From Roseateles aquatilis (GTDB taxonomy: Bacteria > Pseudomonadota > Gammaproteobacteria > Burkholderiales > Burkholderiaceae_C), in NCBI RefSeq assembly GCF_002205645.1, contig NZ_NIOF01000004.1, forward strand, positions 372,001-436,000: 64,000 nt of DNA, written 5' to 3'. This document shows positions 1 through 64,000 of this stretch, piece by piece. Position 1 is the first letter of the stretch, and the number at the start of each line of letters is the position of its first letter. Both the position numbers and the translations under genes were made by a program. A model generated the notes under the pieces. That model was not told the DNA's origin. It searched no databases and saw nothing but the letters and a program-made list of their open reading frames with translations.

Positions 1-1032
1 GAACCACAGGTTCTGGTCACGCCGGAAGTTGGCGTAATCCTCGTAGACCTTCTTCCAGTTCGGGTTCTTGGCAGACAGCTCGCTGTACAGCGCCATCGAT
101 TCCTTGAACGCCAGGTCCATCGCGTCCTTGGGGAAACGCATCAGCTTGGTCTTGGACGCCACCAGCTGCTTGAGCGCCGGCGGGTTCACGACGTCGTACT
201 TGGCCTGCATGTCGACATGGGTGTACGCGGACGCCGCCTCGACGATCGCCTTGTACTCGGGCGACAGCGATTCGTAGGCCTTGGTGTTGATGTAGAAATC
301 GATCTGCGGCCCGCCCTCCCACCAGCCGGGGTAGTAGTAGTACGGCGCGACCTTGTTGAAGCCGAGCTTCAGGTCGTCGTACGGCCCGACCCATTCGGCC
401 GCGTCGATGGTGCCCTTCTCCAGCGCGGAATAGAGTTCGCCGCCCGGCAGGTTCTGCGGCACGCCGCCCATGCGCTCGATCACCCGGCCGGCGAAGCCGC
501 CGATGCGGAACTTCAGGCCCTTGAAGTCGGCCGCCGACTTGATCTCCTTGCGATACCAGCCCGCCATCTGCGCGCCGGTGTTGCCGCCCGGGAAGTTGAT
601 GATGTTGTAGTTGCGATAGAACTCGCGCATCAGCTTCAGACCGTTGCCGTGGAAGGTCCACGCAGTCATCTGGCGCGAGTTCAGCCCGAACGGGATCGAC
701 GCGCCGATGGCGAAGGTCTCGTCCTTGCCGAAGAAGTAATACGGCACCGTATGCGCGATCTCGACAGTGCCGTTCTGCACCCCGTCGACGACGGAGAACG
801 CCGGCATCAGCTCGCCGCCCGCGTGCACGCTGATCTGGAACTTGCCGCCGCTGAGCTCGCTGACCTTCTTGGCGAAAACCTCGCCGCCACCGTAGATCGT
901 GTCGAGCTGCTTGGGAAAGCTGGAGGCCATGCGCCACCGCAGGTTGGCCTGCGCATGCACGATGGCCGGGGCCACACCCGCGGCCAGCACGCCGGCCAGG
1001 CCGGCATTCTTGACGAACGAACGACGCTCCAT
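1..1032 (-). CDS. TRAP transporter solute-binding protein, DctP/TakP-like (C-terminus cut by window edge)
   Basis: Periplasmic substrate-binding subunit of a tripartite (TRAP) carboxylate transporter. The ATG at 1032 follows AGGAGA and opens a Tat-type signal (ERRSFVKNAG, then a hydrophobic stretch ending AIVHA). 344 codons are visible with no stop before position 1, so only the last few residues should be missing (family about 360 aa). WRMASSFPKQLDTIYGGGE near the N-terminus and AAEWVGPYDDLKLGF with YYYYPGWWEGGP in the second lobe resemble the TakP alpha-keto-acid binding group; this is from memory. The membrane subunits DctQ/DctM are not visible and may lie left of the window. The ligand is an inference. 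Confidence 0.88.
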   Translation of the reverse strand, partial: MERRSFVKNAGLAGVLAAGVAPAIVHAQANLRWRMASSFPKQLDTIYGGGEVFAKKVSELSGGKFQISVHAGGELMPAFSVVDGVQNGTVEIAHTVPYYFFGKDETFAIGASIPFGLNSRQMTAWTFHGNGLKLMREFYRNYNIINFPGGNTGAQMAGWYRKEIKSAADFKGLKFRIGGFAGRVIERMGGVPQNLPGGELYSALEKGTIDAAEWVGPYDDLKLGFNKVAPYYYYPGWWEGGPQIDFYINTKAYESLSPEYKAIVEAASAYTHVDMQAKYDVVNPPALKQLVASKTKLMRFPKDAMDLAFKESMALYSELSAKNPNWKKVYEDYANFRRDQNLWF

Positions 1033-1141
1033 GAAGTCTCCTGTTTCGTTGGTATGTCGAGAGCGAAAACAGGATTAACCACGGCGTGACTGGCGTCAAC
1101 CTGACAGACCCGAATCGGGTGCGGAGTCGGGGCGGCACCAC

Positions 1142-1260
1142 CGGTCTTCGTGCGGGCGGCCGGGCGCCGGCTGGCAGGGCCAAAGGGCGATCTCGGGCCT
1201 GGTTTGCGTGAGCGTGGTGTCGGTCTGCGTGCGAGCGGCCGAGCGCTGGTCGGCAGGGCC
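1142..1260. repeat. Imperfect direct repeat, two 40-bp units
   Basis: Units at 1142-1181 and 1221-1260, 79 bp apart, match at 34 of 40 positions and share the ending GGCAGGGCC. They lie upstream of the TRAP gene start, in the gap before pmbA. The second unit runs into the left arm of the large inverted repeat at 1250-1314. No coding function is seen. Confidence 0.7.
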
Positions 1261-1314
1261 GGGGGCCCCGGCTCGTCAGTCAAAATTCCTCGCCGGGGCC
1301 CCCGGCCCTGCCGA
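1250..1314. repeat. Perfect 23-bp inverted repeat with 19-nt loop
   Basis: The left arm 1250-1272 (TCGGCAGGGCCGGGGGCCCC continuing GGC) is the exact reverse complement of 1292-1314. The loop 1273-1291 is AT-richer. It sits 65 bp past the pmbA stop, so it could act as a transcription terminator or RNA 3'-end stabiliser for pmbA, but there is no clear T-run. It could also be a REP-like element, given the direct repeats beside it. Confidence 0.75.
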
Positions 1315-1379
1315 CCCGATCCACCGAGTCAGGCAGCGAGACACCTCAGGGCGTGAGGCGTGGGGCGTGAGGCTGGGAA

Positions 1380-2747
1380 TCAGGCGCCGGCGAGCTTCAT
1401 GTTCTCGATCAGGATGGAGCCGACCGTCTTGCTGCCCAGCGTGTACGTGTCGGCGCCGATGCCGACGATCTGCCGGAACATGTCCTTCACGTTGCCGGCG
1501 ATGGTGATCTCATGCACCGGGAAGGCGATCACGCCGTTCTCGATCCAGTAGCCGCTCGCGCCGCGCGAGTAGTCGCCCGTCACATAGTTGACGCCCTGCC
1601 CCATCAGCTCGGTCACGAACAGACCGGTGCCCAGCCGGCGCAGCATCGTCGGCAGGTCGTCCCCCGGCGCGGTGGCCGTGCTGCGCATCGTCAGGTTGTG
1701 CGAGCCGCCGGCATGGCCGGTGGTCTTCAAGCCCAGCTTGCGCGCCGAGTAGGTCGACAGGAAGTAGCTCTTGAGCACGCCCGCCTCGACCACGGTGCGT
1801 GCACGCGTGGTCACGCCCTCGTCGTCGAAGGGCGCGCTGCCCTTGCCCTTGACGATGTGCGGGTCCTCGACCACCTCGACGTGCGGGGACAGGACCTGCT
1901 TGTCCAGGCTGTCCAGCAGGAAGCTCGCGCGGCGGTACAGCGCACCACCGCTGGTGGCCTGCACCAGCGCGCCCAGCAGGCCCGCCGCGACCGGGGCCTC
2001 GAACAGCACCGGCACGTTGGCGGTCTTGACCTTGCGTCCCTTCAGGCGCGCCAGCGCGCGCTCGGCGGCGTAGCGGCCGATCGATTCGGCCGAGGACAGG
2101 TCCGCCGCGTCGCGCATCGAGCTGTACCAGGCGTCGCGCTCCATGCCCGCGCCACGGCCGGCGATCGGCGCGACGGAGATCGAGTGGCGCGAGCTGGCGT
2201 AACCGCCGCGGAAACCCCGCGAGTTGCCCGAATAGAAATGCGACTGCTGCGCCGACACCGCCGCGCCTTCGGAATTGGTGATGCGCGCGTCGGTCTTCAG
2301 CGCCGCCTCCTCGCAGCGCAGCGCCAGCTCGGCGGCCTGCTCGGCGGTGACGGCCCAGGGGTGGAACAGGTCCAGCGCCGGCCGGGTGGACTCGTCCAGC
2401 GACAGGTCCTCGGCGTCGGGCAGGCCGGCGAATTCGTCCTCCGCGGTGAAGCGGGCGATGTCGTAGGCGGCGCGGACCGTGTCCTTCAACGCCTTGGCGG
2501 AGAAGTCCGAGGTGCTGGCGTTGCCGCGGCGCTGGCCCAGGTAGACCGAGATGCCCAGCGACTTGTCACGGTTGCGCTCGACGTTCTCGAGCTGCCCGCG
2601 GCGCACCGACACCGACATGCCGCTGCCCTCGGAGACTTCCGCGCCAGCGTCGGACGCGCCGATCTGTTTCGCCTCGGCGAGCACGTCCTCGATCAACTGG
2701 CGGAACTGGTCCTTGCTGTAGGCGAATCCTTGCTCGGCTTGGCTCAT
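1380..2747 (-). CDS. pmbA: Metalloprotease PmbA (TldE)
   Basis: 455 aa, close to the 450 aa of E. coli PmbA/TldE, the partner of TldD in a zinc-dependent peptidase complex that matures microcin B17 and degrades CcdA and unfolded peptides. Family signatures are SYFLSTYSARKLGLKTTGH and the C-terminal GDYSRGASGYWIENG. As expected for PmbA, I see no HExxxH zinc motif (TldD carries it). The ATG at 2747 was chosen because the 44-codon longer reading starts outside family homology. It is divergent from darP, an arrangement common in proteobacteria, and shares a 130-bp intergenic region with it. tldD is not in the window. Confidence 0.95.
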   Translation of the reverse strand: MSQAEQGFAYSKDQFRQLIEDVLAEAKQIGASDAGAEVSEGSGMSVSVRRGQLENVERNRDKSLGISVYLGQRRGNASTSDFSAKALKDTVRAAYDIARFTAEDEFAGLPDAEDLSLDESTRPALDLFHPWAVTAEQAAELALRCEEAALKTDARITNSEGAAVSAQQSHFYSGNSRGFRGGYASSRHSISVAPIAGRGAGMERDAWYSSMRDAADLSSAESIGRYAAERALARLKGRKVKTANVPVLFEAPVAAGLLGALVQATSGGALYRRASFLLDSLDKQVLSPHVEVVEDPHIVKGKGSAPFDDEGVTTRARTVVEAGVLKSYFLSTYSARKLGLKTTGHAGGSHNLTMRSTATAPGDDLPTMLRRLGTGLFVTELMGQGVNYVTGDYSRGASGYWIENGVIAFPVHEITIAGNVKDMFRQIVGIGADTYTLGSKTVGSILIENMKLAGA

Positions 2748-2877
2748 GAATACGGTCTCGATCTGATGCGATGCGCGGGACGAAAGCCGTCCGCGCGAAA
2801 GGGGTACCACGGGGTGGCGACTATCATACGGGCGCCATGCCCCCTCCCTCTCGGTCGGGGCTTCTCTCTTTTGCCCC

Positions 2878-3471
2878 ATGCACGACGATCACGACGACCC
2901 CGAAGACTTCGGCGACGACCGCCCCAGCAAGAGCCAGCTCAAGCGCGACATGGACGCGTTGCAGGCCCTGGGCGAGGAACTGCTGTCGCTGCCCGAGAAG
3001 CGCGTCGCCGCGCTGGACCTGCCCGAGCCGCTGATGGACGCGATCCGCGACGGCCGCCGCATCGTGGCCAGCACCGCCCGCAGCGGCAAGCGCCGCCACC
3101 TGCAGTTGCTCGGCAAGCTGATGCGCAACGTCGACCCCGCGCCCATCCGCGAAGCCGTCGCCGAGTTCAAGCTCGGCCGCGCCCAGGACGCGCTGGAGCT
3201 GCATCAGGCCGAGCGCTGGCGTGAACGGCTCGTCAGCGACGACAACGCGCTGCAGGGCTTCATCGACGGCTTCGACGACGTCGACGTGCAGCAACTGCGC
3301 AGCCTCATCCGCGCCGCTCGCAAGGACCGCGCCCAGGAACCCGAGCAACGCAACGGCCGCGCCTGGCGCGAGCTGTTCCAGTTCGTGAAGGCGCACGTGC
3401 TCGCCGCCAAGGGCGCCACGGACGACGACCTGGGCGACGGCAAGGCCGGCGACGAGGGCGACGATGAGTGA
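2878..3471 (+). CDS. darP: Ribosome-associated protein DarP/YjgA (DUF615)
   Basis: 197 aa acidic and basic helical protein of the DUF615 family. E. coli DarP binds late 50S ribosome assembly intermediates. Visible hallmarks are PSKSQLKRDMDALQALGEEL near the N-terminus and FQFVKAHV with a helical RSLIRAARKDR segment in the C-terminal half. The last codons form an acidic tail. The stop overlaps the start of mog by 8 nt, so the two are translationally coupled. The divergent pmbA neighbour supports the call. Confidence 0.92.
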   Translation: MHDDHDDPEDFGDDRPSKSQLKRDMDALQALGEELLSLPEKRVAALDLPEPLMDAIRDGRRIVASTARSGKRRHLQLLGKLMRNVDPAPIREAVAEFKLGRAQDALELHQAERWRERLVSDDNALQGFIDGFDDVDVQQLRSLIRAARKDRAQEPEQRNGRAWRELFQFVKAHVLAAKGATDDDLGDGKAGDEGDDE

Positions 3472-4066
3472 CGCCGGCGCGCCGGCCGCCGCTCCGCCGC
3501 CGGAGCCCGTCCGGATCGGCATCGTGTCGATCAGCGACCGCGCCTCCACCGGTGTCTACCAGGACCAGGGCCTGCCCGCGCTGCAGGACTGGCTGGGCGC
3601 CGCGCTGATCAACCCGATCTCGTTCCAGCCCCGGCTGATCCCGGACGAGCGCGCGCTGATCGCGCGGACGCTGCGCGAGCTGGTCGACGACGCCGGCTGC
3701 GACCTGGTCCTGACCACCGGCGGCACCGGCCCGTCGCCGCGCGACGTCACGCCCGAGGCCACGCTGGACGTGGCCGACCGCGAGCTGCCGGGCTTCGGCG
3801 AGCAGATGCGGCAGATCTCGCTGCATTTCGTGCCGACGGCGATCCTGTCGCGCCAGGTCGCGGTGATCCGCGGCAAGGCCCTGATCGTCAACCTGCCCGG
3901 CCAGCCCAAGGCGATCGCCGAGACGCTGTCGGGCCACGACGCGGCCCCGGGCATCTTCGCCGCCGTGCCGTATTGCATCGACCTGATCGGCGGCCCCTAC
4001 CTGGAAACGCGCGACGACGTCTGCGCCGCCTTCCGACCCAAGAACGCCCGGCGCCCGGCGCGCTAG
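3464..4066 (+). CDS. mog: Molybdopterin adenylyltransferase Mog
   Basis: 200 aa MoaB/Mog-fold enzyme that adenylylates molybdopterin before molybdate insertion in molybdenum cofactor synthesis. The start of the fold is VRIGIVSISDRASTG (residues 16-30), and the nucleotide-binding signature TTGGTGPSPRDVTPEAT lies at residues 84-100. The later VIRGKALIVNLPGQPKAI is also typical. It overlaps darP by 8 nt and so is probably co-transcribed with it. The short Ala/Pro-rich N-terminus before the fold is unusual but modest. Confidence 0.93.
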   Translation: MSDAGAPAAAPPPEPVRIGIVSISDRASTGVYQDQGLPALQDWLGAALINPISFQPRLIPDERALIARTLRELVDDAGCDLVLTTGGTGPSPRDVTPEATLDVADRELPGFGEQMRQISLHFVPTAILSRQVAVIRGKALIVNLPGQPKAIAETLSGHDAAPGIFAAVPYCIDLIGGPYLETRDDVCAAFRPKNARRPAR

Positions 4067-4108
4067 CACCCGGATCGCCGCATCCGCCCCACCACCACCG
4101 CATTCACC

Positions 4109-4615
4109 ATGAAGATCACCAAAGACACCATCGCCACCGTCGACCTCAAGGTGGCCGACAAGCTGGGCCGCCTGATCGAGAAGACCGACGAGCCGATGGC
4201 GCTGCTGATCGGCGGCTACGGCAACACGCTGCCGGCCGTCGAGGCGGCGCTCGAAGGCCAGGAAAAGGGCTTCGCCACCACCATCGAGCTGACGCCCGAG
4301 AACGGCTTCGGCGAGCGCGACGAGAGCCTGCTGATCACCATCCCCAAGAGGGACTTCCCCCCGGGCGTGAAGGTCGGCGGCCAGATCGAGCTGCGCGCTG
4401 CCAAGGAAGGCGAGAGCGAGGCCGACGGCGCCGCGGGCGACTTCCAGGTCTTCACGGTCGCCAAGATCAAGGGCGACACGGTGCACCTGGACGGCAACCA
4501 CCCGCTGGCCGGCCAGCACCTGAAGATCAGCGTCAAGGTCAAGGACGTGCGCGCCGCCTCGCAGGAAGAGATCGAGCACGGCCACGCCCACGGCGCCCAC
4601 GGCCACCACCATTGA
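4109..4615 (+). CDS. slyD: FKBP-type peptidyl-prolyl isomerase, SlyD family
   Basis: 168 aa cytosolic prolyl isomerase and metallochaperone. The FKBP part is seen in GGYGNTLPAVEAALEGQEKG and TPENGFGERDESLL, with the inserted chaperone (IF) domain in the middle. The tail after residue 155 is His-rich (HGHAHGAHGHHH), fitting nickel/zinc binding, but shorter than the E. coli SlyD tail. It is 42 bp downstream of mog, probably in the same transcript, and ends before a strong hairpin shared with the convergent cysE. Confidence 0.92.
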   Translation: MKITKDTIATVDLKVADKLGRLIEKTDEPMALLIGGYGNTLPAVEAALEGQEKGFATTIELTPENGFGERDESLLITIPKRDFPPGVKVGGQIELRAAKEGESEADGAAGDFQVFTVAKIKGDTVHLDGNHPLAGQHLKISVKVKDVRAASQEEIEHGHAHGAHGHHH

Positions 4616-4679
4616 CACAGGCGCCCGGACCGCGGTCCGGGCCGGGCCGGGCCGGGCGCATCGAGCGCCACAAAGCATG

Positions 4680-4700
4680 AAGGGCGCCATCGGCGCCCTT
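4680..4700. terminator. Hairpin terminator between slyD and cysE
   Basis: Perfect 9-bp arms AAGGGCGCC (4680-4688) and GGCGCCCTT (4692-4700) with a 3-nt loop ATC, followed on the plus strand by CTCCGTTT. It lies between two convergent genes and so can serve both. Confidence 0.75.
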
Positions 4701-4750
4701 CTCCGTTTCAGCCCTGCGCAAGCGTCGACGTCACGCCATCGCCATCGCCG

Positions 4751-5518
4751 TCACTTCACCAGCCGCGACAGCTCCGCCGCGTCGAAGTGCTCGCCCTGCT
4801 GCGCGCCGGCCGGCACGCAGTCGGCGCGTTCAGCCTCGGAGAGCTTGGCCACCGCCTGCCACAGCAGCGCGATCTGGTGCTCGTGGCCGGCCGCGTTGTC
4901 GATCAGACCCTTCATCGCCTGTGCGACCGGATCGTCGCCCTGCGTGACGCCGTAGGCGGAGAAGCCCATGCGCGCGGCGACCTCCTCGCGTTGCGCGTCG
5001 CGCCGGGCCTCGATGATGCGAGCCGGATTGCCGACCGCGGTCGCGCCCGCCGGCACCGGCTTGGTCACCACCGCGCCGGAGCCCACGCGCGCGCCCTCGC
5101 CGACGGTGAAGCCGCCGAGGATGCAAGCGTTGGCGCCGACGATCACGCCGCGCTCCAGCGTCGGGTGCCGCTTGGCGCCCTTCACCAGCGAGGTGCCACC
5201 CAGCGTCACGCCCTGGTAGATCGTGACCTCGTCGCCGATCTCCGTCATCTCGCCGATGACGATGCCCATGCCGTGGTCGATGAAGACGCGCCGACCGATG
5301 GTCGCGCCGGGGTGGATCTCGATGCCGGTCAGGAATCGACCGACGTGCGACGTGAACCGCCCCAGCCACCGGAAACCGCGCACCCAGAACCAGCGCGCGC
5401 ATCGATGCACCACCAACGCATGCAGACCCGGATAACAGGTCAGCACCTCCCAGGCCGAGCGGGCGGCGGGGTCGCGTTCGAGGATGCAGGCGATGTCTTC
5501 GCGAAGACGCTGGAACAT
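4751..5518 (-). CDS. cysE: Serine O-acetyltransferase CysE
   Basis: 255 aa; makes O-acetylserine from serine and acetyl-CoA, the first step of cysteine synthesis. The N-terminal helical domain ([20 protein letters not shown]) is short, as in class II SATs. From about residue 70 comes a left-handed beta-helix of hexapeptide repeats with the catalytic region [12 protein letters not shown] and the loop [16 protein letters not shown]. The C-terminus beyond the helix is longer than needed for the fold (about 70 aa) and may carry the CysK-interacting tail; I see no terminal Ile, the usual CysK anchor (the protein ends in Lys). Confidence 0.94.
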
Positions 5519-5611
5519 GGGGACTTCAGCCGACGGCTGTCTTTCGGGAACGTGGGCCCGGAGGCGGGTCGGCCAGTGTATCGGCGGGCCTCGCCCCTGC
5601 CCGGCGCGGGC

Positions 5612-6415
5612 CTACTCGTCGCCGCCGAGGATGGGGGCGGCCGGGCCGGCGGCCGGGGTCTTCTCGATCGCGCGGGCGATGCCGCGCAGGATGTGGACCT
5701 CTTCCTGCGTCAGCCCGGCGCGGTTGAAGAGCTGGTTCAGCCGCGGCATCAGCTTCTTCGGCGACGCCGGATCGAGGTAGCCGAGGTGGACCAGACTGGT
5801 CTCCAGGTGCCCCAGCAGCCCCTGCACCGCCTGCGCGTCGGCAAGCCGCGGATCGGCCGTGCGCGGCGCCACCTCGAAGCCGCCGAGCGCCTGCCGCCAG
5901 TCGTAGGCCAGCAGTTGCACCGCCTGCGCCAGGTTCAGCGAGCCGTAGCTGGGGTGGGTCGGGATCGATAGCACGGCGTGGGCGCGGTAGACGTCCTCGT
6001 TGGCCATGCCGTAGCGCTCGGACCCGAACACCAGCGCGACCTGATGCCGCGTCGGCTCGCCTCGGGCCAGTTCAGCGAAGAGCTCGCGCGGCGCGCGCGT
6101 CGGCGGACCGAAGTCGCGCGGCGTCATCGCCGTGGCGCAGACGAAGGTGCAACCGCCGAGCGCGTCCTCCAGACGATCGACGATGCGCGCCCGGGCCAGG
6201 ATGTCCGCGGCGCCGCTGGCCATCGCGACGGTCTCCTCCTGGCTCAGCACGTCGGCGAAGCGCGGCCGCACCAGCACCAGGTCGCGAAAGCCCATCACCT
6301 TCATCGCCCGGGCGGTCGAGCCGACGTTGCCGGGATGGCTGGTCTCGATCAGCACGAAACGTGTCGGATCCGACGCCGGGGCGGCCTGTTCGGAGCCGGA
6401 TGAAGCCAGGGGCAT
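5612..6415 (-). CDS. trmJ: tRNA (cytidine/uridine-2'-O-)-methyltransferase TrmJ
   Basis: 267 aa SPOUT-class methyltransferase that modifies the ribose of residue 32 of some tRNAs. Motifs are HPGNVGSTARAMKVMGF at the N-terminus, LVFGSERYGMANED for SAM and the knot, and SLNLAQAVQLLAYDWR. The C-terminal helical extension needed for tRNA binding is present. An upstream GTG (6427) is in frame, but the ATG at 6415 fits the family better. It is divergent from suhB across 122 bp, a common betaproteobacterial arrangement. Confidence 0.93.
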   Translation of the reverse strand: MPLASSGSEQAAPASDPTRFVLIETSHPGNVGSTARAMKVMGFRDLVLVRPRFADVLSQEETVAMASGAADILARARIVDRLEDALGGCTFVCATAMTPRDFGPPTRAPRELFAELARGEPTRHQVALVFGSERYGMANEDVYRAHAVLSIPTHPSYGSLNLAQAVQLLAYDWRQALGGFEVAPRTADPRLADAQAVQGLLGHLETSLVHLGYLDPASPKKLMPRLNQLFNRAGLTQEEVHILRGIARAIEKTPAAGPAAPILGGDE

Positions 6416-6537
6416 AGGGGAAACCACGTGTCTGTGCCAAAATCGCGCATTATCCGCGCCGGCAGCAGGTCAACTCCCGCTCCCGGCGCTTGCTCTTTCC
6501 CTTCGCCAGTCCACTTCCAGCACAGGAATCGTCCCGC

Positions 6538-7506
6538 ATGACGCAAGCCGCCCTCCATCCCATGCTCAACGTCGCCATCAAGGCGGCGCGCACCGCAGGC
6601 GCCATCATCAACCGAGCGTCGATGGACCTGGACATCCTGAAGATCAACACCAAGTCGCCCAACGACTTCGTGACCGAAGTGGACCAGGCCGCCGAGGCGG
6701 CCATCATCGAGACCCTGCTGCAGGCCTATCCCGACCACGGCATCCTGGCCGAAGAGTCCGGCCGCGCCTACGGCGCCAAGCATTCCGAGTACCAGTGGAT
6801 CATCGACCCGCTGGACGGCACGACCAACTTCATCCACGGCCTGCCGGTGTACTGCGTGTCGATCGCGCTGGCGCACCGCAACATCGTGCAGCAGGCCGTC
6901 GTCTACGACCCGACCCGCAACGACCTCTTCTACGCGACCAAGGGCCGCGGCGCCTTCCTGAACGACAAGCGCCTGCGCGTGTCCAAGCGCACCCGCATGA
7001 GCGACGCGCTGATCGGCACGGGCTTCCCGTTCCGTCGCGGCGACAACTTCAAGCGCTACATGAAGATGTTCGAGGAGATCATGACCCAGTGCGCCGGCCT
7101 GCGCCGTCCGGGCGCCGCGGCGCTGGACCTGTGCTACGTGGCCGCCGGCTACTACGACGCGTTCTTCGAGACCGGCCTGAACCCCTGGGACGTGGCCGCG
7201 GGATCGCTGATCGTGGCCGAGGCGGGCGGCCTGGTGGGCAACTTCACCGGCGAGCCGGACTTCCTGTTCCAGCGCGAGATCCTGGCCGGCACGCCCAAGA
7301 TCTACGGCCAACTGGTGGCGACGCTGGCGCCGTACACCCGCGTGATCACGCAGGAAGCGCTGGACGCCGACGCGGCCGCCGCGCAGCCGCCGGTCGACGC
7401 CGCCGCGTCGAAGAAGCCCAAGGCCGCCGCCGGCGCCGAAGGCGAGGCGCCCAAGAAGCGCGCGCCGGTGCGCATCAAGAAGTCGGAAGACGACGCGCAG
7501 GCCTGA
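6538..7506 (+). CDS. suhB: Inositol-1-monophosphatase SuhB
   Basis: 322 aa Mg-dependent phosphatase; in E. coli SuhB also joins the rRNA antitermination complex with NusA/NusG. Metal-binding motifs are [23 protein letters not shown] (the IMPase signature) and [17 protein letters not shown]. The catalytic domain ends near residue 272. A roughly 45-residue Ala/Lys-rich disordered tail follows ([20 protein letters not shown]), beyond the 267 aa of E. coli SuhB. Followed by a clear hairpin terminator. Confidence 0.95.
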
Positions 7507-7568
7507 CCCGCGCGTACCGGCGCCGCTCTCCGGAGCGGTCTTCCGGGCCAGCTTGCCGACTGCTGACG

Positions 7569-7596
7569 AAGCCCTCCGGATGGAGGGCTTTGTCGT
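7569..7596 (+). terminator. Rho-independent terminator after suhB
   Basis: Arms AAGCCCTCC (7569-7577) and GGAGGGCTT (7582-7590) with a tetraloop GGAT, followed by TGTCGTTTT. The hairpin separates suhB from the toxin-antitoxin candidate, suggesting that pair has its own promoter. Confidence 0.85.
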
Positions 7597-7694
7597 TTTC
7601 GGGATCGATTCGGCGTCGATGAGACAGGGTTGTCAAATGCGCGGTCCTAGGATCTTCATCACTCGCTCACTCGCTCATTCGATGCCGCTCGAAG

Positions 7695-8165
7695 ATGAAG
7701 ACGTCCACTGCCGCCACCGTCGCCGAATACATCCTCGCCTTCTTCCAGGAAGTTCGCGACCCCATCACCAGCGCCAAGCTCCAGAAGCTGCTGTACTACG
7801 TGCAAGGCTGGTGCCTGGCGCTGCATGACACGCCCGCCTTCCCGGAGCGCATCGAAGCCTGGATCTCCGGGCCGACCTGCACTTCTGTGCAAGCCCTCTA
7901 CGAGCACCTGCGATGGTGCCCGATCACGCAAGAAGTCCACGTGCCCGAGGGGCTCGACCCCACGCTGCGGGCGGTGATCGACGAGGTCCTCGAGCAGTAC
8001 GGCATCGACAACGCCTGGCACCTGCAGCTTCGCACGCGGCACGAGCCACCGTGGATCGAGGCTCGCCAGGGCATCTCCTCCCATGAGGAGTCAACGGCGG
8101 AGATCACCCACGAGTCGATGAAGCGCTTCTTCATCGCTGAAGCGATCGCGGAGGATCGCTCATGA
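7695..8165 (+). CDS. Panacea-domain (SocA-like, DUF4065) antitoxin candidate
   Basis: 156 aa. The N-terminal half has the Panacea hallmarks: AEYILAFFQEVRDPITSAKLQKLLYYVQGW (given here in outline: helix, then KLQKLLYYVQGW), GPTCTSVQALYEHLR and a helix with IDEVLEQYG. Panacea proteins (PF13274) act as neutralising antitoxins for many unrelated toxins (PanAT systems); SocA in Caulobacter is the prototype. The next gene overlaps its stop by 4 nt (ATGA), typical of an antitoxin-toxin operon with the antitoxin first. Located between core genes suhB and mutS, so it is an insertion. No strong Shine-Dalgarno is visible. Confidence 0.8.
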   Translation: MKTSTAATVAEYILAFFQEVRDPITSAKLQKLLYYVQGWCLALHDTPAFPERIEAWISGPTCTSVQALYEHLRWCPITQEVHVPEGLDPTLRAVIDEVLEQYGIDNAWHLQLRTRHEPPWIEARQGISSHEESTAEITHESMKRFFIAEAIAEDRS

Positions 8166-8581
8166 AAGTCAACAAGCGCCAAGCCAACGCAACAGCGGCG
8201 CGCGAGCATGCGACACGCGGACTGCCGGATGATCTGCTGCGCTTCTCCTTCAGACACCTACACGCCACATGCAAGTTCGGCCTTGAGCAGATCAGCAATG
8301 CGGCAGGCTACCTGCCGCACCTGCTGCGGCGGTTGCAAAGCATCTCTTCCATGCGACCGAAGGAATTTCTGACCAACAAGGACAAGTCGCTTCGTGCCCA
8401 CGCCCATGAATGGGCGCGCACGACGGAGAAGCTCGGCTATGCCTTGCCCGCTCAGTGGCAGTCCTGCCCTGCCTGGCAATTCCAGCTCAGCGCCAACGAA
8501 CACGGCCGCGTGCACGGCATCCTGGTCGACGAGGTCTTCTACGTCGTCTGGCTGGATCCCGAACACCGTCTGCACCCGTGA
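8162..8581 (+). CDS. Candidate PanT-type toxin paired with the Panacea protein
   Basis: 139 aa, no family name I can assign with confidence. Recognisable blocks are [11 protein letters not shown] at residues 24-34, a [19 protein letters not shown] segment in the middle, and a C-terminal [20 protein letters not shown] followed by [12 protein letters not shown] recall small proteins with this HEW and HGxxxDxxFYVVWLD layout beside Panacea antitoxins; this was not checked. No signal peptide or membrane segment. The 4-nt overlap and matching operon order make it the likely toxin. The mechanism is unknown. Confidence 0.65.
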
Positions 8582-8673
8582 GGCGTCGGGCCCCGACGCA
8601 TCCCCTACACTCCCATGCCAACCACCCACCGCAACGCCCTCCCGCCGAGGGCGTTGCCCATTTCCCGACCCCG

Positions 8674-11271
<2,598 letters not shown>

Positions 11272-11320
11272 TCGCCCCGCCCTCCGACCGCGCCCCCGAC
11301 CGCACCGCGACCACCCCACC

Positions 11321-12193
11321 ATGAGCGCCACCGGCACCGCACCCAGGACCCTGGTCTTCTCGCATGCGAACGGCTTCCCGGCGGGCTGCTATCGGGTGCT
11401 CTTCGACCGCTGGCGCGACGCGGGCTGGCAGGTGCATGCGCTGCCGCGCATCGGCCACGACCCGCGGTACCCGGTGACCAGCAACTGGCCGCATCTGCGC
11501 GACGAGCTGCTGCACTTCATCCACGACGAGGTCCGGCCCGAGGGCCCGGTGATGCTGGTCGGGCACTCGCTGGGCGGGCTGGTCTCGCTGCTGGCCGCAT
11601 GCCGCAAGCCGGGCGTGGCGCAGGGGTTGGTGATGCTGGACTCCCCCGTCATCGACGGCTGGCGCGCGCACAGCCTGCGCGCGGTCAAGGCGGCCGGGCT
11701 GATCCAGCGGGTGTCGCCCGGCAAGGTCTCGCATCAACGGCGCTACGAATGGCCGAGCCGCAACGACGTGCGCTCCCATTTCGCGGCCAAGGGCAAGTTC
11801 GCGCGCTGGGACCCGCGGGTGCTGCAGGACTACATCGACAGCGGTTTCGACGAACACGCGGACGGTCAGGTGCGGCTCGGTTTCAACCGCGAGATCGAGA
11901 CCCGCATCTACAACACGCTGCCGCACAACCTGCCCGGCCTGCTGCACCGCCATGCGCCGAAGTGCCCGGTGGCCTTCATCGCGGGCACGCAGTCCGAGGA
12001 ACTGCGGCAGGCGACGGCGGCCGGATCGAAGGCGTTGGCCAAGGACCTGTTCCGCTGGTTCGAAGGCACCCACCTCTACCCATTCGAACGACCGGACGAC
12101 ACTGCGGCGCTGGTGCTCGAACTGATGACCGCGATGCGCGCCAAGGGTGCCGGGCCATCGACCGCGGCGGTCGCCAGCGACGCTGTCGCCTGA
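11321..12193 (+). CDS. Alpha/beta hydrolase
   Basis: 290 aa alpha/beta-hydrolase fold protein. It has the oxyanion stretch FSHANGFPAGCY near residue 14, the nucleophile elbow VGHSLGG (Ser), a cap region rich in basic residues, and a late His in FEGTHLYPFERP. Substrate unknown. It starts 50 bp after mutS, so the two may share a transcript. Comparable serine hydrolases are common beside pyrG and mutS in Burkholderiales, from memory. No signal peptide, so probably cytosolic. Confidence 0.82.
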   Translation: MSATGTAPRTLVFSHANGFPAGCYRVLFDRWRDAGWQVHALPRIGHDPRYPVTSNWPHLRDELLHFIHDEVRPEGPVMLVGHSLGGLVSLLAACRKPGVAQGLVMLDSPVIDGWRAHSLRAVKAAGLIQRVSPGKVSHQRRYEWPSRNDVRSHFAAKGKFARWDPRVLQDYIDSGFDEHADGQVRLGFNREIETRIYNTLPHNLPGLLHRHAPKCPVAFIAGTQSEELRQATAAGSKALAKDLFRWFEGTHLYPFERPDDTAALVLELMTAMRAKGAGPSTAAVASDAVA

Positions 12194-14002
<1,809 letters not shown>

Positions 14003-14054
14003 TCGACCGGGTCACCGGGACTTCAGGATTCAACGTTCAGGAAAGACACCGCCC

Positions 14055-14342
14055 ATGCCCGCCTTCATCATCGCCGACGTCACCGTGACGGATGCCGCCC
14101 AGATGGCGCTCTATCGCGAATGGAGCACGAAGGCGATGCAGGAGCATGGCGCGGAGGTCCTGGTCCGCGGCGGCGAGTTCGAGGTGCTGGAAGGCCCCTG
14201 GACGCCGAGCCGCCTGGTGGTCCTGAAGTTCCCCGACCGCGCCGCGGCCAGGCGTTTCTATGAATCCGAGACCTACCAGCACGCCAAGTCGCTGCGCGAG
14301 AACGCCGGCGTCATGCGCATGATCGTGGTCGACGGCGTCTGA
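14055..14342 (+). CDS. DUF1330 family protein
   Basis: 95 aa dimeric alpha/beta-barrel (ferredoxin-like) protein of the DUF1330 family, with PAFIIADVTVTD at the N-terminus, the central EVLVRGGEFEVLEG and LVVLKFPDRAAARRFYES. Such proteins are small cytosolic enzymes or binding proteins without a settled function. It lies between pyrG and eno, ends in a terminator and may be read from the pyrG promoter (52 bp gap). Confidence 0.85.
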   Translation: MPAFIIADVTVTDAAQMALYREWSTKAMQEHGAEVLVRGGEFEVLEGPWTPSRLVVLKFPDRAAARRFYESETYQHAKSLRENAGVMRMIVVDGV

Positions 14343-14383
14343 TCCGGCCCGAGCCGATCGCCTCATCCATGACACAGCCATCG

Positions 14384-14435
14384 CACCGCCAGCCCGTCGC
14401 ATCGGGCGATCGCGGCGCGGTGGTTTTTTTCTTTT
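14384..14435 (+). terminator. Rho-independent terminator after the DUF1330 gene
   Basis: Outer arms CACCGC (14384-14389) and GCGGTG (14417-14422) enclose a second small stem (GCCCG/CGGGC). A run of seven T follows at 14424-14430, then CTTTT. This separates the pyrG transcript from eno. Confidence 0.75.
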
Positions 14436-14501
14436 CCGATCCCGCTTGAGCCCACTCGGCCACGCGGGCCGTTCGAGCCGCAGGTTGTTCAGCGCAGGTA
14501 A

Positions 14502-15845
<1,344 letters not shown>

Positions 15846-15871
15846 GACCTCGGCCGCCGTCGGACCGGACC

Positions 15872-15901
15872 GGACTGGATCGGACCGATCCGATCCAGTC
15901 C
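15872..15901. terminator. Perfect 13-bp hairpin after eno
   Basis: Arms 15872-15884 (GGACTGGATCGGA) and 15889-15901 with a 4-nt loop CCGA, starting 27 bp after the eno stop. No T-run follows, so it may stabilise the eno mRNA 3' end or act as a weak terminator rather than a classical one. Confidence 0.55.
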
Positions 15902-16134
15902 CGATCACCCCCCAGTCCCCTCCCTGAATCCAACGGGGCCCTCGGTCGCAGAACCGAGGAAGGACGGCGGTAAGGGGGGACGGCGGGGCATGGGGTTTTG
16001 GCGCAGGCCAAGGCCCCATGCCTCGGCGGCCAACGCTTGACACAAGCAGGCAGGCGGTCTCCCCCCTCGAATCCAGGCCACCCCACCCCCACACGAGTTC
16101 GCAGCTGCATTCCAGCCGGCTACACTCGCCGCCT

Positions 16135-16404
16135 GTGAAAGCCCTGGCCATCGTCCTCACCGCCTTTCTTGTCGCCATCCAGGCCCAGCTCTGGCTCGGC
16201 AAGGGCGGGCTGGCCCGCGGTGTCCAGCTGCGCGCCGAACTGCGTCAGCAGGAAGAAGCCAACGAGAAGGCCCGCGCGCGCAACGCGCAATTGCAGGCGG
16301 AGTTGCTCGACCTGCGCGAGGGCCTCGAGATGGTCGAGGAGAAGGCGCGCATGGAACTGGGCATGGTCAAGGCGGACGAGGTCTTCGTCCCGCTGCGTCG
16401 CTGA
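16135..16404 (+). CDS. ftsB: Cell division protein FtsB
   Basis: 89 aa bitopic membrane protein of the FtsQBL divisome subcomplex. The GTG start at 16135 gives VKALAIVLTAFLVAIQAQLW, a single transmembrane helix, then an Arg/Glu/Ala-rich coiled coil (QLRAELRQQEEANEKAR and onward) and a short LRE/EEKARMELGMVK motif near the end. E. coli FtsB is 103 aa. A longer reading from 16018 has a Pro/His-rich front end with no homology. Position directly after eno is the standard location. Confidence 0.9.
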   Translation: MKALAIVLTAFLVAIQAQLWLGKGGLARGVQLRAELRQQEEANEKARARNAQLQAELLDLREGLEMVEEKARMELGMVKADEVFVPLRR

Positions 16405-16421
16405 CTTTCTCTTCTTCGCGC

Positions 16422-17096
16422 ATGCTCACGCAGATGGAAGCCCTCTTCGGGCCGTTGCGGCCTCTTCTCGACACGGCGCTCGCGCCCGCGTTCACGGCGC
16501 TGGGCAGCCCGGTCAGCTGGCTGGAGCTGGTGGCCTTCGTGCTGGCGATCTGGATGGTCGTGTGCAACATGCGGGTGCAGGTGCTGGCCTGGCCCCTGGC
16601 GCTGACCAGCTCCCTGCTCTACTTCCTGTTGTTCTGGAGTGGCAAGCTCTACGGCGAAGCGTCGCTGCAACTGCTCTTCGCCGGACTGGCGCTGTGGGGC
16701 TGGTGGCAGTGGATGCGCGGCAGGACCGCCGACGGCGACGAACTGCACGTGCGCACGCTGGGCCCGAGAGGCCGGCTGATGGCGCTGCTGGCGACGCTCG
16801 CTGCTTGGCCGCTGCTGGGCTTGTTCCTGCAGCACCGCACCGACTCGCCGCTGCCGTTCTGGGATGCGCTGCCCACGGTGGCCAGCATCACCGGCCAGTG
16901 GCTGCTGGGCCGTAAATACCAGGAGAACTGGCCCGTCTGGGTGATGGTCAACCTGGTCAGCATCGCGCTGTTCGCGCTCAAGGGTTACTGGCTGACCGTC
17001 GTGCTGTACGCCGTGTTCGTGCCGATGTCGGTGGCCGGCTGGCGCGCCTGGCAGCGGCAGCTCGCGACGCCGCGGTCGTCGGCCGTCGCGGCCTGA
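16422..17096 (+). CDS. pnuC: Nicotinamide riboside transporter PnuC
   Basis: 224 aa integral membrane protein of the PnuC family. About seven hydrophobic helices and the signatures SWLELVAFVLAIWMVVCNM and GWWQWMRG, plus QENWPVWVMVNL near the end, as in PnuC. It takes up nicotinamide riboside. The neighbour 10 bp downstream is a NadR-type kinase, so transport and phosphorylation to NMN are probably coupled in one operon. Confidence 0.93.
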   Translation: MLTQMEALFGPLRPLLDTALAPAFTALGSPVSWLELVAFVLAIWMVVCNMRVQVLAWPLALTSSLLYFLLFWSGKLYGEASLQLLFAGLALWGWWQWMRGRTADGDELHVRTLGPRGRLMALLATLAAWPLLGLFLQHRTDSPLPFWDALPTVASITGQWLLGRKYQENWPVWVMVNLVSIALFALKGYWLTVVLYAVFVPMSVAGWRAWQRQLATPRSSAVAA

Positions 17097-17106
17097 CGGA
17101 CCGGCC

Positions 17107-17781
17107 ATGGCGCTGCACATCGCGCTGCTGGGCGCGGAAAGCACCGGCAAGAGCCAGCTCGGCCTCGCGCTGACGGCGCACCTGCGCGACCAGACGCGCC
17201 TGCGCTGCGCGCTCGTCCCCGAATACCTGCGCGAATGGTGCGAGCGCGAAGACCGCACCCCTCGCGCCGACGAGCAGCGCGCCATCGCCGAAGAGCAGTG
17301 GCGCCGCGCCGAGGCCGCCGCGGTCGATCATGACCTCGTCATCCACGACACCACGCCGCTGATGACCGCCATCTACAGCGAGCTGCTGTTCGACGACCCC
17401 TCGCTGTACCCGTTCGCGATGCAGGTCCAGGCCCGCATGGACGCCACGCTGCTGATGGCGCTGGACCTGCCCTGGATCGCCGACGGCCTGCAGCGCGACG
17501 GCCCGCATGTGCGTCAGCCCGTCGACCGGGCGATCCGCCGCGCGCTGCGCGACGCGGGCCTGGGCTACAGCCTGGTCACGGGCACGGGGCCGGACCGGCT
17601 CGGCCAGGCGCTGAACGCGCTCGGGCCGCTGCTGCGCCCGCGCCTGGGACGCGAGGACGGCCTCTTCGGCCGACTGCTGCAGCGCGAGGACCACCTCGGC
17701 GGCGACTGGCGCTGCGAGCACTGCGACGACCCGGATTGCGAGCACGCCAGCCGCCTCGCCGAGCGCCTTCCGCGCATCTGA
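17107..17781 (+). CDS. NadR-like nicotinamide riboside kinase
   Basis: 224 aa P-loop protein: GAESTGKSQL at residues 9-18, then EYLREWCE and later HDTTPLMTAIYSELLFDD. It matches the C-terminal ribosylnicotinamide kinase half of NadR and lacks the NMN adenylyltransferase and HTH parts, so it should phosphorylate nicotinamide riboside taken up by PnuC. Odd: the C-terminus carries a Cys cluster, CEHCDDPDCEH, which looks able to bind a metal. Overlap-free, 10 bp after pnuC. Confidence 0.82.
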   Translation: MALHIALLGAESTGKSQLGLALTAHLRDQTRLRCALVPEYLREWCEREDRTPRADEQRAIAEEQWRRAEAAAVDHDLVIHDTTPLMTAIYSELLFDDPSLYPFAMQVQARMDATLLMALDLPWIADGLQRDGPHVRQPVDRAIRRALRDAGLGYSLVTGTGPDRLGQALNALGPLLRPRLGREDGLFGRLLQREDHLGGDWRCEHCDDPDCEHASRLAERLPRI

Positions 17782-17875
17782 ACGCCAGCTTCACGTCATC
17801 GACAAGGACGCGAGGCAGAATGCGCCGTCGCCCGCCCGCAAACATTTGCGCGCGACGTTTTCTGGAGATTTTCCG

Positions 17876-19657
17876 ATGAATCGTCCCCTTTCCGTCCGTC
17901 GCTCGCCACACGCGCCGTCGATGCCGATGCTGCTGTCGGCGCTGCTGAGCACGGTCCTGCTGACCGCCTGCGGCTCGTTGACCCCATCATCGCCACAGGC
18001 GCCGATGCCCCCGTCGGTGGGCGCGCCAAGCGCGATCGCCAAGGCGGCCGCCGGCACGGTCGCCGTCAAGGTGCTGGCGATCAACGACTTCCACGGCAAC
18101 CTGCTGCCGCCAGCCGGCGGCATCAAGCTGCCCGATCCGGCCAATCCCGGCCAGACGGTCATGCTGGAGGCCGGCGGCTCCGAGCGCATGGCCACCGTGG
18201 TGGCGCGGATCAAGGCGAAGAACCCGAACCACGTCTTCGTCGCGGCGGGTGACCTGGTCGGCGCCAGCCCCTTGCTGTCGGCGCTGTTCCATGACGAATC
18301 GACGATCGAATCGCTCGGCATGATGGGGCTGGACCTGTCCTCGGTGGGCAATCACGAGTTCGACCAGGGCCTGGACGAGCTGCTGCGCAAGCAGCGCGGC
18401 GGCTGCCATCCGAAGGACGGCTGCAAGGGTCCGACCGAGTTCAAGGGCGCCAAGTACCAGTACCTGGCCGCCAGCACGATCGACACGGCCACCGGACAGT
18501 CGGTGCTGCCGGGTTACGCGATCAAGCGCTTTGAGGGCGTGCCGGTGGGTTTCATCGGCCTGACGCTGAAAGGCACGCCGGAGCTGGTCAGCCCGACCGG
18601 CATCCGGGGCCTGCGCTTCGACGATGAAGCCGACACCGTCAACCGCCTGGTGCCAGAGCTCGAACGCCAGGGCGTGCACACCATCGTCGTGATGATCCAC
18701 GAGGGCGGCTACCCCAGCGGCGGCATCGACGAGTGCCCGGAGATCTCCGGCCCGATCGTGGACATCGTCAAGAAGCTGGACAAGCGCGTGGGCCTGATCG
18801 TCTCGGGTCACACGCACCGCGCCTACAACTGCCGCATCGACGGCCGGCTGGTCACCAGCGGCGACAAGTACGGCACCCTCGTCACCGAGATCGACCTGAC
18901 CCTGGACCGCGCGACCGGCACGATGACCGAGGCGCGCGCCGCCAACGTCGTGGTCCGCCCGGAGACGCCGAAGGATGCGCGCCAGACCCTGCTGATCGAC
19001 AGCTACCAGCGCGTGGCGCAGCCGCTGATCGACCGGCCGGTGGGATTCCTGGCGCAAGCGCTGAGCAAGGAAGGCGACGACAAGGATGTCGGTGGCGGCT
19101 CGACGATGGGCCAGCTCGTCGCCGACGGCATGCTGGCCGCCACGCGCGCGCCGGAGAACGGCGGCGCGCAGCTCGCGCTCCAGAACAGCGGCGGCGTGCG
19201 CACGGGCCTGATCCATCGCGACGACGACCGGGTCACCTACGGCGACCTGTTCGCGGCGCTGCCCTTCTCGAATGCGCTGGTGGTGGTCGAGATGAGCGGC
19301 GACGAGCTGCGCCAGACACTCGAGGAACAGTGGTGGGCCAATGACGCGAAGTGGCTGCCGCTGCAGGTCTCGCAGGGCTTCAGCTACCGCTGGGACAAGC
19401 GTCGGCCGATCGGCTCGCGCGTGGAACCGGGCAGCATGCGGCTGAACGGCCAGCCGATCGCGCCGGACCAGAAGATCCGCGTGACGATCAACAGCTTCCT
19501 GCAAGTCGGCGGCGACAGCTTCGATACCTTCACCCGGGCGCGTTTCATCCGGACGGGCCCGATGGACGTCGACGCGCTGGAGGCCTACTTCCAGTCTCTG
19601 GGCACGACGCGTGTGAAAGCGACGACGCTGAACCGCGCCATCCGCGTCGATCAATAA
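17876..19657 (+). CDS. 5'-nucleotidase/2',3'-cyclic phosphodiesterase family lipoprotein
   Basis: 593 aa. Signal peptide with lipobox LLTACGS (Cys about residue 29), so probably anchored to a membrane facing the periplasm. The metallophosphatase domain shows INDFHGNL, GDLVGASPLLSAL, VGNHEFDQG and VSGHTHRAYNC (metal ligands). The C-terminal substrate-binding domain contains NSGGVRTGL and VTYGDLFAALPFSN. It hydrolyses nucleotides or related phosphoesters for salvage. The start at 17876 was chosen for the lipobox distance. The Cys-rich insert GGCHPKDGCKG is unusual. Confidence 0.92.
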   Translation: MNRPLSVRRSPHAPSMPMLLSALLSTVLLTACGSLTPSSPQAPMPPSVGAPSAIAKAAAGTVAVKVLAINDFHGNLLPPAGGIKLPDPANPGQTVMLEAGGSERMATVVARIKAKNPNHVFVAAGDLVGASPLLSALFHDESTIESLGMMGLDLSSVGNHEFDQGLDELLRKQRGGCHPKDGCKGPTEFKGAKYQYLAASTIDTATGQSVLPGYAIKRFEGVPVGFIGLTLKGTPELVSPTGIRGLRFDDEADTVNRLVPELERQGVHTIVVMIHEGGYPSGGIDECPEISGPIVDIVKKLDKRVGLIVSGHTHRAYNCRIDGRLVTSGDKYGTLVTEIDLTLDRATGTMTEARAANVVVRPETPKDARQTLLIDSYQRVAQPLIDRPVGFLAQALSKEGDDKDVGGGSTMGQLVADGMLAATRAPENGGAQLALQNSGGVRTGLIHRDDDRVTYGDLFAALPFSNALVVVEMSGDELRQTLEEQWWANDAKWLPLQVSQGFSYRWDKRRPIGSRVEPGSMRLNGQPIAPDQKIRVTINSFLQVGGDSFDTFTRARFIRTGPMDVDALEAYFQSLGTTRVKATTLNRAIRVDQ

Positions 19658-19814
19658 GCCCCTGCGCGACGGCAACGTCGGCAACGTCCACCGAAGGAAC
19701 GCCGCACGGTCTCGCGGGTCAGCGAGATCGGGGGGCTCCTGAGCGACTTGGGACTTGGAGGGGCGGAGCGCCCCCGGATTCCGCCGACGTGCTCGGTGGC
19801 CGGCAGGAATGAAG

Positions 19815-19855
19815 AAGGCCGCGCCGGCTCACCACCGACGCGGCCTTCGCCTTTC
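19815..19855. terminator. Bidirectional terminator between the nucleotidase gene and hslO
   Basis: Perfect 9-bp arms AAGGCCGCG (19815-19823) and CGCGGCCTT (19839-19847), 15-nt loop, followed by CGCCTTT on the plus strand and TCTTCATT on the minus strand. It sits between convergent genes. Confidence 0.65.
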
Positions 19856-19870
19856 AAGCGACGCGAACGA

Positions 19871-20854
19871 TCACTGCACCTGCCTGGACCCCGGCGCCTG
19901 CTTCTCGCGCTCGGTGAACAGTTCCCCCACGTCGACGGCATCGAAGACGTAGTGGTTGCCGCAGAACTCGCAGCCGATCTCCACCCCGCCGAGTTCGGCG
20001 AGGATCTCGTCCACTTCCTGCCGGCCCAGGCCGATGAGCATCCGCCCGACGCGCTCGCGCGAGCAGGTGCAGGCGAAGCGCGGGTACTGCGGCTCGAAGC
20101 GGCGCACGTTCTCTTCCCAGAAGAGGCGGCGCAGGATGGTGTCGACGTCCAGCGTCAGCAGCTCGTCCGAGGTCAGCGTCGCGGCGTGCATGCTGACGCG
20201 GTTGTAGGCGTCCTCGATCTCCTCGCGCTCGATGCCGGAGGAGGCCCCCGCCTCCAGGTTGCCTTCGCCCTCGATGGGCAGGCGCTGGATCAGCAGGCCC
20301 GCGGCGACCTCGTCGTTGGCCGCCAGCACCAGCGTGGTGTCGAGCTGCTCCGATTGGCGCATGTAGTGCTGCAGCACGTCGCTGAGCTTCTCCAGCGGCT
20401 GGCCGGTCGGGCCGCTCAGCGGCACGACGCCCTGGTAGGGCTGCTGCCCGGGCAGCTTGTCCTTCGGATCGAGCGTGATCGCGCAGCGGCCTTCCCCGTG
20501 GGCGTTCAGCATCTCCTGCAGCGTGGCGCCGTCGGCCACCTCGCCGCGGGTCTTGGCGGTGGAGCGGAAGCTCATGTCCGGCTGCACCTCGACCACCGCC
20601 AGCTTCAGCGGTCCGTCGCCCATCACCTGGAACACCAGCGCGCCGTTGAACTTGATGTTGGCCTGCATCAGCACGCCGGCCACGCTCATCTGCCCGAGCA
20701 GGTCGCGCACGGCGGGCTCCAGCGGCTCCTTGCGGCGGCTGAGCAGCTCCTTCCAGCTGCCATCCAGCCGGACCAGCATGCCGCGCACCGGCAGTCCCTC
20801 GAACAGGAACTTGTGCAGCTCGCTCGGGGCGGCCTTGGGGCTGTTGGTTGTCAT
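19871..20854 (-). CDS. hslO: Redox-regulated chaperone Hsp33
   Basis: 327 aa (E. coli 292). Holdase activated by oxidation of a C-terminal zinc centre: CTCSRERVG and CEFCGNHYVFD supply the CxC...CxxC motif. The N-terminal domain begins HKFLFEGLPVRGMLVRLDGS. The ATG at 20854 comes after a short leader; an overlong reading upstream into the carbonic anhydrase is not real. The extra length lies in an Asp/Glu-rich C-terminal region. Downstream hairpin shared with the nucleotidase gene. Confidence 0.95.
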   Translation of the reverse strand: MTTNSPKAAPSELHKFLFEGLPVRGMLVRLDGSWKELLSRRKEPLEPAVRDLLGQMSVAGVLMQANIKFNGALVFQVMGDGPLKLAVVEVQPDMSFRSTAKTRGEVADGATLQEMLNAHGEGRCAITLDPKDKLPGQQPYQGVVPLSGPTGQPLEKLSDVLQHYMRQSEQLDTTLVLAANDEVAAGLLIQRLPIEGEGNLEAGASSGIEREEIEDAYNRVSMHAATLTSDELLTLDVDTILRRLFWEENVRRFEPQYPRFACTCSRERVGRMLIGLGRQEVDEILAELGGVEIGCEFCGNHYVFDAVDVGELFTEREKQAPGSRQVQ

Positions 20855-20967
20855 TGGGATTCCTTCATTGATATCGAGTGATGGGGGCGAATCGCGCGGT
20901 CGCAAGCCCGGACATCGGCGCGGAGGACCGCGGCCGAGGGGGCCCGCGGCGCCTGCCGGGTGCCGCG

Positions 20968-21492
20968 TCAATCGATGCGCACCAGCGCTTCGGCGTAGCG
21001 CCGGCCGTTGCGCACGTAGTGCGCGGCGCTCAGCGCCAGCCCCTGGATCTGCTGCGGCGTGAGCTCGCGCACCACCTTCGCCGGCGAGCCCATGATCAGG
21101 CTGCCGTCCGGAAACTCCTTGCCTTCGGTGACCAGCGAGCCCGCGCCGACCAGGCAGTTGCTGCCGATCCTGGCGCCGTTGAGCACCACCGCGCCGATGC
21201 CGATCAGCGCGTTGTCGCCGACGCTGCAGCCGTGCAGCATCACCTGATGGCCGACGGTCACGTTGCGTCCGAGCTTCAGCGGCATGCCCGCGTCCGCGTG
21301 CAGCACGCTGCCGTCCTGGATGTTGCTGCCGGCGCCGATGGTGAGGTGGTCGCTGTCGCCGCGCAGCACGGCGTTGAACCAGATGCTGACGTCGTCCTCC
21401 AGCGTCACGCGGCCGATGACCTGCGCGCTCTCGGCGACCCAGACGCCGGTGCCGAGTTGCGGCGTGTGCTCGCCGAGGCGATAGACGGCCAT
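20968..21492 (-). CDS. Gamma-class carbonic anhydrase family protein
   Basis: 174 aa left-handed beta-helix protein (YrdA/PaaY type). The metal-ligand pattern is [10 protein letters not shown] and VGHQVMLHG, and the hexapeptide repeats run through residues 15-140. Usually a zinc or cobalt trimer; enzymatic activity not assured. The ATG at 21492 follows GGAG with 6-nt spacing, preferred over a TTG 12 nt upstream. It is 113 bp upstream of hslO on the same strand, and divergent from the DUF455 gene across 29 bp. Confidence 0.9.
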
Positions 21493-21521
21493 GCGATTCT
21501 CCAAAAGGGATAATTCTACGA

Positions 21522-22316
21522 ATGGAACTCAGAACCCGCGCGCTGCAGGTCCTTCTCATCCCGGACCCGCAGGCCAAGGCGCAGGCGGCCCGCGAGTTGC
21601 ACGCCGCCGCCGCCGACCGCGACGCGGCGCCGCTGGACGCCGCCGCCCGCCTCACCCCCGACACCGACCCGCCCGGCCGTCCGGCGCGGCCGCGCCTGGT
21701 CGAGGCGGTGCAGGTGGCCTCGCGCTCGCCGTTCACGGTGGACGGTCGCGCGGCCTTGCTGCACGCCATCGCGCACATCGAGTTCAACGCCATCAACCTG
21801 GCGCTGGACGCGGTCTGGCGATTCCCGGGCATGCCGCGGGACTTCTATTTCGACTGGCTGCAGGTGGCGGCCGAGGAAGCCTTGCACTTCACGTTGCTGG
21901 ACGAGCACCTGCGCGCGCACGGCCGCCAATACGGCGATTTCGACGCGCACGACGGCCTGTGGTCCATGGCCCGCCGCACCGAGGGCGACGTGCTGGCGCG
22001 CATGGCGCTGGTGCCGCGCACGCTGGAGGCGCGCGGCCTGGACGCGACGCCGCCGCTGCAGGCCAAGTTCGCCAAGGGCGGCGATGCGCGCGCGGTCGAG
22101 ATCCTGGCCATCATCCTGCGCGACGAGGTCGGCCACGTCCGCATCGGCAACCGCTGGTACCGACACCTGTGCCGCGAACGCGGCCTGGATCCGGTGGCGC
22201 TGTATCCCGAGCTCGTCGAACGCTTCGAGGCACCCCGGCTGCGCCCGCCGTTCAACGTCGAGGCCCGCGCGGCGGCCGGCTTCAGCGATGAGGAAATCGC
22301 CTATCTCAGCTCATGA
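21522..22316 (+). CDS. DUF455 family ferritin-like protein
   Basis: 264 aa. Carries the metal-ligand pattern of a ferritin-like four-helix protein: [33 protein letters not shown] and [14 protein letters not shown] provide Glu/His ligands of a diiron-type centre. DUF455 proteins are of unknown function (some are tRNA-modifying-like relatives of MiaE). The start at 21522 is only 29 bp from the divergent carbonic anhydrase start, so promoters overlap. Confidence 0.85.
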
Positions 22317-22388
22317 CCCGCGGCTCGTGAAGGCTGGCGTTTCCCAGCCATACCGCGCACCGCCCTTCGTCCCCGACACTCCCGCTCC

Positions 22389-23282
22389 ATGACCCGCATC
22401 CAAGCCAACCTGCTGCTCACCCTGATCGCGATGATCTGGGGCTCCGCCTTCGTCGCCCAGGCCCATGGCATGGAGGCGATGGGGCCGATGATGTTCACCG
22501 GCATCCGCTTCCTGATCGGCGCGCTGGTGGTGCTGCCGCTGATCGTGCGCGAGCGCCGCGCACCCTCCGCGTTGCCGCTGCGCGGCGGCGACGCGCTCAA
22601 GATCGTCGGCCTGGGCGTGCTGCTGACGCTGGGCGCCGTGCTGCAGCAGATCGGCATCCAGTACACGACCGTCACGAACGCCGGCTTCCTGACCGCGCTC
22701 TACGTGCCGCTGGTGCCGCTGCTGGGCTGGGCGCTGCTGCGTCATCTGCCGCACTGGTCGGTGTGGCCGGGCGCGGCGGCCTGCCTGATCGGCGCCTTCC
22801 TGCTGTCCGGCGCGCATGAGCTCGACATCGGCCTGGGCGACGCCTGGGTGATCGCGTCCGCCCTGCCCTGGGCGGTTCACGTGCTGCTGGTCGGCCAGGT
22901 GGCGGACCGGATGAACTCGCCGTTCACCGTAGCCGGCGGGCAGTTCCTGTTCTGCGGCCTGGTGTCGCTGGCCTGGGCGCTGTGCTTCGAGCCGTGGAGC
23001 TGGTCCGGCATCCAGGCCGCCACCGGCCCGCTGCTGTACACCGGCGTGCTGTCCGTTGGTGTCGCCTTCACCGCGCAGGTCGTGGCGCAGCGCTACGCGC
23101 ACGCGGCGGACGCCGCCATCATCCTGTCGTCGGAAACGCTGTTCGCCGCCGTCTTCGGCTACCTCTTGATGGGCGACCGGCTCAATGCCGCCGGCCTGCT
23201 GGGCTGCGCGCTGATCCTCGGCGCGATGCTGCTGATCCAGTTGCTGCCGATGCTGCGGGTGCTCAGGCCGCGCGCGGCCTAG
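22389..23282 (+). CDS. EamA/DMT-family transporter
   Basis: 297 aa, ten hydrophobic segments in two EamA halves; AMIWGSAFVAQAHG in the first helix, ITVTNAGFLTALYVPLVPLL and AHAADAAIILSSETLFAAVF in the repeat joint regions are typical. A metabolite exporter of the inner membrane; the substrate is not predictable. It starts 73 bp after the DUF455 gene on the same strand and is followed by an aminotransferase gene after 66 bp. Confidence 0.9.
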   Translation: MTRIQANLLLTLIAMIWGSAFVAQAHGMEAMGPMMFTGIRFLIGALVVLPLIVRERRAPSALPLRGGDALKIVGLGVLLTLGAVLQQIGIQYTTVTNAGFLTALYVPLVPLLGWALLRHLPHWSVWPGAAACLIGAFLLSGAHELDIGLGDAWVIASALPWAVHVLLVGQVADRMNSPFTVAGGQFLFCGLVSLAWALCFEPWSWSGIQAATGPLLYTGVLSVGVAFTAQVVAQRYAHAADAAIILSSETLFAAVFGYLLMGDRLNAAGLLGCALILGAMLLIQLLPMLRVLRPRAA

Positions 23283-23348
23283 GCCGACGGGGTGCTCCGG
23301 CGGGGCTAGACTGGCTCGATCATCGACAGCCCAAGCGGGGAGCTTCTC

Positions 23349-24659
23349 ATGACCACGCCCGATCTCGACGCCTACTGGATGCCGTTCACCTCGAACCGCC
23401 AGTTCAAGAAGTCGCCGCGCCTGCTGACCCGTGCCGACGGCATGTTCTTCACCGACGACCGCGGGCGCCAGATCCTGGACGGCATCGCCGGCCTGTGGTG
23501 CGTGAACGCCGGCCACAACCGGCCGCGCATCGTGAAGGCGATCCAGGAGCAGGCCGCGGAACTGGACTTCGCGCCGCCGTTCCAGATGGGACACCCGAAG
23601 GCCTTCGAGCTCGCCTCGCGGCTGGCGAAGCTGGCGCCCGAAGGCATGAACAAGGTGTTCTTCACCAACTCCGGGTCGGAGTCGGTCGAGACCGCGCTGA
23701 AGATGGCGCTCGCCTACCACCGCGTCCGCGGCGAGGGCCAGCGCACCCGCCTGATCGGCCGTGAACGCGGTTATCACGGCGTCAACTTCGGCGGCATGTC
23801 GGTGGGCGGCATGGTCGCGAACCGCAAGATGTTCGGCACGCTGCTGGCCGGCGTCGACCACATCCGGCACACCCACGACCTGGCCCGCAACGCCTTCAGC
23901 GTCGGCCAGCCGGCGCACGGCGCGGACCTGGCGGACGACCTGGAGCGGCTGGTCGCGCTGCACGACGCGTCGACCATCGCGGCGGTGATCGTCGAACCGG
24001 TGGCGGGCTCATCCGGCGTGCTGATCCCGCCCCAGGGCTACCTGCAGCGCCTGCGCGAGATCTGCGACAGGCACGGCATCCTGCTGATCTTCGACGAGGT
24101 CATCACCGGCTTCGGCCGCACCGGCAACGCCTTCGGGGCACAGACCTTCGGCGTGACGCCGGACCTCATGACCGTCGCCAAGGGCCTGACCAACGGCTGC
24201 GTGCCCATGGGCGCCGTCTTCGCCAGGCAGTCGGTGCACGACACCTTCATGACGGGCCCGGAGCACCTGATCGAGTTCTTCCACGGCTACACCTACTCGG
24301 CGCACCCGCTGGCCTGCGCGGCGGGGCTGGCGACGCTGGACACCTACGAGGAAGAAGGGCTGCTCACGCGCGCGTCGGAATTGCAGGGCTACTTCGCGGA
24401 GCAACTGCATTCGCTCAAGGGCGAGCCGCACGTGATCGACGTGCGCAACATCGGCCTGGTCGGCGGCATCGAGCTGACGCCGCGCGCCGGCGAGCCGACC
24501 AAGCGTGCCTTCGACACCTTCCTCGACTGCTGGGAACAAGGCGTGCTGATCCGCACCACCGGCGACATCCTGGCGCTGTCGCCGCCGCTGATCGCGGCGC
24601 GCGAGGACCTGGACCGGATGATCGGCGCGATCAGGACCGCGTTGCGGCGGCTGGCGTAG
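23349..24659 (+). CDS. Class III aminotransferase (beta-alanine:pyruvate type)
   Basis: 436 aa PLP enzyme of the omega-amino-acid transaminase group. DAYWMPFTSNRQFKKSPRL at the N-terminus is typical of beta-alanine--pyruvate transaminases. The PLP-binding region shows LIFDEVITGFGRTG and the Lys in TVAKGLTNGCVPMGAV; NSGSESVETALK is the phosphate-binding loop. RBS GGGGAG before ATG. Standalone gene; could turn beta-alanine or other amines into semialdehydes. Confidence 0.92.
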   Translation: MTTPDLDAYWMPFTSNRQFKKSPRLLTRADGMFFTDDRGRQILDGIAGLWCVNAGHNRPRIVKAIQEQAAELDFAPPFQMGHPKAFELASRLAKLAPEGMNKVFFTNSGSESVETALKMALAYHRVRGEGQRTRLIGRERGYHGVNFGGMSVGGMVANRKMFGTLLAGVDHIRHTHDLARNAFSVGQPAHGADLADDLERLVALHDASTIAAVIVEPVAGSSGVLIPPQGYLQRLREICDRHGILLIFDEVITGFGRTGNAFGAQTFGVTPDLMTVAKGLTNGCVPMGAVFARQSVHDTFMTGPEHLIEFFHGYTYSAHPLACAAGLATLDTYEEEGLLTRASELQGYFAEQLHSLKGEPHVIDVRNIGLVGGIELTPRAGEPTKRAFDTFLDCWEQGVLIRTTGDILALSPPLIAAREDLDRMIGAIRTALRRLA

Positions 24660-24687
24660 TCAGCAGACCGAGGGCCTCATGGGCGCC

Positions 24688-25137
24688 TCACGGCGCCTTG
24701 GCCCTCAGCTCCTTGCGCACCACCAGCTTCAACCCCGACCACACGTCGCTGACGGCGCACACCTTCACGTCGACCCAGCCCAGCGGCAGGCACTCCTGGC
24801 GGATGACGTCCTCGGTGAGGGTGGTGGGGACCTTCGAGGCCTTCTTGGGCCAGGAGATCCATAGCGCCGCGTCGTCGCGCAACTGGGCGCGGAGGTCCTT
24901 CAACCATCGCGCGAGGTCCGCGCGCTCGACCAGGAACACATGCGCGATGTCGACCTTCGCCGTCGGCCGCCCGGCGCGGGTGACGCCCTCGGGCAGCGGC
25001 GCGGTCCACGCGTCGTAGTCCTCGGGCGCGTTCAGCACCCACAGCGCATGCCCCGCCCGGAGGCCGAGCTTGCGTGCGAGGGGCGTGCCTGAATAACCGG
25101 CCGCCGTTGTCTTTGCGGGAGTCGCCGCTGTCGCCAT
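24688..25137 (-). CDS. DUF3052 family protein
   Basis: 149 aa protein with the DUF3052 pattern: GYSGTPLARKLGLRAGHALWVLN, an acidic middle, LWISWPKKASKVPTTLTED and VDVKVCAVSDVWSGLKLVVR near the end. Cytosolic, function unknown. The ATG at 25137 was chosen because GGAGG stands 8 nt before it; an in-frame ATG lies 15 nt upstream. Divergent from the next DMT gene, so the two share a 37-bp promoter region. Confidence 0.85.
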   Translation of the reverse strand: MATAATPAKTTAAGYSGTPLARKLGLRAGHALWVLNAPEDYDAWTAPLPEGVTRAGRPTAKVDIAHVFLVERADLARWLKDLRAQLRDDAALWISWPKKASKVPTTLTEDVIRQECLPLGWVDVKVCAVSDVWSGLKLVVRKELRAKAP

Positions 25138-25174
25138 CGTGGAAGCCTCCATCCGTGCGGCATCATCCCGCACC

Positions 25175-26134
25175 ATGTCCAGCACCACAACCGATCGCGA
25201 CCCGCCCCCGTCCGCCCCGCGCGGCCACCACGGCCACGCGCCGCTGTGGGCCTACGCCAGCCTGGCCGCCAGCACCAGCCTGATCGGCAGCTACGTCGGG
25301 CTGTCCAAGCTGCTGGTGCTGGTCTTCCCGATCTTCCTGCTGGCCTTCCTGCGCTTCGGCATGGCGGCGGTGCTGATGCTGCCGTGGCTCAGGCGCGGAC
25401 CGGCCGAGGCGCCGCTGTCCGGCCGCACGCGCTTCCTGCTGTTCCTGGAATCGTTCTTCGGCAACTTCCTGTTCTCGATCTGCCTGCTGTACGGGCTGCG
25501 CCACAGCTCCGCGGTCGTGGCCGGGGTGATCATGGCCGGCATCCCCGCCACGGTGGCGCTGCTGAGCTGGATCTTCCTGCGCGAGCGCATCGCCGGCCGC
25601 ACGCTGGCCGGCATCGCGCTGGCGGTGGCGGGCATCGCGATGGTGGCGCTGAACAAACATGGCGACGCGCCGGGCTCGGGCGACACCTCCGGCTGGGGCG
25701 CGCTGCTGCTGGTCGGGGCGATGGTCTGCGAGGCCAGCTACGTCGTCATCGGCAAGCGCCTGACGCATGACCTGTCCCCCAAGCGCATCAGCGCCTTGAT
25801 CAACCTCTGGGGACTCGTCCTGGTGACGCCGCTGGGGATCTGGCAGGCGCTCGATTTCGATTTCGGCGGCGTCGGAACCGGCTCCTGGGGCCTGCTGCTC
25901 TTCTACGCGATCGCCGCCAGCACCGTGACCGTCTGGCTCTGGATGCGCGGCCTGCGGCACATCAGCGCCGCCAAGGCCGGTGTCTTCATGGTGTTCCTGC
26001 CGATCTCCACCGCGCTGGTCGGCCTGGTCTTCCTCGGCGAGCGGATGAGCGGCATCCAGGCGCTCGCCTACGCGCTGGCGCTGGCCGGCGTGATGCTGGC
26101 GACCTGGCCCTCCTCGACCACCCGCCGCGCCTGA
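25175..26134 (+). CDS. EamA/DMT-family transporter
   Basis: 319 aa, ten-helix exporter of the DMT superfamily. APLWAYASLAASTSLIGSYV, RHSSAVVAGVIMAGIPATVALL and AAKAGVFMVFLPISTALVGL are the EamA repeats. The start at 25175 drops 12 codons of a longer reading whose first part overlaps the DUF3052 promoter. Substrate unknown. No signal of a partner gene beyond the divergent DUF3052 gene. Confidence 0.88.
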   Translation: MSSTTTDRDPPPSAPRGHHGHAPLWAYASLAASTSLIGSYVGLSKLLVLVFPIFLLAFLRFGMAAVLMLPWLRRGPAEAPLSGRTRFLLFLESFFGNFLFSICLLYGLRHSSAVVAGVIMAGIPATVALLSWIFLRERIAGRTLAGIALAVAGIAMVALNKHGDAPGSGDTSGWGALLLVGAMVCEASYVVIGKRLTHDLSPKRISALINLWGLVLVTPLGIWQALDFDFGGVGTGSWGLLLFYAIAASTVTVWLWMRGLRHISAAKAGVFMVFLPISTALVGLVFLGERMSGIQALAYALALAGVMLATWPSSTTRRA

Positions 26135-26310
26135 GGCGGCAGCCGCCAACCGCGGCGGGCGCCTCCGGCGCGCCTCCAGCGCGTCATCAGCGTGACGGGC
26201 AGCCCAAGGCCTCGCGCGACCCGATCAAGCCTGGCACGGCACATCCCGCGCGCTACGGAAAGCCTCCGCGACGGGGCCGGGCCGGCCATATCCGGTCTTC
26301 ATCTAGTTTT

Positions 26311-26330
26311 ACTACCAATGTAATACCATT
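26311..26330. promoter_or_regulatory. Possible operator upstream of the PIG-L gene
   Basis: Two copies of a TACCAnT motif (26313-26319 and 26324-26330) spaced 11 bp, one helical turn, inside an AT-rich patch of the otherwise GC-rich 272-bp gap before the PIG-L gene. It also reads as AATG-TAATAC-CATT. No regulator is identified. Confidence 0.3.
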
Positions 26331-26407
26331 TGCGAATTCGGCCCGTTAAGATTGGCCGCTAAATCGAAACACGGACGGCAGCCGTCCGCCCAGAAAACTC
26401 CCCGTCG

Positions 26408-27316
26408 ATGACCGCCAACGCTACTACCTCGCCGAGTTTGCCAACGCCCGTCAGCCAGGCGGAATGGGAGTCCTGGATCGCCGGCTGGTATGCCGTGCTG
26501 CGGCAGCCGGTGCGTACCGGTGTCAGTCCTTTGCCACCGGATGGTGCCGGTACCACGGCGCCGGCCGATCGGCCGCACGTGCTGGTCTTCGCGCCGCATC
26601 CGGATGACGAATGCATCGTCGGCGCGCTGCCGCTACGCCTGCGCCAGGAAGCCGGATGGCGCGTCACCAACGTCGCGGTGACGCTGGGCAGCAAGCAGGA
26701 GCGGCGCGCCGAGCGCTGGGCCGAACTGAAGGCGGCCTGCGACGTGTTGGGCTTCGACGTCCGGTTGCTGTCCGCCGACGGCTTCGAGCAGGTCAAGCCG
26801 GAAGCCGCCGCCGCCCGCACGCCACTGTGGCAGCAGCAGGTGCGGCTGGTGGCGGAGTTGCTGGCCGCCGAGAAACCCGCGCTGATCCTGGTGCCCCACG
26901 CCGGGGATGGCATCCCGACGCACATCGGCGTGCACCTGCTGGTGGCCGAGGCGCTGCGCGAGGCGCGGCTGAGCACCGTCGTCGCCCACACCGAGTTCTG
27001 GGCCACCCAGCCCGCGCCGACCACGCTGGTGGAAACCAGCCAGCGCGACACCGCGCTGCTGGTGCGCGCGCTGGCCTGCCACCATGGCGAGATCGCCCGC
27101 AACCCGTATCACCTGCGCCTGCCGGCCTGGATGGCCGACAACGTCCGCCGCGGCGGCGAGTTGCTGGCCGGACCGGGCGAGGCGCCGCCGGACTTCGCCT
27201 TCGGCACGCTGTACCGCCTGACCCGCTGGGTCGACGGCGCCGCCACCGGGGACCTGCCCAACACGCACTGGCACTGCCAGGCGTCGCTGGACGTCGCCGC
27301 GCTGCTCGGCGCCTGA
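26408..27316 (+). CDS. PIG-L family deacetylase
   Basis: 302 aa, LmbE-like zinc N-deacetylase. The HPDD metal motif (FAPHPDDECIVGALPLRLR) and a later HAGDGIPTHIGVH supply the ligands. NVAVTLGSKQERRAERWAEL is the usual second block. Substrate could be an N-acetylated sugar or small thiol; not predictable. No signal peptide. It has its own AT-rich upstream region. Confidence 0.85.
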   Translation: MTANATTSPSLPTPVSQAEWESWIAGWYAVLRQPVRTGVSPLPPDGAGTTAPADRPHVLVFAPHPDDECIVGALPLRLRQEAGWRVTNVAVTLGSKQERRAERWAELKAACDVLGFDVRLLSADGFEQVKPEAAAARTPLWQQQVRLVAELLAAEKPALILVPHAGDGIPTHIGVHLLVAEALREARLSTVVAHTEFWATQPAPTTLVETSQRDTALLVRALACHHGEIARNPYHLRLPAWMADNVRRGGELLAGPGEAPPDFAFGTLYRLTRWVDGAATGDLPNTHWHCQASLDVAALLGA

Positions 27317-27506
27317 CGTCGCGGCCAAGCCCACACCGGGCGACGCCCGGATCGCGCGCCCTGCGCACGTCCCTGGCCCGCTCGGGGCCTATCCTTCAGG
27401 CTTTCGCCGCCGGCCTCCCGTCGTCGTCCGTGCCTGGCTGGGCCGAGGACGGCCCCTCGATCCGTCGGCGCCTCATTCCTCCCCTCCTCGTCCCCGTGTC
27501 CGAGCC

Positions 27507-28490
27507 ATGAGCGATCACCCCACCCATCTGCGCATCCACCAGTTCGCCGGCCTGAAGCCCGGCCCGCGTCTGCTGGTCAGCGCCGCGGTCCACGGCAACG
27601 AGATCGCCGGCGTCGGCGCGATCGAACGCGTGATGGCGATGCTGGACAGCGGCGCGCTGACGCTGCGCAAGGGCACCCTGACCTTCATCCCCATCGTCAA
27701 TCCGCTGGCCCACCGCCTGCAGCGCCGCGAGGGCGAGCGCAACCTGAACCGCAACCTGCGCGTCAACCCGATCCCGCAGGATTTCGAGGACCGCATCGCC
27801 AACAAGTTCTGCCCCTGGCTCGCCGCCAGCGACGTGCTGCTGGACCTGCACAGCTTCAACAACCCGGGCCCGGCCTTCGCGATGCTCGGCCCGCGGGACA
27901 ACGACGGCGACCTGGAGCCCTTCCGCCATCAGGCCGCGGAGAGCGCGCTGGCGCTGGCCGTCGGCACCGATCGCATCGTCGAGGGCTGGCTGTCGACCTA
28001 CGCGCTGGGCTTGAAGCGCCGCGCCGAGAAGGCCGCCGACGGCTCGCGCAAGATGGCGCTGCAGCAGGACCCGCATTACGGCGTCGGCACCACCGAGTAC
28101 ATGCGCAGCCAGGGCGGCTACTGCATCACGCTGGAATGCGGCCAGCACGCCGACCCGCGCGGCCCCGAGGTCGCGTTCCAGGCGATCCTGCGCACGCTGG
28201 TGCTGCTGGGCATGGTGGCGCCGGGCTGCGTCGAGCCGGCCGACCCGACGCGGCCGGTCGAGTTGCTGCAGCTGTATGAGGTGGTCGACCGCGAGCATGC
28301 CGATGACCGCTTCGAGCGTGAATGGGCCAGCTTCGACGCGATCGCCGAGGGCGAGCGCATCGGCACCCGCGCCGACGGCACGCCGGTGCTGGCGCCCTTC
28401 GGCGGCCGCATCGTGTTCCCCAACAGCCGGTCGGAACCCGGCCACGAGTGGTTCTACCTGGCAAAGCCCAGCGACCGCGTGTTGTCTTGA
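27507..28490 (+). CDS. M14 family succinylglutamate desuccinylase/aspartoacylase-type hydrolase
   Basis: 327 aa zinc hydrolase. HGNEIAGVGAI (His/Glu ligands) near residue 30, NLNRNLRV, and the second His in LLDLHSFNN are as in AstE/AspA proteins. The late TLECGQHADPRGPE holds the catalytic Glu. Removes an acyl group from an amino acid; not part of a visible arginine-degradation operon. The gap before it (190 bp) has no other gene. Confidence 0.85.
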   Translation: MSDHPTHLRIHQFAGLKPGPRLLVSAAVHGNEIAGVGAIERVMAMLDSGALTLRKGTLTFIPIVNPLAHRLQRREGERNLNRNLRVNPIPQDFEDRIANKFCPWLAASDVLLDLHSFNNPGPAFAMLGPRDNDGDLEPFRHQAAESALALAVGTDRIVEGWLSTYALGLKRRAEKAADGSRKMALQQDPHYGVGTTEYMRSQGGYCITLECGQHADPRGPEVAFQAILRTLVLLGMVAPGCVEPADPTRPVELLQLYEVVDREHADDRFEREWASFDAIAEGERIGTRADGTPVLAPFGGRIVFPNSRSEPGHEWFYLAKPSDRVLS

Positions 28491-28512
28491 GCTCGCGGCT
28501 AGAGTCGCCGAC

Positions 28513-29217
28513 ATGAACGACACGACCGCCACCCCCGGCACCACCGCCGCCCCGTCCACCCCCGCGCCGCTGCGCATTGACTTCGTCTCCGACGTCGCCT
28601 GCCCGTGGTGCGCCGTCGGCCTCAAGTCGCTGGAGACGGCATTGAAGCGCCTGCCGGATATCGCGGTCGACCTGCACTTCCAGCCCTTCGAGCTGAATCC
28701 TCAGATGCCCCCCGAGGGCGAGGACATCGAGGAGCACCTGACGCGCAAGTACCGCTCGACCACCGAGCAGCGCCAGCAGATCCGCGAGCACCTGCGCCAG
28801 CGCGGCGCCGAGGTCGGCTTCACCTTCACCGAAGGCGCTCGCAGCCGCATCTGGAACACCTTCGATGCACACCGGCTGCTGCACTGGGCCGGGCTGCAGT
28901 CCGCGCGGGCGCAGCACGACCTGAAGCTGGCGCTGCTGACCGCGTATCACACGCACGGCAAGAACCCGGGCGACCGGGAAGTGCTGCTGCACACCATCGG
29001 CGAGATCGGCCTCGACAAGGCCGAGGCGGCGCGCGTGCTGGACAGCGGCGAGTACACCGAGGACGTCCGCGATGCCGAATCGCTGTGGCTCGGCCGCGGC
29101 ATCAGCTCGGTGCCGGCCGTCGTCATCAACGAGCGCTACATGATCCAGGGCGGCCAGCCGCCCGAGGCCTTCGAGCAGGCGCTGCGGCAGATCGCCGCCG
29201 AACAGGCCGCCCCCTGA
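28513..29217 (+). CDS. DsbA-family oxidoreductase, FrnE-like
   Basis: 234 aa thioredoxin-fold protein. The active site is CPWCAVG after DFVSDVA; the helical insertion contains FQPFELNPQMPPEGEDI and RIWNTFDAHRLLHWAG; the cis-Pro region is SSVPAVVINERYMIQGGQP. FrnE-type proteins are cytosolic (no signal peptide), involved in polyketide or redox chemistry. It starts 22 bp after the M14 gene, so it is probably co-transcribed. Confidence 0.9.
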   Translation: MNDTTATPGTTAAPSTPAPLRIDFVSDVACPWCAVGLKSLETALKRLPDIAVDLHFQPFELNPQMPPEGEDIEEHLTRKYRSTTEQRQQIREHLRQRGAEVGFTFTEGARSRIWNTFDAHRLLHWAGLQSARAQHDLKLALLTAYHTHGKNPGDREVLLHTIGEIGLDKAEAARVLDSGEYTEDVRDAESLWLGRGISSVPAVVINERYMIQGGQPPEAFEQALRQIAAEQAAP

Positions 29218-29535
29218 TCCGTCGGCCCCTCGCCGGCCGCGGCCTGACGGTCGTTGCTTGAGCGTCGCCCCCTCGCCTTACGCTCGCCTGATCGCGCCCA
29301 CTGGCGACCCCCTGTCACGGCAACCGGCGGCAGGCGTCTCCCGCGTTCTTGCAACGACTGTCGCAAGTCGTGCAACCGGGATGATCCGCTGGCCGGCCGA
29401 GCACCAGACCTGAGACAATCCGCCATCGTTTCGAACGGGGCCCGCGTCGTCCGCGTGGCCCCGTTGTCATTGGGATCGCCGTGACGGACCGCCGTTGTCC
29501 GCGATGCGATCCGCACAGTCCGAGAAGTTGCTCCC
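29218..29535. other. Intergenic region before rdgC with two inverted repeats
   Basis: 318 bp without a gene. A near-perfect palindrome (29349-29376: ACGACT-GTCGCA-AGTCGT with outer TTGCA/TGCAA) could be an operator. A hairpin with 9-bp arms AACGGGGCC (29434-29442) and GGCCCCGTT (29457-29465) lies 70 bp before rdgC and could end the DsbA transcript or sit in the rdgC leader. Confidence 0.6.
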
Positions 29536-30552
29536 ATGTTCAAGAATCTGATCGTTTACCGCATCGCCAACGACTGGCAACCGAACGCCGACGCGCTGGA
29601 AGACGCGCTGGAACAGGAACGCTTCCAGCCCTGCGGCGCGACGCAGGCGTTGTCGGCCGGCTGGGTACCGCCGCGCGGCGAGCCCGGCGCCCGTCTGCTG
29701 GAGGAGATCGACGGCCACTGGCTGCTGAGCCTGCGGATGGAGAAGCGTGTGCTGCCGGGGTCGGTGGTGCGCGAGCATGTCGAGGAGATGCTCGAGAAGA
29801 TCGAGCTCGAGACCGGCCGCCGTCCCGGCAAGAAGCAGCAGCGCGACCTGAAGGAACAAGCCACGCTGGAGCTGCTGCCGCGCGCGTTCACGTCGCAGTC
29901 GCACCTGCGGATCTGGATCTCGCCCAAGCAGGGCCTGCTGATGGTGGACGCGGGTTCGATCGGCAAGGCCGACGAGCTGATCACACTGCTGGTGAAGGCC
30001 GACAGCTCGATCAATCTGCACCTGCTGCAGACCGCCGAATCGCCGGCCGCGTGCATGGCCGCGTGGCTGATGGACGGCGTGCCGCCGAAGGACTTCGTCA
30101 TCGACCGCGACTGCGAGCTCAAGGCCGCGGACGAGATGAAGGCGGCGGTGCGTTATGCCCGCCACAACCTCGACACCGACGAGGTGAAGGCCCACCTGAC
30201 CAGCGGCAAGATGCCGACGCGGCTGGCGCTGACGTGGAAGGAACGCATGTCGATCACGCTGACCGACACGATGCAGATCAAGGGCATCAAGTTCCTGGAC
30301 ATCGTGTTCGACGGCCGCGACAAGCCGGCGAAGGACGAGGCGTTCGACGTCGACGCGGCGTTGGCGACCGGCGAACTGAGTCAGCTGATCCCGGAGCTGA
30401 TCGAAGGCCTGGGCGGCGAGCTGGACTTCATCGGCCAATCGGCCAAGATCGCGGCGGAACATGCGCCGGCTGGCGCCGAGGCAAAGACCGCGCAAGCCCC
30501 CTCCACGGCGAAGGATGCAGACCTCGCGACCGAAGCGGCGCCGTGGGATTGA
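29536..30552 (+). CDS. rdgC: Recombination-associated protein RdgC
   Basis: 338 aa (E. coli 303), a ring-shaped dimeric DNA-binding protein that limits RecA activity. Typical pieces are FKNLIVYRI at the N-terminus, PRAFTSQSHLRIWISPKQGL, LTSGKMPTRLALTWKERMSI and a Lys/Asp-rich later section. The extra length is a C-terminal Ala-rich tail. It ends 6 bp before the convergent ogt stop. Confidence 0.95.
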   Translation: MFKNLIVYRIANDWQPNADALEDALEQERFQPCGATQALSAGWVPPRGEPGARLLEEIDGHWLLSLRMEKRVLPGSVVREHVEEMLEKIELETGRRPGKKQQRDLKEQATLELLPRAFTSQSHLRIWISPKQGLLMVDAGSIGKADELITLLVKADSSINLHLLQTAESPAACMAAWLMDGVPPKDFVIDRDCELKAADEMKAAVRYARHNLDTDEVKAHLTSGKMPTRLALTWKERMSITLTDTMQIKGIKFLDIVFDGRDKPAKDEAFDVDAALATGELSQLIPELIEGLGGELDFIGQSAKIAAEHAPAGAEAKTAQAPSTAKDADLATEAAPWD

Positions 30553-30558
30553 TCTGGG

Positions 30559-31140
30559 CTAGAACAGGTCCTGCTGTTCACCCACCTGCTGGCCGGTCGC
30601 CCGCGCCTCGATCGCCAGCAGCTTGAGCTTGGTCGCGACGCCGCCCGGCGCGGAGAACCCCGTCAGGTTGGCCGCCTTGCTCGCGGCCGGCGCGCCCATC
30701 ACGCGATGGCACGGCACGATGGGCGCGAACGGGTTGTGGCCCTCGGCCCGCCCGACCGCGCGCGCGGCGCCCGGCTGATGCAGCCGGGCCGCCACCTCGC
30801 CGTACGTCAGCGTCTGCCCGACCGGAATGCGGCGCGTGAACGCCAGCACCTCGCGATCGAACGGCGCCAGCGCGCTGTCGTCGATCACCACTTCCAGCAG
30901 ATCGCGGGGCTCGCCGTCGAGCAACGCCCTGACGCCGTCGCAGGCTTGCCGGACCGATTCGGGTAGTCGTTCGACCTCCGCCTCCTCACGCGCCGCGGGG
31001 AAGCGCACGCGCATGCGATCGCGGGTGGCCGCGGCGCTCTCTTCCGGCAGTTGCGAGCCGACGATGCCTCGCTCCGTCCACGCGATGCCGCAGTGGCCGA
31101 GCGCCGTCGGATAGCAATGGAAGAAGACTTGCGGAGCCAT
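30559..31140 (-). CDS. ogt: Methylated-DNA--[protein]-cysteine S-methyltransferase
   Basis: 193 aa suicide repair enzyme for O6-alkylguanine. The acceptor motif IVPCHRVMG follows ARAVGRAEGHNPFAP, and the DNA-binding helix QTLTYGEVAARLHQPGAARA precedes it. The ATG at 31140 gives the usual N-terminal domain FHCYPTALGHCGIAWTERG. It is convergent with rdgC, and 25 bp before dusA's stop on the same strand; dusA lies upstream of it, so the two may be co-transcribed. Confidence 0.93.
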   Translation of the reverse strand: MAPQVFFHCYPTALGHCGIAWTERGIVGSQLPEESAAATRDRMRVRFPAAREEAEVERLPESVRQACDGVRALLDGEPRDLLEVVIDDSALAPFDREVLAFTRRIPVGQTLTYGEVAARLHQPGAARAVGRAEGHNPFAPIVPCHRVMGAPAASKAANLTGFSAPGGVATKLKLLAIEARATGQQVGEQQDLF

Positions 31141-31165
31141 GGCGGTGCGGTGTCGGGACGCGCGA

Positions 31166-32224
31166 TCAGTTCGTGACCGACGCCGGGAAGGCGGGATGCT
31201 GGCTGGCCGACTCGACGGCCTGCAGGCGCGCCTGGGTCGCGAGCCGGGCGACCTCGCGCGGCGCCAGCGCCTTGAGCTTGTGGTCCGACCACACCTGGCG
31301 CCAGCGACGCGCGCCCGGCAGCCCGTTCCACAGCCCCAGCGCATGCCGCATCGCCTGCGACCACGGGCGCCCCTGGGCGACCTGCCTGTCGAGGTAGCCG
31401 AGCCAGCGTTCCTCGACCTCCTCGCGACTGACCACGGGGGCGGCGCCCTCGCCGAAGAAGCGCTGGTCCCACTGCGTCATCTGCCAGGGCTCGTGATACG
31501 CCTGCCGGCCGACCATGACGCCGTCGACGTACTGGAGCTGCTCGGCGATCTCGTCGTCCGTCTTGATCCCGCCGTTGATGGCGATGGTCAGATGGGGGAA
31601 CTCGCGCTTCAGCCGATGAACCAGCTCATGACGCAGCGGCGGGATGTCACGGTTCTCCTTCGGGGAGAGCCCTTGCAGCCACGCATTGCGGGCGTGGACG
31701 ATGAAGACCTCGCAGCCGGCATCGGCGATGGTGCCGACGAAGTCCCGCACGAAGTCGTAGCTCTCGATCTTGTCGATGCCGATGCGGTGCTTGACGGTGA
31801 CGGTCAGGCTCGCGGCGTCCTTCATCGCCTTCACGCCGTCGGCGACCAGCGCGGGCTCCGCCATCAGACAGGCGCCGAACGCGCCGCGCTGGACGCGCTC
31901 GCTGGGGCAGCCGCAGTTCAGGTTGACCTCGTCGTAGCCCCATTGCTCGGCCAGCTTCGCGCAGGCGGCGAGATCGGCCGGCTCGGAGCCGCCGAGCTGC
32001 AGCGCGACGGGGTGCTCCTCGGCGTTGAAATCGAGGTGGCGTGGCTTGTCGCCGTGCAGGATGGCACCGGTGGTGACCATCTCGGTGTACAGCAGGGCGT
32101 GGCGGGTCAGCAGCCGGTGGAAATAGCGGCAGTGGCGGTCGGTCCAGTCGAGCATGGGCGCAATACTTAAACGCCAAGGTGAGATATCGCTTCTAACCTG
32201 TTGATTTTTCTCAGATCGCGTCAT
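31166..32224 (-). CDS. dusA: tRNA-dihydrouridine(20/20a) synthase DusA
   Basis: 352 aa flavoenzyme reducing uridine 20/20a of tRNA. Signatures are APMLDWTDRHCRYFHRLL, QLGGSEPADLAACAKLAEQ, VNLNCGCPSERVQ (catalytic Cys), HRIGIDKIESY and HARNAWLQGLSPKENR. The first about 22 residues (32,224-32,160) use AT-rich codons unlike the rest, and the gene faces an integrase 145 bp away: its 5' end looks supplied by an integrated element. Start: ATG 32224, AGGA directly upstream, uncertain. Confidence 0.94.
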   Translation of the reverse strand: MTRSEKNQQVRSDISPWRLSIAPMLDWTDRHCRYFHRLLTRHALLYTEMVTTGAILHGDKPRHLDFNAEEHPVALQLGGSEPADLAACAKLAEQWGYDEVNLNCGCPSERVQRGAFGACLMAEPALVADGVKAMKDAASLTVTVKHRIGIDKIESYDFVRDFVGTIADAGCEVFIVHARNAWLQGLSPKENRDIPPLRHELVHRLKREFPHLTIAINGGIKTDDEIAEQLQYVDGVMVGRQAYHEPWQMTQWDQRFFGEGAAPVVSREEVEERWLGYLDRQVAQGRPWSQAMRHALGLWNGLPGARRWRQVWSDHKLKALAPREVARLATQARLQAVESASQHPAFPASVTN

Positions 32225-32296
32225 TCCTGGGTCTTCTAACTTGCGGGCTTTGGGTCGGATTTTTGGGTATCCAGAACCGTCCAGTGTGACTAGCCT

Positions 32297-32356
32297 GTGC
32301 AACTCGACGGGCCAGTTGCACCGTCAAAACACCCGCAGTTGCACCTGCAGTTGCAC
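32297..32356. repeat. Iteron-like AGTTGCAC repeats between dusA and integrase
   Basis: Direct copies of AGTTGCAC at 32314-32321, 32337-32344 and 32349-32356 plus one inverted copy at 32297-32304. Spacing of the direct copies is 23 and 12 bp, about two turns and one turn. They end 13 bp before the integrase start, so they are candidates for integrase/excisionase arm sites or a regulator's operator. Confidence 0.65.
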
Positions 32357-32368
32357 TGGAGAACACGC

Positions 32369-33499
32369 ATGGCATCGGTCACACCCCGAGGCGACAAGTT
32401 CCTTGCTCAAGTCCGCATCAAGCAAGGCGGCGTCGTAATTTTCTCAGAGTCGAAGGTCTTCGACACCCGCGCCCAAGCGACCTCCTGGGGAGAGCGCCTG
32501 GAAGCAAAGGTCAAGGCCGAGGGCCCTGCCCGCCACACATCGTCCAAGACGACGGTCGGGCAGTTGGTGCGCATGCACCTCGAAGCTCAGTTGAAGGTCC
32601 GCCCCCTGCTGGGGAGATCGACCATCCACAACCACGAGAAGATCGCGCAGGAGTTCGATCAAGTTCTCGTCAAAGACTTAAGGCCGAAGCACCTTATTGA
32701 TTATGCCATCCGTCGCAAGACAAAGGACGGCGTGACGCCAGCGACGATCAAGAGCGACCTCTCGCCGGTTTCCGCCGCCTTCGGCGTGGCCAGGATTGCC
32801 TACGAGATTGATGCCGATCCGGAGGTTATCCAGACGGCCATGCATTATCTGGATGAGCAAGGTCTGGTTTCCAAATCGAAGGAAATCATTCGATGGGTTG
32901 ACCAAGAGGAGGAAGACGCCTTACTGGCTGAGTTTGAACGGCGCAATCAGCATCACCAGACCGAAATTGACATGATTTTGGTCTATAAATTTGCGCTGGC
33001 ATTTCCACGCAGGCTGAGCGAGCTTGGTCGCTTGGAATGGAAAGATATTGATTCTAAGCGCCGCACGATCATTATTCGGAAGGTGAAACATCCGAAGCGG
33101 AAGGAATACAACGACCAGACCGTGCCGCTTCTCGCGCCGGCCTGGGATCTCCTACAGATCATCCCAAAATTGGAGGCGCGGGTCTTTCCCCACAACATGG
33201 AATCCGCCTCGGCCGCTTTCGAAAGGGCGCGCAACCGAATTGCCATCACCGGCATGCCGCGCATCAAGGATTTGAGATTCCATGATCTGCGACATACAGG
33301 GATCAGCATGCTGTTCTGGCACGGGTTCCAGATCGCGGAAGTAGCCATGGTATCCGGCCATACCAACTGGAACACCTTGCGGCGCTACACCCATATCCGC
33401 CCGGAAGATTTGCATCGGCGATTCGAGCAACTCAAGCAGGCGGCCCCCTCGAAGTCGGCGCCGCATGCTGATCTCTCGCGCAAAATGGCGAACGATTGA
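32369..33499 (+). CDS. Tyrosine-type site-specific integrase of a dusA-linked element
   Basis: 376 aa tyrosine recombinase. The catalytic set is visible: Arg in FPRRLSELGRLEWKDID, the beta-hairpin Lys region IRKVKHPKRKEY, HDLRHTG (His, Arg), GHTNW and the nucleophile Tyr in RRYTHIR. The N-terminal half has an Arm/SAM-like DNA-binding region (MASVTPRGDKFLAQVRIKQG). The start at 32369 is preferred to an overlong reading from 32297 that runs through the repeats. Position head to head with dusA fits integrases known to insert at the dusA 5' end. Confidence 0.92.
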   Translation: MASVTPRGDKFLAQVRIKQGGVVIFSESKVFDTRAQATSWGERLEAKVKAEGPARHTSSKTTVGQLVRMHLEAQLKVRPLLGRSTIHNHEKIAQEFDQVLVKDLRPKHLIDYAIRRKTKDGVTPATIKSDLSPVSAAFGVARIAYEIDADPEVIQTAMHYLDEQGLVSKSKEIIRWVDQEEEDALLAEFERRNQHHQTEIDMILVYKFALAFPRRLSELGRLEWKDIDSKRRTIIIRKVKHPKRKEYNDQTVPLLAPAWDLLQIIPKLEARVFPHNMESASAAFERARNRIAITGMPRIKDLRFHDLRHTGISMLFWHGFQIAEVAMVSGHTNWNTLRRYTHIRPEDLHRRFEQLKQAAPSKSAPHADLSRKMAND

Positions 33500-34170
33500 G
33501 TGTCAGCCCGCGCCTGCTGCTACATACGGCGGCGCCGCCCCGCGAGTGCGCAAAGGCTGTCTCCTGACACGTATTCGCAGGCCACTTGAGCGACCGCGCC
33601 CCGCAAGGGCTGCAGCGGGTCCCGAGCGGTTCTGCAGGCGTGCGGCAAGTGGGCGCGATCGACGGAAGAAGCCTATTGCGAGCCCCTCAGGAGTCCGTGG
33701 CCGGTCCACAGTACGGCCAATTTGATCCGACAACCCCGAGGGCGATGTCCGCTGACTCGGCTGGCCTGCGTGGACGGGGCGTTTTCGGCGCACTCGCTGC
33801 GCCCGGAACTTGTGACCGAGGCCGGCCGCAAGGGGTGATCTCGGTTTAGGGCGGAAAGTCGACACGCCCCCTTTAGCCCATGATGCATGGGTGTGCGCCC
33901 AGGTAGATGCCGAGTAGCGGCCGGCGGCTCTCAAGTCGATCGGTGGATGAGCTTAGGCAGCACCTGTTTGCCCAAGTACTTGTGTCTATAGCTCGCCACG
34001 ACGCACTCCATCACCTCCGCGAGCGACTGTGAGAGCGGGCGAACGATAGGTTGAAGACGGACAAACCCCCTTGGCAGAGAAGCAGTGGCCGTTGCAGCTA
34101 CGAGGTATACAGAAGTCCGACAACCAGAGACTAAACGAGCGAAATCATCAGGGTCGCAGAGTTCATCGCG
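33500..34170. other. About 670 bp without a recognised gene
   Basis: Only short open frames with no family I recognise. A 109-codon frame on the minus strand (33931-34260) has protein-like composition (VSGCRTSVYLVAATATASLP and RHKYLGKQVLPKLIH) but no name; it overlaps the amidotransferase relic, so it is not called. No tRNA or insertion-sequence ends are seen. Probably debris of the island. Confidence 0.5.
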
Positions 34171-34172
34171 AG

Positions 34173-34322
34173 AATCCAGGAGCCCGCGTCGCGCCGATGG
34201 GTCACAAAAAAATCGGCTTCGGCCCCGTCGAGATGTCGCCGCAAGCCCTAGCGTCGCCACTAGTGCATCTCGGCTCGCAGCCGGTGCTGCATTGGCACGG
34301 TGCTCAGCTCGAATTGGTCAAT
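34173..34322 (+). pseudogene. Fragment of a class I glutamine amidotransferase
   Basis: Roughly 50 codons reading NPGARVAPMGHKKIGFGPVE and then LGSQPVLHWHGAQLEL. This matches the segment between the nucleophile elbow and the catalytic His in GMP-synthase-like amidotransferases, where the usual text is close to GARVYPMGxKEIGF and PVLHWHGDQFEL (from memory). The nucleophile Cys part upstream and the NQAF part downstream are missing, so it is a remnant. Confidence 0.55.
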
Positions 34323-34420
34323 GACAGACTGGTTCAACCGAACGCGCGGCTTTGGCGACGACGTGCGCGATTTTGCGGACACAGCAGCGATGCTCAGCGT
34401 GCTTGGCATCACGTCTCGCC

Positions 34421-35359
34421 TCATGCCCGGGGCGGATTTTGATCCGCTGCGGCAGCCTCGGCCTTCAGCCAAGCTACGAACTGCGTCGCGACCTCGCTCA
34501 ACATCTGGTGCCGGCGGGTGAGGACGTGATACGCCAGCCAGTGGCGCATTGTCATTTGCGGAAATGGCGTGACCAGTTCCCCGTGTCGAAGCTGCGACTC
34601 CACCAACTCCAGCGCGCACAAGGCGACGCCATGCCCCGCAGCCGCGAGTTGTGCCAGCACATTCGAGTCCGTCACGACATGCCCCCGCTGGAAGTTCAGC
34701 GGTACCTCCGGGAACTGCTGATGCCAGCGATCCCAGTCATCCGCATTTCGATCATGCAGCAGTTGGTAGTGCTGAAGGTCAGCCGGAAGGAGAAGCGCCT
34801 TCGGTCCCTTCAGCAAGCTCGGGCTGCAGACTGGTGCGTAGTTCAGACCCAGAAGAAACTCGGCATCGAAGCCTGGCCAATGACCATCGCCCCACTTGAT
34901 GGCGAACTCGACCTCGCGCGGAAACTCGACTCGCTGGGTCGTCAGCAGGAGCTTGATCTGCAGGCCAGGGAAACGCTGCGTGAATTGCTTCAGCCGGGGT
35001 GTCAGCCAGAACGCGCTCAACACCGGTTCGGCTTCTACATGAAGCGTCGGTGCCTCTCCCTTGCGTGCGCAGCGGTCGAAGGCGACCACCAACTCGTCGA
35101 AGGCGCCGCGAATGTCGTTGAGCAGGTCGTGTCCCGCAGATGTCAGGCTGACCGAGCGCGTGGAGCGGACGAACAGTTGCACGCCGAGGGCTTCCTCCAG
35201 CCTCACCACCTGTTGGCTCACGGCCGACTGGGACAGGTGGAGCAGATCGGCTGCTCGCGTGAAGCTGCCATGTTCCGCCACCGTCTTGAACGCCAGCAGC
35301 AGACTGAGATGAGGCAGTCGGGTGACCACCTGGGTCTCATTAGGCCGTTTAATAAGCAC
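34421..35359 (-). CDS. LysR-family transcriptional regulator (GcvA-like)
   Basis: 312 aa. N-terminal winged HTH: PHLSLLLAFKTVAEHGSF and SQSAVSQQVVRLEEALG, LFVRSTRSVSLTSAG. The substrate-binding domain follows, with DADDWDRWHQ-like GcvA features (DRNADDWDRWHQQFPE) and a late VVTDSNVLAQLAAAGHGVAL. It is divergent from the BCCT operon and most likely regulates it. The GTG at 35359 is the longest start; a GTG at 35329 would free the palindrome at 35352-35366 as an upstream operator. Confidence 0.88.
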   Translation of the reverse strand: MLIKRPNETQVVTRLPHLSLLLAFKTVAEHGSFTRAADLLHLSQSAVSQQVVRLEEALGVQLFVRSTRSVSLTSAGHDLLNDIRGAFDELVVAFDRCARKGEAPTLHVEAEPVLSAFWLTPRLKQFTQRFPGLQIKLLLTTQRVEFPREVEFAIKWGDGHWPGFDAEFLLGLNYAPVCSPSLLKGPKALLLPADLQHYQLLHDRNADDWDRWHQQFPEVPLNFQRGHVVTDSNVLAQLAAAGHGVALCALELVESQLRHGELVTPFPQMTMRHWLAYHVLTRRHQMLSEVATQFVAWLKAEAAAADQNPPRA

Positions 35360-35366
35360 CGCTTAT
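35352..35366. promoter_or_regulatory. LysR-type palindrome between LysR and BCCT genes
   Basis: ATAAGC-ACC-GCTTAT, perfect 6-bp arms with a T-N11-A core (TAAGCACCGCTTA), the classic LysR-regulator box. It overlaps the longest possible start of the LysR gene, supporting a shorter LysR protein or autoregulation. Confidence 0.55.
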
Positions 35367-35467
35367 GAATCCATTAAGAACTGACGTTTCCCCGCGCTCT
35401 TGGTGAAGCTTACATTACATCTCGCATGGAAGCTACGGCAATTAACTTATTATAGGAGCGAGACATC

Positions 35468-35518
35468 ATGCAAACCATCGCTATCGGTCACCTCATGGCA
35501 GGAGGCGGTCATGTCTAA
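35468..35518 (+). CDS. Possible 16-codon leader peptide overlapping the BCCT start
   Basis: ATG at 35468 after TAGGAGCG (GGAG at 35455-35458) reads MQTIAIGHLMAGGGHV and stops at 35518, inside the first codons of the transporter gene (ATG 35511). The BCCT Shine-Dalgarno (AGGAGG) lies within this reading frame. Translation of the leader could open or couple the transporter start. Whether it is made is unknown. Confidence 0.35.
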   Translation: MQTIAIGHLMAGGGHV

Positions 35519-37061
35519 ATACTTGATCGCCACAGAATCAGCCCCTCAAAAGGACCGAGTACTGATTGTCTCCAGCATCGTGGTAGTTGCATTGACCATG
35601 GCGCTGTTGATAGCCTTTCCAGATCGCTCCAAGACCTTCGCTGATGAGTTATTTAATGGTGCAACCAAGACCTTCGGCACGATCGTTCAACTACTCGGAT
35701 TTGTTTGCGTCGTATTGATAGGATGGTTGGCCGCCGGCAAGTATGGAAATATTCGCCTGGGAACGGACAGCCCTGAATATAGCAATACCGCTTGGGTATT
35801 CATGTTTGTTTGTGCGGGCCTCGGTTCGGCCACGATGTACTGGGCTTTCACCGAATGGGCATATTACTATGTGACGCCGGGTCTCAATATTGCTGCAAGC
35901 AGCAAGGAAGCGCTGGAATTCAGCGTCGCTTACTCGTTCTTCCACTGGGGCATCACGCCCTGGGGCTTCTACGGCATCGCCTCGCTCGCGATGGCATATC
36001 ACTTCCATGTGCGCCGCAACAAGGGCCTCAGCTTGGCCGGCATCATCGAAGCAGTCACTGGCCTCAGCGCGCACGGCGTGCTCGGCCGGATTATTGACCT
36101 GGTGTTCCTGTTCGCGACCTTCGGCGGCCTGATCCTCACGACCACGCTGACGACATCGACCGTCGCCAAGGGGCTCGCCGATCTGGTCGGCATCGAAGAC
36201 AGTTTCGCGCTCAAGGCCGGCCTCGTCGCCCTCGTGACTCTGGTGTTCTCGCTGAGCTCGTGGATCGGTATCGGCTCCGGCATGCAGCGCCTTGCGAAGC
36301 TGGCCTGCGGCCTCACCCTGGCTTTCGCGCTGGTGGTTCTCGTCATGGGCCCGACCGGCTTCATCGTCAACAACTTCGCTAATGCCGTCGGACTGAGCCT
36401 GCAGAACTTCGTGCACATGAGCTTCTTCACCGACCCCATCGGGGACGGTGCGTTCACGCGCGACTGGACTGTTTTCTACTGGCTCTACTGGATCACCTAT
36501 ACGCCTGGCGTCGCCATCTTCGTGACGCGCGTCTCCAAGGGCCGCACGATCCGCGAGGTGGTGCTGGCGATGATCCTGGGCGGTTGCGGCGGCTGCTGGT
36601 TCTTCTTCGGCAGCCTGGAAAGCTATGCGATCCATCAGTTCATGCACAACGTGGTGAACACTCCGGCCATGCTGAACGGATTGGGCGGCGAAGCGGCGGT
36701 GTCTCAGCTGCTCTCGAACCTACCGCTCGGCAAGCTGATGTCGGTCGTGTACTTCGTTCTGATGCTGGTCTTCCTCGCCTCGCACCTGGATGCGACGGCC
36801 TACACCGTCGCCGCCACCAGCACGAAGAACCTCCGCGAAGGGCAAGACCCGTCCCCGGGCTTGCGCCTGTTTTGGTGCGTGATGCTGGCCATCCTGCCGC
36901 TGGGGATGCTCTACATCAAGGCGCCGCTGAGCACCCTCAAGACCGCGGTCATCCTGACGGCCATCCCCTTCGTGATCATCCTCGCGGTGAAGATCTGGGG
37001 CCTGTTCAAGTGGCTGCGCGAGGATCACGACTCAGTGGCGCCCCTGCCTGCCAAATATTGA
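35511..37061 (+). CDS. BCCT-family (betaine/carnitine/choline) transporter
   Basis: 516 aa, twelve membrane helices. SATMYWAFTEWAYYYVTPG and AYSFFHWGITPWGFYGIASL contain the aromatic residues of the substrate path; WTVFYWLYWITYTPGVAIF and VSKGRTIREVVLAMIL match the BCCT consensus and resemble the CaiT side of the family. It moves quaternary ammonium or related compounds. AGGAGG sits 6 nt before the ATG. Followed after 48 bp by an enolase-superfamily enzyme and then a porin, suggesting a catabolic rather than osmoprotective role. Confidence 0.92.
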   Translation: MSKYLIATESAPQKDRVLIVSSIVVVALTMALLIAFPDRSKTFADELFNGATKTFGTIVQLLGFVCVVLIGWLAAGKYGNIRLGTDSPEYSNTAWVFMFVCAGLGSATMYWAFTEWAYYYVTPGLNIAASSKEALEFSVAYSFFHWGITPWGFYGIASLAMAYHFHVRRNKGLSLAGIIEAVTGLSAHGVLGRIIDLVFLFATFGGLILTTTLTTSTVAKGLADLVGIEDSFALKAGLVALVTLVFSLSSWIGIGSGMQRLAKLACGLTLAFALVVLVMGPTGFIVNNFANAVGLSLQNFVHMSFFTDPIGDGAFTRDWTVFYWLYWITYTPGVAIFVTRVSKGRTIREVVLAMILGGCGGCWFFFGSLESYAIHQFMHNVVNTPAMLNGLGGEAAVSQLLSNLPLGKLMSVVYFVLMLVFLASHLDATAYTVAATSTKNLREGQDPSPGLRLFWCVMLAILPLGMLYIKAPLSTLKTAVILTAIPFVIILAVKIWGLFKWLREDHDSVAPLPAKY

Positions 37062-37109
37062 TCGACACGCCAGTCGATCGAAGCCAAGCCAACTTACCAG
37101 CGCTAAAAA

Positions 37110-38231
37110 ATGAAGATCACCGATGTTGAAGCCATCTGGTTGCGGGTTCCCGCCCTGGACCAGGCCTGCGAATGGGGCGAAGACGCCCTGATCGTACGCA
37201 TCCACACGGATACCGGCCTGATCGGCCTGGGCGAGACCGACAGCTCGCCCGCCGTCGTGAAGGCGCTGATCGAGACGCCCGCGTCTCACGAGACCTGCCA
37301 GGGGCTGCGGCAGGTGCTGATCGGCGAGAACCCGCTGGAGATCGATCGGCTGTGGAAGAAGATGTACCGCTCGACCGAATACATGGGTCGTCGCGGGGTG
37401 GCCATCCATGCGATCAGCGCCTTGGACATCGCCCTCTGGGACATTGCCGGCCAGCACTACCAGGTGCCGGTCCACACGCTGCTGGGCGGCAAGTACCGCG
37501 ACCGCATCGAGGCCTATGGCACCTTCATTCCCGCGGCCACGGACGAGCAGAACCATGCCATCGTCGCGCGCCTGCTGAGCCAAGGGCTGCGCAGCATCAA
37601 GCTGGGCGGCGCAGGCTTCGGCGAGAACCTGCCGAGGGATGCGCACATCCTGCGCAAGATTCGCGAACAGGTCGGTGACGAGGTCCAGATCCAGATCGAT
37701 CTGGTCGGGCGCTGGCTGAATTCTTCCCACGCGATGGCGCAGTGCAATGCGCTGCGCGAGTTCAATCTGGGATGGATCGAAGAGCCGCTTTCCTCGGACG
37801 ATCTGCGCGGTCTCGCCTATCTCGCCGAGCATGCCGGCATTCCGGTGTCGGGCGGCGAAGGCCTGGCGACGCGGCATGAATTCCGCGCCTTCCTCGAAGG
37901 CAGCCGGCCGGCCATCGTTCAGCCCGATATCACTCGTTGCGGCGGCATCAGCGAAATGCTGCACATCTACGAAATGGCCCAGGAATACGGCGCCCGCCTG
38001 GTGCCCCATGGTTTCAGCACCGGCATCCTGTTGGCGGCGACGATTCACTTCCTGGCCTCTCGAGAATTCGGCAATCTGATCGAATACTCGCAGAGCGACA
38101 GTCCCTTGTTCCGCGGTCTCGTCAAGAACTTGACGCCGCTCGAAAACGGCAGTGTCAAGGTATCCGATACCCCGGGCCTCGGCATCGTTCTCGACGAGGA
38201 CATGGTGCAGCGCTACCGAGTCCGGAAATAA
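37110..38231 (+). CDS. Mandelate racemase/muconate lactonising enzyme family protein
   Basis: 373 aa enolase-superfamily enzyme. Capping domain first (MKITDVEAIWLRVPALDQ), then TIM barrel. Metal ligands are Asp in QIQIDLVGRW, Glu in GWIEEPLSSDD and Glu in SGGEGLATR. The base on the second strand reads SIKLGGAGFG, so a single Lys is present where many relatives have KxK. A His follows in VPHGFSTGI. Activity is dehydration, racemisation or epimerisation of a carboxylate; next to a BCCT transporter a betaine-type acid is plausible. Confidence 0.88.
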   Translation: MKITDVEAIWLRVPALDQACEWGEDALIVRIHTDTGLIGLGETDSSPAVVKALIETPASHETCQGLRQVLIGENPLEIDRLWKKMYRSTEYMGRRGVAIHAISALDIALWDIAGQHYQVPVHTLLGGKYRDRIEAYGTFIPAATDEQNHAIVARLLSQGLRSIKLGGAGFGENLPRDAHILRKIREQVGDEVQIQIDLVGRWLNSSHAMAQCNALREFNLGWIEEPLSSDDLRGLAYLAEHAGIPVSGGEGLATRHEFRAFLEGSRPAIVQPDITRCGGISEMLHIYEMAQEYGARLVPHGFSTGILLAATIHFLASREFGNLIEYSQSDSPLFRGLVKNLTPLENGSVKVSDTPGLGIVLDEDMVQRYRVRK

Positions 38232-38394
38232 GCGCTGCGCGCTTGGCCTGAGACACCATCGTCTCGGCAAAGAACCAAAAACACAAACCGCCAGTAATCA
38301 GGCCCCGTGAAATTCGGTCGCCTAGGCTTTGCTGTGCCTGTGTCATTACCAAAAACCGAATATCCGGTTCATACAACGATCAGCAGGAGACAGA

Positions 38395-39543
38395 ATGAAT
38401 CACTTCACTAAGACCCTCGCGGCGCTGGCCATCACCAGCCTCTGCGGCGCTGCAAGTGCACAAGCCAGCTTCACCCTGTACGGCGTCCTCGACGTCGGCA
38501 TGGACTTCACCAACAACAGCGGCGGCAAGAAGCTGTGGAACATGCGGGACGGCACCTCCGACGGCATGTACGGTAGCCGCTGGGGCGTGAGAGGCGAAGA
38601 GGATCTGGGCGGCGGCCTCAAGGCGTTGTTCAAGCTGGAAAGCGGCTTCAGGGTGGACAGCGGCACGCTCGCGCAAGGCGGCCGGCAGTTCGGCCGGCAG
38701 AGTTGGGTGGCCCTGTCTTCTGCCACGCTGGGCACGTTGACGCTGGGACGCCAATACGACTCCATCGTCGACTACCTCCAGCCGGTGAGCATGGACGGCA
38801 ACTGGGGTGGCCTCGCCTTCCATGCCGGCGACGTCGACAACATCGCCGATTCCTACCGCGTGAACAATGCGATTAAGTACACCAGCCCGCGGATGGCTGG
38901 CCTCCAGTTCGGTGGCATGGCCAGCCTCGCCGAGAGCAATGCAGCGGGCGCCAGCACGCTCGGCATGTGGAGCGCCGGGGCGTCCTACGCTACCGATGGC
39001 TTCAATGTCTCCGCGGGCTACCTCTCGGCCAAGCAGCCGGCCGCGCTCTTCACGGACGGCGACTTCGTCGCTAACACCACGGGTTCCGCCATCGGCGCCC
39101 ATGGCGCCTTCAGCTATGTCGGCACGCCATCCAAACAGCAGATCTTCGGCGCCGGTGCGACCTGGACCCTGAGTTCGACCACGCTGGGCGCGGATTTCAC
39201 GAGCACGCGCTTCGCCGATGCGAATGGGACGAGCAGCACGGTCAGATTCGACAACTACGAGGCCTGGGGCTCCTACGCTCTCTCGAAGGCCGCGACCATC
39301 GCTGCCGGCTACACCTTCACCGACGGCCGTGTCGGCTACTCGTCGTCGCGGCCGAAATACCACCAGCTCAATCTGATGGCCGACTATAAGCTGAACAAGT
39401 CGACCGAGCTGTATGTGTCGACCGCCTACCAGGTCGCGGCCGGTGCGGCCCAGCCCGCTGCGATCTTTGACGGCGTCGTCGGAGATGCCTCATCCACACA
39501 GCGGCAACTGGTGCTCCGCCTGGGCGTGGTTCACAAGTTCTAG
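38395..39543 (+). CDS. Gram-negative porin (trimeric general/substrate porin)
   Basis: 382 aa outer-membrane beta-barrel of the Burkholderiales porin family (Gram_neg_porin/porin_4). Signal peptide MNHFTKTLAALAITSLCGAA then ASAQASFTLYGVLDVGMD; SRWGVRGEEDLGGGLKALFK and RQSWVALSSATLGTLTLGRQ are standard. It ends in Phe (GVVHKF), the BAM recognition signal. CAGGAGA precedes the ATG. Together with the BCCT transporter it would complete uptake across both membranes. Confidence 0.93.
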   Translation: MNHFTKTLAALAITSLCGAASAQASFTLYGVLDVGMDFTNNSGGKKLWNMRDGTSDGMYGSRWGVRGEEDLGGGLKALFKLESGFRVDSGTLAQGGRQFGRQSWVALSSATLGTLTLGRQYDSIVDYLQPVSMDGNWGGLAFHAGDVDNIADSYRVNNAIKYTSPRMAGLQFGGMASLAESNAAGASTLGMWSAGASYATDGFNVSAGYLSAKQPAALFTDGDFVANTTGSAIGAHGAFSYVGTPSKQQIFGAGATWTLSSTTLGADFTSTRFADANGTSSTVRFDNYEAWGSYALSKAATIAAGYTFTDGRVGYSSSRPKYHQLNLMADYKLNKSTELYVSTAYQVAAGAAQPAAIFDGVVGDASSTQRQLVLRLGVVHKF

Positions 39544-39735
39544 GATTCAGCGTTGATGCCTGCAGAGAATCGCGGGCTGCGCGCGCCTTGCGTTGAGTCG
39601 GTTCGAATCGCCTTCGACTGTTTTCGATTTAACACTCAACCGAATCCCGCACATCGCAGCGGCACGCGATCTGCGACCGGAGAGTTCCCCCCGAAAGTGA
39701 ACGCCGTCCAGTGAGCATTGCATGCCCGTCGGCCT

Positions 39736-40044
39736 GGTGGCCCCAATCACGCGCGCCTGCCGCTCGATGGGCAGATGCGATTTCAGCTCCACGGCCACGC
39801 CGCCCAGGCGCTGCGCGTCGTACTGGCGGCCCTGTTCGGGTAGGTCACCCGGCACCTTCCATAGCCCTTCGGCAACGCGCTCCACGACGCCGACACGGCG
39901 CAGGGCTTCGAGCCAGCGGAGGTGGGCGGCCACGACCTCCTGCGGGTCGCGTCCGGGTACGGCCTGGCCCTGTGCCACCGCCAAGTGGTGGGCGGTGCGG
40001 TACAGGCCATCGCTCGCCAGCGCGGCGATGTTCCTGTCGGCCGC
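39736..40044 (-). pseudogene. Relic of a relaxase (DUF3363/TraI-type) gene
   Basis: About 103 codons reading DRNIAALASDGLYRTAHHLA through DPQEVVAAHLRWLEALRRVG, WKVPGDLPEQGRQYDAQRLG and ELKSHLPIERQARVIGAT. This resembles the DUF3363 part of mobilisation relaxases in proteobacterial integrative elements, from memory. No start or the rest of the relaxase is present. It is joined in frame behind an Lrp remnant, so the locus is a deletion or recombination scar. Confidence 0.6.
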
Positions 40045-40069
40045 GCGCACGTCGGCCGATCCCTTCACC

Positions 40070-40252
40070 TCCATCAACAGAAAATCCGCGTCTCCCGTCA
40101 CGTAATAGCACTGCCCGCTGGATGCGACGCTGCGCCGAGGCAGTGGACAAGTGCACGCGTGCCGCCATCTCGAGCAGCGGAACCATGTTGTCCTGCTGCA
40201 GGATGTCGAGTAGAGCCAGGTCGAATTCGTCCAGTTGGGCGGCGGGCTTCAT
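40070..40252 (-). pseudogene. Truncated Lrp/AsnC-family regulator
   Basis: The first 46 codons (QLDEFDLALLDILQQDNMVP, HLSTASAQRRIQR) are the HTH of an Lrp-type regulator very like the intact one at 47,720. About 70 codons are then missing. The text resumes out of frame with CYYVTGDADFLL (also in the intact copy). Beyond that the relaxase fragment follows. Divergent from the truncated lyase at 40,349, exactly as the intact pair is arranged. Confidence 0.8.
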
Positions 40253-40348
40253 CGATAAAGTTTCTCGTTCATAGGTGTTATTTAGAGATCATTTATCAAT
40301 CTACGCGAACTAAATTATCACAATCTTCCATTGTCCAGCGCCCCCCGC

Positions 40349-40639
40349 ATGCACTGGCGTACCCGACTTGTCCAGCCTCAAACCTTGGCCCGTGGCGACT
40401 TCGCCTCGCTGACCGTGCCCACCCACCGAGGCTCGACCGTGCTGTTCGGGCGGCTCGCCGATGTGGCCGACGACTGGCGCCAACGGGAGAGGGGCTACAC
40501 CTACGGACTATTCGGAACGGCAACTGCGCTGGAGTTGGCTGCCCGCGTCGGCCAGCTGGAAGACGCGCTGCATACCTTCGCGGTACTTGGTGGGCAGGCG
40601 GCAATCGCGCTGGTGCAAACGACGGAGCAGATGCCTTAA
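40349..40639 (+). pseudogene. Truncated Cys/Met-metabolism PLP lyase (N-terminal fragment)
   Basis: 97 codons starting MHWRTRLVQPQTLARGDF and containing TVPTHRGSTVLFGRLAD, YTYGLFGTATALELAARVGQ and GGQAAIAL. It aligns with the first 90 residues of the intact lyase at 46,462-47,619. It diverges after GGQAAIALV and stops, lacking the PLP Lys and most of the enzyme. Nonfunctional. Confidence 0.85.
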
Positions 40640-40690
40640 ATGATCGATGCAAGGACGCAGCCCTTCGACCTGCCAGATGTCGACCATGCA

Positions 40691-42523
40691 ATGCCCACAC
40701 TGGCGTCGCTCTATCGCTACCCGGTCAAGGGTTTCAGTGGACAAACCTTAACCGAGGTCAAACTAGAGCCAGGCCGCGGCATCCCGATGGACCGGTTCCT
40801 GGGTATCGCCAACGGCCACGCGGTGATCCCCGGCGAGGGGTGGGCACCGTGCCAGGGCTTCGTGCGTATGACACGCAACGAAGGACTGCCGTGCTATAGC
40901 CTGAACTTCGACCCGGAACGTCTGCGGCTGACATTGAATGCGCCGATGGGTGGCTGCGCGAGCATCAGCTTGTCCGAGCCAGATACATGGGAACACGCGA
41001 ACCAGGCGATTGCATCCTGGTTTTCTCCCGGTGCACTTGATGCGCCCCGCTTCGTACGCCGCAATGCTGATTTGGGCTGGTGGGATTTCGAGGATGCCCC
41101 CCTGTCGCTCATCAACCTTGAAACTGTGCGCGCGCTGTCGCGTCAGGCAGGCGCCGTGCTGGACCCGCTTCGTTTCCGCGGCAACCTTTACCTGGACGGT
41201 CTGCCGGCCTGGGAGGAATTTCGCTGGGTCGGGGGGCGCATTCGAATCGGTGACGCGGTTGAACTGGAAATTCTGCGGCCGATCGAGCGATGCAAGGCCA
41301 CTTCCGTTAACCCCATGACGGGGCAATCTGACATCAACGTGCCGGCGCTTTTGGCGGGCCGGGAGGGGCATTTGTTCTTCGGCGTTTATGCGCGGGTGAC
41401 GCGCGCCGGGTTTGTTCGCGCCGGCGATCCGCTGCGAACCGGCGAGCCAGCCAGTCCCGCGCAGGAAGTCGGCGCCCCCAATCCGGGCCCGCCGCCGGCC
41501 CAATGGCCACGGCATGCGCAGGTGGTCAGGCGCGTTCAGGAAAGCGCCGACGTTGACAGCTTCTGGCTGCGCGACCCGCTCGCTCACCTTCGCCCGGCGC
41601 CGCTGCCCGGGCAGCATGTGCGCGTGAGCGTGCCGGGCCCTGATGCACAGCCGTACTGGCGCTCCTACACGATTTCCGCGGCCGAGGGCGATCAGCTGCG
41701 TCTAAGCGTCAAGAACGAAGGATCGGGCGGCACCGTGTCTCCGCTCATGCACGCGACGCTGCGAGAGTCTTCCAGCCTGCTGATGTCCGGGCCATTCGGC
41801 AGCTTTCACCTGGGCGCGGCGGAGCGTGAGCGTCCACTGGTACTGGTCAGCGCCGGCATCGGCATCACGCCTATTGTCGCTATGCTGCGTGCACTCGCGG
41901 ATCGCGAGGACGGTGGCCGCCCGGTGACGGTGCTGCACGCGGCGCGGCATGAAAATTCGCTGGCCTTGTGGCGCGAGGCCAGTGAATTGGCGATGGTGCT
42001 GCCGGCAGCGCGCTTGCGGTTGTTCCTGAGCCGACCGGAGGACGGCGGGGCGTTGGACATGGTCCCTCATGCTGAGGCCGGCCGCCTGTCCGCCAACGCT
42101 TTTGCCGGTCTCCCAGCGCAGGCCGAAGTCTATGTCTGCGGCCCACCACGTTTCGTCACGGATGTGCGTCGGTGGGCCGAGGAGGCGGGCGTGGCGCCCG
42201 AGGCTATCCACAGCGAAAGCTTTGCCTCACCGGCAGCCGTTTCGGCACAGCGACGCAAGCCACCAGTCAACGGGCCAATATCGGTCCGCTTTGAAGCCGA
42301 TGGGATAGATGCGACATGGCATCTGGAGGATGGCACGCTGCTAGAACTCGCAGAGGCATGTGGGCTGAGCCTACCGGCGAATTGTCGCGCAGGCGTTTGC
42401 GGAGCGTGTCGGCAGACATTACTGGCCGGCGAAGTCGTTCATCTGATCGAGTCACCGTTCCCTCTCGGTCCGCGCGACGTGCTCACCTGTTGCGCGGTGC
42501 CAGTTTCCGCCGTAACGATCTGA
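40691..42523 (+). CDS. MOSC-domain/ferredoxin reductase/2Fe-2S fusion protein
   Basis: 610 aa. MOSC N-terminal barrel (LASLYRYPVKGFSGQTL) and MOSC core (RCKATSVNPMTGQSDINVP) in residues 1-260; then an FNR-type flavin and NAD reductase (WRSYTISAAEG, LVLVSAGIGITPIVAMLRAL, VYVCGPPRF); then a plant-type 2Fe-2S ferredoxin with Cys in ANCRAGVCGACRQTLLAG and LTCC. It resembles three-domain fusions in which MOSC is linked to an electron-transfer reductase. An in-frame ATG at 40,640 is also possible, but relatives start at MPxLASL. No oxygenase partner is adjacent. Confidence 0.87.
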   Translation: MPTLASLYRYPVKGFSGQTLTEVKLEPGRGIPMDRFLGIANGHAVIPGEGWAPCQGFVRMTRNEGLPCYSLNFDPERLRLTLNAPMGGCASISLSEPDTWEHANQAIASWFSPGALDAPRFVRRNADLGWWDFEDAPLSLINLETVRALSRQAGAVLDPLRFRGNLYLDGLPAWEEFRWVGGRIRIGDAVELEILRPIERCKATSVNPMTGQSDINVPALLAGREGHLFFGVYARVTRAGFVRAGDPLRTGEPASPAQEVGAPNPGPPPAQWPRHAQVVRRVQESADVDSFWLRDPLAHLRPAPLPGQHVRVSVPGPDAQPYWRSYTISAAEGDQLRLSVKNEGSGGTVSPLMHATLRESSSLLMSGPFGSFHLGAAERERPLVLVSAGIGITPIVAMLRALADREDGGRPVTVLHAARHENSLALWREASELAMVLPAARLRLFLSRPEDGGALDMVPHAEAGRLSANAFAGLPAQAEVYVCGPPRFVTDVRRWAEEAGVAPEAIHSESFASPAAVSAQRRKPPVNGPISVRFEADGIDATWHLEDGTLLELAEACGLSLPANCRAGVCGACRQTLLAGEVVHLIESPFPLGPRDVLTCCAVPVSAVTI

Positions 42524-42778
42524 CCGGCGTTGGTACATGGGTAGGTCGACGAAAGGTCAGGGTAATGACGTATTGGCCCGCTGTCCTGAAGTTGATGCAT
42601 GCCTCACAAGAACAACGCCGGTCGCCGGCACCGTATCCCGAAGATAGGGGAGCCTGGCACTGCGGAACACGCGCAAGGCGCTCACGCTGTGACAGGTTTG
42701 ATCGCATTGCGGTCACGAATACCGCTCACGCCCTCACTTTAAAGGGGGAGCCTTCAGGACAAGCGAATTGGGTAGCAA

Positions 42779-43999
42779 ATGTCTGACGCCGACTTTCTGG
42801 GAAACGAGGAGGGTCTAAAAAGATCCCTCGAAATGTTATTGCAGACGCACGCTCAGAGCGGTGCGCAACCGCTGCCAGCTGACCTGCCCGACACCGGACT
42901 TGGAGCAAGCGCGGCGCTGGAGTTACTTGCTCCGCTCGTTCTAGGAGGCGCCGCGCATCTTGGCGCAGCTTCATCCCTGGCTCACATGGACCCACCTACC
43001 CCATGGATTACCTGGGCAACAACGTTGTGGAATGCCTCGCTCAATCAGAACCTACTTCACCCCGCAACGGCCCCCGTGGCCCGTCGGATTGAAGAAGCCG
43101 TCGTTAACTGGTTGGCCCCATACTTCGGCATGTCGGGTGGACATATCACACCCGGTTCGACACTCGCCAACCTGACAGCTTTATGGGCTGCCCGAGAGTG
43201 TGCCGGTATTGACGAGGTCGTTGCCTCAGACAGCGCACATCTTTCCATCGCCAAGGCGGCACACATTCTTGGCCTGAGATTTCGTCAGGTTGCCACGGAC
43301 GCAACAGGGGCTATGCTCGCGGATCAGGTTCCGACCGATCTCTCACGCGCGGCGTTGGTACTGACTGCCGGGACGACGAGTACTGGAGTTATCGATCCAC
43401 TTCATCTGGCCAGCGAGGCGGCCTGGGCCCACGTAGACGCAGCATGGGCGGGTCCGCTGCGCCTGACCCGGTATCGAACGCTACTCAACGGAATCGAGCG
43501 AGCGAACTCCGTGGCTGTATCCGCTCACAAATGGTTGTTTCAACCCAAAGAGTCTGCGCTGATCTTGTTCCGGGACAACGCCGAAGCAAGCGCTGCTATC
43601 AGTTTCGGGGGCGCATATCTTGCTGTTCCCAACGTCGGAATATTAGGTTCTCATGGCGCTACTGCCGTCCCGTTGCTCGCAACCCTGTTAGCTTGGGGAA
43701 GGCAAGGGCTTGCCGAGCGGATCGAGCGCTGCGTAGAAATTTCGGACAGTCTGGCCGGGTTTATCAAAAACGACGCTCGCCTGCAGTTATTGGCAGAGCC
43801 TCAATCCGGCGTGGTGGTGTGGCGACCTGCGCGACAGGACCGATTTGATGACCTTCTTGCCGCATTGCCGCCCGGTATGGTTTCCACGACAACGATCAAA
43901 GGCGAACGTTGGCTCCGGAATGTCGCCGCAAATCCGAATGCAGATGTCACCACGCTACTTGAAAACCTGGCGACAGCACTCGAGATGTGCCTCAACTGA
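42779..43999 (+). CDS. Group II PLP-dependent amino acid decarboxylase
   Basis: 406 aa, shorter than classical Glu/DOPA decarboxylases (about 480). NQNLLHPATAPVARRIEE and FGMSGGHITPGSTLANLTAL are the cofactor-phosphate region; HVDAAWAGPLRL (Asp) and the PLP Lys in VSAHKWLFQPKESALI complete the site. Substrate not predictable from motifs. Nearby are two DMT exporters, so a product amine could be exported. GC content here is lower than in the core genes. Confidence 0.85.
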   Translation: MSDADFLGNEEGLKRSLEMLLQTHAQSGAQPLPADLPDTGLGASAALELLAPLVLGGAAHLGAASSLAHMDPPTPWITWATTLWNASLNQNLLHPATAPVARRIEEAVVNWLAPYFGMSGGHITPGSTLANLTALWAARECAGIDEVVASDSAHLSIAKAAHILGLRFRQVATDATGAMLADQVPTDLSRAALVLTAGTTSTGVIDPLHLASEAAWAHVDAAWAGPLRLTRYRTLLNGIERANSVAVSAHKWLFQPKESALILFRDNAEASAAISFGGAYLAVPNVGILGSHGATAVPLLATLLAWGRQGLAERIERCVEISDSLAGFIKNDARLQLLAEPQSGVVVWRPARQDRFDDLLAALPPGMVSTTTIKGERWLRNVAANPNADVTTLLENLATALEMCLN

Positions 44000-44140
44000 T
44001 CAACGCGATAATGCGCCCACGCGAAGGAGGCCGGCTTAACGGCTGCGCTGTCGGGCCTGCAGCGAAAATGGCCGAAATCGGAAGCATTGTTGGCACAGCG
44101 CGGATTTGGTGCCGACTGCCGCGAGAAAGTGGCGGCCAGA

Positions 44141-45043
44141 CTAGCCTCTTCGCGCAATGAGGATACCGGCAATCACGATCAGCGCCCCTGTGATCTGAAA
44201 CATTGACAGAGGTTCTCTTAACAGAAACCACGCCAACAGCGCCGCGACCACTGGCTGAATCAAAAGCGTGAGTGAAGAAAAAGTTGGTGGCAGCCACGCG
44301 AGCGCATAGGCGATCAGGCTTTGCCCGCCTGTGTGACTGATCCAGGCAAGGCCAAGAACAATGGCCCATCCAGCAAGCGTCCAGGGCACGATCGCAGTAT
44401 CGACAATCAGTGCAAGTACCAGCGTGCACAACGCCGCTGATATCGTGCTCCACAGCATGATGATGATCGTGGCGTATATCTTTCGCAGTCGACCGAGCAG
44501 CAGGATGTAGCCAGCGTAGAGGGCCGCCGCCGATAGGGCTACCGCGTCTCCTTTGGCGCTGCCTGCACCGATAGCACTGTCTCCCCATTTCAGAACCACT
44601 ATTCCTGCGATCGAAAGTGTTAACCCCGCCAGAAACACTCGGCTGACTTTCTGGCCTAGCGCGAACCAACTGAATAACGTCACGAATATCGGCGCCATAT
44701 TAACGAGCAGCGTCGAGTTCGCCACTGACGTCATCCGTAGCGATATGTGCCAGGTTGCAAGCTCGCTCGCCAGCAGAATGCCGGGCATGGCCACAGCAAT
44801 ATGCTCGCTGAGCCTGCGCGGCATCTGTGCAGCGGTTTCGCCCGTGTGGGAGCGTCTGAACAAGTACCACAATGGGAGCAGTGCCAGAGCCAGGCGCCAG
44901 AAGGCCGTTGAGACTGAGCCCAACTCGGAGATACGTACGAAGATCGGCGAGCAGCCGATGGCAACGCCGCCGATGAGGAGTGCAGGTAGCGCAAGACGAT
45001 GGGCACCGTTCGGTGAAGATCCGGATAAAGACGGTGTAGTCAT
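44141..45043 (-). CDS. EamA/DMT-family transporter
   Basis: 300 aa ten-helix exporter. The N-terminal repeat begins LALPALLIGGVAIGCSPIFVR and the second repeat begins near SAAALYAGYILLLG. SLTLLIQPVVAALLAWFLLR is the usual late helix. Read on the minus strand facing the decarboxylase gene; the second DMT gene lies 190 bp upstream on the same strand. The pair could be paralogues or a heteromer; substrate unknown. Confidence 0.87.
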   Translation of the reverse strand: MTTPSLSGSSPNGAHRLALPALLIGGVAIGCSPIFVRISELGSVSTAFWRLALALLPLWYLFRRSHTGETAAQMPRRLSEHIAVAMPGILLASELATWHISLRMTSVANSTLLVNMAPIFVTLFSWFALGQKVSRVFLAGLTLSIAGIVVLKWGDSAIGAGSAKGDAVALSAAALYAGYILLLGRLRKIYATIIIMLWSTISAALCTLVLALIVDTAIVPWTLAGWAIVLGLAWISHTGGQSLIAYALAWLPPTFSSLTLLIQPVVAALLAWFLLREPLSMFQITGALIVIAGILIARRG

Positions 45044-45233
45044 GATTGTCGCCTTCAGCGTTGTACTGCAGAGGGTAAGGCCAGTGGTGCCCGCATCTCA
45101 GCCACTGCCTATTTCGCGTCGGTACGACCTTGGGGGTGTGAGGTTCGTAGTGGACCAACCGCAGAGCCGACAGTCATAGAGTTTGCTTGGTCACTCATTT
45201 CGCGCGTATTGGTATTGAGCTGGTGGGCCTTCG

Positions 45234-46139
45234 TCACACGATCGCTTTTTCTTCATGGGCCTTCCGTCGCAATGACCAGCCCAACGTCATACCTGCGGCT
45301 GCTAGCAAGATCAACGCAGCTCCAATCACTTGCAGCAGATGCAGCCGATGGCCGAAGGCCACGTTATCCACGACAATAGCTACTATCGGGTAGATGAACG
45401 ACAGGGCACCCGTCAGGTGTGTCGGCAGTCTCTGAATGGCCCCGTACAGCAAGATATACATCAGGCCTGTATGTATTACCCCAAGCGTGGCCAACGTACT
45501 CCAGGTAAGTGCTCCAGCGGGCCAACCCCCTTGTAATACGAGTGGCGACAGCACGACAACTCCCACGATCACATGAACCAGTGCGATCAAATGCGGAGGA
45601 ACGCCTTTGAGTTGTTTTGCGAACAGAGCCACCAAAGCATAGAAAAACGCTGCACCCAAAGATAGTGCGATGCCCCAAAGGTAATTGCTCTGCGCCGCAC
45701 CGGGTTCGGATTGAGTTCGCACGATCAGCAACATGCCGCAGAATGACAGTGATAACCATCCGAGTTTAGCCAGTGTCAATCGTTCTCCAAGGAACAGTGC
45801 GCCCAAGCCGACCAGCATGAACGGCTGGGTGTTGTAGACCGTCGTGGCAATGGATATGGAGGATTTCGAGTAGGCCGAGAACAGTAGCAGCCAGTTTGCT
45901 ACCAGGGCGGCCCCACCCGCGACCGCGATCGCAAACTGGCGCCAGCTCATCCTTCCCGATCTCAGATATCCTTTGGTTGCGCAGATCGGTAGAAGTACCA
46001 GTGCGCCAAACACGCAGCGCCAAAGCACGACCTGCGTGACTGGACGTCCAGATACAACCACCAACCAGCCGATGGTGCCACAGATCATCATCGCGGCAAC
46101 CATCTCAATCATTCCACGTGCTCGTTCGTTCACGTCCAT
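45234..46139 (-). CDS. EamA/DMT-family transporter
   Basis: 301 aa, ten hydrophobic helices: MIEMVAAMMICGTIGWLVVV first, SISIATTVYNTQPFMLVGLG mid, LPTHLTGALSFIYPIVAIVV late. The ATG at 46139 was chosen; a longer reading from 46274 adds a hydrophilic stretch overlapping the IS5 relic. Same strand as the other DMT gene and downstream of the lyase, so lyase, DMT and DMT may be one transcript, interrupted by the IS5 remnant. Confidence 0.86.
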   Translation of the reverse strand: MDVNERARGMIEMVAAMMICGTIGWLVVVSGRPVTQVVLWRCVFGALVLLPICATKGYLRSGRMSWRQFAIAVAGGAALVANWLLLFSAYSKSSISIATTVYNTQPFMLVGLGALFLGERLTLAKLGWLSLSFCGMLLIVRTQSEPGAAQSNYLWGIALSLGAAFFYALVALFAKQLKGVPPHLIALVHVIVGVVVLSPLVLQGGWPAGALTWSTLATLGVIHTGLMYILLYGAIQRLPTHLTGALSFIYPIVAIVVDNVAFGHRLHLLQVIGAALILLAAAGMTLGWSLRRKAHEEKAIV

Positions 46140-46224
46140 TATCCTCGTCGGTTTTAAGGAATCTCTCCAAGACCCACCCGCCAAAAACTGGATTCGGAGT
46201 TGAATATCGCGCAAGATTTCGGAC

Positions 46225-46353
46225 ATGAACCAGGCATGCTCGGCCCTTGACCCACTGCCCAAGAAGACCCGCATAGAAGTCTTCCTCGATGAGATGAATC
46301 AGGTGGTGCCCTGGCCAGTGCTTGCGGCGCTGATTCAGCAGCACGCGCGGGAA
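46225..46353 (+). mobile_element. IS5-family transposase N-terminal fragment
   Basis: 43 codons: LPKKTRIEVFLDEMNQVVPW then PVLAALIQQHARE. This is the opening of IS5-type transposases (KKTRREQFLDEMDxVVPW pattern, from memory). It breaks off before the DDE domain; no inverted repeats are seen. A scar of an insertion lying between the lyase and the DMT gene. Confidence 0.75.
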
Positions 46354-46461
46354 TGCTTGGCTCTACGGACGAGCAAGCAGGGAGGTTTTTGCAGACGCTC
46401 CCAAGCAGTTTCTTTCTTTTGTCTACACCCTCCTAGAGAGCCACTTGCACGCTGGCGCTAC

Positions 46462-47619
46462 CTATTTGATGCCAGTCCTCAAGGCCTGTTCGATATCGGA
46501 ACGGAGGTCCTCCGGCGCTTCAAGACCAATATTCAATCGGACCAAGCGTCCACCGTAGTTTTTGCCCGGCCGCTCCAGATTCGGGTAGACCAGCGCCAGG
46601 CTGGTGACCCCACCCCAACTCATTCCAATTCTGAACACCTTCAGCGCGTTAACAAACGCTTCGACTTGCGCTGCCGGGATCTCATCGCGGAACTTGATCG
46701 AGAAGACACTTGCCGAGCCGGTGAAATCTCGCTTCCAGATTTCGTGGCCCGGGCAAGAAGCGAAGGCAGGATGGAGAACAGACTCCATCATTGGCTGCTC
46801 CGCCAACCAGCCGGCGATCGCCAGCGTGCTTTTTTCCAGATGGGTCAGTCGGATACCCAGTGTTTGCAGGCCACGGAGCGCGAGGCTGCAATCATCTGGC
46901 GAGACCGCCAAGCCAAGCTGCTTGAACGTGTCTCCCACCACTTCCTTGAGGTGCTCGTTCCTGACCGAGACCGTCCCCAGCAAGAGATCACTATGCCCGC
47001 CAATGTACTTCGTCAGCGCCTGGACACTGATATCCACCCCGTGCGCGAACGCATCAAACAGAACTCCGGCGGCGTACGTGTTATCGATCGCAACCGGAAC
47101 ACCAAGCGCACGCGCAGCCTTGCAGATGGCTGGAATATCTTGAATCTCCATCGTCACCGACCCCGGACTTTCCGTCCAAATCAGGGCAGTGTTTGGACGG
47201 ATCAACGCAGCGATGTCGGCCCCGATCAGCGGATCGTAGGGTTCAACTTCAACGCCAAGCCGCTTGAGCAGATTGGATGCCATCTCCTTGTTCGGGCCGT
47301 AGGCGCTATACGGCACGAGGGCATGGCTGCCCGCAGAGCAGAGAGCGAAATACACCAACGTAATAGCAGCCTGACCACCAGGTACCGTGAAGGTGTGATG
47401 AGCCCCCTCAAGCTGGCCAACCCGCGCCGCAAGTTCCATGGCGGTAGGGGTGCCATAGAGACCGTAGGTGTACCGGTCCTGCTGCTGTTTCCAATCGTCC
47501 CGGACGTCAGCTTGCGAGTCGAACAGGACTGTCGAACCACGGTACGTCGGAACGGTGAGGGATTTGAAGCCGGTGGGTGCGAGTTGCTGCGGTTGAACGA
47601 GACGAGTACGCCAATCCAT
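46462..47619 (-). CDS. Cystathionine beta-lyase-like PLP enzyme (Cys/Met metabolism family)
   Basis: 385 aa gamma-family PLP enzyme. WRTRLVQPQQLAPTGFKSLT, YTYGLYGTPTAMELAARVGQ, GGQAAITLVYFALC, PGSVTMEIQDIPAIC, VAIDNTYAAG and the PLP Lys in SVQALTKYIGGHSDLLLG. It cleaves or forms C-S bonds of cysteine, cystathionine, methionine or an analogue. The ATG at 47619 has AAGG upstream; GTG at 47628 is the alternative. Divergent from an Lrp regulator (100 bp), a typical control arrangement. Confidence 0.9.
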   Translation of the reverse strand: MDWRTRLVQPQQLAPTGFKSLTVPTYRGSTVLFDSQADVRDDWKQQQDRYTYGLYGTPTAMELAARVGQLEGAHHTFTVPGGQAAITLVYFALCSAGSHALVPYSAYGPNKEMASNLLKRLGVEVEPYDPLIGADIAALIRPNTALIWTESPGSVTMEIQDIPAICKAARALGVPVAIDNTYAAGVLFDAFAHGVDISVQALTKYIGGHSDLLLGTVSVRNEHLKEVVGDTFKQLGLAVSPDDCSLALRGLQTLGIRLTHLEKSTLAIAGWLAEQPMMESVLHPAFASCPGHEIWKRDFTGSASVFSIKFRDEIPAAQVEAFVNALKVFRIGMSWGGVTSLALVYPNLERPGKNYGGRLVRLNIGLEAPEDLRSDIEQALRTGIK

Positions 47620-47705
47620 GAGAAACACCTTATAACGTGGCCACGATTTGGTGTTAGTCTATTGCGTATGGCTTGATAGATTGCCCCGTTTTTCCAACTT
47701 GAAAT

Positions 47706-47718
47706 GAGAAATTTTCTC
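47706..47718. promoter_or_regulatory. AT-rich palindrome next to the Lrp start
   Basis: GAGAAA-T-TTTCTC, perfect 6-bp arms, ending one base before the Lrp ATG. Could be an Lrp-type operator for autoregulation, and may occlude ribosome binding. Confidence 0.4.
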
Positions 47719-47719
47719 T

Positions 47720-48208
47720 ATGGCGCAGGATCAGCACCTGGATAAATTCGATATGGCTTTGATCGCTGCGCTGCAGGTGGACAACAGCGTCCCGTTGCGC
47801 GAGCTGGCTGATCAAGTACACCTGTCAACCGCCTCAGTCCAGCGGCGTATTCAGCGGATGCAGAAAACAGGGGTCATCAAGGCTAATACAGCCGTCATAG
47901 ACCCCGATAAGGTGGGGAGGGTGATCACGATTGCGGTCGAAGTGCATGTGGATCGCGTTCAATCCGATGATCTAAAAGCCATCAAAAAGCAGTTCTCCGG
48001 TCAGGAAATCCAACAGTGTTATTACGTCACAGGGGATGCTGACTTTCTGTTGATTCTGAATGTCGCCAGCATGGCTGAGTTTCAAGTGATTTCAAATAGG
48101 CTTTTCTACAACAATCCAAACGTTAAATGGTTCAGAACTATTGTAGTAATGGATAGGGTGAAAACAACACTTCACGTCCCGCTCACTGACGCTGAGGCAA
48201 GTAATTAG
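47720..48208 (+). CDS. Lrp/AsnC-family transcriptional regulator
   Basis: 162 aa. HTH: LDKFDMALIAALQVDNSVPL, LADQVHLSTASVQRRIQRMQ. RAM/effector-binding domain: VGRVITIAVEVHVDRVQSDD, YYVTGDADFLLILNVASMAE and VKWFRTIVVMDRVKTTLHVP. Probably senses an amino acid and controls the divergent lyase. An internally deleted relative lies at 40,070-40,252. Confidence 0.92.
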   Translation: MAQDQHLDKFDMALIAALQVDNSVPLRELADQVHLSTASVQRRIQRMQKTGVIKANTAVIDPDKVGRVITIAVEVHVDRVQSDDLKAIKKQFSGQEIQQCYYVTGDADFLLILNVASMAEFQVISNRLFYNNPNVKWFRTIVVMDRVKTTLHVPLTDAEASN

Positions 48209-48671
48209 ATAAATATACCGTTGGCCTCGCAGCCCAAGCTGGATTTAGAAAACTTTTGCCAGTTGCAGCTTAAAGACCTCCGGAGTGTCTAGAAACTGCG
48301 GCTTGTCCAGCCGACGAGAACAAGCCGCTGGAGGCCAGGCCCTGCTGATCGTGCAGCACCACAGCAGGATCATTGCCAAGGCTTCGCGGTACAAAGAGTA
48401 CTGCATGGCATCAAGCCCGTGCCATCTGCGTCTTGTGCAGCGTCACCGTCAGCGCACAACCACCGCCAGCACCAGCGGCACGAGGGACATACCTCGCGAA
48501 GCCAAGGAAGTTGAGCAGCGCGCAGCCATCGAACGTGGCACATCGCCCATAGAAATTTCTGGCCTCAATGCCACACTGGAGCGTATGGACCTGGCCTTAA
48601 CCTACCCTTCAGAGCTGTCTTCGTAGAGTTGCCGTCAGAGCGAGATCGCAGGGCTCGCGGATTTTGATTGG
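48209..48671. other. About 460 bp without a recognised gene
   Basis: Open frames exist (a 113-codon plus frame at 48285-48626) but none gives a family I recognise. The region leads into the IS21-type fragment on the minus strand and is probably remnant DNA of mobile elements. Confidence 0.5.
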
Positions 48672-48761
48672 CAGTTTGCCCGCTGCGGCCTCCTGGTTGT
48701 GCTTGCCTCTGAGTTCCTTGTACTTGCTCACTTGCATGTCCGATATGCGTTTGCCGGGCAC
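48672..48761 (-). mobile_element. IS21-like (IstA-type) transposase N-terminal fragment
   Basis: About 30 codons from GTG 48761: PGKRISDMQVSKYKELRGKH then NQEAAAGK. It resembles the opening HTH of IS21-type transposases (PGKRISDxQVxKYKxLR...TQEAAAAK, from memory). It breaks off after that. Confidence 0.55.
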
Positions 48762-48930
48762 CGTGACAGCCTCCCTCTGGAAGCCCACCACTGTAGAAAT
48801 CCACCCGCAAACGCCGCCCGGCGACCTGCGTCAACCGCTCACGATAGTTGTCGCCGAGCGATCAAGAATATCGTCTCCCGCCACGATGCAGTCACCCGCG
48901 ATGATGTCGTCGTCGTTGCATCCTGACGGC

Positions 48931-48963
48931 AAAAGCGCAGCCCAGAGGGGTGCGCTTTTGCTT
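48931..48963 (-). terminator. Terminator downstream of ohyA
   Basis: Perfect 9-bp arms AAAAGCGCA (48931-48939) and TGCGCTTTT (48951-48959), 11-nt loop. On the minus strand the stem ends in TTTTGCC, suitable for ending the TetR-HAD-ohyA transcript; on the plus strand TTTTGCTTTT follows. Confidence 0.75.
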
Positions 48964-49010
48964 TTGCACAGAGCGACCCGCTATTGAACTGACCGCATGA
49001 GACGGATGGC

Positions 49011-50780
49011 TCAATCTTCCGGCACCAACCCGTTTTCTCGCAGCAATACACCGATCTGGGTGCCGTCGAGTTTCTTCAGCAGGCGATCGCGCAGGAATGC
49101 AGGGATACCGGCACCCACGGGTTTCCCGTCGCGCAACGTATGGACCGCCGCCAGCAAGGTGCGGATGTCGTAAGTGGAATTGAACACTTCCGGCACGCCG
49201 CGTTCGACATTCAGCAGGGTGTAGACCGCCTCCATCGGCGTGCGCACCGAATACTCCGTGGTGAAGATGCAGTCCCGCTGTTTCGACTCCGCGAACTGGC
49301 CGATAAAGGCGAAATTGACCGCGCCCTGCGGCACCACGTCCGGCCGATCACCCGTCTGACGCGGCATGAAGAACGCGGTGATGTAGGGCATCATGGTGGG
49401 GACCGTGCTGGCGCCCGTCGCGGCGAGTTCGGGAATGTCTTCGACCGGCACGCCGAGGTGGTACAGCCACTCCTGAGTGATTTCCTCACCGGTGCATTCC
49501 TGCATCGGCTTTTTCACATAGTCGCCCGGCTTGTCGACGAAGAGCGCGTAGAACCACGCGATCATCTGGCCCTTCGGCTGTTTCTTGAAATGCGGCTGCC
49601 GGTGGACCGTCCAGCTCAACAGCCAGCTTGAATCCTTCACCGTCACGATACCGGCGGAGACCACCTTGCCGGTGAACGGATTGCGCTTCGTGATCTTCTC
49701 CACCTGTTGCGCAATCCGCGGGTGGAAGGCGGTGATCGACGCGGAGGCCCATTTCGTCTCGGGGATATGCGCGCCGAACACGTCGGGACGGCCGAACGAG
49801 GGATCCTTGGCAGCAATGCGGCGCCACAGATCCCAAGCCGGTGCCGGACCGTCCTTCAGCTTGGCCGGCGTGTGGTGATCGCCATTGTCAGAATTCTCCG
49901 TCAACGATCCGATGGTGACGAAGACGAGATCGTCGGGGCCGAGGTCGACACCGCCTTGCACGCCGTTTTCGACCCACTGAATGCGGGTCGCCTGCTTGCG
50001 GTCCTGCTGGATATCGAAATCGACATCGGTGACCTCGACGCCGTAGCGGAACTGGACGCCATGGTCGGTCAGCCATTTGACCAGCGGCAGAACCATCGAC
50101 TCATACTGGTTGTACCGGTTGAATTTCAGCGAGGAGAAGTCCGCCAAACCGGCGATGTGATGGATGAAGCGATGGAGATAGAGCTTCATCTCCAGGGCGG
50201 AATGCCATTCCTCGAAGGCAAACATCGTGCGCCAGTAGAGCCAGAAATTGCTCTTGAGGAAATCCTCGCCAAAGACTTCATTGATCCGTTTGTTCTCCAT
50301 CTCTTCGCGCGTCGCCAGGAAGACGGAGATCAAGTCCTTCTGCGCTTGGTCGTTCAGCGTCAGCAGCCCCTTGTCGGGCACGTCCTGGCCCTGGTTCTGC
50401 GTCGTGCGCTGAAATGAAATGTTGGGATCGTCTTTGTTGAGGCGGTAGAACTCGTCGAGGACACTGGCATCTTCGATCTCCAGCGATGGGATCGAGCGAT
50501 AGAGATCCCACAGGCACTCAAAATGTTCTTCCATCTCGCGGCCGCCGCGAATGACGAATCCCTTTTTGGGAACGTCAAGACCGTCGAGCGCGCCGCCCGG
50601 AATGGCCAGTTCCTCGAGGATGGTGATCTTCTCTCCCGCGACACCGCCGTCTCGGATGAGGAAAGCGGCGCCTGCAAGCCCGGCAAGCCCCGATCCCACG
50701 AACCAGGCCGTCTTCCTGTCCGCGCCCTCGGGTTTGCGGGGACGGACGAATGCCTCATAGTTTCCACTGCTGTAATGCAT
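49011..50780 (-). CDS. ohyA: Oleate hydratase
   Basis: 589 aa FAD-containing hydratase that adds water to the cis-9 double bond of oleate, giving 10-hydroxystearate (also acts on other unsaturated fatty acids). FAD motif WFVGSGLAGLAGAAFLIRDG; substrate and catalytic parts in GFVIRGGREMEEHFECLWDL and NISFQRTTQNQGQ; also WMSWTVHRQPHF-like text (LLSWTVHRQPHFKKQPKGQM) and FIGQFAESKQRDCIFTTEYS. No signal peptide. Last gene of a TetR-HAD-ohyA string on the minus strand. Confidence 0.93.
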   Translation of the reverse strand: MHYSSGNYEAFVRPRKPEGADRKTAWFVGSGLAGLAGAAFLIRDGGVAGEKITILEELAIPGGALDGLDVPKKGFVIRGGREMEEHFECLWDLYRSIPSLEIEDASVLDEFYRLNKDDPNISFQRTTQNQGQDVPDKGLLTLNDQAQKDLISVFLATREEMENKRINEVFGEDFLKSNFWLYWRTMFAFEEWHSALEMKLYLHRFIHHIAGLADFSSLKFNRYNQYESMVLPLVKWLTDHGVQFRYGVEVTDVDFDIQQDRKQATRIQWVENGVQGGVDLGPDDLVFVTIGSLTENSDNGDHHTPAKLKDGPAPAWDLWRRIAAKDPSFGRPDVFGAHIPETKWASASITAFHPRIAQQVEKITKRNPFTGKVVSAGIVTVKDSSWLLSWTVHRQPHFKKQPKGQMIAWFYALFVDKPGDYVKKPMQECTGEEITQEWLYHLGVPVEDIPELAATGASTVPTMMPYITAFFMPRQTGDRPDVVPQGAVNFAFIGQFAESKQRDCIFTTEYSVRTPMEAVYTLLNVERGVPEVFNSTYDIRTLLAAVHTLRDGKPVGAGIPAFLRDRLLKKLDGTQIGVLLRENGLVPED

Positions 50781-50810
50781 GACGATCTCTCTTTCTTGCG
50801 TGCTGATTGA

Positions 50811-51674
50811 TCAATTGGCGGATTTGTAGCTGTAGAAACCCTCGCCGCTGGCGATGCCCAACTTGCCCTTGTCGATGTAGTTCTCCTTCAGCCATGCGGC
50901 GAGCTGCCGGGCGTGCTCATCGCCGTGGGAGAGGATGTTGTGGGGCGTGGTCAGGCCGATGACGTCATAGATCTGGAACGGCCCCAGCGGCGCGCCGGTG
51001 GCGATGCGCCAGACCTTGTCGACGTCGTGCGGGTCGGCATAACCGCCGGCCGCCAGTTCGGCCGCCGCGTTGAGCAGCGGCACCAGCAGCGAGTTGAGCA
51101 CGTAGCCGGCCTTCTCCTTGCGCACCGGGATCGGCACCATGCCGATCGCGGCGGCGAAGGCGACCACCGCATCGAACACGGCCGGGTCGGTGTCCGCTGT
51201 GCCCATCACCTCGGCGGTTTTGAACTTCCAGATCTGGTTGGCTAAGTGCAGCGCCAGGAAGCGATCCGGCCGGCCGGTGGAATCCTTGATGGCGCTCGGC
51301 AGCAGGGTCGAGGAGTTGGTGGCGAAGATGGTCCTGGCGGGGGCCAGGGTGGCAAGTTCTTGATAGGTCTGCTGCTTGAGCTCAAGCACTTCAGGGATCG
51401 CCTCGATCACCAGGTCGGCCTCGGCCACGGCCGCGCCCAGGTCGGTGAAGGTGACGATGCGCGCCAGCGCCGCGTCGGTCTTGGCGCTGTCCGAGCCGGG
51501 CACGTCCTTCGCGTAGGTCGCAGCCAGACCAGCGAAACGCTGCTGGGCCTGTTCCAGGGCCGCCTCGCCGATGTCGTAGGCGCTGACGTCGAAGCCGCTG
51601 TAGGCCGTCTGAAAGGCGATCTGCGCACCCAGCACACCGGTGCCCAGTACCGTCACCTTGCTGATGGTACTCAT
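50811..51674 (-). CDS. 3-Hydroxyacyl-CoA dehydrogenase family protein (possible secondary alcohol dehydrogenase)
   Basis: 287 aa. Rossmann domain with VTVLGTGVLGAQIAFQTAYS and ADLVIEAIPEVLELKQ; FATNSSTLLPSAIKDSTGRP; C-terminal helical domain with KAGYVLNSLLVPLLNAAAEL. Family member of 3-hydroxyacyl-CoA dehydrogenases. It resembles in layout the long-chain secondary alcohol dehydrogenase of Micrococcus luteus used on 10-hydroxystearate (my recollection, unchecked). Start overlaps the TetR stop by 4 nt (ATGA), and ohyA follows 30 bp later, so it is in the fatty acid operon. Substrate: 3-hydroxyacyl-CoA or 10-hydroxy fatty acid. Confidence 0.87.
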   Translation of the reverse strand: MSTISKVTVLGTGVLGAQIAFQTAYSGFDVSAYDIGEAALEQAQQRFAGLAATYAKDVPGSDSAKTDAALARIVTFTDLGAAVAEADLVIEAIPEVLELKQQTYQELATLAPARTIFATNSSTLLPSAIKDSTGRPDRFLALHLANQIWKFKTAEVMGTADTDPAVFDAVVAFAAAIGMVPIPVRKEKAGYVLNSLLVPLLNAAAELAAGGYADPHDVDKVWRIATGAPLGPFQIYDVIGLTTPHNILSHGDEHARQLAAWLKENYIDKGKLGIASGEGFYSYKSAN

Positions 51675-52369
51675 CGTGTCGCTCCTGTGGGTGAATGTCG
51701 CTTCCGTCTGGACGCCGGGACACCCGCTGTCAGTCCGGCCAGATAGCCGTCCACGATCTGCCGGATCTGCGCACGCAGGTCCTCCATCGGGGAGTGGCCG
51801 GGATGCGCGCCGGTCGAGGCGCGCGAGACCGCCAAGTGCGCCGCCGCGAACACCGAGATGCTGGCCAAGCGGGCCGCATCCGGCTGCGGGGGGCAGTCCG
51901 ATCGTTCCGCGTGCGCGGTCAGACGCGCGGCGATGGCCGCCTCCAGATCGGCGATGAGCGCCAGACCTTCCAACCGATACTTCTCCGTGGGCGAGCCGAA
52001 CATCAACTGGCGTTGATAGACCGCCAGGTTCTCGGCATGCAGGCGTCCCAGTTCCAGGATCGGTTCCACCATCGCCGCGATGCTGTCCACCAGATCTGGC
52101 AAGCGACTGGCTCGCTCGGCGCCCTGCGCCAGCGCAGCGCGCAGTTCCTGGTTGTAGACCATCAGCAACAGCGCGTCCTTGGATGCGGCATAGCGGAACA
52201 GCGTGCCGGCCGCGATGTCGGCGCGTTCGGACACCGCTTGCGTGGTCACCCCGCCGAAGCCGCGCTCGGCGAACAGGTGAGCGGCCGCGCGAAAGATGCG
52301 CGCATGCTTGTCGGGCATGTTGCGTTCGCGCCGGCGAGGGGCTGCAGATGCGCGCGGAGCTATGACCAT
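51671..52369 (-). CDS. TetR-family regulator of the oleate hydratase operon
   Basis: 232 aa from ATG 52369 (GGGA upstream); starts at 52381 and 52318 are possible. HTH: ARIFRAAAHLFAERGFGGVT and AGTLFRYAASKDALLLMVYN. The rest is the ligand-binding domain with a typical helix bundle. Its stop overlaps the HAD start, so it is co-translated. Operator candidate at 52384-52403. Probably a fatty-acid-type sensor; the ligand is inferred from the operon. Confidence 0.88.
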   Translation of the reverse strand: MVIAPRASAAPRRRERNMPDKHARIFRAAAHLFAERGFGGVTTQAVSERADIAAGTLFRYAASKDALLLMVYNQELRAALAQGAERASRLPDLVDSIAAMVEPILELGRLHAENLAVYQRQLMFGSPTEKYRLEGLALIADLEAAIAARLTAHAERSDCPPQPDAARLASISVFAAAHLAVSRASTGAHPGHSPMEDLRAQIRQIVDGYLAGLTAGVPASRRKRHSPTGATR

Positions 52370-52383
52370 TACGGATCCCATCG

Positions 52384-52403
52384 TTAATGACTAAACTCAT
52401 TAA
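52384..52403. promoter_or_regulatory. TetR operator palindrome
   Basis: Perfect inverted repeat TTAATGA-CTAAAC-TCATTAA, 7-bp arms and 6-bp spacer, immediately upstream of the TetR gene. Its size and position fit autoregulation of TetR-HAD-ohyA. Confidence 0.7.
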
Positions 52404-52456
52404 TAACTATACGGCACTTGATTCCACAATTGCCGAGCCGATCGTTAAGTCGCCAG

Positions 52457-52690
52457 ATCCGCATCTTCATGGCCACCGGGGACGGCAAAACGACCGCACG
52501 CGCGGTCGCAGGGAGCCTGGGCATCGATGAGGTGCAAGGTCAATCCGGCGGACAGACTGGCTTTGGTCGAACGACTGCAACGCGAGGGCCGCGCAGTGGC
52601 GAAGGCGCGGCGACAGCATTGACGACGCCCGGCGCTGGCGCGTGCGGGAGTGGGCGTTGCGTAAGCAATGGGATGGACGCTCTCCAACCG
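52457..52690 (+). pseudogene. Degraded P1B-type metal-transporting ATPase fragment (CopA-like)
   Basis: Reads IRIFMATGDGKTTARAVAGS then LGIDEV in one frame, then KVNPADRLALVERLQREGRA in the next, then GDSIDDA and a rest of VGVA...NGMD. These are the P-domain signatures of copper-type ATPases (TGD, the GDGINDAPALA motif and the following GVAMGxGTD), with several small deletions shifting frames. The phosphorylated Asp region, membrane parts and metal-binding domain are absent. Clearly dead. Confidence 0.75.
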
Positions 52691-52841
52691 TAGACGGCAT
52701 CGAAGTGCCTCGGTGGAAGTGTCAACAGCCACTCGATCCGCAAGAAGCGTCTCCCATGGAGATTACGACGAGCGGGCTTGATTTGGGCCCAGAACGTGTT
52801 CCAGGTTCACGGTGTCCGCCCTTCTTCGCCCACCTGTCGGC

Positions 52842-53030
52842 CTGCATGTTGGGATCGAGGCCCGTGCCAGCGCTCATCACTGGACGCGCAAGCTGCAGGC
52901 GCTGGGTCATACGGTACGGCGGATGGCCTCTCCGTTCATCAAGCCGTACGTCAAGCGCAACAAGAACGATGCCGCGGATGCTGAAGCGATCTGCGAGGCG
53001 GTGGCCCGGCCCTCGATGTACTTCGCTGAA
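52842..53030 (+). mobile_element. IS110-family transposase fragment
   Basis: GIEARASAHHWTRKLQALGH, PFIKPYVKRNKNDAADAEAI and CEAVARPSMYF are the N-terminal DEDD-type (RuvC-like) catalytic domain of IS110/IS1111 transposases. Only about 63 codons remain; the C-terminal half is missing. It lies between the metal-ATPase relic and the cycloalkanone cluster. Confidence 0.8.
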
Positions 53031-53577
53031 GCGCCGCCGCTCATGGCTCAGTTCGACGAAGCGCTGGCTCGTCACTTGGCCGTGCTGTGCACGCTAGGGC
53101 GGGTCCACCCGGTCGTCTTCTGCGAGATGCTCTTTGGAACTCCTAACTCCAAGGGAACCTCCTCCGCTCGAAGGTAACTTGACTGAACCAGCGGCGAACA
53201 CATGCTGCGCCCCGGGCGCCAGGCCGAGTACATCGTTTGCGGGGCCGGGGGACGACGCAGCGTAGACACACGCAGCTCTCGGGCCAGGCAACGGGAACAC
53301 GAAACACGAGAGCGCACTCACGACCTGCCTCGATGAGATCGATCGAATCCTGATTAGATCGCTCAAGCCGGCAGAGATGCCTCTGCGCGCACCAGCCTCA
53401 CTTCGCCCTTGATCGTGCAGCCCGCGGCGCGGCGCCATAGCGCAAGCCGTCGAGAAACACCGCCACTAGCCCATCACTGCGCATTTCCTTCAACACGCCT
53501 GACCCGGACGTTCAAGACCACCCGGGCGCCTGTGCCGACCATACCGTCACCCCAAACAACACGAGATGGAGACAAGC
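53031..53577. other. Intergenic region upstream of the cycloalkanone cluster
   Basis: About 540 bp, no recognised gene. It should contain the promoter of the chn-type operon. Short frames (a 37-codon one near 53,403-53,515 on the minus strand reads VAVFLDGLRYGAAPRAA) have no name. Just before the hydrolase start GGAGACAAGC provides a good ribosome site. Confidence 0.5.
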
Positions 53578-54480
53578 ATGGGCAATACTGACCAGTCAGA
53601 TTTCCTGCGAACCCTGTACCGATCGTGGTCGGACCGCATGGCGGCCAACCCCGAGATGACCATTGCCGACCTGCGCAGCCTGTTCGACGAATGGCATCAA
53701 TCGACGCTCGAGCCCGAGGGTGTGACCTACAAGTCGGACGTTCTGTCGGGCGTCGACGCCCTCTGGGCTTTGCCGGTCGGCGCCGACACGAAGAAGGTCA
53801 TCCTTTACACCCACGGCGGCGGCTTCGCGGTCGGGTCGGCCGCGAGTCACCGCAAACTCGCCGGGCACCTGGCTAAGCACCTGGGCGTTACCGCCGTGGT
53901 GATCGACTATCGCCGTGCGCCGGAGCATCCCTTCCCGGCGCAAATCGAGGACGCGACGGCCGTTTACAAGGAGCTGCTGTCGCGTGGTTTCAAGCCGACA
54001 GACATCACCACCAGCGGCGACTCCGCCGGGGGCAATCTGGCCATCGCCACAGTGCTGAAACTGCGCGCCGATGGCGTGGCGCTGCCGGGGGCCGTGATCG
54101 CCTTCTCGCCCTGGCTCGACATGGAGCACGTCGGCAAGACCCTGCAGACCAATGCGGCAACGGACGCCCTGGTCAGCAAAGCCATCCTCGAAGGCATGTC
54201 GGGCATGTTCCTCGGCGAGAAGGGCTCGCGTGTCGATCCGCTCGCCAATCCACTGAAGGCCGACTACACGGGCTTCCCGCGCCTGTACATCAACGCCGGT
54301 GAAGTGGAGACCCTGCTGGACAACGCGCAGGACCTGGCGCGCATTGCGAAGGCGGCCGGCGTGTCCGTCACCTTGTCGGTGGTCGCTGGCATGCAGCACG
54401 TCTTCCCGTTCCTGGCCGGCAGGGCCGCCGCGGCGGACGATGAACTGCGTCGCATTGCCCAGTGGTTCAAGAGCGCCTGA
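53578..54480 (+). CDS. chnC: HSL-type alpha/beta hydrolase, likely lactone (caprolactone) hydrolase
   Basis: 300 aa hormone-sensitive-lipase type esterase. Oxyanion HGGGFAVGSAASHRKLAG, nucleophile in TSGDSAGGNLAIA, and a late GMQHVFPFLAG supply the triad (Ser, Asp, His). In cyclohexanone pathways the BVMO product lactone is opened by an esterase of this type. First gene of the plus-strand cluster, 42 bp before the BVMO gene. Start at 53578 rests on GGAGA; a codon at 53566 is possible. The gene symbol follows the pathway role and is less certain than chnB/chnE. Confidence 0.82.
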   Translation: MGNTDQSDFLRTLYRSWSDRMAANPEMTIADLRSLFDEWHQSTLEPEGVTYKSDVLSGVDALWALPVGADTKKVILYTHGGGFAVGSAASHRKLAGHLAKHLGVTAVVIDYRRAPEHPFPAQIEDATAVYKELLSRGFKPTDITTSGDSAGGNLAIATVLKLRADGVALPGAVIAFSPWLDMEHVGKTLQTNAATDALVSKAILEGMSGMFLGEKGSRVDPLANPLKADYTGFPRLYINAGEVETLLDNAQDLARIAKAAGVSVTLSVVAGMQHVFPFLAGRAAAADDELRRIAQWFKSA

Positions 54481-54522
54481 GCGCTCCCCACAGCCCCAAA
54501 AAAACGCACAGGAGACATCCCC

Positions 54523-56118
54523 ATGAGCAACGAACATGGCTTCGACGCCATCGTGATCGGCAGCGGCTTCGGCGGCATCTACATGCTGCACAAGCTGCGC
54601 AACGAACTCGGGCTGAAGACCCGCGCCCTCGAGAAGGGTGGCGGCGTCGGCGGTACTTGGTACTTCAACCGCTACCCGGGCGCCAAGTCCGACACCGAGG
54701 GCTTCGTCTACCGCTACTCCTTCGACAAGGATCTGCTGCAGGAGTGGGACTGGAACACCCGCTACCTGGAGCAGCCCGACATCGAGAAGTACCTCAACCA
54801 CGTCGTCGATCGCCACGATCTGCGCCGCGACATCCAGTTGAACACCGAAGTGACAAGCGCGGTGTTCGACGAGGGGCGCAAGCGCTGGACCGTCCGCACG
54901 AACAAGGGCGAGGTCTTCACCTGCCGCTACCTCGTCACGGCCCTCGGCCTGCTGGCCAAGAGCAACATCCCCGACATCGCGGGTCGCGACAGTTTCGCCG
55001 GCCGCACGGTGCACACCAATGCGTGGCCGAAGGACCTGGACATCACCGGCAAGCGCGTCGGCGTGATCGGCACCGGCTCCACCGGCACCCAGTTCATTGT
55101 CCAGGCCGCCAAGATGGCCAGCCACCTGACGGTGTTCCAGCGCTCGCCGCAGTACTGCGTGCCCTCAGGCAACGGCCCGGTGGGTCAGGCCGAGGTCGTC
55201 GAGACCAAAAAGAACTTCGACGCGATCTGGGACCAGGTGCGCAACTCGGTTGTCGCCTTCGGCTTCCAGGAAAGCGGCATTGAGGCGATGAAGGTCTCCG
55301 ACGCTGAGCGCGAGCGCGTCTTCCAGGAGAACTGGGACAAGGGCAACGGCTTCCGGTTCATGTTCGGGACCTTCTGCGACATCGCCACCAGCGCCGAGGC
55401 CAACGAGGCTGCGGCGGCCTTCATCCGCTCCAAGATCAAGCAGATCGTCAAGGACCCGGAGACCGCCCGCAAGCTCTGCCCGAGCGGCCTGTACGCCAAG
55501 CGTCCGCTCTGCAACGAGGGCTACTACGAGACCTTCAATCGCGACAACGTCAGCCTGGTCTCGATCAAGGAACACCCGATCGACCGCATCACGCCCAAGG
55601 GCATCCTGACCGCCGACGGCGTCGAACACGAACTCGATGTGTTGGTCTTCGCCACCGGCTTCGACGCGGTGGACGGTAACTACCGCTCGATGGACCTGCG
55701 CGGCCGCGGGGGCAAACACATCAACGAGTACTGGGCCGACGGCCCCACCAGCTATCTGGGCCTGTCGACGCATGGCTTCCCGAACATGTTCATGATCCTC
55801 GGGCCCAACGGCCCTTTCACCAACCTGCCGCCGAGCATCGAAGCGCAGGTGGAATGGATCGGCGAAGCGATCGGCCACGCCGAGCGTGCGAAGGTCTCGA
55901 CCATCGAGCCGACGCGCGAGGCCGAGCAGTCCTGGACCAAAACCTGCGACGACATCGCGCACATGACGCTGTTCCCGAAGGTCGACTCGTGGATCTTCGG
56001 CGCCAACATCCCGGGCAAGAAGAACGCCGTGATGTTCTACATGGCCGGCATCGGCGCCTACCGGCAGCAGCTCGATGCGGTCAAGAGCAAAGGCTACGAG
56101 GGCTTCGCCCTCGTCTGA
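54523..56118 (+). CDS. chnB: Baeyer-Villiger monooxygenase, cyclohexanone monooxygenase type
   Basis: 531 aa (Acinetobacter CHMO 543). FAD fold DAIVIGSGFGGIYMLHKLRN; Baeyer-Villiger fingerprint FAGRTVHTNAWP; NADPH fold VGVIGTGSTGTQFI; CHMO-like blocks GGTWYFNRYPGAKSDTE, YAKRPLCNEGYYETFNRDNV, FATGFDAVDGNY and FMILGPNGPFTNLPPSIEAQ, and WIFGANIPGKKN near the end. Converts a ring ketone to a lactone with NADPH and O2. Similarity to Acinetobacter CHMO is judged from memory. Within the cluster, it follows the esterase and precedes the outer-membrane protein. Confidence 0.95.
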   Translation: MSNEHGFDAIVIGSGFGGIYMLHKLRNELGLKTRALEKGGGVGGTWYFNRYPGAKSDTEGFVYRYSFDKDLLQEWDWNTRYLEQPDIEKYLNHVVDRHDLRRDIQLNTEVTSAVFDEGRKRWTVRTNKGEVFTCRYLVTALGLLAKSNIPDIAGRDSFAGRTVHTNAWPKDLDITGKRVGVIGTGSTGTQFIVQAAKMASHLTVFQRSPQYCVPSGNGPVGQAEVVETKKNFDAIWDQVRNSVVAFGFQESGIEAMKVSDAERERVFQENWDKGNGFRFMFGTFCDIATSAEANEAAAAFIRSKIKQIVKDPETARKLCPSGLYAKRPLCNEGYYETFNRDNVSLVSIKEHPIDRITPKGILTADGVEHELDVLVFATGFDAVDGNYRSMDLRGRGGKHINEYWADGPTSYLGLSTHGFPNMFMILGPNGPFTNLPPSIEAQVEWIGEAIGHAERAKVSTIEPTREAEQSWTKTCDDIAHMTLFPKVDSWIFGANIPGKKNAVMFYMAGIGAYRQQLDAVKSKGYEGFALV

Positions 56119-56405
56119 CGCCAAGGTGTAGCCACCGGCCAGCCCGACACCCGGGCGGGCTGAGAGTGCATGGGTTCTTCGTGCCACGCCGCTTCGCCCG
56201 ATGGGCGCCGTGAGCACCAGCATGCCGAACACATCGTGCCCAAACGTGGCCACACCGACCTCGTGACTGGGAGCAACACCGTCACGCGGTCGTGACCGCG
56301 GCCATGGCCGTCACTGCACGCCTGGCTGGCGAAGAGCTCTGCATGAGGCACGAACCGACCTCAAGGAGTTCCCGATCCATGAACAACGACTCTGGAGACA
56401 AGAGA

Positions 56406-57305
56406 ATGACGAAAGCCCTCAAGCCCCTCAGGCCCCTCACGGCCATTGCAGCCGCCGCAGCCTCACTGGCGCTGACGGCGCCGGCCCGCGCCATCGACCT
56501 CGATGCCGGCGACTACACGGCCTTGCCTGCCGGCACCAACGCGCTCGTCGTGTATGGCCAGCACGCCACGCGCGACAAGCTGTACAGCAAGGGCGACCAG
56601 GTGCCGATCCATCCGGGGCTGGACTCGGATATCGGCATCCTGCGTGGCGTGCACTTCATGGAGGTCGGTGGCCTCATCATCGATCCGCAGTTCCTGCTGC
56701 CATTCGGGCGCCTGAAGGGCAAGGACGATACCGCCGCGCTGGGCTCGTCGAGCGGCGTGGGCGATCTCATCCTGGCCTCGGCGATCTGGTTCACCCAGCC
56801 CGGCGCAAAGACGCACTTCGCCGTGACGCCCTACCTGTGGCTGCCCACCGGCAAATACAACCGCAACGACCCACTGAGCCTGGGCGAGAACCGCTACAAG
56901 TTCGCGCTGCAGGTGGGAAGCATCCACGAGCTGGCACCGGGTGTGAACCTGGACCTGGCGGCCGACGTCACCTTCTACGGCAAGAACACGGATGCAAACA
57001 ACGGCGCTGGCGGCGCGACGACGTTGAAGCAGAAGCCGCTGCTCGCGCTGCAGTCGCACTTGCGCTACCAGCTCAGTCCGACGCTCGATCTGCGCGGCGG
57101 CCTGTTCTACACCGCCGGCGGCGAGACCAAGCTCGGCGGCGTGGACCAGGACAACCGCCAGGCGACGACCAAGTTCAACGTCGGCGCCGGTTGGTTCGTC
57201 GCGCCCACGACGCAGCTGCTCGCCACCTATGGCCGCGACATCAAGGCGCGCGAGGGCTTCAAGGTGAACAACCAGCTCAACCTGCGCCTGTTGACGCTCT
57301 TCTGA
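56406..57305 (+). CDS. Outer-membrane transporter of the phenol-degradation/SphA family
   Basis: 299 aa with a signal peptide ending in ALTAPARAID and a beta-strand-rich rest (FALQVGSIHELAPGVNLDLA, PYLWLPTGKYNRN). It fits the PF13557 family of barrel proteins found beside aromatic and solvent degradation genes. Two ribosome sites are plausible: AAGGAG before ATG 56379 and GGAG before ATG 56406; the latter gives a normal signal peptide. It probably lets hydrophobic substrate in. It ends LRLLTLF, a terminal Phe. Confidence 0.83.
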   Translation: MTKALKPLRPLTAIAAAAASLALTAPARAIDLDAGDYTALPAGTNALVVYGQHATRDKLYSKGDQVPIHPGLDSDIGILRGVHFMEVGGLIIDPQFLLPFGRLKGKDDTAALGSSSGVGDLILASAIWFTQPGAKTHFAVTPYLWLPTGKYNRNDPLSLGENRYKFALQVGSIHELAPGVNLDLAADVTFYGKNTDANNGAGGATTLKQKPLLALQSHLRYQLSPTLDLRGGLFYTAGGETKLGGVDQDNRQATTKFNVGAGWFVAPTTQLLATYGRDIKAREGFKVNNQLNLRLLTLF

Positions 57306-57381
57306 GCCTCGGCCCCGCCAGCCCGGGTCCGCTGCCCGTCATTCGAACCAGAACCACGACGCATCGAAGGAGAGACACACC

Positions 57382-58446
57382 ATGCGCTGCTATTGCGTCA
57401 TGCACCACGGCCAGCCGCTTGAGCTCGTCGAGAAGGACATTCCAACACCGGTGGGCACGGAAGTCCTGGTCCGCGTGACGGCCGCGGGTCTGTGCCACAC
57501 GGACCTGCACATCTGGGAGGGCTACTACGACCTGGGCGGAGGCAAGCGCTTGAACCTGGCGGACCGGGGAATCAAGCCGCCGCTGGTCCTCAGCCACGAG
57601 ATCTGCGGCGAGGTGGTGTCCGCCGGGGCTGCCGCGGGTGATATGAAGCCGGGCGGCCGCTTCGTGATCCATCCGTGGATCGGCTGCGGCACCTGCCCGA
57701 CCTGCCTGCGCGGCGACGAGAACATCTGCCTGAAGGGGCGCGCCCTCGGCGTGGCGCGGCCGGGCGGCTTTGCGGACTACGTGCTCGTGCCTCACCCGCG
57801 CTACCTCGTCGACATTGAGGGCCTCGACGGGGCCGAGGCGGCACCGCTGGCCTGCGCGGGCGTGACCACCTACAGCGCGATCAAAAAACTGGGCGACGGC
57901 ATCCGGAACGAGCCCGTGCTCATTATCGGTGCCGGCGGCCTGGGCCTGATGGCCATCGAGGTGCTGAAGGCCTTGGGAGGGATAGGCGCGATCGTCGTCG
58001 ACATCGATCCAGCCAAGCGCGAGGCTGCGTTGGCGGCCGGTGCCTTGGCAGCCATCGACGGGAAGGCACCGGATGCGGCGCAGCAGGTCATCGCGGCGAC
58101 CGAGGGCGGTGCCGGCCTGATCCTGGACCTGGTAGGCGCCGCGCCCACCGTCACGCTGGCGATGCAAGGTGCACGGCGTGGCGGGCACATCGTCATCTGC
58201 GGGTTGATGGGCGGCGACCTCACGGTGTCGCTGGCCACCATTCCGCTGCGCCCGCTGTGCATCGAGGGCAGCTATGTCGGCAACTTGGCTGAACTGCGCG
58301 AACTCGTGGACCTCGTGAAGCGGACCGGCATGAAGCCGATCCCGGTGTCGCGCCGCCCGATGGACCAGGTGAACCAGGCCATCGCCGACCTCCACCACGG
58401 GCGTGTCATCGGTCGCATCGTCCTCGCTCCTGAATTCGCTCACTGA
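57382..58446 (+). CDS. chnD: Zinc alcohol dehydrogenase, 6-hydroxyhexanoate dehydrogenase type
   Basis: 354 aa medium-chain Zn dehydrogenase. Catalytic zinc: GLCHTDLHIWEGYYDLG and SHEICGEV; structural zinc Cys set CGTCPTCLRGDENIC; NAD site VLIIGAGGLGLMAIEVLKAL. The N-terminus MRCYCVMHHGQPLELVEKDI is very like ChnD of Acinetobacter (from memory). Oxidises the omega-hydroxy acid from lactone opening to the semialdehyde. 76 bp after the SphA-like gene. Confidence 0.9.
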   Translation: MRCYCVMHHGQPLELVEKDIPTPVGTEVLVRVTAAGLCHTDLHIWEGYYDLGGGKRLNLADRGIKPPLVLSHEICGEVVSAGAAAGDMKPGGRFVIHPWIGCGTCPTCLRGDENICLKGRALGVARPGGFADYVLVPHPRYLVDIEGLDGAEAAPLACAGVTTYSAIKKLGDGIRNEPVLIIGAGGLGLMAIEVLKALGGIGAIVVDIDPAKREAALAAGALAAIDGKAPDAAQQVIAATEGGAGLILDLVGAAPTVTLAMQGARRGGHIVICGLMGGDLTVSLATIPLRPLCIEGSYVGNLAELRELVDLVKRTGMKPIPVSRRPMDQVNQAIADLHHGRVIGRIVLAPEFAH

Positions 58447-58614
58447 CGCGCGTTGTACGTCGTCACTGCTTCCGTTCCAACAGCCCATCGCGAGACCCGT
58501 GAATCACCTTGCGTTGAACGCGCCCAGCCCGGGCGATCCGGGCCCGGCCCGGTCTGCGTGCGTACTGCTGCACCTGCCCTAAGGCAGCCACTTCGACATC
58601 TCTGGAGAAAACCA

Positions 58615-60048
58615 GTGCAATACCCACAGCTCAACCTCTACATCGACGGGCAGCTGCTGCGTGGCGAGGGCCGCCAAGAGCAGGACGTGCTGAACCCGGC
58701 TACCAACGAGGTCATTGGCCAGTTGCCACACGCCACGCAGGCCGATCTCGACTCGGCGCTGGCCTCGTCGCAGCGCGCCTTTGCGGCCTGGCGCACGGTC
58801 TCGGCATTGGAGCGTTCGCAGCTGCTGCGCAAGGTCGCCGCGGGGATCCGCGAACACGCACCGGCGATCAGCCGCAACCTGACCCTGGAGCAAGGCAAGC
58901 CCCTGGCCGAAGCGCTGGGCGAGGTGATGAGCTGCGCCGAGCACGCCGAGTGGCATGCCGAGGAAGCGCGACGCATCTACGGCCGCCTCATTCCGGCCCG
59001 CGACGCCCGCGTCCAGCAGACGGTGCTGCGCGAGCCCATCGGCGTCTGCGTGGCCTTCTCGCCGTGGAATTTCCCGTTCAGCCAGGCCTTCCGCAAGGTG
59101 GTGGCGGCGATCGGTGCGGGCTGCACGGTCATCCTCAAGGGATCGAGCGACACACCCGCCTCGGTGTTGGCAATCGCCAAGGTGTTCCACGACGCCGGCC
59201 TGCCCCCGGGTGTGCTCAACGTCGTATCCGGCGACTCGGGCATGATCTCTGAGCACCTGATCCGCTCGCCGATCGTGCGCAAGATCTCGTTCACCGGGTC
59301 GACGCCGGTGGGCCAGCGGCTGGCGGCGCTCGCGGGGGCCAAGATGAAGCGCAGCACCATGGAACTGGGCGGCCACGCACCGGTGATTGTTTGTGACGAC
59401 GCTGACATCGACCAGGCCGCCAAGGTGCTGGCAGCCTTCAAGTTCCGCAACGCCGGGCAGGTGTGCATCTCGCCCACGCGCTTCTATGTCCAGGAGGGCG
59501 CCTACGCCCGCTTCGTCGACCGCTTCGTGGGACAGGTCGAAGCCCTGAAGGTGGGTGATGGCCTGGACGAGGCCACGCGTATGGGCCCGCTGGCGCAACG
59601 CCGCCGCGTGGCGGTGATGGAGAGCTTCGTCGAGGACACTCGGCACCGTGGCGGCCAGGTGCTGACGGGCGGCAAGCGCCTGCCCGGTAACGGCAACTTC
59701 TTCGCACCGACCGTACTGGCTGAACTGGAGGACGATTCGCGCTTCATGACGGAGGAACCCTTCGGTCCGATCGCCGGCATCGTCTCGTTCAAGTCCGTGG
59801 ACGAGGTGCTGGTGCGCGCCAACAGCCTGCCCTTCGGGCTCGCTTCGTATGCGTTCACCACGTCGCTGAAGAATGCCCACCAGATCTCCCGCGGGCTGGA
59901 GGCGGGGATGGTCTCGATCAACCACATCGGTCTTGCACTGGCCGAGACCCCCTTCGGCGGCGTCAAGGAAAGCGGCTACGGCAGCGAAGGCGGAAGCGAA
60001 ACCTTCGACGGCTACCTGACCACCAAGTTCATCTCGCAACTGAGCTGA
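58615..60048 (+). CDS. chnE: NAD(P)-dependent aldehyde dehydrogenase, 6-oxohexanoate type
   Basis: 477 aa. GTG start at 58615 with GGAG 8 bp upstream; a longer frame from 58453 has no homology. [46 protein letters not shown] and the catalytic Cys in [19 protein letters not shown]. Late text [20 protein letters not shown] and [12 protein letters not shown] match ChnE closely. Oxidises 6-oxohexanoate (or a related semialdehyde) to the diacid. 169 bp after chnD, 23 bp before the CoA-transferase gene. Confidence 0.92.
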
Positions 60049-60070
60049 ACGCGGACCAGCGAGGACCGAC

Positions 60071-61291
60071 ATGGGTGCCCTAAGCCATCTGCGTGTGCTG
60101 GACCTGACCCGCGTGCTCGCCGGTCCCTGGTGCACGCAGACGCTCGCCGACCTCGGGGCTGAGGTCATCAAGATCGAGCGGCCCGGCGCGGGCGATGACA
60201 CGCGCCAGTGGGGGCCGCCGTATGCGAAAGACGCCGAAGGCCACCCCACGAGCGAGGCGGCCTACTACCTCGCGGTCAACCGCAACAAGAAGTCGGTCAC
60301 GCTGGACATTGCAACGCCTCAGGGGCAGGCGTTGGTGCGCCAACTGGTGGCGCAATCCGATGTGCTGGTCGAGAACTACAAGGTCGGTCAATTGGCCCGC
60401 TACGGCCTGGACTTCGACAGCCTGCGGGCCATCAAGCCCGACTTGATCTACTGCTCCATCACGGGCTTCGGTCAGACCGGCCCCTACGCACCACGTCCGG
60501 GCTATGACTTCATCGTGCAAGGCATGGGCGGCTTCATGAGCGTCACGGGCGAGCGTGACGAACTGCCCGGTGGGGGCCCGCAGAAGGCGGGAGTCGCGAT
60601 TGCCGACCTGTTCACCGGGGCGCACGCCACCATCGCCATCCTGGCCGCACTGGCGCATCGCGAGCGCACTGGAGAAGGTCAGCACCTCGACATCTGCTTG
60701 CTGGACGTGCAGGTGGCAATGATGGCCAACATGGCCACCAGCTTTCTCGCGACCGGCGAACCGCCAAAGCGCTGGGGCAACGCACATCCGAACATCGTGC
60801 CATACCAAGTGTTCAAGGTTGCCGACGGCTGGGTGATCGTGGCCTGCGGCAACGACGGCCAGTACCGCAAGCTGGTCGAGGTGGCGGGGCAGCCCTCTCT
60901 GGCCGACGATGAACGCTTCGCGACCAACCCGCAGCGCATTCGCCACCGGGAGGTCCTGATCCCGCTGCTCGAACCCCTGCTGCTGAGCCGGAGCCGCGCG
61001 CGATGGTTGGCCGAACTGGAAGCTGCGGGCGTGCCCTGCGGTTCGATCAACGACCTCGCCGAGGTTTTCGCCGACCCTCAGGTCGTCGCGCGCCGCATGC
61101 AACTCGACATGGCGCACCCGACCGCTGGTCAAGTCAGCTTCCCGGCCAGCGCGTTGAAGCTGAACGGCACGCCAGTCGAGTACCGCCTGCCGCCGCCCTT
61201 GCTCGGGGAGCACACCGATGCAGTGCTGAGCGAGTTGGCCGGGATCTCATCCGCTGAACTGCAGGACCTGCGTCGCAGCCAAGTCATCTGA
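60071..61291 (+). CDS. CaiB/BaiF family III CoA-transferase
   Basis: 406 aa. LSHLRVLDLTRVLAGPWCTQ, ADLGAEVIKIERPGAGDD and SITGFGQTGPYAPRPGYDF are standard; the catalytic Asp is D179 in AGVAIADLFTGAH. It moves CoA from a donor to a carboxylic acid. Placed directly behind chnE, it probably activates the dicarboxylate (adipate) to its CoA ester for beta-oxidation. That is unusual: cyclohexanone clusters I know leave activation to genes elsewhere. GAGG 7 bp before ATG. Confidence 0.9.
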   Translation: MGALSHLRVLDLTRVLAGPWCTQTLADLGAEVIKIERPGAGDDTRQWGPPYAKDAEGHPTSEAAYYLAVNRNKKSVTLDIATPQGQALVRQLVAQSDVLVENYKVGQLARYGLDFDSLRAIKPDLIYCSITGFGQTGPYAPRPGYDFIVQGMGGFMSVTGERDELPGGGPQKAGVAIADLFTGAHATIAILAALAHRERTGEGQHLDICLLDVQVAMMANMATSFLATGEPPKRWGNAHPNIVPYQVFKVADGWVIVACGNDGQYRKLVEVAGQPSLADDERFATNPQRIRHREVLIPLLEPLLLSRSRARWLAELEAAGVPCGSINDLAEVFADPQVVARRMQLDMAHPTAGQVSFPASALKLNGTPVEYRLPPPLLGEHTDAVLSELAGISSAELQDLRRSQVI

Positions 61292-61666
61292 CGCTCCCTG
61301 CGCTAGGCCTTCATCGAGGCCCTGATGCAGCGCGGCACGGCCCCGGTGTTCACGACGCTCACGATGACGATCGCCGCCGCCACCTGGGTCTCCGAGGCGG
61401 GGTGGCCGGTGCTCGGTGCCGGCCGCACCCGCCGCACCGAACCTGAAAAAGCCCAAGAACCAGAGCACAGGGCGAATCGCGGGGATATTCACGCCGCCTT
61501 GGACGCTCCTAAACAACGGCCCTCTCCACTTCTCAACGCTTTCCATCGGGAGACGCCAGCCTTCAGCGTCGCCGACTGCGACCTGGAGGTCGATCGCTTG
61601 AGGCTGTGGTGGGACTCGCCGGGACGCTCGGACGGTGCTCCGGACGAAGGTTGGACGAATTGCCGG
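61292..61666. other. 375 bp between the CoA-transferase and the AraC gene
   Basis: No gene recognised. The frames crossing it are GC-rich shadows. It separates convergent genes. No hairpin terminator stood out. Confidence 0.4.
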
Positions 61667-62608
61667 TTAGCGGCTCGAAACGTCGATCTGATTGATCGGC
61701 CCCGGCGCTTCCAGAGGACGCCCGGTGAGCGTGCTCCGGTACTCGGCGGGCGTCTGCAGGAAGGCGCGCTTGAAGTGGCGAACCAGATGACTCTGGTCGG
61801 AAAATCCGCAGTCCGTGGCAATGCACTTCAGCGGCTCGCCAACCGGACGCGCCAGCAGGCGCCGCGCACGCTCCAGGCGCTGGCGGAGAACGTAGGCATG
61901 GGGTGAGCAGCCGAACTCGACGCGAAATTTTCGGATCAGCCCGGACACGCTGACGTTGGCCTCGCCCGCCAACTCGTCGAGCTTGAAATTGCGTTCCAGA
62001 TTGTCTTCGACATACTGCACCAGGCGTCGCCGCTGCCACTCGGCCATGCGACCCGCCAGCGGCACTTCGCGGACTCCGGCCTTGGCGTAGCGGCGAAGCA
62101 GGTGGATGCACAGCTGGTTCACCAGTGCCGCGCGGTAGAGATTGCCGCCGAGCCCGCCGCTGGTCAGTTCGTTCTCGAAGGCCATCATCAGGCCCGGCAG
62201 GATGTGATCTTCGGCCCGGACCCGGTCTTCCATGCCGATCTCGCTGACGCGGCGCTCGAAGACATCCTCGGCAACGCGGCATAGTTCGACCTGTGACAGG
62301 TAGATGTGGCCAACGTCGATGGGGCGGTCCCACCGCCACTGCGAGGATTCGCCACGGGTCAGCAACGAACACACACCGCGGCCGACGTGCTCGCTGCGCC
62401 AGGGTCCGCCGGCGCGCCGGCTCATGACGGCTTCGTCGCCCTTGTAGCAAACGAGCATGTAGTCGCGCATCGAGGGGATGGCGACGTCGAGCGCGTCGTA
62501 GCGGTAGCCCTTGACGGTCACCTGCTCCCACCCGGACGCTGCGCTGTCGAGCGTCAACTCACCGGGGATCCAGTGGGGTACTTCGTCAGGTGCGATCAGC
62601 TTGTTCAC
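61667..62608 (-). CDS. AraC-family regulator, ChnR-like
   Basis: 313 aa. C-terminal two-HTH domain: VEDNLERNFKLDELAGEANV, LIRKFRVEFGCSPHAYVLRQ, IATDCGFSDQSHLVRHFKRA and FLQTPAEYRSTL. The N-terminal domain (VPHWIPGELTLDSAASGWEQ and VTVKGYRYDALDVAIPSMRD) resembles the inducer domain of ChnR-type activators, from memory. It faces the cluster from its right end and likely activates it in response to the ketone. Confidence 0.87.
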   Translation of the reverse strand: MNKLIAPDEVPHWIPGELTLDSAASGWEQVTVKGYRYDALDVAIPSMRDYMLVCYKGDEAVMSRRAGGPWRSEHVGRGVCSLLTRGESSQWRWDRPIDVGHIYLSQVELCRVAEDVFERRVSEIGMEDRVRAEDHILPGLMMAFENELTSGGLGGNLYRAALVNQLCIHLLRRYAKAGVREVPLAGRMAEWQRRRLVQYVEDNLERNFKLDELAGEANVSVSGLIRKFRVEFGCSPHAYVLRQRLERARRLLARPVGEPLKCIATDCGFSDQSHLVRHFKRAFLQTPAEYRSTLTGRPLEAPGPINQIDVSSR

Positions 62609-63085
62609 AAACTACGTCTCCGATAGTCCGATTGTTTGCGCCCAGCCTTATATTTTCGTCTCTATGGCTGGGTTTTTTGTCAGGGTTCCCCCTCCCCTGC
62701 AGCGCCAAGCCGATGTGTAGCGCCCCCGCTGCGCAAGCAGGTACCGGGATCGGGTACTCAGGAGATCCTCATCAGTTGCCGGGGCCCAACTGTCGGCACT
62801 CTCGGCTTATCGCGCGAGCATCGCGAACCTCCAACCCGAAGCAGAGACCGACTGAAGAGCCCGAACCTCGCCATTGAGTCTGCGCGACGTGCAAGGCCAC
62901 ATGGCAAGCCCAATGCTTGCTTCCCGCTTCTGGTCACGGTTGGCACGCTCGACACACAACTGCGCGCGCAAGCGGTTCGCAACGCCTTGGGGCGTACCTC
63001 AAGGACGGCGAACGCTCGGTCAAACAATGCTCACACCAGCTGTTGATCCGAGTTCCATTGCCGCCCCAGGGATCGCGCCGCCACG
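62609..63085. other. 477 bp before the last gene
   Basis: No gene recognised. It holds the AraC upstream region and the 3' end region of the reductase on the minus strand. Several small plus-strand frames (62636-63046) are not protein-like. Confidence 0.4.
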
Positions 63086-64000
63086 CTACGTTGCGATAGA
63101 CAAGCCGCTTTGCCGGACACCCTCGGTCAGTGCTTCAATGCCGAAGGCTTGGACGGGGCCCAGAGCCCCAGCGGCTCGAACACCACCCGACGCGGCTTGG
63201 ATTGCTGCCCACGCCAGAAAGTTCGCCGTGAACGTGAATCCGTCTAAACCGGAGAGTGAGACGCTGTGCAGCAACTCACGATCTGCCGAATAGGCGCGCG
63301 CGATGACATTCGTCGATCCAGCGGCGCGTGCCTCGTCGCTAGGCCCCCCCGTGGACCCGGTCGCACTGCGTTCAACAGCACGCCGGATGACACGCGCCAA
63401 GAATGGGACCCGCATCCCGGCGTTCAGCGCGGCTGATACGTAAGGTACAGCCACTGAGGCCGCGCCATACAGACCCAAGCCCACTTCAATGTCGCGTACG
63501 TGCGGGAACAGCTCCGGCATGGTGAGATGTTCAGTGCCCCCCGCACTAAGGACCCATCGCGACTGCCCATTGCTGTCCGTCACGCGAAGAGCTCGCGCTG
63601 CTGTCCGTTCTGAAGTGAGGCCACCGTCTCGGTATGCAAACGAAGGCGCGATCAAGGCAGCGGCGGCACTCGCCTGGGCCCCACCGCTTTCGGCGCTGGT
63701 GCCGTTGAGCAGATAGGCGACCTCCAACCGCGCGGCTGATCCACCGGCCTTGGTGAGCGCCAAGGCACTCGCCAGGTTGCCGGGTACCCAATCAAAACCG
63801 GAAGCCGTCAAGAGTGTGGACGAGCGCTCATGCGCAAGCGGACCATAGTGTTCAAACACCTTCCGGATGAAGCCCGGCTCGCCTGTCGAGTCAAGGTAGA
63901 TCGCACGGGCTCCAATGGCGGCCGAGACTGCAGCATCACCCCAACGCAGGAACGGGCCGACGGTGGATACAAGCACGTCTCCCGCACGCAGCGCAGACTG
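63086..64000 (-). CDS. Saccharopine-dehydrogenase-like NAD(P) reductase (N-terminus beyond the window)
   Basis: 305 codons visible without start. VLVSTVGPFLRWGDAAVSAA and IYLDSTGEPGFIRKVFEHYG belong to the saccharopine-dehydrogenase/enoyl-reductase fold, and LTASGFDWVPGNLASALALT and TAARALRVTDSNGQ follow. The Rossmann start lies past 64,000. Proteins of this type often act on fatty-acid or polyketide intermediates; no function claimed. It is not an obvious member of the chn cluster. Confidence 0.8.
   Translation of the reverse strand, partial: QSALRAGDVLVSTVGPFLRWGDAAVSAAIGARAIYLDSTGEPGFIRKVFEHYGPLAHERSSTLLTASGFDWVPGNLASALALTKAGGSAARLEVAYLLNGTSAESGGAQASAAAALIAPSFAYRDGGLTSERTAARALRVTDSNGQSRWVLSAGGTEHLTMPELFPHVRDIEVGLGLYGAASVAVPYVSAALNAGMRVPFLARVIRRAVERSATGSTGGPSDEARAAGSTNVIARAYSADRELLHSVSLSGLDGFTFTANFLAWAAIQAASGGVRAAGALGPVQAFGIEALTEGVRQSGLSIAT

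Follow-up and report, generated by a model that had tools for sequence, protein, structure and literature searches.

The window, by which we mean the whole 64,000-nucleotide stretch of Roseateles aquatilis DNA analysed here, very probably contains two unrelated catabolic modules side by side, one for oleic acid and one for cyclic ketones. The gene content, the protein families, the module borders and the separate occurrence of the modules elsewhere can be read from the sequence. The original prediction had placed seven enzymes of a hydroxy-fatty-acid cleavage route next to one another. All seven were found as intact frames within 49011-61291, a span of 12.3 kb, and family scans concurred (Table 1). 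Three further relevant genes, missing from the earlier list, encode a TetR regulator, a MetA-type outer-membrane protein and an AraC regulator. Module 1 (49011-52381, minus strand) has the order TetR-HAD-ohyA, where HAD is the predicted HAD-type long-chain secondary alcohol dehydrogenase (ADH), and module 2 (53566-62608) is a cyclohexanone-type gene set.

Table 1. Features of the two modules and the integrase gene, with positions in the window
Feature	Position	Strand	Evidence
Phage-type integrase	32297-33499	+	PF00589, 64 bits
ohyA, oleate hydratase, 589 aa	49011-50780	-	NCBIfam PRK13977, 869 bits (cut-off 567); PDB kin 4ia5, 7kav
HAD-type secondary ADH (3-hydroxyacyl-CoA dehydrogenase fold), 287 aa	50811-51674	-	NF006143, 402 bits (cut-off 312)
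TetR regulator, leading gene of ohyA operon	51671-52381	-	PF00440
Palindrome TTAATGA-N6-TCATTAA, candidate TetR operator	52384-52403		Immediately upstream of tetR
Junction debris, short broken frames	52404-53565		Reading-frame list
Esterase/lactone hydrolase, hormone-sensitive-lipase family (ChnC-like)	53566-54480	+	Alpha/beta-hydrolase family match; NF058651, 256 bits (cut-off 430, missed)
Cyclohexanone monooxygenase-type BVMO (ChnB-like)	54523-56118	+	FMO-like family match; 396/525 identical to TmCHMO 5m0z
MetA-pathway outer-membrane protein	56292-57305	+	PF13557, 139 bits
Zinc alcohol dehydrogenase (ChnD-like)	57382-58446	+	PF08240/PF00107
Semialdehyde-dehydrogenase-type ALDH (ChnE-like)	58585-60048 (start uncertain, likely near 58600)	+	SSADH TIGR01780, 481 bits (cut-off 646, missed)
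Class III CoA-transferase, dicarboxylate type	60071-61291	+	Succinate-glutarate CoA-transferase model, 505 bits (cut-off 750, missed); PF02515
AraC regulator, probable regulator of chn-like operon	61667-62608	-	PF12833

The gene debris said to separate the operons was borne out, as only short broken frames occur at 52.4-53.5 kb. The piece at 52812-53177 perhaps derives from an IS110 transposase, the Pfam match being weak (13.3 bits against a cut-off of 29, E 0.073). Another piece, at about 52460-52540, was labelled by eye only as part of a metal P-type ATPase. The palindrome before tetR is the sole exact match in the 64 kb, the next best site (38392) having three mismatches. No copy was found upstream of the esterase gene, and shared control of both modules through this palindrome was therefore rejected. 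It was also not found in the 11 related loci scanned, and is thus a candidate operator only. That TetR adjoins one module and AraC the other, and that the palindrome occurs once, suggests that the modules are under separate control.

Both modules probably sit in an acquired stretch. The GC content drops from about 0.70 to 0.58-0.59 at the integrase gene, and the two features together possibly mark the left edge of an island. A search for direct repeats (at least 18 nt) shared by the integrase region and the roughly 70 kb following it on the right gave none, and no tRNA gene was found in the window or in loci L111 and L198-L200. A neat island was rejected for want of a direct repeat or tRNA gene, and a left edge alone is suggested. 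No empty site was found in the same genus, because the left-flank Cys/Met PLP gene had no match at E<=1e-120 in 15 other genomes.

The ohyA-HAD module

In module 1, ohyA and HAD are spaced by 30 nt and tetR overlaps the HAD start by 4 nt. The OhyA protein scored above the cut-off of a curated oleate hydratase model and carries the expected Glu (position 82) and GGxxxG-type motif (GGALDG at 62), both in its own numbering; excerpts on the oleate hydratase OhySa describe E82 as the catalytic Glu and GGxxxG as a lid (PMC8994360). The closest PDB entry to the HAD protein is the diketoreductase 4dyd (371 bits), and by eye only the protein resembles the primer-coded stretches given in the excerpts of PMC7101164.

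At E<=1e-60, the window's own HAD was the only one among 100 close-relative genomes and one of two among 274 genomes of the class, so its distribution was drawn from plasmids and one family sample. HAD adjoins ohyA in 19 of 28 plasmid records spanning three phyla, two of these positives (L155, L157) having an ohyA relative just 42% identical and a TetR gene in between; the fetched stretches of the other nine contain no ohyA. Modules with HAD and ohyA were found on plasmids of Agrobacterium pusense, Gordonia, Microbacterium and Leuconostoc (identity 48-78% for HAD and 54-90% for OhyA). The window HAD belongs to a clade of seven with 100/99 support, six members of which adjoin ohyA, counted after copies with small flanks had been replaced by ones with larger flanks. 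DNA similarity (blastn, with pieces of 150 bp or less excluded from the module-border comparison) spans 49052-51665 for loci L114 and L115 and extends to 52335 and 52288 for the Gordonia and Microbacterium plasmids, respectively, in each case covering module 1 only.

The first two steps of the original prediction, OhyA followed by a HAD-type secondary ADH, are thus backed by family, conserved adjacency and published relatives (PMC7101164, in excerpt). Since HAD probably falls in the family of the proven long-chain secondary ADHs and lies beside ohyA in most of the plasmid records, the conversion of oleate to 10-hydroxystearate and then 10-ketostearate by module 1 is a well-supported prediction. 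The genetic linkage of HAD and ohyA seen in the window is a supporting rather than a defining trait, as Nocardia has no such linkage. No report of an ohyA-HAD operon was found in the open-licence literature among the matches listed, and the word "dehydrogenase" is absent from the section of PMC11669549 on ohyA genomic context in Bacillales. The enzyme kind behind 10-ketostearate gains a genetic context in the plasmid-borne HAD-ohyA pairs of three phyla, which are frequently accompanied by TetR.

The cyclohexanone-type gene set

The BVMO of module 2 is nearest to characterised cyclohexanone monooxygenases (CHMOs), with 75.4% identity to the Thermocrispum enzyme TmCHMO (945 bits), and has the fingerprint FAGRTVHTNAW at 158 and two Rossmann motifs, GSGFGG at 13 and GTGSTG at 183, as expected of a type I BVMO. 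Seven residues named as ligand contacts of TmCHMO in the excerpts of PMC5213842 (T60, L145, L428, P430, F434, T435 and L437) are identical in the window BVMO. The same excerpts term the TmCHMO cavity compact, give cyclopentadecanone and progesterone as non-substrates, and state that three genes upstream of TmCHMO may serve cyclohexanol degradation. No second BVMO was found in the genome with the window BVMO (E<=1e-100) or a Streptomyces BVMO-hydrolase fusion (E<=1e-10) as query, so any BVMO cleavage of 10-ketostearate would fall to the CHMO, the sole BVMO-like protein found.

Alongside the CHMO, the set includes genes of the lactone hydrolase, hydroxy-acid ADH, semialdehyde dehydrogenase and AraC types, their specificities being predicted. 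The chn gene names ChnB, ChnC, ChnD and ChnE presumably apply to the BVMO, esterase, ADH and ALDH, respectively. The esterase gene lies directly 5' of the BVMO gene in 55 of the 59 loci L029-L087. The two closest relatives, L029 and L030, carry the module 2 gene set with families and order in common with the window, and their DNA similarity begins at 53474-53475 and covers module 2 only (blastn). The two nearest BVMO loci come from a Burkholderiales MAG and Pandoraea eparura. The gene for the outer-membrane protein, which possibly serves uptake, keeps its place in L030; it does so in L029 as well, though behind an insert. ADH homologues in L029 and L030 are 92% and 86% identical, and the closest PDB entry to the ALDH is 5vbf (656 bits). 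The CoA-transferase, predicted to take adipate to adipyl-CoA, has homologues of 89% in L029 and of 61% in L030, the latter about 5 kb past the ALDH gene. An AraC homologue (82%) stands beside the set in L030 but was not seen in L029, and homologues of 46-49% lie upstream of esterase-BVMO in L031, L034 and L086. CoA-transferase, acyl-CoA dehydrogenase and FadJ-type genes stand in a row in L029; on the window contig, the opposite strand encodes homologues of the latter two (85% and 68%) some 8-11 kb further right.

From these data we infer the substrates, regulation and direction of flux of both modules. OhyA would hydrate unsaturated fatty acids and HAD would oxidise the product to 10-ketostearate, which probably enters ordinary beta-oxidation or stays as a detoxified end product. 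In module 2, the CHMO would turn a small cyclic ketone into a lactone and the esterase would open it; ADH and ALDH would then convert the hydroxy acid to a dicarboxylate, which the CoA-transferase would activate for degradation by the acyl-CoA dehydrogenase and FadJ-type enzyme encoded nearby.

Alternative readings and a second setting for HAD

That all enzymes from OhyA to the CoA-transferase work as one route that splits oleate to give a shorter acid along with a hydroxy acid or diacid, as originally predicted, is extremely improbable. Every enzyme type lies within the same short region, no further BVMO was found in the genome, and the first four kinds of step are used by engineered cascades; the original prediction described these correctly, and they combine the M. 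luteus ADH with a P. putida KT2440 BVMO (excerpts of PMC6035261 and PMC8403116). However, when the flanks of 80 of the 118 loci of BVMO relatives were examined, with tblastn matches covering under half of the query excluded, ohyA was found in none (0/80), some loci being short (e.g. 3.9-5.5 kb), so that its absence from these weighs little. In 3 of 50 genomes with a BVMO locus an ohyA was present elsewhere (E<=1e-60), at 37-41% identity and never inside the fetched BVMO locus. The expected pairing of ohyA with BVMO genes in other genomes was thus not found, and each module recurs alone as a unit elsewhere, beyond chance. The ligand contacts shared with the compact-cavity enzyme (PMC5213842, in excerpt), the opposed operons, the different regulators, the debris and the unshared palindrome also argue against one route. 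The cascade BVMO is moreover named EthA (excerpt of PMC6035261), and, judged by that name and by its own nearest solved kin, which are CHMOs, the window BVMO does not appear to be of that type. The single seven-enzyme route was rejected on the missing co-occurrence and the CHMO ligand contacts. While the OhyA and HAD steps stand, the link to BVMO, esterase, ADH, ALDH and CoA-transferase does not, as this set recurs without ohyA; the cascade reading past the second step is not supported by the sequence comparisons, and a tempting natural precedent for a full oleate-cutting cascade falls away.

HAD is very unlikely to be an ordinary beta-oxidation 3-hydroxyacyl-CoA dehydrogenase for which the ohyA neighbourhood has no bearing on 10-hydroxystearate. 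Its family models do carry that name, and in the Nesterenkonia-family sample ohyA was near HAD in only 1 of 30 loci with 1.5-kb flanks and 2 of 11 chosen loci with flanks of about 6-10 kb. Against this, M. luteus and N. cholesterolicum have HAD-type enzymes that oxidise 10-hydroxystearate, and Nocardia mutants, whose deletion extends into the adjoining regulator gene, produce no 10-ketostearate (PMC7101164, in excerpt); the adjacency to ohyA across three phyla and within the window HAD's own clade points the same way. It is rather unlikely, yet far less so, that module 2 applies the same chemistry to another ketone, such as a short-chain linear ketone or a cycloalkanone that is larger or carries substituents. 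CHMOs are described as broad enzymes (excerpts of PMC5213842), and the esterase, ALDH and CoA-transferase each miss the cut-off of the closest curated model, so that chain length is not fixed; the genes in a row in L029, by contrast, fit a medium dicarboxylate, e.g. adipate. The fallback of the original prediction, that cyclic ketones come first, is the better reading of the sequence.

Near relatives of the window HAD adjoin a BVMO fused to an alpha/beta-hydrolase. At least seven two-domain BVMO-hydrolase matches were found in 120 genomes, with at most eight candidates per genome scored; four adjoin HAD and three (G502, G525, G427) do not. The fusion clusters have a TetR/EthR-type regulator, and one on a Streptomyces plasmid includes a long-chain acyl-CoA ligase. 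We tentatively propose that HAD may be a portable part of two kinds of cluster, one with ohyA and one with a TetR/EthR-type regulator and the fusion, the second being a natural counterpart of the engineered ketone-cleaving cascade. If so, the fusion would perform two cascade steps in one enzyme, and only the hydratase half would be present in the window. The HAD-fusion loci are a better place to seek natural chain cleavage. Among the matches listed in the open-licence literature, no report of such a fusion beside HAD was found.

Comparison with known systems

The plasmid modules of Agrobacterium pusense, Gordonia, Microbacterium and Leuconostoc have HAD directly before ohyA, as in the window. 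TetR is likewise upstream in the first three, directly 5' of HAD in Gordonia and Microbacterium, whereas a 4HBT thioesterase lies between TetR and HAD in Agrobacterium and the Leuconostoc pair has no adjoining TetR. According to excerpts of PMC7101164, the long-chain secondary ADHs of Micrococcus luteus (E2D104) and Nocardia cholesterolicum are HAD-type dehydrogenases like that of the window, and in Nocardia a TetR-type gene (annotated KstR) also adjoins the ADH gene. The Nocardia ADH gene (PROKKA_03439), however, lies away from both ohy genes (PROKKA_00231, 02988), whereas tetR, HAD and ohyA form one operon in the window.

The engineered oleate cascades (OhyA, M. luteus ADH, P. putida KT2440 BVMO and esterase) match the window in their first two enzyme kinds, but their BVMO is called EthA (PMC6035261, in excerpt) and that of the window is CHMO-type. 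Module 2 resembles chn clusters in its lactone-hydrolase-type esterase, ADH, semialdehyde-type ALDH and AraC, and in a CHMO close to TmCHMO with identical ligand contacts. It differs from them in that the CoA-transferase and the outer-membrane protein are part of the set.

Two gene sets with separate borders

The window carries two gene sets that face each other: TetR, HAD (a 3-hydroxyacyl-CoA-dehydrogenase-fold protein, putatively a long-chain secondary alcohol dehydrogenase) and the oleate hydratase gene ohyA (module 1), and a set running from an esterase through a cyclohexanone-type BVMO (CHMO) to a CoA-transferase (module 2). The gene content was as originally predicted, and the frames of both sets are intact. 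Module 1 runs as one operon: the TetR and HAD genes share 4 nt, and 30 nt separate HAD from ohyA. A perfect 7-bp palindrome lies directly before tetR, and no copy of it was found before the esterase gene. The debris between the sets (52.4-53.5 kb) consists of short broken frames, with a weak hint of an IS110 transposase piece (13.3 bits vs. a cut-off of 29) and, as judged by eye, what may be a piece of a metal P-type ATPase.

Features in the window, to its right on the same contig (window-scale coordinates), and in loci of other genomes or plasmids (L-numbers)
Feature	Location	Strand	Remark
Phage-type integrase	32297-33499		at sharp GC drop, about 0.70 to 0.58-0.59
ohyA	49011-50780	-	intact frame
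HAD	50811-51674	-	intact frame
TetR	51671-52381	-	heads ohyA operon
Esterase	53566-54480	+	intact frame
BVMO	54523-56118	+	intact frame
MetA-type outer-membrane protein	56292-57305	+	intact frame
Zinc ADH	57382-58446	+	intact frame
ALDH	about 58600-60048	+	intact frame
CoA-transferase	60071-61291	+	intact frame
AraC regulator	61667-62608	-	behind plus-strand set; intact frame
ETF-ubiquinone oxidoreductase	66266-68131		right of window
FadJ-type gene	69195-71255	other strand	right of window; 68% to L029 gene
Acyl-CoA dehydrogenase	71252-72412	other strand	right of window; 85% to L029 gene
BVMO-alpha/beta-hydrolase fusion (beside HAD)	L168 6185-8527		acyl-CoA ligase next
BVMO-alpha/beta-hydrolase fusion (beside HAD)	L170 9777-12188		EthR-type TetR regulator between the two
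BVMO-alpha/beta-hydrolase fusion (beside HAD)	L171 6409-8838
BVMO-alpha/beta-hydrolase fusion (beside HAD)	L172 6412-8823
BVMO-alpha/beta-hydrolase fusion (beside HAD)	L175 about 6400-8754
Peroxidase/catalase-annotated stretch near HAD	L114 6721-9838
Peroxidase/catalase-annotated stretch near HAD	L121 8724-11224
Peroxidase/catalase-annotated stretch near HAD	L155 5904-9010
Peroxidase/catalase-annotated stretch near HAD	L160 1906-4731

The original prediction joined OhyA, HAD, BVMO, esterase, ADH, ALDH and CoA-transferase into a single route cutting oleate. The CHMO is the sole BVMO-like protein found in this genome and would be the one cleaving 10-ketostearate, if any does. However, DNA similarity to the BVMO loci L029 and L030 starts at 53474-53475 and covers module 2 only, whereas similarity to two alphaproteobacterial plasmids (49052-51665) and to Gordonia and Microbacterium plasmid DNA, which extends into tetR (52335 and 52288, respectively), covers module 1 only. 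In addition, a search of the flanks of the best 80 of 118 BVMO loci, some of them short, detected no ohyA, and a distant ohyA relative (37-41% identity) is present in three of 50 whole genomes of BVMO loci, in none of them within the fetched locus. These results make it very improbable that the seven enzymes would act as one cascade, and argue strongly for two neighbouring modules. The first two predicted steps (OhyA and HAD) are supported; the later ones are not. Both modules belong to already known kinds.

Searches of 15 further genomes from the genus yielded neither a BVMO of the window's kind (E<=1e-100) nor HAD (E<=1e-60), and ohyA occurs in eight of them (two at 80%, six at 41-44%); both modules therefore look acquired. 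The integrase and the GC drop suggest the left edge of an island, the right edge of which was not found.

The probable cyclohexanone-type operon

The window BVMO is identical to Thermocrispum municipale CHMO (TmCHMO) at 396 of 525 positions (75.4%), including T60, L145, L428, P430, F434, T435 and L437, the named contacts of the bound ligand (PMC5213842). A scan of one genome per species (84,980 species) gave 118 stretches encoding a BVMO, of which the best 80 were kept; the closest of these are L029 (a Burkholderiales MAG, 94%) and L030 (Pandoraea eparura, 88%). Of the 59 loci L029-L087 among these 80, 55 have the esterase gene immediately upstream of the BVMO gene; the exceptions are L058, L059, L060 and L062. 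The order esterase, BVMO, outer-membrane protein, ADH, ALDH is conserved in both L029 and L030, with an insert after the BVMO gene in L029. In L029, genes for a CoA-transferase homologue (89%), an acyl-CoA dehydrogenase and a FadJ-type enzyme come in succession; L030 has an AraC homologue (82%) and, further on, a CoA-transferase homologue (61%). Module 2, together with the acyl-CoA dehydrogenase and FadJ-type genes to its right, is the gene set expected for a route from cyclic ketone to beta-oxidation, for which we infer the ring size; the ketone would be converted to a lactone, a hydroxy acid, a dicarboxylate and a dicarboxyl-CoA, which would enter beta-oxidation.

In L029 (11467-14071), two extra alpha/beta-hydrolase genes lie between the BVMO and outer-membrane protein genes; the window has no space for them at that place.

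Conservation of the HAD-ohyA pairing

Among 72,556 plasmid records searched at the protein level, 28 encode a HAD (E<=1e-50), and in 19 of these HAD adjoins ohyA (12 from fetched loci, 7 from coordinates alone). In two of the 12 (L155 and L157) a TetR gene lies between HAD and an ohyA relative of 42% identity. For the remaining nine records, ohyA was not found within the fetched stretch. The 19 plasmids, some near-identical, cover Pseudomonadota, Actinomycetota and Bacillota. We also sampled 120 genomes of the family to which a Nesterenkonia genome belongs, taken here to be Micrococcaceae, and HAD (E<=1e-60) was present in 34 of them; ohyA was present in one of 30 HAD loci with 1.5-kb flanks and in two of 11 chosen loci with flanks of ~6-10 kb (the ten best plus the ohyA one). 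Therefore, the HAD-ohyA link is strong within one HAD clade and not universal. In a tree of 57 HAD rows, four of which (L187-L190) duplicate genes already included, the window HAD falls in a seven-member group (support 100/99), six members of which adjoin ohyA.

Genes for a Dyp-type peroxidase and for a protein annotated as catalase recur near HAD, with or without ohyA; a protein of this pair in L114 had no Pfam match at 0.001. In the Acinetobacter lwoffii plasmid pALWED3.4 (L160 4983-6818), a single long frame holds two tandem HAD copies, both 48% identical to the window HAD.

HAD beside BVMO-hydrolase fusions and comparison with known systems

On a plasmid of Streptomyces sp. NBC_01717 (L168), TetR, HAD, a 780-aa fusion of FMO-type BVMO and alpha/beta-hydrolase, and a long-chain acyl-CoA ligase lie in a row. 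In four family-sample genomes (L170, L171, L172 and L175), a HAD 64% identical to the window HAD adjoins such a two-domain gene; where a frame was called, the five fusions are 780-809 aa long. At least seven two-domain matches occur in the 120 genomes, and four of the seven adjoin HAD while three do not. The fusion-side HADs and the window HAD clade group within an 18-row set (support 95/89); a three-row HAD group with neither partner in view is weakly (89/71) nearer the window clade than are the fusion-side HADs. HAD also neighbours a BVMO on Tistrella pTM3 and an Agrobacterium deltaense plasmid. HAD, ohyA and a BVMO were found together in none of 21 fetched plasmid neighbourhoods (of 28) and none of 11 enlarged ones.

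On the A. deltaense plasmid pEL101-243 (L169 5001-10852), HAD, an SDR, a PtlE-like BVMO (691 bits vs. a cut-off of 1100), a MetA-type outer-membrane protein and an AraC gene lie together. In Deinococcus radiodurans pMP1 (L201 4972-7473), the second part of an 833-aa frame annotated as alpha/beta hydrolase matches the BVMO type of the above fusions, suggesting that the two domains are joined here in reverse order.

The BVMO of engineered cascades is called EthA (PMC6035261). Judged from sequence, the HAD-fusion loci may be the better natural counterpart of such cascades, with hydroxy fatty acids or alkane-derived secondary alcohols as possible fusion substrates.

With 869 bits, OhyA exceeds the cut-off (567) of the curated oleate hydratase model. 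It also shows two features described for the family (PMC8994360): a glutamate at position 82, in its own numbering, and a GGxxxG motif. HAD passes model NF006143, and its nearest solved relative is diketoreductase 4dyd. HAD-type enzymes of Micrococcus luteus and Nocardia cholesterolicum carry out NAD+-dependent oxidation of 10-hydroxystearate, and 10-ketostearate was absent in two Nocardia mutants, the deletion extending into an adjacent regulator gene annotated KstR (PMC7101164). In Nocardia the ohy genes lie elsewhere from the HAD-type gene (PMC7101164), whereas in the window ohyA adjoins HAD.
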